From NCBI GenBank assembly GCA_001543395.1, contig LPNG01000013.1, forward strand, positions 1 to 34,349: a stretch of DNA of 34,349 bases, written 5' to 3'. The stretch comes from Candidatus Alcium sp. F082 (GTDB lineage Bacteria > Bacteroidota > Bacteroidia > Bacteroidales > F082). Numbering within the stretch: position 1 is the stretch's first letter; every line of letters begins with the position of its first letter. Shown here piece after piece: positions 1 through 34,349 of the stretch. Both the position numbers and the translations under genes were made by a program. The notes below the pieces were generated by a model, which saw only the letters and a program-made list of their open reading frames with translations, was not told the origin of the DNA and ran no database searches.

Positions 1-53
1 TTCATGTACTTCAGTCGATCTTCGAATGTGTGTTTGTTCCTCTTTTGTGACAT
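1..53 (-). CDS. IS3-family transposase OrfA, N-terminal fragment
   Basis: Reading the minus strand from the ATG at 53-51 gives 17 codons, MSQKRNKHTFEDRLKYM, then the first two bases (AA) of codon 18 before the window ends. Basic residues followed by a TFE-RL pattern match the start of IS3-family OrfA helix-turn-helix proteins. The identical start is present at 34299 on the plus strand. The fragment is too short to assign a subfamily from protein alone; the call rests mainly on the IS-end sequence next to it. Confidence 0.6.
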   Translation of the reverse strand, partial: MSQKRNKHTFEDRLKYM

Positions 54-99
54 AATAAAACCCCGAAAGTTTTTTGTCCAACTTTCGGGGTTCATGTCA
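1..99 (-). mobile_element. IS3-family (IS150-like) insertion sequence, left end, truncated by window edge
   Basis: Bases 3-99 are the exact reverse complement of 34253-34349, and identity stops exactly at the outer TG/CA dinucleotide (99 here, 34253 there), where the flanking bases differ. The tip reads TGACATGAACCCCGAAAG on the minus strand, of the kind seen in IS3-family elements of the IS150 subgroup (TG tip followed by a CCCC-AAAGTTGGACA block). A perfect 13-bp inverted repeat (59-71 and 80-92, 8-base loop) lies between the tip and the transposase start. Only the 5' end of the element is inside the window. The IS tip is 84 bases upstream of the ruvA start. Confidence 0.8.
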
Positions 100-150
100 A
101 AAGTCCTCTTTTTTTTGTTTATTTTCAACCTCCCCTATTCCTATTTTTTG

Positions 151-158
151 TATTTTTG
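151..158 (+). promoter_or_regulatory. possible -7 element for ruvA
   Basis: TATTTTTG matches the Bacteroidota -7 consensus TAnnTTTG and lies 24 bases upstream of the chosen ruvA ATG. No TTTG -33 element is found at the usual 19-21 base spacing, so the match may be chance in a T-rich stretch. The upstream IS end could also affect expression here. Confidence 0.3.
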
Positions 159-182
159 CAGTTTAATCCAAACTGCGCCCAA

Positions 183-764
183 ATGTACGCCTACATCACT
201 GGTAAAATAGCCGAAAAGTCGCCTACCTACGTCGTTCTCGACAACCAGGGCATCGGCTATCTCATCAATATCACGCTCAACACCTTCACCGCCATCGGCG
301 AGAAGGAAGAAGTGCGCCTCTTCACGCACGAGCAAATCCTTGAGGACGCCCACAACCTCTTCGGCTTCTATTCCGCCAAGGAACGTGACCTCTTCGAGTT
401 GCTCATCTCTGTGTCGGGCGTAGGCTGCAACACGGCCAGACTCATTCTCAGCTCGCTGACCGTCAACGAATTGTCCAATGCCATCGCCAACGACGACGTG
501 AAGACCATCCAAGCCGTGAAAGGCATCGGCGCAAAGACCGCCCAGCGCATCGTCATCGACCTGAAAGACAAACTGAAGAAAAACGACTTCCCGACGGAAA
601 TTTTCGCCACGCCAGACAATACAATCAAAACTGAAGCGTTATCAGCATTGACGATATTGGGCTTCGGCAAAGCCGCCGTCGACAAGGCATTGGACAAACT
701 CCTCAAACAGATGCCCGACGCCAACGTTGAGACCCTGATTAAAGAAGCACTTAAAGTATTGTAA
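183..764 (+). CDS. ruvA: Holliday junction branch migration protein RuvA
   Basis: RuvA binds four-way Holliday junctions as a tetramer and loads the RuvB helicase for branch migration in recombination repair. The 193-residue length is normal. Seen in order: N-terminal OB-fold (residues 1-60, starting MYAYITGKI), the central tandem helix-hairpin-helix region (SVSGVGCNTARLIL and AVKGIGAKTAQRIVIDLKDK, about 70-135), then a short acidic linker and the C-terminal domain III (about 145-193, EALSALTILGFGKAAVDKAL) that contacts RuvB. An upstream in-frame start at 156 would add nine residues with no family match, so ATG 183 is preferred. The stop lies 25 bases before sprA, suggesting co-transcription. 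Beginning a ruvA-sprA-gcvH run agrees with what I recall of gene order in other Bacteroidota. Confidence 0.95.
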   Translation: MYAYITGKIAEKSPTYVVLDNQGIGYLINITLNTFTAIGEKEEVRLFTHEQILEDAHNLFGFYSAKERDLFELLISVSGVGCNTARLILSSLTVNELSNAIANDDVKTIQAVKGIGAKTAQRIVIDLKDKLKKNDFPTEIFATPDNTIKTEALSALTILGFGKAAVDKALDKLLKQMPDANVETLIKEALKVL

Positions 765-789
765 TTCAAACATATATTTGAAACACACA

Positions 790-3700
790 ATGAAACGACA
801 TATCCTCCTCTCACTGCCCCTGTTGTTGTTCGCCTTCCTCTTCACACGAACGGCAGCAGCGGACACCTTTGATTTTTTCTACCCCAACCCCTATACCGTA
901 GAGCCCGACACGACAAAAGTCATCTACCCCATCCCCGTCAACACCGGCAATCCCATCGAGGACCTCAACAACAAGTCGCCCCTCTACCTCAGCGACCCCG
1001 ACAACTATAACACCGAAATCATCTACGACCCCGTCACAGGACAATATACCTTCAAGCGCCGTATCGGCGACTTTTATTACGACACACCCACCACGCTCTC
1101 ACAGAGCGAATACTTCGATTACCAAAACCGCAAAGGCATCCAGGAATACTGGAAGGAACGCCGCAGCCAGAACTCACGTTCGACCACCAACGGCAGCTCC
1201 ATCATCCCACCCATGTTTATCGGCGGCAAGGCCTTCGAGACCATCTTCGGCAGCAACACCATCGACATCCGTCCCCAAGGCTCGGTCGACCTCACCTTCG
1301 GCATCAAGCACAGCTTCCGCGACGACCCCTCGCTGAGCGAACGCCGCAAACGCCACACCGACTTCGACTTTGACCAAGACATCCAACTCAACGTGTTGGC
1401 CAAGATCGGCGACAAGATCAACTTCAACATCAACAAGAACACAAAGGCGACGTTCAACTACCAAGACAAACTCGCCCTGAAATACCAAGGCAAGGAAGAC
1501 GAGATCATCCAACTGTTGGAAGCCGGTAACGTCAGCTTCCCGCTCAACAGCACGCTCATCACGGGCACACAACAACTGTTCGGTGTGAAGAGCAAACTGA
1601 AATTCGGCAACACCACCATCTCGTCCATCGTCTCCTATCAGGAGAGCGAATCGCAAAACATCACCGTGCAAGGCGGCGCCCAGACCAACCAATTCGAGCT
1701 CAGCTGCCTCGACTACGAAGAAAACCGACACTTCTTCCTCAGCCAGTATTTCAGAGAACAATATGAGACGGCCCTCTCCACCCTGCCTACCGTCACTTCA
1801 AGTATCAACATCACCAAGATCGAGGTGTGGATCACCAACACCAACACCTCCACGCAGAACACGCGTAACATCCTTGCCTTGAACGACTTGGGCGAAGGCA
1901 AGAGCAACTGGATCTACAACCCGGAGCTCAGCCCGACCAGCAGCACGGTGTATCCGCGCAATGCCGCCAACAACATGCTCACCCGCATGGATACGACACA
2001 GATCCGCAGCATCAGCACGGTGACCAACTACATGACCAACGACCCCTTGCGCATCGGAAGGAACGGCTACATGACCTCGGGACGCGATTTCGAGAAGGTG
2101 GAGAACGCCCGTAAGCTGAGCAACACAGAATACACCCTGAACTCGAAGCTGGGTTTCATCTCGTTGAATGTCACCCTTAACGCCAACCAAACCCTTGCCG
2201 TAGCCTACCAATACACCATCGTAGGCTCCGATGCAGTGTATCAAGTGGGTGAATTCTCCGACCAAGGCATCAACACGCCTAAGGTGTTGGTGGCCAAGTT
2301 ACTGAAAGGCACCACGGTGAACACCAAGATGCCCATTTGGAACCTGATGATGAAGAACGTCTACAACATCAGGGCCTTCCAAATCGGGTCGTCCGACTTC
2401 ATGCTGAACATCTTCTACAACGGCAACTCCAACGGTACGCCTTACGGCTACTTCACCGAAGGCTCAGTGAAAGGTATCTCCATGCTGCACCTGATGGGTT
2501 TGGATAACCTAACCACGCAAAACAACCCCATCGCTGGTGGTGATGGCGTGTTCGACTTCCTCGACCAAGCTGCGACCCAAGGCGGTACCATCAACTCATC
2601 CAACGGCCGCATCTTCTTCCCCGTGTTGGAGCCCTTCGGCAAACACATCCACAACAAGGTCTTCCCCGACGAGCCCGAACTCGCCAACAAATACGCCTTC
2701 GACTCGTTGTACACGATGACGAAGACCTCGGCAGAGCAATACTCCGAGAAAAACAAATTCAGCCTGAAAGGCTTCTACTCCTCGCAATCGGGCAGTGAGA
2801 TCAGCCTCAACGCCATGAATGTGGCACCCGGCTCGGTAACGGTCACCGCAGGCGGTATGCAACTCGTTGAGAACGTCGACTACACCGTCGACTACACCTT
2901 GGGTCGTGTGACCATCCTCAACGAAGGCATCCTCAACTCGGGCACACCCATCAACATCGCCTTGGAGTCGAACACGGGCTTCAGTGCCATCAAGAAGACC
3001 TTCTTGGGCACGCGCATCGAACATGAGTTCTCGCAAGACTTCCGTGCCGGTGGTACCATCCTCTATCTCGGCGAGAAGTCGTACACCCAGAAGATCAACT
3101 ACGGCGAGGAAGCCATCGCCAACACCATCTATGGCGCCGACCTCAGCTACCATACCGATGCACGCTGGCTGACCACGTTCATCAACGCCCTGCCCGGCAT
3201 CAGCACCAAAGCGCCGTCGCGCATCAACATCGACGGTGAGTTCGCCCGTTTCATCCCCGGCCTGACCAGGTCGGCCAGCGAACCCGGCACTTCCTACATC
3301 GACGACTTCGAAGGCGCCAAGTCGACCATCGACCTGCGCTTGCCCTCGTTGTGGTATATGGCTAGCACGCCGCAAAACCAGACCGACCTCTTCCCAGAGG
3401 CAGCGTCCAACACCGGTCTCAACTACGGTAAGAACCGCGCCAAACTGGCCTGGTATGTCATCGACAACTCGGTCTTCTACGACCGCAACTCCAACTACCG
3501 CCCCGTCAACGTGGACAACGAGGAACTCTCGAAACACACGGTACGTCAGATCCTCGAAACCGAACTCTTCCCTGCCAGAGACATCGCCGCTGGCACGCAG
3601 ACCAACATCTCCGCCTTGAACCTGGCCTACTATCCTGAAGAACGTGGTCCCTACAACTACGACGTAAACCCGACGCCTTATTCAGCAGGTATCAACGAAG

Positions 3701-6700
3701 AGGGCAAACTCAACGACCCGAAGAGCCGTTGGGCCGGCATCATGCGCCGCATGGAGTCGATTGACTTCGAAGCCACCAACATCGAATACATCGAGTTCTG
3801 GCTGATGGATCCCTTCGCACAAGAAGACTTCGCCAACAACCCTGGTAAGCTGTACATCAACTTGGGTGACATCTCGGAAGACATCCTCCGCGACGGCCGC
3901 AAGTTCTACGAAAACGGCCTGCCCACCTCCGACAGGGTTGAAAACGTCGACACCACCATCTGGGGCCGCGTGCCTACCATGCAGGACCTCGTCGGCACGT
4001 TCAACAACTCATCGGAAGCCCGCCAGTATCAAGACGTGGGTTACGACGGTCTGCGCGACGCGGACGAACGCACCTTCTTCGAGAACACCTACCTCAACGC
4101 CATCAGAAACCGTTTCGGTGAGAACTCGGCCGCTTATGTCAACGCCTACGATGACCCGGCGGGCGACAACTACCACTACTTCCGCTCCAGAGATTGGGAT
4201 ACCCCCGAAGACGAAGAGCACAGAAGCATCCTGGCCCGTTATAAGCACTTCAACGGCCCTGACGGCAACTCACCTGCCGACATCCAACAGACCGACGGCT
4301 ACCAAAACAGCAACTCCACCCTGCCCAACGCCGAAGACATCAACGGCGACAACACCTTGAGTGAGTCGGAGCGCTACTACCAATATGTCATCGAATTCGA
4401 CCCGGCCAAGATGGTCGTCGGTCAAAACCACATCGCCGACATCTTCCATTCTACGCCCACCCTGCCCAACGGCACCGTGGGCAGCTGCACCTGGTATCAG
4501 TTCCGCATCCCTGTGAGACAACCCGACAAGGTCATCGGCCACATCGACGACTTCTCGTCCATCCGTTTCATGAGAATGTTCCTGACCGACTTTGAGAAAC
4601 CCGTCGTGCTGCGTTTCGCCACCCTCGACCTCGTGAAAGGCGAATGGCGCACCTACTCGCAGAGCATCCAAGCCCCTGGCGAATATGAGCCCAACGACAT
4701 CAACAACAATACGACCTTCGACATTTCGGCCGTCAGCGTCGACGAGAACAGCCGCCGCGACCCGGTGCCTTACGTCATTCCGCCCGGCATCCAACAGGAA
4801 CGTGTGATCGGCATGACGCAGACCACCCGTATCAACGAGCAGTCACTGCAAATGACCGTCCAGAACCTCGTCGACGGCGATGGTAGGGCCATCTACAAAG
4901 CCACCGACTTCGACCTGCGGCAATACAAATACCTGAAGATGTTCGTCCACGCCGAAGCCGCCCACGACGACGAGCCTCTCGACGACCAAGACCTGACCGT
5001 GTTCATGCGTATCGGTACCGACTTCACCGAGAACTACTACGAATACGAAGTGCCCGTGAAGGTGACGGCATGGGGAACGGCCTACACGCAAAAAGAAGCC
5101 ATCTGGCCTGAAATCAACAACATTGACATCCGACTGGAAGACCTCGTTGAAGTGAAACAACGACGCAACGAGGCCATGAACCAGCCCAACAGCAACGTCA
5201 GGCTCAACTATATCTACTCCGAAAAAGTCAAGAAGGGTACCATCGACAACCGGGACTACTACCACACCATCAAGGTGATCGGTAACCCGAGCATCAGCGA
5301 CGTGGAGGCCATGATGATTGGTATCCGCAACCCGAAACGACAGAACCTGGCCGACACCGACGACGGACTGCCAAAGAGCGCCGTCGTGTGGATCAACGAG
5401 CTGCGTCTTACCGACTTGAGCAGCAACGGTGGTCTGGCTGCTACGGGCCGACTGGAAGCCACATTGGCTGACCTGGGCCGTATGAGCGTGAGCGGTTCCT
5501 ACAGCTCCGCTGGATTCGGTGCCTTGGACAGCGACATTACCAGCAACACCTTCGAGGCCCATTCCGCCTTCAACGTCAGCACCGACCTCGAATTGGGCAA
5601 GTTCTTCGAGAACACCGGCCTCAAGATCCCGATGCACCTCGACTACAGCGAGAACAAGATCACGCCGCTCTATAACCCCTACGACCCCGACATCAAGCTG
5701 AAAGATGCCTTGGCCGCCATGAATAGCGACGAGGAGCGCGAAGCCTTCACCTCCACCATCCACGACTTCACCCGACAGAAGAACATCAACTTCATGAACG
5801 TCAGGAAAGAGCGCGTCACGAAGAAGAAAAACAAAGGCGATGAAGGCGAGAAACAGGAAGGCGGCAGACGTGACCCCAACAGGGCGCTCGGTCGTGGCAA
5901 CAACGTGCCTAAGGTACACATCTACGACATCGAGAACTTCAACCTCTCCTTCTCCTACAACGAGACCTTCCAGGAGAACACCGACATCAAATACTACATG
6001 TTGAAGACCTACCGCGGTGGCTTGGGCTACAACTACGCCGGCAACCCGAAGCCTGTCGAGCCGTTCGCCAAGGCCAAATGGGCATCGAAACCCGCCTTGC
6101 AGATCATCAAGGACATCAACTTCTACTATCTGCCCAAGAGCATCGTCTTCAACACCGAGATGTACCGCAACTTCTCGCAACGCGAGATGCGTAACAAGAG
6201 CGGCGGTGAGATCATCATCAGCCCGACCTTCTCGAGACAATGGGACTGGAGCCGTAACTACCAGCTGCGTTACGACCTCACCAAGTCGCTGACTTTCGAC
6301 TACTCGGCTCAAGCACAGGCCTACATCTACGAGCCCGCTGGCTACGTCGACAAGAACACCGACCCCGAGACTTGGCAGAAAAACCAAGACACCATCAGGA
6401 ACGAACTCAAGCATCTTGGATCGATGTCAAGATTCCAACAGAACTTCAACGCCAGCTACACGCTGCCTATCAACAAGATCCCGATCTTCAACTGGATCAA
6501 TGCCAGCGCCAACTACCAAGGCACCTACAACTGGGTAGCTTCCGCACAGTCCATCCAGCCCCGCTTGGGTAACGAGATTGAAAACTCCAACAACATCCAA
6601 GGCAACGCCACACTTGACTTCACGAAGTTGTACAACAAAGTGCCGTACCTGAAGCAGATCAACACGCCGCAACGGCGCAATAACAACGCCAATAACAAGG

Positions 6701-8217
6701 GCGGCAAGAACAACAAGGGCAAGGACGGCGAAGGCGACCAGCCTGCCGACTCCACCAAGTCGAAAGAGAAGGTGAACTACGGCAAGATCGTCCTCGACAA
6801 CGCCCTGCGCATCGCCACCCTCGTCAAAAAAGTGTCGGGCACCTACGCCCTCACCAACGGACAGGTGCTGCCTGGCTTCATGCCCAAGGCGCAGTATTTC
6901 GGCATGAACAGCGATGGATGGACACCAGGCCTAGGATTCGTGCTCGGTAGCACCTTCGGCCCCGACGACAACGTCTTCGAAAAAGCCGTGGCCCACAGCC
7001 TCAACGTGGAAGACGTGAAGCGTTGGCTCACCACCGACTCCATCCTCAGCCAGCCTTACACCCGACGCATGACCGAGGCCATCAACTACCGCGTCAACAC
7101 GGAGCCGTTGCAAGGCCTTAAGATCGACTTCACCGGAAACCGCAACTATGCGGAGAACAAGCAGCATTACTTCCGTTACAACGAGTCGCTGAACGATTTC
7201 GAGGTGTTCACGCCCACCAACAGCGGTAACTTCACCATGAGTTACTTTATGGGTGCCACCTCGTTTGTCAAGACCGACTCCATCAACTCGAAGCTGTTCG
7301 ACAACCTGCTGAGCAACCGTAAGATCATCGCCGAACGCATAGCGCGCAACAACCCGCAGTGGATCGACCAAGTCAACGAATACACCTTCGATAGTATCGC
7401 GGGCGATTACTTCCCCAAGGGCTACGGCTCGGGGTCGATGGATGTGTTGCTCTACTCCTTCATCGCAGCCTACACGGGACAAGACGCCAGCAAGATGTCG
7501 CTCAACCCGTTCCCACGCTTCCCCTTGCCCAACTGGACCTTGACCTACAACGGTCTGGCCAACATCCCGGCCATATCCAACATCTTCAAAACCGTGAGCA
7601 TCACGCACAGCTACAAGTCGAACTATGCCATCAATGCTTGGGCAAGCAACGTCTACTACGACGAGAACAACACCATCCAGACCTTCGAGAACTCCGACCT
7701 CATCGTCCCGAAGTATGACATGGCACAAATCGTCCTCTCCGAGCAATATGCACCACTGATCGGTATCGACTTAGGCTTGCAGAACTCGATGACGGCTAAC
7801 CTGCAGTACAGGAAGTCGAGGACCCTGACCTTGAGCTTCGCCAACAACCAGCTCACCGAAGTCAACGGCTTTGAGATCGTTGTCGGTGCCGGCTACCGCA
7901 TCAAGAACGTGAGCTTCGCCATCACGCCCATCGGAGGCGGCAAGCCGTCGACCATCAAGAACGACCTCGTGCTCAAACTCGACATCGGCTACAAGAACGA
8001 CATCACTGTGTTGCGCCGTATCGACGAAAACAACAACCAGGTGTCGGCTGGTCAGGACAAGATCAACATCTACGTCACCGCCGACTACACCTTCAGCCAG
8101 CGCTTGAGCGGACAGGCCTTCTTCAAGCGCGACGTGGCCATCCCCAAGGTAGCCAATACCTTCAGGAACTCCACCACCTTCGCGGGCATCACATTGAGAT
8201 TCAGCCTGGCGCAATAA
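790..8217 (+). CDS. sprA: SprA/Sov, type IX secretion system outer-membrane translocon
   Basis: At 2475 residues this has the typical size of SprA (Flavobacterium) and Sov (Porphyromonas), the giant beta-barrel that forms the T9SS outer-membrane channel and works with PorV and a plug protein. A signal peptide is visible (MKRHILLSLPLLLFAFLF, then small residues before AADTF). The body is rich in Asn, aromatic and alternating hydrophobic residues as in large barrels. Family-like stretches include the N-terminal GGKAFETIFGSNTIDIRPQG region, the FIPGLTRSASEPGTSYIDDF segment and an aromatic C-terminus ending RFSLAQ, a typical outer-membrane last strand. Two low-complexity basic/acidic linkers, near residues 1675-1710 and 1960-1995, probably mark loops. 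The TTG at 778 is in frame, but ATG 790 begins the signal peptide and is preferred. No frameshift was seen. Upstream gap to ruvA is 25 bases. Confidence 0.95.
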   Translation: MKRHILLSLPLLLFAFLFTRTAAADTFDFFYPNPYTVEPDTTKVIYPIPVNTGNPIEDLNNKSPLYLSDPDNYNTEIIYDPVTGQYTFKRRIGDFYYDTPTTLSQSEYFDYQNRKGIQEYWKERRSQNSRSTTNGSSIIPPMFIGGKAFETIFGSNTIDIRPQGSVDLTFGIKHSFRDDPSLSERRKRHTDFDFDQDIQLNVLAKIGDKINFNINKNTKATFNYQDKLALKYQGKEDEIIQLLEAGNVSFPLNSTLITGTQQLFGVKSKLKFGNTTISSIVSYQESESQNITVQGGAQTNQFELSCLDYEENRHFFLSQYFREQYETALSTLPTVTSSINITKIEVWITNTNTSTQNTRNILALNDLGEGKSNWIYNPELSPTSSTVYPRNAANNMLTRMDTTQIRSISTVTNYMTNDPLRIGRNGYMTSGRDFEKVENARKLSNTEYTLNSKLGFISLNVTLNANQTLAVAYQYTIVGSDAVYQVGEFSDQGINTPKVLVAKLLKGTTVNTKMPIWNLMMKNVYNIRAFQIGSSDFMLNIFYNGNSNGTPYGYFTEGSVKGISMLHLMGLDNLTTQNNPIAGGDGVFDFLDQAATQGGTINSSNGRIFFPVLEPFGKHIHNKVFPDEPELANKYAFDSLYTMTKTSAEQYSEKNKFSLKGFYSSQSGSEISLNAMNVAPGSVTVTAGGMQLVENVDYTVDYTLGRVTILNEGILNSGTPINIALESNTGFSAIKKTFLGTRIEHEFSQDFRAGGTILYLGEKSYTQKINYGEEAIANTIYGADLSYHTDARWLTTFINALPGISTKAPSRINIDGEFARFIPGLTRSASEPGTSYIDDFEGAKSTIDLRLPSLWYMASTPQNQTDLFPEAASNTGLNYGKNRAKLAWYVIDNSVFYDRNSNYRPVNVDNEELSKHTVRQILETELFPARDIAAGTQTNISALNLAYYPEERGPYNYDVNPTPYSAGINEEGKLNDPKSRWAGIMRRMESIDFEATNIEYIEFWLMDPFAQEDFANNPGKLYINLGDISEDILRDGRKFYENGLPTSDRVENVDTTIWGRVPTMQDLVGTFNNSSEARQYQDVGYDGLRDADERTFFENTYLNAIRNRFGENSAAYVNAYDDPAGDNYHYFRSRDWDTPEDEEHRSILARYKHFNGPDGNSPADIQQTDGYQNSNSTLPNAEDINGDNTLSESERYYQYVIEFDPAKMVVGQNHIADIFHSTPTLPNGTVGSCTWYQFRIPVRQPDKVIGHIDDFSSIRFMRMFLTDFEKPVVLRFATLDLVKGEWRTYSQSIQAPGEYEPNDINNNTTFDISAVSVDENSRRDPVPYVIPPGIQQERVIGMTQTTRINEQSLQMTVQNLVDGDGRAIYKATDFDLRQYKYLKMFVHAEAAHDDEPLDDQDLTVFMRIGTDFTENYYEYEVPVKVTAWGTAYTQKEAIWPEINNIDIRLEDLVEVKQRRNEAMNQPNSNVRLNYIYSEKVKKGTIDNRDYYHTIKVIGNPSISDVEAMMIGIRNPKRQNLADTDDGLPKSAVVWINELRLTDLSSNGGLAATGRLEATLADLGRMSVSGSYSSAGFGALDSDITSNTFEAHSAFNVSTDLELGKFFENTGLKIPMHLDYSENKITPLYNPYDPDIKLKDALAAMNSDEEREAFTSTIHDFTRQKNINFMNVRKERVTKKKNKGDEGEKQEGGRRDPNRALGRGNNVPKVHIYDIENFNLSFSYNETFQENTDIKYYMLKTYRGGLGYNYAGNPKPVEPFAKAKWASKPALQIIKDINFYYLPKSIVFNTEMYRNFSQREMRNKSGGEIIISPTFSRQWDWSRNYQLRYDLTKSLTFDYSAQAQAYIYEPAGYVDKNTDPETWQKNQDTIRNELKHLGSMSRFQQNFNASYTLPINKIPIFNWINASANYQGTYNWVASAQSIQPRLGNEIENSNNIQGNATLDFTKLYNKVPYLKQINTPQRRNNNANNKGGKNNKGKDGEGDQPADSTKSKEKVNYGKIVLDNALRIATLVKKVSGTYALTNGQVLPGFMPKAQYFGMNSDGWTPGLGFVLGSTFGPDDNVFEKAVAHSLNVEDVKRWLTTDSILSQPYTRRMTEAINYRVNTEPLQGLKIDFTGNRNYAENKQHYFRYNESLNDFEVFTPTNSGNFTMSYFMGATSFVKTDSINSKLFDNLLSNRKIIAERIARNNPQWIDQVNEYTFDSIAGDYFPKGYGSGSMDVLLYSFIAAYTGQDASKMSLNPFPRFPLPNWTLTYNGLANIPAISNIFKTVSITHSYKSNYAINAWASNVYYDENNTIQTFENSDLIVPKYDMAQIVLSEQYAPLIGIDLGLQNSMTANLQYRKSRTLTLSFANNQLTEVNGFEIVVGAGYRIKNVSFAITPIGGGKPSTIKNDLVLKLDIGYKNDITVLRRIDENNNQVSAGQDKINIYVTADYTFSQRLSGQAFFKRDVAIPKVANTFRNSTTFAGITLRFSLAQ

Positions 8218-8255
8218 AATTTTCACAAAAGTGCGGAGGGAGTAACTAAAATATG

Positions 8256-8263
8256 TAATTTCG
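8256..8263 (+). promoter_or_regulatory. possible -7 element for gcvH
   Basis: TAATTTCG is one mismatch from TAnnTTTG and lies 35 bases before the gcvH ATG, in an 81-base gap after sprA. No convincing -33 box is visible. A similar TAnnTTCG variant precedes the tonB gene in this window, which slightly raises confidence. Confidence 0.35.
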
Positions 8264-8298
8264 CAGCCCAAACAGACAACTTTAAACCAAACAATAAA

Positions 8299-8688
8299 AT
8301 GAACATTCCAGCAAATCTGAAGTACACGAACGACGACGAATGGATCCGCCTCGAAGGCGAGACCGCTTATGTCGGCATTACCGATTACGCACAACACGAA
8401 CTTGGCGACATCACTTTCGTTGATGTTGACCCTGACCTCGTGGGCGAGACCCTCGAAGCACAAGAAGAATTCGGTGCCATCGAGGCCGTGAAGACCACCG
8501 CCGAGCTCCTCATGCCCGTGGCTGGTGAAGTCCTCGAAGTCAACGAAGCCCTCGCTGACGAAGAGAACGCCAAACTCGTCAACACCGACCCCTACGGCGA
8601 AGCTTGGATCATCAAGATCAAAGTGAACGACGTTGCCGAACTCGACAACCTCCTCGACGCCGCTGCTTACGAAGCCAAGATCGGTTAA
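8299..8688 (+). CDS. gcvH: Glycine cleavage system H protein (lipoyl carrier)
   Basis: GcvH carries the lipoyl arm that shuttles the aminomethyl group between the P, T and L proteins of glycine cleavage, in the cytoplasm. The 129-residue length is typical. The lipoylation motif is clear: FGAIEAVKTTAEL with the acceptor lysine at residue 65, followed by the conserved MPVAGEVLEVNEAL stretch. The N-terminus NDDEWIRLEGETAYVGITDYAQ is also classic. The ATG is preceded by an A-rich stretch, as is usual for Bacteroidota. No gcvP or gcvT is nearby; placement just after sprA is a chromosomal habit of this phylum as I recall it rather than a pathway operon. Confidence 0.96.
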   Translation: MNIPANLKYTNDDEWIRLEGETAYVGITDYAQHELGDITFVDVDPDLVGETLEAQEEFGAIEAVKTTAELLMPVAGEVLEVNEALADEENAKLVNTDPYGEAWIIKIKVNDVAELDNLLDAAAYEAKIG

Positions 8689-8695
8689 TAAACCT

Positions 8696-8816
8696 AAGCC
8701 CATGTCATTGACTCCGTCGAATGCGGAGCATTTCCGAGCCTTTTGAAGGCATAGATACACTCACCTAAAGGTTCGGTATGACATGCCTTCAAAAGGCGAA
8801 GCGAATCTATGGGCTT
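8696..8816. repeat. nested inverted repeat between gcvH and the VanZ-like gene
   Basis: A perfect 15-bp inverted repeat (8738-8752 and 8783-8797, GCCTTTTGAAGGCAT and its complement, 30-base loop) sits inside an outer 8-bp pair (AAGCCCAT 8696-8703, ATGGGCTT 8809-8816). The outer right arm contains the ATG used by the downstream gene. The structure could be a small mobile palindrome or a regulatory hairpin; there is no T-run to support a terminator. Confidence 0.55.
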
Positions 8817-9201
8817 GGATAGACTGACCAAAAATAGCATCCCGGGAATCCTGTGCGGAATCATCATCCTGATTCTGACCGGACTTCCGGGTTCTTGTTT
8901 TCCGCACGTCAAGCCCGCCATCGGACTCGACAAGATGGCGCATGGGCTGATGTATGCCGTCTTCGCCTTCTCATGTCTGTGGGGTTACCGCGAACAGCTT
9001 GTCGCCAACGGACCCGCTTACCGCAAAAAAGCCATTCTTATCGCTATCGCTATCGGCATCGCCTATGGCGGACTGACCGAGATCATACAAGCCACATTGG
9101 TGCCGAGCCGCACCGGCGACTGGTTCGATTTCGTCGCCGACATCGTGGGAACCTGTCTCGGGACCTATATTTTTCATCTTTTTTTTCATCGAAAAAAATA
9201 A
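8809..9201 (+). CDS. VanZ-like family membrane protein
   Basis: A 130-residue membrane protein. Hydrophobic segments are visible at about residues 11-29, 44-62, 74-92 and 108-126. The VanZ-family pattern is present: DKMAHGLMYAVFAF (Asp-Lys-x-x-His before a helix), then GLTEIIQATLVPSRTGDWFDFVAD (Glu, Gln, Arg, Asp) and a final glycine-rich helix. The family is named after the teicoplanin-resistance protein but its general role is unknown, so resistance should not be inferred. The ATG lies in the right arm of an inverted repeat. It sits 84 bases before the TonB-like gene on the same strand, an arrangement I recall from other sprA loci. Confidence 0.85.
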   Translation: MGLDRLTKNSIPGILCGIIILILTGLPGSCFPHVKPAIGLDKMAHGLMYAVFAFSCLWGYREQLVANGPAYRKKAILIAIAIGIAYGGLTEIIQATLVPSRTGDWFDFVADIVGTCLGTYIFHLFFHRKK

Positions 9202-9213
9202 AATTCATTTCAG

Positions 9214-9246
9214 TTGCGTTTTATAAGCAAATAATTACTACTTTCG
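9214..9246 (+). promoter_or_regulatory. possible promoter of the energy transducer gene
   Basis: TTG at 9214-9216 and TACTTTCG at 9239-9246 are separated by 22 bases, close to the Bacteroidota TTTG / TAnnTTTG arrangement (one mismatch in the -7, spacing slightly long). The -7 box is 39 bases from the ATG. Confidence 0.4.
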
Positions 9247-9285
9247 CATCGTCAATTGGAAAGTAGAATTTAAAAACATACAACC

Positions 9286-9966
9286 ATGGAAGAGAAAAAA
9301 TCACCTAAGGCTAATCTTGAGAACAAGAAATTGATGTTCATGCAAATAGGTATGATTATCAGCTTGCTCATTGCCTGGTTGGCCTTCGAGCACAAGAGCT
9401 ACGACAAGCGCGAGATTGACCCCAGCCTGCTTAACCGTGAGGTTACGATCGATGAGGAAATGGTGGAAATCACCAAGCAAGACGAGCAAAAGCCGCAGCC
9501 CGTGGAAGTGCCCAAGCAGACCACTCAGCTGGAAATCGTGCAAGACGACGTCGAAGTTGAAGACATCGAGATCAACGCTGACGTGCAACAGGACGAAGTC
9601 ATTGAAGAGTACGTAGCCCCTGAAGTCGTGGAAGAGGAAGTCGTGGAACAGGAGATCTTCAAGATCGTGGAAGAAATGCCTGCCTTCCCTGGCGGTGAAG
9701 CCAAACTGATGGAGTACGTGGCCAAGAACGTCAAGTATCCTCAGATTGCCCGTGAGACCGGTGTCCAAGGCCGTGTGTACGTCAACTTCGTTGTCGAGCC
9801 CGACGGTTCCGTTTCCAACGTCTCCGTGCTACGTGGCATCGGCGGCGGCTGCGACGAGGAAGCTATCCGCGTCGTGAAGAGCATGCCGAAGTGGAAACCT
9901 GGCAAACAGCGTGGTAAGGCCGTGCGTGTGTCTTACATGCTGCCCGTCAACTTCAAGCTGCAGTAA
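9286..9966 (+). CDS. TonB-type energy transducer
   Basis: A 226-residue TonB-like protein that would couple the inner-membrane proton gradient (through ExbB/ExbD-like partners) to outer-membrane transporters. Seen in order: short cytoplasmic N-terminus, one membrane anchor at about residues 15-35, a Val/Glu-rich periplasmic spacer (about 45-125, runs such as VVEEEVVEQEI), and the TonB C-terminal domain from about residue 130. The domain has the Bacteroidota hallmark MPAFPGGEAKLMEYVAKNVK, then VQGRVYVNFVVEPDGSVSNV and the end PKWKPGKQRGKAVRVSYMLP. The spacer is acidic instead of the Pro-Lys type of proteobacterial TonB, which is common in this phylum. No exbB/exbD or receptor gene is adjacent, so the partner is unknown. 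A strong terminator follows. Confidence 0.93.
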   Translation: MEEKKSPKANLENKKLMFMQIGMIISLLIAWLAFEHKSYDKREIDPSLLNREVTIDEEMVEITKQDEQKPQPVEVPKQTTQLEIVQDDVEVEDIEINADVQQDEVIEEYVAPEVVEEEVVEQEIFKIVEEMPAFPGGEAKLMEYVAKNVKYPQIARETGVQGRVYVNFVVEPDGSVSNVSVLRGIGGGCDEEAIRVVKSMPKWKPGKQRGKAVRVSYMLPVNFKLQ

Positions 9967-9987
9967 GCAGTTTAAGCAATGTGAAAC

Positions 9988-10016
9988 AAAAAGCCAGCGC
10001 GATGCTGGCTTTTTTT
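9988..10016 (+). terminator. rho-independent terminator after the energy transducer gene
   Basis: AGCCAGC (9992-9998) pairs with GCTGGCT (10004-10010) around a 5-base loop; an A-run precedes and a T-run follows, so the hairpin could stop transcription from both the TonB gene and the convergent uvrC. Confidence 0.85.
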
Positions 10017-10038
10017 GTTTTATGCAAGGCGCTTAGAG

Positions 10039-10169
10039 GAGATTCCCTTCGGGAATGGAGTTGAAACGTAGAGAATAAAGCGGCGGCTTGTGAAGCATAC
10101 GAATCGTAAACGTTACATACCGCCGCTGGCTACATAACGACACACTCCATTCCCCGCAGGGGAATCTCA
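10039..10169. repeat. REPIN/MITE-like palindromic element, copy 1
   Basis: About 131 bases between the TonB terminator and the uvrC stop. Each end is a small hairpin, GAGATTCCCTTCGGGAATGG on the left and its near complement on the right, in inverted orientation. Inside is a second inverted pair (GCGGCGG near 10081 and CCGCCGC near 10121). A related element with the same ends and the same inner pair is at 15415-15544. Both copies sit between convergent genes. Confidence 0.75.
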
Positions 10170-11975
10170 TTATTGATGAAAATGATTATACGCAATCTCC
10201 GCCTTGGCAGGACCAACGATTTCGGTGAGTCGTTCCAATGACGCTTCCTTGATGCCTTTTACCGATTTCAGCTCCAAAAGAAGCTTCTCAGCCGTTTTCT
10301 TCCCCACCCCCTTGATGTCGGCCAACTCAGAGTGCATAAAGCCCTTCTCGAACTTCTTACGATGGAAGGTGATGGCAAAACGATGCACCTCGTCCTGGAT
10401 ATGCGCCAGCAAACGAAACACCTCCGAGTTGGGCTTCAAACCCACCACACGAGGCGGGAAGCCGAACAACAACTCATTGGTGCGGTGACGGTCGTCCTTG
10501 GCCAAACCCGCAATGGGAATGTCGACATGAAGCTCGTCTTCTATGACCTGACGCACCACCTCCATCTGTCCCTTGCCACCGTCGGTAATGATGAGGTCGG
10601 GCAAAGTCTTGCCCTCCTCGATGAGACGTGAATAACGCCTCCTGACCACCTCTTTCATCGAAGCATAATCGTCGGGGCCTTCCACCGTCTTGATGTTGAA
10701 ATGACGATACCCCGCCTTGTTGGGCTTGCCGTTCACAAACTGCACCATGCCGGCCACAGCATAGTCGCCCTGGAAGTTGGAGTTGTCGAAACACTCGATG
10801 ACATCAGGCGTTTTCTCCATTTGCAAGGCTTCCTTAAGGCTGTTGAGCACTCGTTTCTGGTGACGCTCGGGGTCGACAAGGGTGCGCTGCTTCTCAAGGT
10901 CGATCTTATACTGCATGGCATTGCGGCGCGAGAGCTCAAGCAACTTCAGCTTGTCGCCGCGCTGCGGGATGGTCACCTGCACGTCGTCGAAAGCGAAATC
11001 CAATTTCATCGGAAGGATGATTTCGGGGGCATGCTCTCCAAACTGCTGCCGCAACTCGGTGACGGCCAGCAGCAAGAGTTCCTCTGCGGTCTCCTCCAAG
11101 CGACGTTTCATCTCGAAGGAATGGCTCTGCACCACCGCGCCGTCTTTGACCTTCATATAATTCACATAGAACGTCTCTTCCTCGTCGACATAGGAGAACA
11201 CCTCCACGTCGTGAATCGTCGCGCTGACCACGGTGGAACGGCTACGGTATTCCTCCAAGAGGTCATATTTTTCTTTGATGAGTTGCGCTTCCTCAAACTC
11301 CATGCGCGAGGCATGGTCCATCATCGCTGATTTAAGCCCACGTAGCACCCAACCCAAGTTGCCCTTGATGACCTCGCGAATCTCGGCAATCATGACGTTG
11401 TAGTCCTCTTTGGAGATCAGGCCTTCGCAGGGACCGTTGCATTTGTGGATATGGTAGTCGAGGCAGACCTTATACTTGCCTTTTTCGACACCCGCTTCCG
11501 TCAGCGGTGTGCGACAGGAACGCACCTTGTAGACCTGGCTGAGCAAGTCGAGCAGGATATGGGCCGTGCGCACCGAGGGATAAGGGCCGAAGTATTCCGA
11601 GCCGTCGTTCACCTTGCGACGCGTGAGGAAGACACGAGGGAAGGCCTCCTTCTTGATGCAGATCCAAGGATAGGTCTTGTCGTCCTTGAGCATGATGTTG
11701 TAGCGCGGCTTGTACTGCTTGATCATCGTATTCTCAAGCAACAGCGCCTCCGACTCCGAATCGACGATGCTGTATTCGAGGTCGGCAATCTTGCTCACGA
11801 GGACGCGCGTCTTGCCCGTCTGTTCCTTGTTGAAATAGCTACTGACGCGGCGCTTCAGGTTCTTGGCCTTGCCCACATAGATGAGGGTGCCGCTTTTGTC
11901 GAAATAGCGGTACACGCCGGGCTTGTTGGGCAGCGCGGCGAGCTTTTGTTTCACTATTTCGGGCAATTCTATCAT
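10170..11975 (-). CDS. uvrC: Excinuclease ABC subunit UvrC
   Basis: UvrC makes both incisions in nucleotide excision repair after UvrA/UvrB damage recognition. The 601-residue product has the full domain set: GIY-YIG nuclease at residues 18-50 (GVYRYFDKSG..LIYVGKAKNL), the Cys-containing region (CLDYHIHKCNGPCEG), a UVR motif that binds UvrB (RMEFEEAQLIKEKYDLLEEY), the RNase H-like C-terminal nuclease (VIECFDNSNFQGDYAVAGMV and LIITDGGKGQME, supplying the acidic residues) and the terminal tandem HhH (ADIKGVGKKTAEKLL). The frame is open 36 codons upstream, but those codons translate an intergenic repeat, so the ATG at 11975 (MIELPEIVKQKL) is chosen. It lies downstream of thiL on the same strand, and a promoter candidate lies in the gap. 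Confidence 0.96.
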   Translation of the reverse strand: MIELPEIVKQKLAALPNKPGVYRYFDKSGTLIYVGKAKNLKRRVSSYFNKEQTGKTRVLVSKIADLEYSIVDSESEALLLENTMIKQYKPRYNIMLKDDKTYPWICIKKEAFPRVFLTRRKVNDGSEYFGPYPSVRTAHILLDLLSQVYKVRSCRTPLTEAGVEKGKYKVCLDYHIHKCNGPCEGLISKEDYNVMIAEIREVIKGNLGWVLRGLKSAMMDHASRMEFEEAQLIKEKYDLLEEYRSRSTVVSATIHDVEVFSYVDEEETFYVNYMKVKDGAVVQSHSFEMKRRLEETAEELLLLAVTELRQQFGEHAPEIILPMKLDFAFDDVQVTIPQRGDKLKLLELSRRNAMQYKIDLEKQRTLVDPERHQKRVLNSLKEALQMEKTPDVIECFDNSNFQGDYAVAGMVQFVNGKPNKAGYRHFNIKTVEGPDDYASMKEVVRRRYSRLIEEGKTLPDLIITDGGKGQMEVVRQVIEDELHVDIPIAGLAKDDRHRTNELLFGFPPRVVGLKPNSEVFRLLAHIQDEVHRFAITFHRKKFEKGFMHSELADIKGVGKKTAEKLLLELKSVKGIKEASLERLTEIVGPAKAEIAYNHFHQ

Positions 11976-11986
11976 AGGTAATTCTC

Positions 11987-12133
11987 TCACAAAACTTGCA
12001 AAACCTACAAAACTATTTCTCAGTTGGGGAAAGCGGCCAACCGGCCCGCTTTCCGGCGGCAACCCAGTTGGGTGCCGCCACACGCTTTTCTTTGGACTTT
12101 ACTATTGTTTTGACAGTTTTGTCGGTTTTGTGA
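11987..12133. repeat. MITE-like element filling the uvrC-thiL gap
   Basis: A 147-base element with imperfect terminal inverted repeats of about 30 bases: the left end (11987-12016) and the complement of the right end (12104-12133) both start TCACAAAAC and contain three CAAAAC words spaced nine bases apart. Between them are two strong hairpins, 12028-12054 (GGAAAGCGG / CCGCTTTCC) and 12055-12079 (GGCGGC..CCCA / TGGG..GCCGCC). The element occupies almost all of the space between the uvrC start and the thiL stop. No coding capacity. Confidence 0.65.
12008..12040 (-). promoter_or_regulatory. possible uvrC promoter inside the repeat
   Basis: On the minus strand TAGTTTTG (12015-12008) fits TAnnTTTG exactly, with TTG at 12040-12038 about 22 bases upstream. 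Transcription would start near 12000, about 25 bases before the uvrC ATG. The -7 box lies in the terminal repeat of the MITE-like element. Confidence 0.4.
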
Positions 12134-12141
12134 TAAATATA

Positions 12142-13203
12142 CTATTCTTGTTTCTTTCTCATGTGATCCCAGCCTTGGGCTTTGATAGGGATGACATGGT
12201 TGTCGGGGGTGATCATCTCGGCCACGCCTTTGTCGTCGGTCATATAGCCAATCACCGTCACGTCGGCCGACAGGGTCTGTATCTTCTCGTAGTCCTTCTG
12301 GTCGATGGTGAAGAGCAATTCATAGTCCTCTCCCCCACTCAAAGCCGCCACCGAAGGCACGATTTGGAACTCCTTGGCCATCTTGTCGGTGGTCGGGTCG
12401 ATCGGGATTTTGTTCTCATAAAGTTGGCAACCCACGCCGCTCTCCTTGCAGAGGTGTAGTATCTCGGATGCGAGACCATCAGAGATGTCGATCATCGAGG
12501 TAGGCTTGATGCCCAAGGTCTTCAGCTGTTCCACGACATCCTTGCGGGCCTCGGGCTTCAGCTGGCGCTCCAGCACATACTCCATGCCTTTCAGCTGGGG
12601 TTGCATGTTGGGGTTGGAGAGGAACTCCACTTTCTCACGCTCGAGGATGAGCAGGCCGATGTAAGCGCCACCCAAGTCGCCACTCACACAGAGCAGGTCG
12701 TTCTTCTTGGCGCCGCTGCGGTAGACGATGTCCTCGTCCTTGGCCATTCCGATGACCGTGATGGAGATGACGAGGCCCGTCTTGCTGCTGGTCGTGTCGC
12801 CACCCACCATGTCGACATGGTAGCGCTCGCATGCGAGACGTATGCCGGCATACAACTCATCCAACGCTTCTGCCGTATAGCGGCTCGACACGCCCAAGCC
12901 GACCACAATCTGTGTGGGGGTGCCGTTCATGGCATAGATGTCGGAGAAATTGCTGACAGCCGCCTTATAGCCAAGGTGCTTCAAGGGGCAATAGGTCATG
13001 TCGAAGTGGATGCCTTCGATGAGCATGTCGACCGAGACGAGCGTGCGATACCCTTCGTGGTTGATGACAGCGGCATCGTCGCCGACGCCTTTCAACGATG
13101 AGGCATTGCGTAAGGGGAAGTCCTGCGTCAGTTGGTCGATGAGGCCGAATTCGCCGAGCTCGTCCAGTTCGGTCAGGGGCTTGGAGGTATTATCTTGTTC
13201 CAT
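12142..13203 (-). CDS. thiL: Thiamine-monophosphate kinase ThiL
   Basis: ThiL phosphorylates thiamine monophosphate with ATP to give thiamine diphosphate, the last step of the pathway. The 353-residue product is a full-length AIRS/PurM-type kinase. Visible signatures are FGLIDQLTQDFP near the N-terminus, the nucleotide/metal loop LKGVGDDAAVI (about residues 38-48), SVDMLIEGIHFD, the DMVGGDTTSSKTGLVISITV stretch with the metal-binding Asp, SMIDISDGLASEILHL in the C-terminal half, and the late ALSGGEDYELLFTI motif. The ATG at 13203 gives the normal N-terminus. No other thiamine gene is in the window. A -7 box lies just upstream on the minus strand. Confidence 0.96.
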   Translation of the reverse strand: MEQDNTSKPLTELDELGEFGLIDQLTQDFPLRNASSLKGVGDDAAVINHEGYRTLVSVDMLIEGIHFDMTYCPLKHLGYKAAVSNFSDIYAMNGTPTQIVVGLGVSSRYTAEALDELYAGIRLACERYHVDMVGGDTTSSKTGLVISITVIGMAKDEDIVYRSGAKKNDLLCVSGDLGGAYIGLLILEREKVEFLSNPNMQPQLKGMEYVLERQLKPEARKDVVEQLKTLGIKPTSMIDISDGLASEILHLCKESGVGCQLYENKIPIDPTTDKMAKEFQIVPSVAALSGGEDYELLFTIDQKDYEKIQTLSADVTVIGYMTDDKGVAEMITPDNHVIPIKAQGWDHMRKKQE

Positions 13204-13223
13204 AACAATCGTTTTATTGGCTG

Positions 13224-13231
13224 CAAAGGTA
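13224..13231 (-). promoter_or_regulatory. -7 element for thiL
   Basis: TACCTTTG on the minus strand is a perfect TAnnTTTG match, 20 bases upstream of the thiL ATG. A TTG at 13257-13255 is at slightly long spacing (23 bases). Confidence 0.5.
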
Positions 13232-13261
13232 ATCTTTTTTCCTTATTTTTCGGGCAACGCC

Positions 13262-13291
13262 TTTGACTATCTGAAAAACCCATTATCTTTG
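13262..13291 (+). promoter_or_regulatory. Bacteroidota-type promoter for the secreted protein gene
   Basis: TTTG at 13262-13265 and TATCTTTG at 13284-13291 are 18 bases apart, a near-ideal match to the phylum's primary sigma consensus. The -7 box lies 18 bases upstream of the ATG, so the leader is short. The -33 box lies about 30 bases upstream of the divergent thiL -7 box. Confidence 0.7.
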
Positions 13292-13309
13292 CCAAAAAAA
13301 TATTCAACA

Positions 13310-14548
13310 ATGAAACACAAATTACTATTATTGTTCTCTTTTCTGCTTATTTGCGGAATTGCACAGGCTACACCGCAAGCAAGGGATATATTGTATTGGA
13401 ATGGTAACGAGTATCATACGATACCCCTTAAACAAATCGAAAAGCATTTCAGCAAAGAGGAAGTGAACAACTTGAAAGAATTGGAGGGAGTCATGACAAC
13501 GACTGCCAACTATCGTGGCTATCGGTTTGTCTTTGAAATCGACAATGATTCTTTGTATTTAAAATCCATTGTAAACGATAATGATGAAAACATCATGGAA
13601 TCCGTTTTAGGATCACAAAAGCGAAGAATGATAGATAGTTTCTCTGACACTTTGTTTTTGGGATACGGTGAAGCCATGTACGAGCCTGCCTTTTGGACCA
13701 TGGTTTATGAAAGTGAAATCACAGTTGTTTTCAAAAACGGCGTGGTTCAATGGTTGAAGGACAACAAAAACAAAAGCGTAAGTTCTCCCTATTATCCACC
13801 AGACATACCATTTTTTAAACTGCTATATTCTAATATACATTGGGACAGTTTGGATATTAAAATATTACACAAAAAACCATCAGTTGTTCTTAATATAGAA
13901 ATCGACAGCATTGAGAAGATAACTATCACAAGGTCGTCTGGCTATAAAGAGTTTGATGATGAAGCCTATAGGGTTTGCAAATCCATCCCTTCATCTGTCT
14001 CTTTTGTCAAAGGGAAGTATATTCAACACAGTTACCATCAGGCCATTTTCTTTGATATAGAAAAAGCACAAAAACTAGGTGTAAAAATTGAATCAAATCT
14101 ACTCGAATCCTATCAGGATAATGACAATTCGGAAGACCAACTCTTACGGATGCTTGAAGAATGCATAATAAAAAGCAAAAAAGAATATGAAAGTTGGGAA
14201 AGTTCAGGCATAAACATGCCTCAACTTTGGCATCCGCTAGTATTATGTTGCGATGGCCTTCCAAATAATCCCACAAAGCAAAACAAGTCTTTTTATGAGA
14301 ACATAGGCCTTAATACCATCTCTTGGTACAATCATAAGAAGTTTAAGAAGGATCTAAAAAAAGGACTAAATGTAATAGAGGTTCATTATTATTTAAAAGG
14401 AAACACCTTTGAAGTGTATGTGAAATTCTTGACAGCCACCGATGAAGGCAACGAAATAACACTTGCTTACTGGTTTGAAGACACCAACAAATATGTCTAC
14501 GAATATTCTTGCGAGACTGGCGAGTGGAAGTTTGTAAAAGAAGAATAA
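13310..14548 (+). CDS. Lineage-specific secreted protein with a TonB-C-like segment
   Basis: A 412-residue protein I cannot assign to a named family. It begins with a clear signal peptide (MKHKLLLLFSFLLICGIAQA). The frame is open upstream into thiL antisense, but the promoter and signal peptide fix the start at ATG 13310. Residues about 185-245 resemble a degenerate TonB C-terminal domain: VVLNIEIDSIEKITITRSSG, YKEFDDEAYRVCKSIP, then a predicted strand before AIFFDI. Unlike true TonB there is no retained membrane anchor or spacer. The remainder is polar with several Trp/Tyr clusters (ISWYNHKKFKKDLKKGLNVI, TLAYWFEDTNKYVYEY). By eye the gene is clearly more A+T-rich than its neighbours. It has its own promoter and a terminator, so it is probably a single-gene unit. 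Possibly an envelope or periplasmic protein; function unknown. Confidence 0.8.
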   Translation: MKHKLLLLFSFLLICGIAQATPQARDILYWNGNEYHTIPLKQIEKHFSKEEVNNLKELEGVMTTTANYRGYRFVFEIDNDSLYLKSIVNDNDENIMESVLGSQKRRMIDSFSDTLFLGYGEAMYEPAFWTMVYESEITVVFKNGVVQWLKDNKNKSVSSPYYPPDIPFFKLLYSNIHWDSLDIKILHKKPSVVLNIEIDSIEKITITRSSGYKEFDDEAYRVCKSIPSSVSFVKGKYIQHSYHQAIFFDIEKAQKLGVKIESNLLESYQDNDNSEDQLLRMLEECIIKSKKEYESWESSGINMPQLWHPLVLCCDGLPNNPTKQNKSFYENIGLNTISWYNHKKFKKDLKKGLNVIEVHYYLKGNTFEVYVKFLTATDEGNEITLAYWFEDTNKYVYEYSCETGEWKFVKEE

Positions 14549-14553
14549 AATGA

Positions 14554-14589
14554 ATAAAGGCGATGCTTTGTTCGAAGCTTCGCCTTTAT
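14554..14589. terminator. bidirectional hairpin between the secreted protein gene and the tRNA
   Basis: ATAAAGGCGA (14554-14563) pairs perfectly with TCGCCTTTAT (14580-14589), with a further GCTT/AAGC pair inside. It begins five bases after the stop codon at 14546-14548 and six bases from the tRNA 3' end. The stem-flanking A/T runs suit termination from either side. Confidence 0.65.
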
Positions 14590-14594
14590 CATCG

Positions 14595-14668
14595 TGGTCC
14601 CACTAGGGCTTGAACCTAGGACCTACTGATTATGAGTCAGTTGCTCTAACCAACTGCGCTATGGGACC
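14595..14668 (-). tRNA. tRNA with CAT anticodon, probably tRNA-Met
   Basis: The minus strand folds as a full cloverleaf. The acceptor arms GGTCCCA and TGGGACC form seven pairs with discriminator A. The D arm contains AGCGCAGTTGGTTAGAGC, the anticodon stem ACTGA/TCAGT holds loop CTCATAA (anticodon CAT at 14634-14632), and the T arm contains the GGTTCAAGCC loop. CCA is not encoded. CAT could be elongator Met or the lysidine-modified Ile2 species; a formyl-Met initiator is unlikely because the first acceptor pair is G-C, paired. Met is the more likely call, but only a covariance model would settle it. Confidence 0.93.
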
Positions 14669-14723
14669 GCAAAACAGCGAGTAAAACCGCATATTTCGGC
14701 GTTTTTTCTTGCTTTTTGCGCTG

Positions 14724-14731
14724 CAAATTTA
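14724..14731 (-). promoter_or_regulatory. possible -7 element for the tRNA gene
   Basis: TAAATTTG on the minus strand matches TAnnTTTG and lies 56 bases upstream of the mature tRNA 5' end. No clear -33 box is seen. Confidence 0.35.
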
Positions 14732-14769
14732 CAATTTTGCATTGAAATAGACTGAAATTTTTCTCAAAA

Positions 14770-15417
14770 ATGAGCACGAAAATCAAGAACATCATCTTCG
14801 ACCTCGGCGGCGTGGTCCTCGACATCGACGAAAGTATCGTCTACAAAGAACTCGAAAAAATGGGCATCAGCACTACGGAACTAGCTCATTCAAAGGAGTT
14901 TATTGACCTGATGAGCAAATTCGACACGGGTATATACACCGCCCCCACCTTCCGCAAAAAGACCAAGGCCCTCCTCGGACAGGAGAAAATGACCGACCAA
15001 AAGTTTGACTCGCTTTGGAACGCCATGCTCTTGGACATCCCCCGCGAACGCATTGCTGCATTGGAACAGATTCGCAAACACTACAAAATCTTCTTGATGA
15101 GCAACTCCAACGAGATCCATTACGACCTTTACGTGAGGGATTTGCAGCTGCGCTTCGGTTATCATGAATTCGACGAACTGTTCAACAAATCCTATTTCTC
15201 TTTTGCCGAGCACCTGGAGAAACCCGACCCGCGCTTTTTCGAACTGATTCTTGACCACGAGCACCTGTTGCCCGAAGAGACCTTATTTATCGACGACACG
15301 GCGGTCAATATCAAAGTCGCGCAGTCGTTGGGCATCCGCACTTATCATATCGGACGCGATGAGTTGGTGAGGAATTTGTTTGAGAACGGAATTCTTAAGG
15401 ATGGGGTGGTAGGATGA
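14770..15417 (+). CDS. HAD-superfamily phosphatase (subfamily IA, YihX-like)
   Basis: A 215-residue cytoplasmic HAD hydrolase. All four motifs are present: I, IIFDLGGVVLDID with the nucleophile Asp11; II, FLMSNSNEI around residues 109-115; III, Lys151 in LEKPDPRFFE; IV, LFIDDTAVNI with Asp175 and Asp176. The DxGG form of motif I and the small alpha-helical cap resemble YihX-type sugar-phosphate phosphatases, but the substrate cannot be read from sequence. The stop codon TGA (15415-15417) coincides with the first bases of the palindromic element downstream. The gene is divergent from the tRNA and convergent with dusB. Confidence 0.9.
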   Translation: MSTKIKNIIFDLGGVVLDIDESIVYKELEKMGISTTELAHSKEFIDLMSKFDTGIYTAPTFRKKTKALLGQEKMTDQKFDSLWNAMLLDIPRERIAALEQIRKHYKIFLMSNSNEIHYDLYVRDLQLRFGYHEFDELFNKSYFSFAEHLEKPDPRFFELILDHEHLLPEETLFIDDTAVNIKVAQSLGIRTYHIGRDELVRNLFENGILKDGVVG

Positions 15418-15544
15418 GATTCCCTGCGGGAATGGCAAATGATAAAAAAGTCAACTCGCGGCGGTTTAAACGTTCACAACCTGTAAACGTCACAAGCCGC
15501 CGCATGTAACTCTTGCTTAAACTCCATTCCCGAAGGGAATCTCA
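15415..15544. repeat. REPIN/MITE-like palindromic element, copy 2
   Basis: The 130-base element has ends TGAGATTCCC and GGGAATCTCA, each part of a small hairpin (ATTCCC-loop-GGGAAT). It has an inner inverted pair (GCGGCGG near 15459 and CCGCCGC near 15497) and shares a GTAAACGT word with copy 1 at 10039-10169. It overlaps the stop codon of the HAD gene at one end and the last nine codons plus stop of dusB at the other. Confidence 0.75.
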
Positions 15545-16515
15545 TAATAGTTTTCGATCTCCTCCAAAATTCCAAATACCTCTTCAACTGAAAGCGTCTC
15601 CATCAACCGCATCTTGAACGGCTTGAAGTTGGGCAGGCCCTTGAAGTAGGCCGACCAATGCTTGCGGATTTCCAGCAAGGCGATATGCTCACCTTTCCAC
15701 TCCACTGAACGTTGCAATTGGATCTTGCTCACGCGCAAGCGTTCCTGCACGTCGGGTAAGGGCAGCTCCTCCCCCGTCTCCAAATAATGTCTGATTTGAT
15801 TGAAAATCCACGGATTGCCATAGGTGGCACGGCCGATCATCAGGCCATCCACCCCATAGGTGTCCTTGTAGTATTTGGCAGAGGGGCCATCCACCACGTC
15901 GCCGTTGCCGATGATGGGGATGTGCATGCGAGGGTTGTTCTTCACCGAGCCTATTAAGGTCCAGTCGGCGGGCTCGCTGTATTTGGTGGTGCGCAGGCGG
16001 CCGTGTATAGTCAAGGCGGCGATGCCCACGTCTTGCAGGCGTTCGGCGATGTCGACGATCTCGCGGTGAGCGTCGTCGTAGCCGAGACGTGTCTTCACCG
16101 TCACTGGTGTCTTCACTGCCTCCACCACAGCCTTGGTGATGGCCACCATCTTGGGAATGTCGTTCATGATGCCCGACCCGGCGCCTTTCGAGGCCACCTT
16201 CTTCACCGGACAGCCAAAGTTGATGTCGATGATATCGGGGTGGGCAGTCTCGGCATAACGTGCCGCCTCCACCATGGGTGCTACGGCGTTGCCAAAGATC
16301 TGGATGCCCACAGGACGCTCCATCTCCTCGAAGTCCAGCTTCTTGATGCTCTTCACCGAGTCGCGGATGAGGCCGTCGGCAGAGATGAACTCCGAGTAGA
16401 CCACGTCGGCGCCGAAGAGCTTACAGACATAACGGAACGGCGGGTCCGACACGTCTTCCATCGGTGCGAGGAGCAGCGGATAATGATCAAATTCGAGATG
16501 GGCAAGTTTATACAT
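15517..16515 (-). CDS. dusB: tRNA-dihydrouridine synthase, DusB type
   Basis: An FMN/NADPH enzyme that reduces uridine to dihydrouridine in tRNA D-loops; 332 residues. Signatures: LLLAPMEDVSDPPFR near the N-terminus, VVYSEFISADGLI, the active-site DINFGCPVKKVASKGAGSG with the catalytic proton-donor Cys102, VTVKTRLGYDD, LTIHGRLRTTKYSEPADW and the phosphate-binding IIGNGDVVDG / GLMIGRATYGNPWIF. The reading frame is open 27 codons upstream, but that region is a dispersed repeat, so MYKLAHLEFD at 16515 is taken. The last residues (EIPFGNGV) are encoded by the palindromic element, so the native C-terminus has probably been replaced. A strong minus-strand promoter lies at 16566-16597. Confidence 0.94.
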   Translation of the reverse strand: MYKLAHLEFDHYPLLLAPMEDVSDPPFRYVCKLFGADVVYSEFISADGLIRDSVKSIKKLDFEEMERPVGIQIFGNAVAPMVEAARYAETAHPDIIDINFGCPVKKVASKGAGSGIMNDIPKMVAITKAVVEAVKTPVTVKTRLGYDDAHREIVDIAERLQDVGIAALTIHGRLRTTKYSEPADWTLIGSVKNNPRMHIPIIGNGDVVDGPSAKYYKDTYGVDGLMIGRATYGNPWIFNQIRHYLETGEELPLPDVQERLRVSKIQLQRSVEWKGEHIALLEIRKHWSAYFKGLPNFKPFKMRLMETLSVEEVFGILEEIENYYEIPFGNGV

Positions 16516-16528
16516 TTTGGGGTATCGG

Positions 16529-16547
16529 CCCTTCGACAGGCTCAGGG
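16529..16547. repeat. short dispersed palindrome (CCCTTCGACAGGCTCAGGG type)
   Basis: This imperfect 19-base palindrome, CCCTTCGACAGGCTCAGGG, is of a kind I recall as scattered between genes in many Bacteroidota and other genomes. It lies in the dusB 5' leader, between promoter and start codon. Only one copy is in the window. Confidence 0.45.
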
Positions 16548-16558
16548 ACCTTAGCTTT

Positions 16559-16590
16559 TTCGTTGCAAAAATACAAAAAGTGTATCTTTG
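16559..16590 (+). promoter_or_regulatory. promoter of the CPBP-family gene
   Basis: TTCG (16559-16562), 20 bases, then TATCTTTG (16583-16590). The -7 is a perfect match and the -33 has one mismatch. The two divergent promoters interleave within 40 bases, so polymerase binding at one should exclude the other. Confidence 0.6.
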
Positions 16591-16597
16591 CAACAAA
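16566..16597 (-). promoter_or_regulatory. dusB promoter
   Basis: On the minus strand TTTG (16597-16594), a 20-base spacer, and TATTTTTG (16573-16566) match the Bacteroidota consensus exactly. It overlaps the divergent promoter for the CPBP-protease gene. Confidence 0.7.
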
Positions 16598-16630
16598 TCT
16601 ATGATTCAACGGAGTTAAAATCTATCGACC

Positions 16631-17488
16631 ATGCATGACAATTTGTTTACCGAGAACCTGAAGCAGTCCACAGGGATGCGCATTTTCCTCTTCCTAATCA
16701 TCTTCCTCATCGGCACCTTGATAGGCGCCGCGGTGTCGGCACTCTTCGTCTCTGGTGGCGACACGGGGATGAAGATCGGGCAAGGTGTCGCTTCTATCTT
16801 CATGTTTGTGGTGCCGCCCATCGTGTACTACTACATCACACGCAAGGAGAACCGGATGCAAGCCTTGGGACTCAGAAGGTTGTCTTCGCCGTGGTGGCTC
16901 ATCATTGTCGCCTTGGCGCTGATGTTTGTCTCCATTCCCGTCACCACCACGCTGACCACATGGAACGAAAGCATGCATCTGGGTGGCGCCTTCTCGGGCA
17001 TCGAGAAATGGATGAAAGAGCTTGAAGAGACCGCGCAGGCCCTTACGGATAAAATGACGAACGTTGATACCATTGGTGGCTTACTCCTCAACCTGTTAGT
17101 CATTGCCCTCATCCCTGCCGTCGGCGAGGAGATGACCTTCAGGGGCGTGATACAGCAGTCGCTGACGCGAAGGATGAACCCGCACATCGCCATCATCCTG
17201 TCGGCAGCCATCTTTTCCTTCTTCCACTTCCAGTTCTTCGGCTTCTTTCCGCGCCTGTTCTTAGGCATCCTGTTGGGCTACATGTTCTATATCACCAGCT
17301 CGCTCTGGACCAGCATTCTGATGCATTTCGTCAACAACGGTGCGGCCGTCACCCTCTATTACTTGGGTAACATCGGCGTCATTGAAGACGCGGAGCATTG
17401 GGGCGAGACGCAAAACGTATGGATCATCGTGGCCAGCGCCGTGATGACCTTGGGGCTCATCATCTGGAGTTGGCGTAAACGCAAATAA
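16631..17488 (+). CDS. CPBP-family intramembrane metalloprotease (CAAX/ABI type)
   Basis: A 285-residue polytopic membrane protein with about eight hydrophobic segments. It carries the CPBP (Rce1/Abi) motifs: EExxxR as Glu166-Glu167...Arg171 in AVGEEMTFRGVIQQ, a helix with His199 in SFFHFQFFGFFPRLFLG, and HxxxN as His232...Asn236 in LMHFVNNGA. Together these form the glutamate/histidine active site of the family. Bacterial members have been linked to prenylated-protein-like processing, bacteriocin immunity and envelope stress, but no substrate can be inferred here. No bacteriocin gene is adjacent; the small secreted protein downstream is on the opposite strand. A palindromic element begins right after the stop. 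Confidence 0.9.
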   Translation: MHDNLFTENLKQSTGMRIFLFLIIFLIGTLIGAAVSALFVSGGDTGMKIGQGVASIFMFVVPPIVYYYITRKENRMQALGLRRLSSPWWLIIVALALMFVSIPVTTTLTTWNESMHLGGAFSGIEKWMKELEETAQALTDKMTNVDTIGGLLLNLLVIALIPAVGEEMTFRGVIQQSLTRRMNPHIAIILSAAIFSFFHFQFFGFFPRLFLGILLGYMFYITSSLWTSILMHFVNNGAAVTLYYLGNIGVIEDAEHWGETQNVWIIVASAVMTLGLIIWSWRKRK

Positions 17489-17635
17489 AAACGGGAAGAA
17501 CCACCCTCCACGCTTACGCGTCATTCCGGACTTGATCCGGAATCTCCTACGCTCATGGAATACGTATTCCCGCTTAGGAGATGGCGGATCCTTGTCCGCC
17601 ATGACGGTTAAGGCTCGGTATCGTCCTTCCCGTTT
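17487..17635. repeat. nested palindromic element after the CPBP gene
   Basis: About 149 bases bounded by AAAACGGGAAG at 17487 and CTTCCCGTTT ending at 17635. Inside, CGTCAT..ATGACG brackets three hairpins: ATTCCGGA/TCCGGAAT, the palindrome GGAATACGTATTCC, and TGGCGGA/TCCGCCA, while CTCCT pairs with AGGAG. The whole would fold as a branched cruciform. Sequences resembling its TCATTCCGGACTTGATCCGG core are, to my knowledge, common intergenic repeats in bacteria. No coding content. Confidence 0.65.
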
Positions 17636-17663
17636 GAAGGGGTTACCCCCCTTATGTATAGTA

Positions 17664-17909
17664 TTAATCCTCGTTACGCTTCTTAGCCACGAGATAGGCA
17701 CCGCCCAAGCCAAGCAGCACGGCGATGCCGCTGCCAAGCGGAGCGTCTTGGTGACCTTCGGAGCCATGGCCAGGCAGACCAGGACCACCGCCACGGTTGC
17801 CTTGCTCTTCGGTAGGCTCGCCACCGCGTTGGAACAGACCGCCGCCTTGGGCAAACGACGTCATACCCAGTCCGAGGACAATTGCTGTAGTGATTATGAA
17901 CTTCTTCAT
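17664..17909 (-). CDS. Small secreted Gly-rich protein with C-terminal hydrophobic sorting-type tail
   Basis: An 81-residue protein with a signal peptide (MKKFIITTAIVLGLGMTSFA, cleavage after FAQ likely), a Gly/Glu/Gln-rich middle (about 21-55) and a C-terminal unit of Pro-Leu-Gly, a hydrophobic helix (residues 60-74) and a basic tail (KKRNED). The tripartite tail resembles bacterial sorting tails such as the PEP-CTERM / PID-CTERM types; the exact family is not certain. The frame is open 19 codons upstream but the signal peptide sets the start. It lies 132 bases downstream of a T9SS-cargo gene on the same strand; no clear promoter was seen. Function unknown; possibly a surface-displayed peptide. 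Confidence 0.7.
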   Translation of the reverse strand: MKKFIITTAIVLGLGMTSFAQGGGLFQRGGEPTEEQGNRGGGPGLPGHGSEGHQDAPLGSGIAVLLGLGGAYLVAKKRNED

Positions 17910-17965
17910 CGTATTGTTAGTTTTATCTATTTGTTCACTCTGTTTTTCGTATTTCACTTGTTGCA

Positions 17966-18037
17966 CTATGGCTCATGGCCCATGACTTATGGCCTGCTTT
18001 TACGTTAGGGCAAGCCATTGGCCATAGGCAATAGGCT
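17966..18037. repeat. intergenic run of GGCCAT-type words
   Basis: The gap between the small secreted gene and the T9SS protein is a patchwork of ATGGC, GGCCAT and ATAGGC words in both orientations (for example CTATGGCTCATGGCCC and CCATTGGCCATAGGC). It can fold on itself but has no clean symmetry. It may be a remnant of a dispersed Bacteroidota intergenic repeat; no gene or promoter seen. Confidence 0.35.
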
Positions 18038-18041
18038 ATCA

Positions 18042-19565
18042 TCATCTGATGACCACCTTTTGAACTTTCACTTCATTGTCCTTAGCGAGGCGGACGACAT
18101 AGAGGCCTTCGCTGATGCCTGAGAGGTCGCAGCTATTGCCTTTCAGCGTCATCTGGCGCACCAGGCGACCAGTGATGTCGACGAGGCTGAGCTCGGCGTT
18201 TTGCACATCCTCGTTGAAGTAGAGGTTGCTGCCCTTGACGAAGCAGAAGTTCTGCTGACCGTTCTCCTCGACGCCAGTCGTTGACCTGAAGACCAGCATG
18301 AAGCGGGCCTCGTTATCGTTCTTGTCGGCGGCGAACTGGTAATCGGGCTGCACGAGCAGGTCGATGTCGGCGCCGGTCTTGTTGTCGATGAGGTGGAGGT
18401 ATTCCATATCAACGTTGATGTCAACGCTGAGGGTGTAGGTGCCATTGGCCATAGCCTTGAAGTTGACGGGCATGCTGTTGGCGCCGTTGCTGTTGACCAC
18501 TGCATAGTCATCATCTTCCTGCGGGATATAGAGTTTGGTGTTGCTGTCGTTAAGCATGAACTTAGGTAGCGTGCTGCTCTCGTTGAAGCGCACGATGGCA
18601 CGGTCGATGGTGTTGCCACGGTCTTGGAGCACGTTGAGGACGATCTGCTCCTTGCTGCCCGAGCCCGATTGCGTGAATTGGATCTGCTCGTTGTCGTTTT
18701 CAGCGATGACGAAGATGCCCTGCATGGCAGCGACGCCAGTGCCTGTGGCAGTGATGATCTCGGTGCCTGCCGTGTTCATAACATAAAACGGGCGGTCGAG
18801 GATGGCAGCCGTCGCGAAGGGGTTGCCCACGAGGTTCCAGCCTTCGAAGTCAAGTCCGCCGGTCTTACGCAGCGTCACCTTACCATCGCCGCTATAGGGC
18901 ACGCCGGTGAAGCTGAGGGTGATATCGGTACCGTGGGCATAGAGGTAGCCCTTGCCCGACTCGAGGTTGAAAGGCGTGGTGCCGTAATTGCGCCATTCTA
19001 GTGCTTGAGCCTGATCAAAGTAGAACAGGTCGAAATCGCCGGAGGTCATGCCTTCAACTTGGGCAGGGTTGATGCCGTCAAACGGCGGGGCGATGAGGTA
19101 GTAGTTACCGTCGGTGGTGCCGTAGCCGGTGATGGGGAGGGTAAAGGTTTGAGGCTGGGGAGCGGGGCTGGTGAAGGAAATTTCAAACCAATCTGGATAA
19201 ATACCATATTGCTGATTATCCACATATGATACTTCCGTTGCACAGTTGTAGTTAAGTTCTTCACCTATAGAATGATCATATAGCCTAAAAGTGATTAAAT
19301 CGCCATCATCAGTACCTTTAATTGATAGCATATAGATTTGTTTGTTTTCATACTCAAAAGTAGGTAAAGCTGCGCCACGACATACTTCACCGCAAAATGC
19401 ACCAATTTCAAGATTTGCATTATTTTGATATTCATTATCGATAACTATTACGCTATTGCACGTCATAGTGCCTGAGAAACCAGTAGCGGGAGTCCAGTGC
19501 AAAGACTGACCTTGAATTAAGTTAGCGATGGCTATGAATAAAGTTAAAACCCATGCTTTTTTCAT
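18042..19565 (-). CDS. Secreted protein with T9SS type A C-terminal sorting domain
   Basis: A 507-residue exported protein. After a signal peptide (MKKAWVLTLFIAIANLIQG) comes a domain with the hallmark LEIGAFCGEVCRGAA (about 50-66) that is also found twice in the next gene. The middle (about 145-300) has a Bacteroidales-type layout of GKGYLYAH followed by a GWNLVGNPF segment. The last 70 residues are a T9SS type A domain: AELSLVDITGRLVRQM, SEGLYVVRL and the terminal Lys-Val-rich VQKVVIR. It should therefore pass through the SprA channel and be attached to or released from the surface. Function beyond this is unknown. The first 125 codons are A+T-rich compared with the rest. The 51-base gap to the upstream T9SS gene has no consensus promoter, suggesting one transcript. 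Confidence 0.85.
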   Translation of the reverse strand: MKKAWVLTLFIAIANLIQGQSLHWTPATGFSGTMTCNSVIVIDNEYQNNANLEIGAFCGEVCRGAALPTFEYENKQIYMLSIKGTDDGDLITFRLYDHSIGEELNYNCATEVSYVDNQQYGIYPDWFEISFTSPAPQPQTFTLPITGYGTTDGNYYLIAPPFDGINPAQVEGMTSGDFDLFYFDQAQALEWRNYGTTPFNLESGKGYLYAHGTDITLSFTGVPYSGDGKVTLRKTGGLDFEGWNLVGNPFATAAILDRPFYVMNTAGTEIITATGTGVAAMQGIFVIAENDNEQIQFTQSGSGSKEQIVLNVLQDRGNTIDRAIVRFNESSTLPKFMLNDSNTKLYIPQEDDDYAVVNSNGANSMPVNFKAMANGTYTLSVDINVDMEYLHLIDNKTGADIDLLVQPDYQFAADKNDNEARFMLVFRSTTGVEENGQQNFCFVKGSNLYFNEDVQNAELSLVDITGRLVRQMTLKGNSCDLSGISEGLYVVRLAKDNEVKVQKVVIR

Positions 19566-19616
19566 TGTTTTAGTTTTTATTATTTGTATAAGACAATTTG
19601 ATTGTTTACTATAATA

Positions 19617-21140
19617 CTATTTCACAATAACTCTGCCGTGATAAACAGTTCCTGATTTGCAGATGATTGTAATGTTGTACAATCCAACAACAGGAATCCC
19701 ACTCAATAAAGGATGTGACAGTCCAACATCATGACGAATCATATTACCCTGTGCATCAACAAAGATAACCTCCGAAATCACTTCATCATCAGGTATCATT
19801 ACAGTAAAGGACTCATTTCTGTTGACAGGATTGGGGAATAACACAATTTGTGCAGTATTATTCTGGCTTGCGAATTCGACAGGATATGGTTGATTATATT
19901 CACCCACAATTCCGTTTTCTGTAAATGCTAATCGAGTGTCACTTTCCATGCTCAAAAAACTGTCATTAGTATTAATGCATTTAAATGAGATATCATCACC
20001 TTTCTGACCACTAATGGTCATCATTACATAATACCTATCCAATGATTCGATGTAGAAAGCTCTACCACTACCACGACATTCTCCATCAACAAAAGCACCT
20101 AACTCAATTTCATCAGTTCTTTGTTCCTCTCCGTTAATTTTGATAATTGCCATCAAACACATATTGTCAGCATATCCATGTACGTTGCTGTTCCAATGTT
20201 TCACTATACTTTCAGCGATTGGTGTAACTTGAGCCCTAGTATTTGAAAACACCAAAGTCTTATTGTTTGTCGAATTTGAATAATAAAGGTATCCATTACC
20301 AGGAGAAAGGGTAAAAGAAGAAGGCTGCCAACCTATCCCAGGAAAGTACTGTGCATAACCCTCCTGGCTTTTAAGGATATCATTAACTGAAGGGACAAAA
20401 TCTCCAAGAGCAGAAGATATGATTTGGGTTTGATTAACCGGGTAACCAATCCAATTCCATTGGTATGAAAGAGTAATAGGATGGTCCTCAGGAGAGGCCA
20501 AAACTCCTGTCACTGATAAAGGGCATGAATTTGTCACATCAATTTTATACCCTTCTTCGTTTGTAATTGAAATGTTGCCCACCCATTGGTTCATAAAGGA
20601 CATATACTGAGCATAGGATTCCTTGCTTTTAATCATAATGCCATTACTTCCAAGGCAATTCTCCAACTGTTCCAATCCATTATTACCATTCATTTCAATT
20701 GGTGTCGACCACCAAGTCCAACCTTCAGCCATCGCCGTCGTCTGCGTCATCGTTTGCTCGTTCGCAAACACCAACTCAACGGGGCTGTTCGGTGTGCCGT
20801 AGCCTTCTTCTTGGCCGGTCAATGTGGTGGTGCAGTTGGTATACTCCTGTGAACCATCATAGAACTTAAAGGTAAAAGCGTCGGGGTTGGTCTCGCCTTC
20901 GTTATAGAAAGCTTGGATCCAGAAATTGCCATCGGTGTGGATGGTGGCCAAGCCACGCAACTCGTCGCCCACAAAGGCGCCCAGCGTACCGGCTTCCTGG
21001 ACCGTTTCGCCCAGTGTCACCTTTGCAACGATCGGTGTGTTACTGCTCTTAGCATGTGAATCAGGGGTACCCCAATTTTGTGCACTTGTCACTCCGCAGA
21101 GGAACAGTGCTGCAACCATTAGTAGTAGAATCTTTTTCAT
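19617..21140 (-). CDS. Multidomain secreted protein with internal WWxP/GY module and T9SS type A signal
   Basis: A 507-residue exported protein. Seen in order: signal peptide (MKKILLLMVAALFLCGVTSA); a GAFVGDELRG domain (about 40-127); a duplicated module at residues 139-299 (GWTWWSTPIE ... SNGIMIKSK ... NWIGYPV ... LSPGNGYLYYS) related to the C-terminal module of the four peptidases in this window; a second GAFVDGECRGSG domain (about 310-420); and a T9SS type A domain from about 430 ending GLYNITIICKSG...RVIVK. Base composition switches sharply near 20720, at the start of the module: N-terminal part G+C-rich, the rest A+T-rich. It has a good promoter at 21176-21206 and probably leads a two-gene unit. 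Likely surface or secreted binding protein; ligand unknown. Confidence 0.85.
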   Translation of the reverse strand: MKKILLLMVAALFLCGVTSAQNWGTPDSHAKSSNTPIVAKVTLGETVQEAGTLGAFVGDELRGLATIHTDGNFWIQAFYNEGETNPDAFTFKFYDGSQEYTNCTTTLTGQEEGYGTPNSPVELVFANEQTMTQTTAMAEGWTWWSTPIEMNGNNGLEQLENCLGSNGIMIKSKESYAQYMSFMNQWVGNISITNEEGYKIDVTNSCPLSVTGVLASPEDHPITLSYQWNWIGYPVNQTQIISSALGDFVPSVNDILKSQEGYAQYFPGIGWQPSSFTLSPGNGYLYYSNSTNNKTLVFSNTRAQVTPIAESIVKHWNSNVHGYADNMCLMAIIKINGEEQRTDEIELGAFVDGECRGSGRAFYIESLDRYYVMMTISGQKGDDISFKCINTNDSFLSMESDTRLAFTENGIVGEYNQPYPVEFASQNNTAQIVLFPNPVNRNESFTVMIPDDEVISEVIFVDAQGNMIRHDVGLSHPLLSGIPVVGLYNITIICKSGTVYHGRVIVK

Positions 21141-21175
21141 ATTGTTTAGTTTATACTTTTATGCATATTAGACTG

Positions 21176-21206
21176 CAAAGATAAAACATAGTTAAATATC
21201 TTGCAA
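21176..21206 (-). promoter_or_regulatory. promoter of the two-gene T9SS cargo unit
   Basis: Minus-strand TTG (21206-21204), a 20-base spacer, and TATCTTTG (21183-21176), matching the Bacteroidota consensus. The leader to the ATG at 21140 is about 30 bases and A+T-rich. Confidence 0.65.
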
Positions 21207-21217
21207 GAAATTTTCAT

Positions 21218-21242
21218 AAAAAACCAGCCATTGGCCTTTTTT
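21218..21242 (-). terminator. possible terminator after the C10 peptidase gene
   Basis: On the minus strand an A-run, GGCCAATGGCTGG and a six-base T-run form a short imperfect hairpin with paired A/T flanks. It lies about 50 bases after the stop codon. The G+C stem is short, so the call is weak. Confidence 0.4.
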
Positions 21243-21288
21243 GAGGAGTTTTCTCCTTATTGTGGGGATGCTTGGTGCTCTCTCCCCT

Positions 21289-23928
21289 CTACTGCCCTAT
21301 CAATAGCGTCTTTCTCTCACTGGCGGTGGAATGGTAAACGTAGCCCTTGCCAGGCACGAGGGTTGTAAGGCCACCGGTCCATTCACTACCATTGTAGGTG
21401 GCGGCGCCTTCCTGTCCGATGATTTGGTCGTTTAGGGCAGGCGTGAAACCGCCAAGAGCGGTGGCGATGTTGGCGGGTTGCATCCCCATATAGCCAAACC
21501 AATTATAGCCCTGCAAGATACTGATGGCGGCAGTGGTCACAGGCATACCCGTAAGGGTGAACGTGTCCGCCTCCTGGGTCGCGATTCTGTACATCTGTCC
21601 GGGCACGAAGTCCTGCAGCGTGCCGCTCCATTGGCCGTTCTCGCAGCGCACGAAGCCACCGTCTTGTGATTTGATGAGGATGCCGTTGCTGCCAATGGCG
21701 GCCTCCAACTCAGCCAAGGTCGTCGCCACGACGGGCGTCCACCAGGTCCAGGTGGGGCTTAACTCGACGGTTTGGGTGACGAGACCGGGTACCGTCACGG
21801 TGACACTGTTGGAGGGCTCCGTCTCGCCGCTATAGTAGTTGGTCGTCACATGGTAGGAATAAGTTCCGTCGGCCAGGCCGCTGTCGGTATAATGCGTGTC
21901 AGCGATGGCATTGGCAATGGGTTCGTCGTTGCGGTAGAGGTTGTAGGTGTAAGTGCCGTCTGTGAGGTAGGTATTGATGAGCCAAGCGCAATTATAGCTG
22001 GAATTGGCATCGTATAAAGAGGTAGGAGAAGTACTTCCTGCATAAAATGCATTAGTGTTGTGCTCTGATAGATTAAAACTTGGTGTCGGATAATCCTCTC
22101 CAGTATTCTCTTGCTTCATCACCACCCAAAGATCATCGGTACCTGTAAGGATGGCTGGCTCGTCCAAAATGAAATCATGCCATTCTCTTGCAACCGCTAT
22201 AGGTATTCCCGTGCTGCTAAAAGCCAAGCTGTTAGGATCAGGTTGATTGTTTAGGGTTTTTGTGTAAACAAAGACAGAATAGGTTCCTGGATACACAATG
22301 AATGAGGAAACCTTATAAACTGCTTTGCCTGCATACTGGACTAAATCTGCCGCCAAGTGACGATGGGCATAGTACACCGATGTCCACAGATAGTAAGGGG
22401 TTTCTTCCCCATAATTCAATGTTGCTGTTGGTGTCGTAGGATAGCACCATGCCGGGGCGGTCCAATTAAGATGCACATCTTTGCCGTAGGCGGTTGCTGC
22501 AAGATCGATGACATCAGGAGTTTGATAACCAACAGTGACAGTGACCATATTGGAGGATAATGACAATGCTCCACCAGCATCAACGCTTCGCACAAAGTAG
22601 ACATTATCGCCAAAGAGCGCTAAATCAGTAAAAGTCGTCGATGTGGCGGTACCGATCAAACTCATATCGCGGTAGATATTGTAGCCGGCAGCACCATCGG
22701 CAGCGTTCCAAGCGAGCGTCACATTACGTCCTAGTTGCGTGTAGGTAAGATTAGAAGGAGCACTTGCCGTACATTCCGAAGGATGAATTCCAAAAATGGC
22801 TCCTTGTTCGTCATTGAAAATGCCATTTCCAGAACCTATACCACCAGGTCCAGGATACAAGTTGTCAAGGACATAATATTCGTCAGCATAGCCACTCCAT
22901 CCCCAATTGAAATGGAAATAATTGTCACTAGTATAGCCATCACACACAAAAGAATGCCCACCTGCTGCGCCTCTGCCGTGGTATTGTATGGGCATGTTTT
23001 GGTCCAAATCGGCTTTCAACATAGCCATCCATGTATCGTCATCATACGACGAACGCGAATGATGCTGAACCTCTGACGAATAGTTGTAAAAGCTTTTCAA
23101 AGCGTCAGCAACAGTGGCTGTAGTAGCGCCACTGCCTCCTTCTGATGATGGACCATAATTCATGTTGACCGATACACCGCAATGATACATCAAAGTGGCA
23201 ACAGCTTGTCTTTGTACCTCCGTGTTGGCACTTCCATAGGTGTTAGCCATGTTGTTCCAGTCGTAGTAGGTTGCATTGAAATCCGCAGATTGCACGCCAA
23301 ATTCAGGATGATTACCAGGAAGATAGGAATGACAGCCCAAACCATGTTCTGGATAATTCCAATACTTCATCACCTGAGCCATAGCGGTGGCCACACAACC
23401 AGTAACTGTGCCAGATGGGCACAACATATTATACGGGTAGCCTTGATCCCATCGTGTTTGCACCAACGGCCCCACAACAACCGATCCACTGCGGTTGTAA
23501 TTGCCTTCGGTCAAATCGCGCCACTGTTGAGCGGTTTCGGCAGAAGCTCTCGTTTGATGTTCGATAGCATATTGTATGGCATCGCCATATTCCTCAATCC
23601 AAGCTTTCTTGTTTTCAGGCATATCCTCTGCGACAAACGGGCCATTCAGCGAGTAGCCCAGCACCGGCTGCACGCGGCTGTCGGCCGAAAGGATGACGAA
23701 GCTTTGGTCGGTCGTGAAGACATATAAGTTGGCGAAGCCTATCTCTGCCGAAACATCGGTCAATTGTGCTGTCTTAGCGCCGTTGTTGTCGAGGAAGGTG
23801 GCGGCCGCACGGCGAGCTGTCTCACGGCTCACAGGTTGGGCCTGCATCAGGGTCGTCAGACCCAAGAGCAACGAGGCAATTAGTAAGGTTTTGTTCATCC
23901 TTTTCATACGCATGATTGTGTTTTTCAT
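21289..23928 (-). CDS. Secreted C10-family cysteine peptidase (streptopain/PrtT type) with FN3 domains and shared C-terminal module
   Basis: An 879-residue exported protease. After a signal peptide comes an inhibitory prodomain (about 30-130, SRETARRAAATFLDNNG of the Spi/C10 type). The C10 catalytic domain (about 140-387) has catalytic Cys178 in TVTGCVATAMAQVMKYW, catalytic His325 in AAGGHSFVCDGY and the family NWGWSG motif. Next are an FN3 domain (390-467), a second FN3 domain (468-712) apparently interrupted by a beta-rich insert at about 492-654, and the shared duplicated module at 722-879, which is the extreme C-terminus. No type A or B T9SS signal follows. Several Met codons occur near the start (23928, 23913, 23907, 23898); any leaves the signal peptide intact. 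The -7 box at 23961-23968 gives it its own transcript. Probable extracellular degradation of proteins. Confidence 0.93.
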   Translation of the reverse strand: MKNTIMRMKRMNKTLLIASLLLGLTTLMQAQPVSRETARRAAATFLDNNGAKTAQLTDVSAEIGFANLYVFTTDQSFVILSADSRVQPVLGYSLNGPFVAEDMPENKKAWIEEYGDAIQYAIEHQTRASAETAQQWRDLTEGNYNRSGSVVVGPLVQTRWDQGYPYNMLCPSGTVTGCVATAMAQVMKYWNYPEHGLGCHSYLPGNHPEFGVQSADFNATYYDWNNMANTYGSANTEVQRQAVATLMYHCGVSVNMNYGPSSEGGSGATTATVADALKSFYNYSSEVQHHSRSSYDDDTWMAMLKADLDQNMPIQYHGRGAAGGHSFVCDGYTSDNYFHFNWGWSGYADEYYVLDNLYPGPGGIGSGNGIFNDEQGAIFGIHPSECTASAPSNLTYTQLGRNVTLAWNAADGAAGYNIYRDMSLIGTATSTTFTDLALFGDNVYFVRSVDAGGALSLSSNMVTVTVGYQTPDVIDLAATAYGKDVHLNWTAPAWCYPTTPTATLNYGEETPYYLWTSVYYAHRHLAADLVQYAGKAVYKVSSFIVYPGTYSVFVYTKTLNNQPDPNSLAFSSTGIPIAVAREWHDFILDEPAILTGTDDLWVVMKQENTGEDYPTPSFNLSEHNTNAFYAGSTSPTSLYDANSSYNCAWLINTYLTDGTYTYNLYRNDEPIANAIADTHYTDSGLADGTYSYHVTTNYYSGETEPSNSVTVTVPGLVTQTVELSPTWTWWTPVVATTLAELEAAIGSNGILIKSQDGGFVRCENGQWSGTLQDFVPGQMYRIATQEADTFTLTGMPVTTAAISILQGYNWFGYMGMQPANIATALGGFTPALNDQIIGQEGAATYNGSEWTGGLTTLVPGKGYVYHSTASERKTLLIGQ

Positions 23929-23960
23929 CCTGTTGCGCGATTCGTTTGCAATTCTTTTTG

Positions 23961-23968
23961 CAAAGATA
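23961..23968 (-). promoter_or_regulatory. -7 element for the C10 peptidase gene
   Basis: TATCTTTG on the minus strand, a perfect TAnnTTTG, 32 bases upstream of the ATG. No strong -33 match at 19-21 bases. The gene is separated from the upstream C25 gene by a strong terminator, so its own promoter is expected. Confidence 0.5.
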
Positions 23969-24116
23969 AAACAAATATGAAACGCGTGAAGAAAAAAGCG
24001 GACAGAAATAAATCCGCCCGCTTATCAAGTGTTTTTATTTAAGACGCTTGAGGAACAATTGAGGACATTATTGTTCGCATTTATGTTTCCCGTATCAAAG
24101 CACCTTGAGGATTGTC

Positions 24117-24166
24117 CGTCATTGACTCGCTTCGCATCGTCGATTGCTTCGTTCCTCGCAATGACG
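24117..24166. repeat. inverted repeat in the 302-base gap between C10 and C25 genes
   Basis: CGTCATTG (24117-24124) and CAATGACG (24159-24166) bracket a stretch rich in TCGCTTCG words that recur inverted at 24165-24175. The gap 23929-24230 otherwise holds only the C10 promoter and the C25 terminator; no gene was seen in it. Confidence 0.5.
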
Positions 24167-24184
24167 CGAAGCGACGACGAGGAC

Positions 24185-24211
24185 AAAAAAAGGCCGCCCC
24201 GCGGGGCGGCC
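24185..24211 (-). terminator. strong rho-independent terminator ending the M14-C25-C25 operon
   Basis: GGCCGCCCC (24192-24200) pairs perfectly with GGGGCGGCC (24203-24211). On the minus strand a run of T follows (complement of the A-run at 24185-24191). It lies 20 bases after the stop codon of the C25 gene. Confidence 0.88.
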
Positions 24212-24230
24212 TCATTGGTTTCAGTCATCA

Positions 24231-27200
24231 CTACTGCCTCAAATAGACATAACCATGTCCAGGCTGCAGTGTGGTGAGGGTGCCGCTCCAGCCATTGTTA
24301 TAGGTGGCAGTGTTGCCGTCCTTGTCGGTAATGGTGTCGTCGTTGGCGGGCGTGATGCCGAGGCTACCAAGGGCCGTGGCGATGTCGGCGGCTTGCGTGC
24401 CAGTGTAGCCGATCCAGTTGTAGCCCGACACAATGGTGATTCCGACGTTGCCGACGGCGGTGCCGGTGAGCGCCAGCGAACAGGCGGCGTTGGTCTCTAT
24501 CTTGTACATCTTGCCGGGCTCGATGCTGGTGAGCGTGCCGCTCCAGCTGCCGTTGGCGTATTCGGCGAAGCCGTCGTCTTGCGAGTTGATGAGGAGGCCC
24601 GAAGTGCCGAGGGCGGCCTCGAGTTGCTCGAGGGTGACGTTGACGGTGGGCGTCCACCAGTTGGAGCCTTGGATGAGACTGGCCGTTTGGGTGGCGACCT
24701 CAGTAAAGTTGGCCACCAAGCTGCGGTCGGCGGTGACGGCGAAGCTGTAGCTGGCATCGGCCGACACGGTGGCGGCGTTCTCCGTCCAGTTCACGAAGCC
24801 GTAGCCCGTGTTGGGCGTGGCCGTCACGGTGCAGGTCTCGCCTTCATAGAAGGTGGCACTCATTTCCCCTGTCTCGATTTCGCCTTCCACGATGGTGATG
24901 TCGTCGACGCAGAGGAACCATTGGTCGGTGCAGTCGAAGTGGCGGATGGCCACATAGCCCATGCCGCTGTAGGCGCTCAGGTCGACGGTGTAGGGTGTAT
25001 CGTTATATCCCGCTTGTGACAATGACAAGGTCCAAGTCGCGACAGTCGTGAAGCTGGCGGCATTGGTGTTGTCGGTCGTCGAAACCACCACGGAGAACTT
25101 CTCGGCACAATAACTGGTGTTACGGGCACCTGCATAAAAGGAGATGCTTCCACCCAAGCGCACCTGCGGAGAAACGAGGTAATTGTCGGGGGTGACCGCC
25201 GTGCCACTGCCGCTCGAACTGCCCGAAATGTAGGACTCGGAGAGCATGAAGCCGTCGGAGCTGTTATGGCCGTAGCCAGTGGAGAAGTTATTGTTGGAGG
25301 TGGGATAAGAGGTGTTATGCATCCAACTGTTAGGCGAAGTGGTGTTGCCTTGGAAGGTCGTCCAGCCCTGCCAGCCGTCCTCAAAGTCGTAGGTGAGTTC
25401 TTCTCTATTGCCTCTGCCGCCGAAGGCGACGGTGCCGCCTTCCACAGTGTTGGGAGCGATGGTGACGGTGTATTGCGGGATGGCGGTGAAGGTAGCCGTG
25501 TAGGTGGCGTTCTCCGTCACCGTGAAGGTGTAGGTGGCGTCGTTGCTCACCACGGTGTTGTCCTTCTTCCAGTTGGTGAAGGTGTAACCAGTGTTGGGTG
25601 TGGCTGTAAGGGTGCATTGGTCGCCCAATTCGTATACGCCACCACCATTCACAGTGCCGCCTTCTGCGGGATTTGCCGTAGCGGTAATGACAGCTTGATT
25701 CGTATTGCCCACTACGTCAATCGTACCGAGATACGTCACCTTGTTGTAGCCAAACACACAAAGCGTGAGCTCGGTGTCGGGAGTCAAGGTACCATTGATG
25801 CTGATGTTGGCCGTGGTGCCGCTCACGGTGGCCTTGCCCAAGATGTTGTGGTCGGCATCGGTGATGGTAGCCACAGCCCCGTTGCCATTGTTGACAGTGA
25901 CGCTGTATGAGGTGGCACCCAAGTTAATGTTGCCGTTATGGGTGACGTTCATGGCCTGTGGGGTCTTGGTGCGCAGCATTAAAGTAGGATCACCATAGAG
26001 AACCCATGCTTGGTAGGTACCGACAGCCGATTGATTTGTAGTGCTGTAATTGTCGAAAATGGCAAAAAGCCCATTGACGGCGGCTCCACCTAAAGAACGT
26101 TTGATGTTGTTGCTCTTCAGTTCACAAAGGATGTCGACAAACTCGTCTTGTGCCCACATGGGCGGAATCCAGGGCTGAGAGATGTAGGAGAACATGCCGC
26201 CGATGGCTCCCGTCGGATTATTGCCGTTGGTGGCATGCATCCAAGTCTCGCCAAAGCAATCGCCACTGGAGTAGTCATACTTACCCACCAGGCATGCCAC
26301 CGAGAAGATGAAGGGCAGCTTGTTGTCGTTGGTTAAGGCGTTGACATAAGTGTTCGTGTAGTAAGGTGAGTGGGACTGCCATCCGGTTTCCTGCCCATGG
26401 TTGCAGTAATTGATTATGCCCACGCCACTATTGATATGGTTGCTAATGGTAGTGCACGAAGATGAAGGATATCCGCTCACATTGTAATAATCTTGATAAA
26501 CAGTGCTATAGCCATAGTTCATCAAATCAGTGCGAAGGTTTTCGATATGTTGGTAATCATCTTCGTTGTTATGGCCGCCACTGCCTGCCGAGGTGCTGAT
26601 GCCGAGACCATTTTGGCACCATGTGGCCGAGGTGGTGAGGTCGCGCTCGTAGGTGATGATGCGATTGACTTGGGTGGTCACTTGGGAGGTACTACTAGCT
26701 GAGAAACGTCCGATGAAAATGTCATTGTAAATGTCATTGCCAACCACTTGTCCATAAGGGTTGTCGCCTTTGCCAGCATAACTGGAACCTCCACCTGAAT
26801 AAGTATATCCCGGAATCTGAGCTACATCGCCGACGAGCAGCACATGGGTAATATTGTTGTTGGCATTGTATTGGCTCTGGATATAGGTCTTGATGGCCGA
26901 GTAGGTACTTCCAGCGGTGCTGGTTCCCACGATGGTGGTGTTCACGCCACGGGTCTTCTTCCAGTTGACGAAGTCGGTCATCGAGCTGATGAAGTTGTCG
27001 TAGCAGATGATGAGCAGGTCACCTTCCTCGTCGAGGGGCGTGTAGCGGTTCATCGAGGCTTCGTAGTTGATGAAGTGGCGCTGGTAGACGCTCTTGAAGT
27101 CGGGGTCCATCTTGACGACGTTGCTGCGGCGGCTCTCGATGGTGTTGCTGCCGTTGTCGTCCACCTTGTACATCTCCACCGTCATGTTGTAGTACACGCG

Positions 27201-27758
27201 GAGGGTCTTTGTGGCGGGGTTATAAGCAAAGGGATAAAGCACCATGTTTTGTCCGCGAAAGTCGCGGATGATATAAGGCTCATAAAGGCCAATGTTACTG
27301 GCTGGGAAGAACGCATCCTCGCTGTAGCATGCGCCATAGGTGTAAGGCACATCCTCGGGGTTGATGGTACGGGGGAAGTCGCCCTTTGAAGGGGCCACCT
27401 CGATGCCTTCGAAGTCCCTATACTGGGCGTCAACGACGCGGATGCTCATGCGCGCCTTGTCGCCGATGAGGACGGGGATACCCGTCATAGGCATATCGGG
27501 TTCGCCGGCATGGGCAGTGCTGACGGCCTTGGGCAGGGTGATGACTTGTGCCTCACCTCTCGGCGTGGTGACGGAGGCAGTATAGAAGCCCGGCACCTGC
27601 ACGTTGACCTGGATGCTGTTTTCGGAGCTGCTGATGAGCTGGGTGCGGTAGCTCTCGGGCTGACCGCCAAGGATGTTATGCCATTGTGGCGCGGCTTGCT
27701 GGGCGAAGAGGCTCAAGCCGACGGCCAGAAGGATGCTAAGGATGATGCCTTTTTTCAT
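24231..27758 (-). CDS. Secreted C25 (gingipain-type) cysteine peptidase with nested cleaved-adhesin domain
   Basis: A 1175-residue exported protease. Signal peptide 1-19; propeptide-like region to about 230; C25 catalytic domain about 245-600 with catalytic His454 in IINYCNHGQETGW and Cys489 in FSVACLVGKYD, followed by the family CFGETW; an Ig-like C25 C-terminal domain about 600-685; an InlB-type repeat 688-758 (ANPAEGGTV..ATPNTGYTFTNW); a second InlB-type repeat begun at 762, interrupted by a cleaved-adhesin-like domain (about 785-957, DFEDGWQGWT ... YLVSPQV ... FLCVDDITI) and resumed at 965-1019; and the shared duplicated module at 1031-1175. The product stops at GHGYVYLRQ, about 10 residues short of its paralogues' ends. 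No type A or B T9SS signal is present. Gap to the upstream C25 gene is 29 bases. Confidence 0.93.
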   Translation of the reverse strand: MKKGIILSILLAVGLSLFAQQAAPQWHNILGGQPESYRTQLISSSENSIQVNVQVPGFYTASVTTPRGEAQVITLPKAVSTAHAGEPDMPMTGIPVLIGDKARMSIRVVDAQYRDFEGIEVAPSKGDFPRTINPEDVPYTYGACYSEDAFFPASNIGLYEPYIIRDFRGQNMVLYPFAYNPATKTLRVYYNMTVEMYKVDDNGSNTIESRRSNVVKMDPDFKSVYQRHFINYEASMNRYTPLDEEGDLLIICYDNFISSMTDFVNWKKTRGVNTTIVGTSTAGSTYSAIKTYIQSQYNANNNITHVLLVGDVAQIPGYTYSGGGSSYAGKGDNPYGQVVGNDIYNDIFIGRFSASSTSQVTTQVNRIITYERDLTTSATWCQNGLGISTSAGSGGHNNEDDYQHIENLRTDLMNYGYSTVYQDYYNVSGYPSSSCTTISNHINSGVGIINYCNHGQETGWQSHSPYYTNTYVNALTNDNKLPFIFSVACLVGKYDYSSGDCFGETWMHATNGNNPTGAIGGMFSYISQPWIPPMWAQDEFVDILCELKSNNIKRSLGGAAVNGLFAIFDNYSTTNQSAVGTYQAWVLYGDPTLMLRTKTPQAMNVTHNGNINLGATSYSVTVNNGNGAVATITDADHNILGKATVSGTTANISINGTLTPDTELTLCVFGYNKVTYLGTIDVVGNTNQAVITATANPAEGGTVNGGGVYELGDQCTLTATPNTGYTFTNWKKDNTVVSNDATYTFTVTENATYTATFTAIPQYTVTIAPNTVEGGTVAFGGRGNREELTYDFEDGWQGWTTFQGNTTSPNSWMHNTSYPTSNNNFSTGYGHNSSDGFMLSESYISGSSSGSGTAVTPDNYLVSPQVRLGGSISFYAGARNTSYCAEKFSVVVSTTDNTNAASFTTVATWTLSLSQAGYNDTPYTVDLSAYSGMGYVAIRHFDCTDQWFLCVDDITIVEGEIETGEMSATFYEGETCTVTATPNTGYGFVNWTENAATVSADASYSFAVTADRSLVANFTEVATQTASLIQGSNWWTPTVNVTLEQLEAALGTSGLLINSQDDGFAEYANGSWSGTLTSIEPGKMYKIETNAACSLALTGTAVGNVGITIVSGYNWIGYTGTQAADIATALGSLGITPANDDTITDKDGNTATYNNGWSGTLTTLQPGHGYVYLRQ

Positions 27759-27787
27759 AGTGTGATTGTTATTTCGTGTTTCTTGGG

Positions 27788-30700
27788 TTAGAATGTCAAT
27801 GTTCTGCCTTGCGTTGCTTTTGAGTGGTACACGTAGCCATGACCAGGCTCAAGGGTTGTGAGCGAGCCACTCCAGCCGTTGTTGTAAGTGGTCGTATTGC
27901 CCGCTTTGTCGGTGATGGTATCACCGTTGGTAGGCGCAAATCCACTGAAAGCTGCGGCAATCGTTTTTGACTGGCTTCCCGTGTAGCCGAACCAGTTATA
28001 GCCGGGCATAAGGGTCAGGCTGACACCCGTGGCGGGTTCGCCGCTCAAGGTAAGGCTGACGGGAGCCGTGGTCTCGATCTTATACATCTGTCCAGGTGCA
28101 ATCTCCGTCAACGTGCCGCTCCACAGGCCGTTGTCATAGCGGGCGAAGCCGTCGCCTTGCGTGTTGATGAGGACGGCGTTGCCGCCGAGGGCCTCCTCAA
28201 GTTGCTCAAGCGTCATCGCCTTGGTGGGGGTCCACCAGTTGCAGCCGGCAGCCAAGGTGGGATAGACCTCGCCGTTGAGGCTGACATTGGAGGTGATGTC
28301 GCCCGTGGTGACGGTCAGCGTTTCGTTGTATTGGCCTTGGCTGAGGCCGCTCTTGAGACGAACGTAGACATTGGCGGTGACCAGTTCGCCCTTCGTCAAA
28401 GTGAGCGTGCTACTGTACGTGCCGTTCTCACTGGCGCAAATCTCATAATCAGCAGGGGCGTTAATGGTCACATCTTCTTCCAATTCTGCACCAACGACAG
28501 CTATGCACTGTGCCACCAAAGGAGTGAAGCCCGTAAGTACATTAGGTGATACTGCCAACGAGGCACTGGTGCCAGGATGGGTGATGGTATAGGTAACCTG
28601 GTTCTTCTGTGATAACCGCGTGCCTGACGCACTCATCGAAGCGGGATCGTAATTGGTATTGTCGTTGTACTTGTAAACTGCTGTGTTGCTACTAGCGGAA
28701 TACACATAGAACGAAGGTGAACTACTACTACTGACGTAAGAGCCAGTATTGTCATCGACCGTAAGGAGAAGATTGCTTGTACCATTGTATTCAAATGGAG
28801 TATCCAAGGTAATTGTTGTCCATCCCGAGGCTGCAAAAGTGACGCTTCCAGAAAACACGCGAGCAGAAGTACTTTGCGAGATCCATGCAGAATTACCTGA
28901 GAAAGAACTTGTAGTTGTATGGCTCAAATAAACATCCAATGACCTTGAAGTCGACTTATTGTTTCCTACCTGGAATGCAATTGCCGTAATAGTACCTGCC
29001 TGACCGATTTCTAAACTTGTGTAGATTTGTTGAGTGAGGGAGTAGTTGTAATAAGCATAAGTCGGTATATAACTGTTGCTACTTGCTCCGCTTCCTATTA
29101 CGACATTCTCGACCTCATTAAGCTTGAAGATGCCCACCACAGTCACGTCATAATCGGGCATGATAAACTGGTTGTCGGTCACGCTGACGGCGGTGGTTAC
29201 GTCACCCGTCTTGAAGACCACCCAAGTGGAAAGGTAGTAGTCGTCATCAGGGGATGCGCTCAGCATTATTGTTGTACCTGACAAAGCGCATGTTGGGTTT
29301 GCGCTGATGGTGCCGTTCGACACCTCGGCCAAGGTCACCGTGTAACCCTCGACGAAGGTGGCGCTCACTGTCACATCGCTCTCAGGCATGGTGAATTGGT
29401 TGTCGGTGACCGTAATGGCATTGTTATTCTCGTCTCTCACGTCCCATGCCGACAAGCAGTAGCCTTCGTCGGGCGTCGCGGTCAAGGTAACCGTTACGTT
29501 GGCATAGGCCTGCTGAGGGGCACTGATGCTGCCGTGCTGGGTCGGGTTGCAGGTGATGTCGTATTGCGTGCCTCCCACGATGCTGATGGTACCAAAATAG
29601 GGCTGGTATTGCTGGCGTGTGACGACCACATAGAGGGTGCCACTGGTAGGGATGGCATTGGTGAAGTTCACGGTGGCCACTCCCGACGAGTTGGCCTCGG
29701 CAACACCGTAGATGACCGAGCTGTTGTCGGTGACGGCGACGTATGAACCCGCCAAAGCGTTAACGGTGATAGAGGTGGTACCTGGTGTGACCGTGCTGGG
29801 TATCGTCACGGTGTTCACTTCGGGTTTGGTGATGTAAGGCATCACGGAACCATCACCAAAGGTGTGGTAGAACTGGAAGTAATAGTGGGCCGAGTTGTTG
29901 CAGTCGCCATCGGTGATACTAGAATTGGTATTGCCGTTGGTGACGGCCTGCTGCACGGCGAGATTGCCAAGATAGAGCAGTGCTGACGCCGAGTTCCAAT
30001 ATTGGTCTTCAAACATAATATCATAAACGCCTTTTGAAGAAGCCGATTGTGTCGGGTAGTTGCCTGCAGAGTAGGAATGTGCTCCAACTGCCCAATAAAA
30101 GTCCTCATACCAATAGGAATAGGGCGAGCAGCCAACGTAGGCAACGGCACCGGCATTGGGAACACGAATCATGGTTTCTGCAAAACAGGCATTGGTGCCA
30201 ATGGCAGAACCAGGTGAATAGGTCGTGGTCGTGTTGTTGAAGTTACCCGTGAGACAGCAGTTGCCGACGCCGAAAAAGTATTTGCCCGAATTGGTCAGAC
30301 AGGCCACCTGTGCGGCCGTCATCTTGGGCTGATACCATTCCTGGCGGTCGCCGTGGGCGGTGTAGTTGAGGAAACCGACGCCAGAGTTGATGCTGGTATA
30401 AACACCGTTACCCATGGTCGTGCCGGTTCCAGTCGCTGTTCCATCGTATCCTGTCGTGCTGCTAGTGGATACGGTAGCTTCAATATTGCCATTCTCGAAA
30501 CCGCCGTAGGTGGTGTTGCTCGATTTGAAGTAGTAGTTCGTGGCGTAGTTGATGGTGGGTTTTGCCACACGGCTGGTCCAGCTCGAGTCCCAACCGCCGA
30601 CGAGGATGACGTTGTTCAAATAGTCGCCGCCATCAGTCATCTCGAATTTCTCGTAGGTCAGCACCTTGTTGATATAGTTGGTCAGATGGGTGGTGTTCTC

Positions 30701-31789
30701 CACAGACATACGGCTGTAGTACATGTCAGGGAAGTAGTCGCTGGAGTTAGAGGAGAAATCGACCGAGGAATATCCCAAGTCTGAAGCACAAGCGTAACTG
30801 ACTGTTTTGGTCATATATTGCGGCACCTGCCCCGTGTCACCAATCACAACCAGATAGGTATAGGCGTTGCCGGCCGACACCGAGGCGTTGTATTTCGTCT
30901 TGATGAACGAGGCGATGGCGCTTGCCGTGGTCCCTGTCTCGCTGGTGTAGTAGATGTCTACATAGTAGCCCTTCTGGAGTTTCCATTGCAGCCAACTCTC
31001 CAAAGCGCTGTTGCCTTGGAAGCCCGAGTAGCAGATCACGAGCATCTTGACGGGTGTGTTGTAGAAGTCGGGGTGGTCGGTATAAGCGTCCCTAGTGGCA
31101 CCCATCAGCATGTCGATGTTGAAGATCTGGTCGTAGACGCCCTGGAAGGCGACGTTGGCGGTGCTCTTGAACATCCGTTCCGTGCTTTCGGCGTCACCGT
31201 TCTCGAAGTCGACGGTCACCTCGATGTCGTTAAACACTTTGACGGTGCCGCCGGCGGGGTTGTAGCGGACGGGTTGCACGATGAGTCGTCCAAGCGTGAT
31301 GCCACGCATGGTGCCAAGCACTTCGACCATGGCAATCGGGTCGTCGTTATAGCTGTCGCGGGCATAAGCTTCCTCGTTGTAGGCATATTCTACTGTACTC
31401 GGGTCTACGTCCTTGCGGACAGGAGCCTGCATGGCTGAGAGGGTGCCAATGCCGTAGTCGCTCAAGGTATATTGAGTTTCGGAATGGGCGCCTATGGTAA
31501 CGAGGGGCGTAGCTCCAGTTGGGATGGCGATAAGCCTGGTGAACATCGGCAGTTGCGGCTCGCCGACGTTACCGTTGGGATAGGTGCCTTCGATGAAGAT
31601 TTCCGAGAGTTCGCCACGAGTGGTTTCAATATTTCGGGAATCAAGGCTGGAGAACGAGAAGTTAGCCTTAAGACCTGTCATGTCGCTCTTGACGCATTCC
31701 ACCCTGTCGGCCGAACGCAGTTGTATTTGTTGTGCCATGGCACTCAGGCCGAAGGCAAGAAGCAATAGTGAGAATAGTACTTTTTTCAT
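27788..31789 (-). CDS. Secreted C25 (gingipain-type) cysteine peptidase, second member
   Basis: A 1333-residue exported protease. Signal peptide 1-19; propeptide with the family EPQLPMFTRLIAIPTGA stretch (about 77-94); catalytic domain about 245-655 with His479 in FLNYTAHGDRQEWY and Cys512 in GVGNCCLTGNFN (Cys511 is adjacent; 512 aligns with the neighbour's Cys489), then CFAETM; an Ig-like domain about 660-740; two InlB-like repeats (742-812 and 816-888, each with TVTDNQF.MP..DVTV); a Bacteroidales-type beta domain about 893-1070 (YNYSLTQQIYTSLEIG ... LLLTVDDNTGSY); a choice-of-anchor-like stretch about 1075-1175; and the shared duplicated module at 1182-1333. It differs greatly from the downstream C25 gene outside the catalytic motifs, so it is not a recent tandem copy. 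The gap to the upstream M14 gene is 19 bases. Confidence 0.93.
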   Translation of the reverse strand: MKKVLFSLLLLAFGLSAMAQQIQLRSADRVECVKSDMTGLKANFSFSSLDSRNIETTRGELSEIFIEGTYPNGNVGEPQLPMFTRLIAIPTGATPLVTIGAHSETQYTLSDYGIGTLSAMQAPVRKDVDPSTVEYAYNEEAYARDSYNDDPIAMVEVLGTMRGITLGRLIVQPVRYNPAGGTVKVFNDIEVTVDFENGDAESTERMFKSTANVAFQGVYDQIFNIDMLMGATRDAYTDHPDFYNTPVKMLVICYSGFQGNSALESWLQWKLQKGYYVDIYYTSETGTTASAIASFIKTKYNASVSAGNAYTYLVVIGDTGQVPQYMTKTVSYACASDLGYSSVDFSSNSSDYFPDMYYSRMSVENTTHLTNYINKVLTYEKFEMTDGGDYLNNVILVGGWDSSWTSRVAKPTINYATNYYFKSSNTTYGGFENGNIEATVSTSSTTGYDGTATGTGTTMGNGVYTSINSGVGFLNYTAHGDRQEWYQPKMTAAQVACLTNSGKYFFGVGNCCLTGNFNNTTTTYSPGSAIGTNACFAETMIRVPNAGAVAYVGCSPYSYWYEDFYWAVGAHSYSAGNYPTQSASSKGVYDIMFEDQYWNSASALLYLGNLAVQQAVTNGNTNSSITDGDCNNSAHYYFQFYHTFGDGSVMPYITKPEVNTVTIPSTVTPGTTSITVNALAGSYVAVTDNSSVIYGVAEANSSGVATVNFTNAIPTSGTLYVVVTRQQYQPYFGTISIVGGTQYDITCNPTQHGSISAPQQAYANVTVTLTATPDEGYCLSAWDVRDENNNAITVTDNQFTMPESDVTVSATFVEGYTVTLAEVSNGTISANPTCALSGTTIMLSASPDDDYYLSTWVVFKTGDVTTAVSVTDNQFIMPDYDVTVVGIFKLNEVENVVIGSGASSNSYIPTYAYYNYSLTQQIYTSLEIGQAGTITAIAFQVGNNKSTSRSLDVYLSHTTTSSFSGNSAWISQSTSARVFSGSVTFAASGWTTITLDTPFEYNGTSNLLLTVDDNTGSYVSSSSSPSFYVYSASSNTAVYKYNDNTNYDPASMSASGTRLSQKNQVTYTITHPGTSASLAVSPNVLTGFTPLVAQCIAVVGAELEEDVTINAPADYEICASENGTYSSTLTLTKGELVTANVYVRLKSGLSQGQYNETLTVTTGDITSNVSLNGEVYPTLAAGCNWWTPTKAMTLEQLEEALGGNAVLINTQGDGFARYDNGLWSGTLTEIAPGQMYKIETTAPVSLTLSGEPATGVSLTLMPGYNWFGYTGSQSKTIAAAFSGFAPTNGDTITDKAGNTTTYNNGWSGSLTTLEPGHGYVYHSKATQGRTLTF

Positions 31790-31808
31790 CGTATGTTATG
31801 TTTGTTAT

Positions 31809-34169
31809 TTATTCAAAAGTAATGTTACGGCTTTCTTGGGCGTTGGAGTGGTATACATAGCCGTGACCCGGCACAAGGATGAAGTTATCATTCCAACTGC
31901 CATTGGTGAAAGTGGCGGTAGTACCATCCTCTGCGGTGATGGTGTCGCCCTCGGTGGGAGTGAAGTCGCCCAAAGCCATGGCAACATTCTTCGACTGACT
32001 ACCTGTGTAGCCAAACCAGTTGTAGCCCGGAAGGAAGGTGATCGTAGAGACCACGGCCTCGCCGCTCAAGGTGAATTCCGTTGCTGCTGTGGTCAGGATG
32101 CGGTACATCTGTCCCGCGACTATCGTATCAAGAGTGCCGCTCCAGCCTTCGCCATCGTAACGTGCAAAGCCTTCGTCTTGCGAGTTGATGAGAATGGCGT
32201 TGCTGCCAAGGGCGGCTTCGAGGTCATCGAGCGACATCTCAAGCGTGGGGGTCCACCAGTTCCAATCTATACCGAGGCTCACCACTTGCTCGGGCGGGCA
32301 ATTGCCTTCTGTGTAGAATGTGATGTTGTTGTTTTGGCTGGTACTTATTTGGAAAGAACCATTGCTATAATACAGGTAATAATTGGTATTGTTCCTGGTA
32401 ATGTAAATGCCATTGGCATTGATATACCATCTACCATATTGGCTAGTAGTCGTATTCCAAGTAAGGGTGTTTGAATAGGTGGCTCTTGCCAAATATCTGT
32501 TGTTGTATCTAATATAGTACTGTCCATTGCTTCCATACGCAGTCAAAGTGACTTGTGGGATGGTGCTCTCCTCGCCTACCGTAAAACCGTTTTCCGTCGG
32601 GGTAACGTCGACCGAGGTGGTGGTCACCGACGATGAATTATTGTGCGTTGGCATGTGCAATGTCGAGTCGTCGAGATAGCCCATCACGTAAGAACCGTCA
32701 GTAGACGGCATCAGTTGTTCGTAGCAATTCATCAATACCGGACAATTGCCTTCGGGAGTGAGATAGACATCGAGGTCAACGCGCTGACCATCAGCCACAG
32801 TCACATTCATTCTTTCAGAGCAATAGCCCTCTTTTGTAAACTGAATTATATAGCTGCCACCTTTAATGGGTCGGTGGAAATCACCCACGGAATGCGTAGT
32901 GATAAACGAAGTTTCGCTGTCGTGGTTGAGCACTGTCACCTTCACGCCTTCAACAGGTTCGCCCGTGTCGGCGTCACGCACCACGCCATGAACGCCATTG
33001 CGGCATTGCTCCATGAAGGCCAGCATGCTGTTGTGGTTGTAGTTCCAAAAGTTGGACAGTTGAGAAGCACTGGGAGTTTTGGTGGTAGAGCACTCCACAG
33101 TCACCTCGCGGCATTGTCCGTAGGCATTCATGTAGTCCTGCCGGCTACCCGTAATGACATACCAGGCGGCGCCGTTAGTGACACCGTCGGAATAGGTGTC
33201 CGACATGTAGGAAGAATAGGTCTGTCTGGCGATTTGGACATATTCGGTGCAGACATATTCATACCAATCCTTGTCGGCGTGATCGTCGTAAACGGCATCC
33301 CAAGGATAGTTCATCACCTCTGCCCCACCGTGATAGTTGGCACTCATGGTGAACAGGTTCTCGTCGCCCATGGCCATCGTCCAAATGGTCTCATCCTCAT
33401 AGCTGTTTCCATCGGGATGGGCACCTTGGTAGTAGTCTTTGTAGTTGCGGTTCAAGTCGATGTTGTTTCCATTATAACGTTGGGCACTATTGACAGTGCT
33501 GTTACCACCCTTGTATGTGCCGTCGGGGTTAGTCAGAGGCATAATATAGATGTCGAGATCGTTCACCAAGTTAACGATACGGCTATCGGTGCTGGTGCAT
33601 AGTTCGTCAATAAGGCGCAGCATGAGAATCATACCAGTAATCTCATCGCCATGCATCGTAGAAGTATAAAGGAACTTCGGCTTGCCTTCGGGGTTTCCGT
33701 TGTTAATGCGTACCCCTAGGAGTTGGCGATGGGCACTTGTGGAAAGGGTACCAAGGCTGAACAAAGTGCATTCACGACCTTCAATGGCCTTGTCTGAAAA
33801 GCCTTCCATCATGGACACGTATTGATCATAGGTCAAATAGCTGTCCCAGTTATAAGTGCCTTGGCCGTCCCACATGGTGACGTTAGCGCGCAGCGAAGGC
33901 GGCGTCTGCAACTCGGGCTGGTAGCCCAGGCTGAGCAGTTTGTCGTATTCCTTTTGGTTGGCGTAGGCCACCACCGTCTTGCCATCGGTGGCATCGACAG
34001 AACAGATCTCGCCGATGGACTGTATGGCCAACGGGTCGTCGACGCTGAGCGTGAAATAATACTCGCCACGCTCGCGCATGAGCTGACCGAGTTTCCTTTG
34101 GCTTTGGGCAAAGACACTGTTGCCGACCAAAGCGGCAAGAATGAGGCAAACAAAACGAAGCACCTTCAT
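31809..34169 (-). CDS. Secreted M14 zinc carboxypeptidase with shared C-terminal module
   Basis: A 786-residue exported metallocarboxypeptidase, resembling Porphyromonas CPG70 in layout. Signal peptide 1-21; M14 domain about 105-390 with zinc ligands His173 and Glu176 (STMHGDEITGM), the NNIDLNRNY substrate-binding motif (235-243), third zinc ligand His280 (SANYHGGAEVMNYPWD) and catalytic Glu359 (REVTVECSTTKTP). A carboxypeptidase regulatory-like beta domain follows (about 391-470). Then come an unassigned Asn/Tyr-rich domain (477-622) bracketed by two EGNCP copies, and the shared duplicated module (634-786). It would trim C-terminal residues from peptides, possibly those produced by the C25 enzymes encoded just downstream. 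It is first in the M14-C25-C25 operon. Confidence 0.93.
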   Translation of the reverse strand: MKVLRFVCLILAALVGNSVFAQSQRKLGQLMRERGEYYFTLSVDDPLAIQSIGEICSVDATDGKTVVAYANQKEYDKLLSLGYQPELQTPPSLRANVTMWDGQGTYNWDSYLTYDQYVSMMEGFSDKAIEGRECTLFSLGTLSTSAHRQLLGVRINNGNPEGKPKFLYTSTMHGDEITGMILMLRLIDELCTSTDSRIVNLVNDLDIYIMPLTNPDGTYKGGNSTVNSAQRYNGNNIDLNRNYKDYYQGAHPDGNSYEDETIWTMAMGDENLFTMSANYHGGAEVMNYPWDAVYDDHADKDWYEYVCTEYVQIARQTYSSYMSDTYSDGVTNGAAWYVITGSRQDYMNAYGQCREVTVECSTTKTPSASQLSNFWNYNHNSMLAFMEQCRNGVHGVVRDADTGEPVEGVKVTVLNHDSETSFITTHSVGDFHRPIKGGSYIIQFTKEGYCSERMNVTVADGQRVDLDVYLTPEGNCPVLMNCYEQLMPSTDGSYVMGYLDDSTLHMPTHNNSSSVTTTSVDVTPTENGFTVGEESTIPQVTLTAYGSNGQYYIRYNNRYLARATYSNTLTWNTTTSQYGRWYINANGIYITRNNTNYYLYYSNGSFQISTSQNNNITFYTEGNCPPEQVVSLGIDWNWWTPTLEMSLDDLEAALGSNAILINSQDEGFARYDGEGWSGTLDTIVAGQMYRILTTAATEFTLSGEAVVSTITFLPGYNWFGYTGSQSKNVAMALGDFTPTEGDTITAEDGTTATFTNGSWNDNFILVPGHGYVYHSNAQESRNITFE

Positions 34170-34191
34170 TTTTTTTCGAAATTTAAACTTG

Positions 34192-34199
34192 CAAAGCTA
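34192..34199 (-). promoter_or_regulatory. -7 element for the M14-C25-C25 operon
   Basis: TAGCTTTG on the minus strand, matching TAnnTTTG, 22 bases upstream of the M14 ATG. A TTCG at 34220-34217 gives a 17-base spacer, short of ideal. The IS end begins 53 bases further upstream (34253), so the promoter region is intact but its distal part may have been replaced. Confidence 0.45.
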
Positions 34200-34252
34200 C
34201 AAAAAAAAGTTGACTCCGAAGACACTTTTCACAAAAAAAGCGGTGCGTGCAC

Positions 34253-34349
34253 TGACATGAACCCCGAAAGTTGGACAAAAAACTTTCGGGGTTTTATTAT
34301 GTCACAAAAGAGGAACAAACACACATTCGAAGATCGACTGAAGTACATG
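34253..34349 (+). mobile_element. IS3-family (IS150-like) insertion sequence, end, truncated by window edge
   Basis: Exact inverted copy of bases 3-99. It starts at TGACATGAACCCCGAAAG (34253), carries the 13-bp perfect inverted repeat 34260-34272 / 34281-34293 with loop GGACAAAA, and runs into a transposase reading out of the window. The two IS ends therefore point away from each other, with the 34-kb segment between their left tips. Confidence 0.8.
34299..34349 (+). CDS. IS3-family transposase OrfA, N-terminal fragment (second copy)
   Basis: Seventeen codons from ATG 34299, MSQKRNKHTFEDRLKYM, identical to the fragment at 53-1 on the minus strand and cut by the window edge. The start codon follows the IS hairpin by five bases. 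Confidence 0.6.
   Translation, partial: MSQKRNKHTFEDRLKYM

Follow-up and report, generated by a model that had tools for sequence, protein, structure and literature searches.

Four neighbouring secreted peptidases in one stretch of DNA end in the same domain, which raises the question of what this domain does for enzymes of different families. The stretch, 34,349 nucleotides long and called the window here, encodes on its minus strand between 18 and 34 kb an M14 carboxypeptidase, two C25 peptidases (C25a and C25b), a C10 peptidase and two further secreted proteins, as called from open reading frames (ORFs) and Pfam (Table 1). Pfam places an I69 propeptide in the C10 peptidase, a propeptide and an Ig-like domain in both C25 peptidases, and an M14 domain in the carboxypeptidase. 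The original prediction described the four peptidases as unrelated, which is true between families but not of the two C25 peptidases, which are 25% identical over about 870 residues (BLASTP). It also placed the T9SS translocon SprA in the same window, and correctly so.

Table 1. Genes, domain copies and other features of the window.
Feature	Position	Strand	Details
M14 carboxypeptidase, 786 aa	31809..34169	-	PF00246 1.9e-43; signal peptide by sequence
Terminal domain copy, M14	31809..32288	-	residues 628-786, the protein's last residues
C25 peptidase b, 1333 aa	27788..31789	-	PF01364 3.4e-48; signal peptide by sequence
Terminal domain copy, C25b	27788..28267	-	residues 1175-1333
C25 peptidase a, 1175 aa	24231..27758	-	PF01364 1.8e-58; signal peptide by sequence
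Terminal domain copy, C25a	24231..24683	-	residues 1026-1175; ends PGHGYVYLRQ
Terminator-like hairpin 3' of C25a	24190..24213	-	10 pairs, 8 GC, T run
C10 peptidase, 879 aa	21289..23928	-	PF01640 1.4e-62; signal peptide by sequence
Terminal domain copy, C10	21289..21765	-	residues 722-879
ORF 19617-21140	19617..21140	-	secreted protein with internal domain copy, next gene after C10
Fifth domain copy, internal, ORF 19617-21140	20235..20729	-	residues about 138-302, then about 205 residues
Type A-like end, ORF 19617-21140	19617..19865	-	residues 426-507; 66 bits, local type A model (circular)
Neighbouring secreted protein, called type A sorting domain	18042..19565	-	TIGR04183 2.7e-8, PF18962 1.8e-8
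SprA, T9SS outer-membrane translocon	778..8217	+	TIGR04189 2521 bits

The four tails are copies of one homologous domain of ~155 residues (pairwise identity 46-64%, E < 1e-38, BLASTP). The original prediction had placed this domain at the end of all four minus-strand ORFs, with coordinates that proved correct, the N-terminal edge being off by 6-18 bases. It had overlooked a fifth copy, which lies inside ORF 19617-21140 and is 30-33% identical to the four tails (E < 1e-18, BLASTP), a further terminal copy that the same genome holds outside the window (G000:C110), and an internal two-fold duplication, in which the two halves of the domain are homologous to each other (hhalign probability 98.8%, E 6e-17). 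The C25a tail stops short of the other copies' last strand (window 24231-24260), and C25a-type tails in several genomes likewise lack this strand and have a recurring RQ or RQQ end.

No named family accounts for the domain. Neither Pfam nor NCBIfam has a family that covers the window copies or turns up credibly among 101 aligned ones; the commonest Pfam match is a weak one to NfeD (10 of 101). Models of the T9SS type A, B and C sorting domains match none of the 101 copies, and NCBIfam gives no type A, B or C match in the four window proteins at E<=1, which bears out the claim that these lack a type A or B domain. Nor did HMM searches or hhalign find such a domain hidden within the tails: neither the halves nor the whole domain resemble a local type A profile (hhalign probability < 0.4%). 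AlphaFold modelled the M14 terminal copy with a pLDDT of 95.9 and a pTM of 0.89; a separate model of lobe 1 reached 94.6 and 0.82. Compared with the PDB, these two models gave no clear match, and the matches listed include no T9SS C-terminal domain (CTD), although the domain may still have the Ig-like seven-strand sandwich of type A.

As for the layout of the locus, the gaps between M14 and C25b and between C25b and C25a measure 19 and 29 bases, and M14, C25b and C25a may form one transcript. Terminator-like sites are not commoner in the region than in shuffled sequences (12 vs 14.1). A 12-base motif, TTTATCTTTGCA, which we take to resemble a Bacteroidota promoter element, lies on the minus strand at 21174-21185 and 23959-23970, before ORF 19617-21140 and the C10 gene; it occurs three times with at most one mismatch vs 0.18 expected, a count that is not an independent test because the pattern was derived from those same two sites. 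The two further secreted proteins have a stretch in common (residues 315-436 of ORF 19617-21140 and 23-144 of ORF 18042-19565; 26% identity, E 8e-7) that no Pfam family covers. The end of ORF 19617-21140 is called by neither Pfam nor TIGR04183, and its score with our local type A model is circular, the family being part of the training set; some of its relatives have PF18962 or bear the name 'T9SS type A sorting domain-containing protein'.

How do relatives of these enzymes end? From scans of the 60 genomes of the window's genus we fetched 180 regions with C10, C25, M14 and PAD homologues, dropped 19 that were cut by the end of a contig or region, and were left with 161 closed homologues. Type A sorting domains end 130 of these (128 by the local model, two added by TIGR04183), the window domain ends 27, and only four have neither. 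For M14 (the best 80 of the 105 matches listed after the window's own) the split is 53 type A to 14 tails, and for PAD (60 regions of 92 matches, leaving out short frames and fragments) it is 51 to 2. The 17 type A ends and two tails of C25 and the nine of each in C10 come from 20 regions per family, chosen non-randomly among the matches listed, so that these proportions are not to be taken as frequencies. One C25 with a type A end carries the domain internally as well. The four with neither ending are a broken PAD gene in the window's own genome, one C25 and two C10, of which one looks type A-like by eye. The PAD homologue of the window's own genome is split in two pieces (G000:C3:50943-51745), and the C25 with neither ending (L373, G326:C7) has instead a weak dockerin-like stretch at its end, of 17.1 bits, below the cut-off of 22.9.

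Because the 54 ends used to build the local type A model include internal-form proteins, we checked it with TIGR04183 on the M14 ends: TIGR04183 matches 53/53 closed non-tail M14 ends vs 0/101 domain copies. A tree of M14 catalytic domains (68 rows) needs four changes of ending, three of them forced by supported branches, vs about 14 in shuffles. At least three switches of ending are thus implied for M14. Nested in the tail clade are the type A M14s of two genomes, G341 and G379 (79% and 77% complete), neither of which has a domain match anywhere. With a single C-terminus per protein, it is in part trivial that type A and the domain exclude each other there; more informative are the scarcity of homologues that lack both endings and the switching on the M14 tree.

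Because the tail is placed where most related enzymes carry the known export tag, it is probably a new T9SS address label. Judged from sequence, we put the probability that it serves the T9SS as an alternative sorting signal, one that can be exchanged for type A, at roughly 0.55. The enzymes would reach the periplasm by their Sec signal peptides and then fold; recognition of the tail, either direct or by way of a PorV-type or PorP/SprF-type shuttle, would bring them to SprA, and the tail would then release them or hold them at the surface. In this simplest reading, the tail would take over the role of the type A signal along with its position.

The cargo fits such a role. Tails occur on M14, C10, C25 and PAD enzymes, endonuclease I, BspA-type LRR proteins and fn3 proteins. 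In one genome (G201), the terminal copies identified by Pfam sit on a C10 peptidase, an endonuclease I (a protein of 617 aa), two BspA-type LRR proteins and an fn3 protein, and those identified by likeness to the window proteins on an M14, a second C10 and a contig-edge fragment. Among 26 terminal ORFs whose N-terminus is complete, simple script rules find a Sec signal peptide in 24 and a lipobox in none; in 15 of the 24, Gln follows the predicted signal peptide cut. To occur as one domain on many unrelated Sec cargo is a trait of T9SS sorting signals, and the tail has it.

The domain is not confined to protein ends. Among 160 distinct closed ORFs its position is bimodal: in 70 it ends 0-9 residues before the stop, none of them with a type A end, and in 90 it lies 55-517 residues before the stop, 88 of these at 160-243. 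A type A end follows the internal domain in 67/90 ORFs by the local model, and on visual inspection most of the 23 without a model match resemble type A (exceptions are L082, L098 and L107). An independent protein database repeats this pattern. With the M14 tail as query, the 120 matches listed of 242 all end 0-5 residues past the domain, and with the internal copy as query, 82 matches comprise 75 internal copies with type A, six terminal copies and one internal copy without type A. Since internal copies sit in proteins that already have a type A end, the domain is not a dedicated sorting signal everywhere, and there it must have a job other than sorting.

This observation lends weight to the main rival of the sorting reading, a module that binds a glycan, LPS or another surface partner and holds the enzymes at the surface or on their substrate, export being left to an unrecognised signal elsewhere in the protein. 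The abundance of conserved Trp and Tyr in the domain would suit binding. Nevertheless, a binding module would not be required to alternate with type A in the same enzymes, and no credible match to a CBM or other binding family turned up: the window proteins match no CBM family, and the 101 copies give isolated weak matches such as CBM_4_9 and CBM_48 (1/101 each). Moreover, terminal copies have lost aromatic residues that are retained in internal ones. Position 89 is Trp in 83/85 internal vs 5/69 terminal copies, and position 123 is Phe or Tyr in 69/85 internal copies and mostly Asn, Gly, Ser or Thr in terminal ones, in groups that also differ in kinship. We consider a binding module unlikely. 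The original prediction had left sorting, anchoring and ligand binding side by side as roles for a non-canonical module; the comparison of homologues, in which the domain and type A take turns at one place on the same enzyme families, speaks for sorting rather than ligand binding. Sorting may be a new use of the domain, taken up by terminal copies, in which residues such as Trp 89 have changed.

Could the tails instead be leftovers, that is, internal forms that have lost their last about 200 residues together with the type A end, on enzymes that stay in the periplasm? A tree of the domain needs seven changes between internal and terminal position, five of them forced, and because the two forms interconverted several times, some tails may be truncations of internal forms. 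In one genome (G370), terminal copies occur on open frames as long as 4238 residues, possibly internal forms that have been shortened. As a general account this is quite improbable, since tails recur on many enzymes of a single genome and are terminal in every one of the database matches listed for the M14 tail, plain loss of the signal is rare (the 4/161 with neither ending), and gingipain-like peptidases kept in the periplasm would presumably be harmful. We also looked for a type A domain hidden behind the stop by a frameshift, in three frames over 600 bases past each of the four stops, and found no convincing remnant; the best type A score, after C25b, was 5.9 bits (E 0.008 for 12 sequences).

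The internal copies suggest one more route, in which tailed enzymes ride on a type A carrier by pairing their tail with a homologous internal copy, such as that of ORF 19617-21140. Folded proteins can pass the T9SS, and an internal-copy gene adjoins tailed genes in the window and in loci L017 and L018. The contents of single genomes argue against such pairing. In G363, which is 89% complete, all seven domain matches are terminal, with no internal copy among them to act as carrier, and in G201 (99% complete) eight terminal copies stand against one internal. G363 makes the ride unlikely, and we regard it as very improbable overall. Other genomes are mixed: G370 has six of seven copies terminal, the seventh with 68 residues behind it and no type A match; G355 has eight of nine terminal, two of them in fragment-like ORFs of 79 and 119 residues; and G376 has mostly internal copies, two with 16 residues behind them and no type A match.

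If the tail addresses proteins to the T9SS, it should keep company with SprA. In the order, scanned with at most 11 candidates scored per genome, the domain occurs in 58/324 genomes, and in the window's genus in 47/60. SprA is present in 305/324 genomes of the order and in 58/58 of those with the domain; the domain is thus found in 58/305 SprA-positive and 0/19 SprA-less genomes. Equal abundance in the two groups would have counted against the original prediction and is not seen, and neither of the other two outcomes that would have done so, a match to a named domain or a type A or B domain within the tails, came up. The contrast, which pools terminal and internal copies, is weak because most of the order has SprA (P about 0.02, from a script that takes no account of kinship). 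The closest named contigs come mostly from ruminant-gut Bacteroidales, and the window's bacterium is likely a species of this kind. The terminal form may be narrow in range: in the order scan, every one of the 28 loci inspected from other genera has the domain in an internal position; a settled genus is available for part of the named contigs.

We also considered partners for the tail. A PorV-family gene is present in 60/60 genus genomes; its copy number does not track the tail, and no partner emerged. A second, divergent PorV-family gene (243-255 bits) occurs in seven genomes (G379:C34, G363:C14, G365:C5, G325:C20, G343:C19, G380:C5 and G351:C23), about 5 kb from porV in six of them. Directly before porV, many of the 60 genus genomes have two tandem PorU-like C25 genes (for example, G000:C65:37798-44772), and others one, among the matches listed. 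By eye and among the matches listed, the tandem pair occurs in 21/23 genomes with at least six domain matches vs 21/37 with at most four. A dedicated sortase encoded by this pair was rejected, since G370 has tails although one copy alone is listed for it, and since the domain finds no match in five genomes that do have the pair. Eight other window ORFs, scanned at E<=1e-5, include no PorP/SprF-type product.

Taken further, these results would describe a fourth T9SS signal class, with two lobes and no relation to types A, B and C. Gut Bacteroidales would have recruited this domain from modules inside surface proteins to stand in for type A on gingipain-like, carboxypeptidase, deiminase and nuclease cargo, switching in both directions, so that the SprA machine would read two unrelated domains as the same address. 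We give this fuller account about even odds. How the T9SS recognizes its cargo is not fully settled, and an unrelated domain in the same place offers a natural comparison of what recognition needs. If the account is true, cargo lists drawn up with TIGR04183 and TIGR04131 miss part of the secretome of gut Bacteroidales, as the seven of seven terminal copies in G363 and eight of nine in G201 indicate.

How does the domain compare with known sorting signals? CTD types A, B and C are named in one source (PMC10202324), and A and B in another (PMC12618676). In the open-licence literature we found no fourth or unclassified CTD type, no CTD-less T9SS cargo and nothing relevant on rumen gingipain-like peptidases. 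The window domain is not filed under any of the three types because it fails all three sequence tests. With the type A CTD (TIGR04183, PF18962) it shares the extreme C-terminal position, Sec-signal secreted peptidases, PAD and others as hosts, SprA-positive genomes and the same enzyme families; it differs in having no HMM match or profile similarity to type A, in being longer and in being internally repeated. The type A CTD is described as an Ig-like seven-strand sandwich (PMC11285876), and type A ends as having a common fold at sequence identities under 40% (PMC12618676). The type B CTD (TIGR04131), which uses a PorP/SprF shuttle, is likewise a long C-terminal signal, given as 150-235 residues, and orphan type B substrates are reported with no cognate PorP/SprF nearby (PMC12618676); the window domain has no TIGR04131 match. 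Type C (ChiA; NF033708), which the domain does not match either, is likewise a minor class, described as recognized late and in few proteins (PMC10202324).

The closest parallel in gene arrangement is provided by the KLIKK proteases of Tannerella forsythia, which are likewise different secreted proteases encoded by clustered genes and sharing one C-terminal domain (PMC4404884). The KLIKK domain is described as a beta-sandwich like the CTDs of P. gingivalis (PMC11285876), a likeness that is not apparent so far for the window domain. According to the same source, T9SS CTDs are apparently necessary and sufficient for export and can be swapped from one cargo to another; the CTDs of RgpB, PPAD and CPG70 export a fluorescent protein in P. 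gingivalis (PMC11285876). The window enzymes are the same kinds of cargo as RgpB, PPAD and CPG70.
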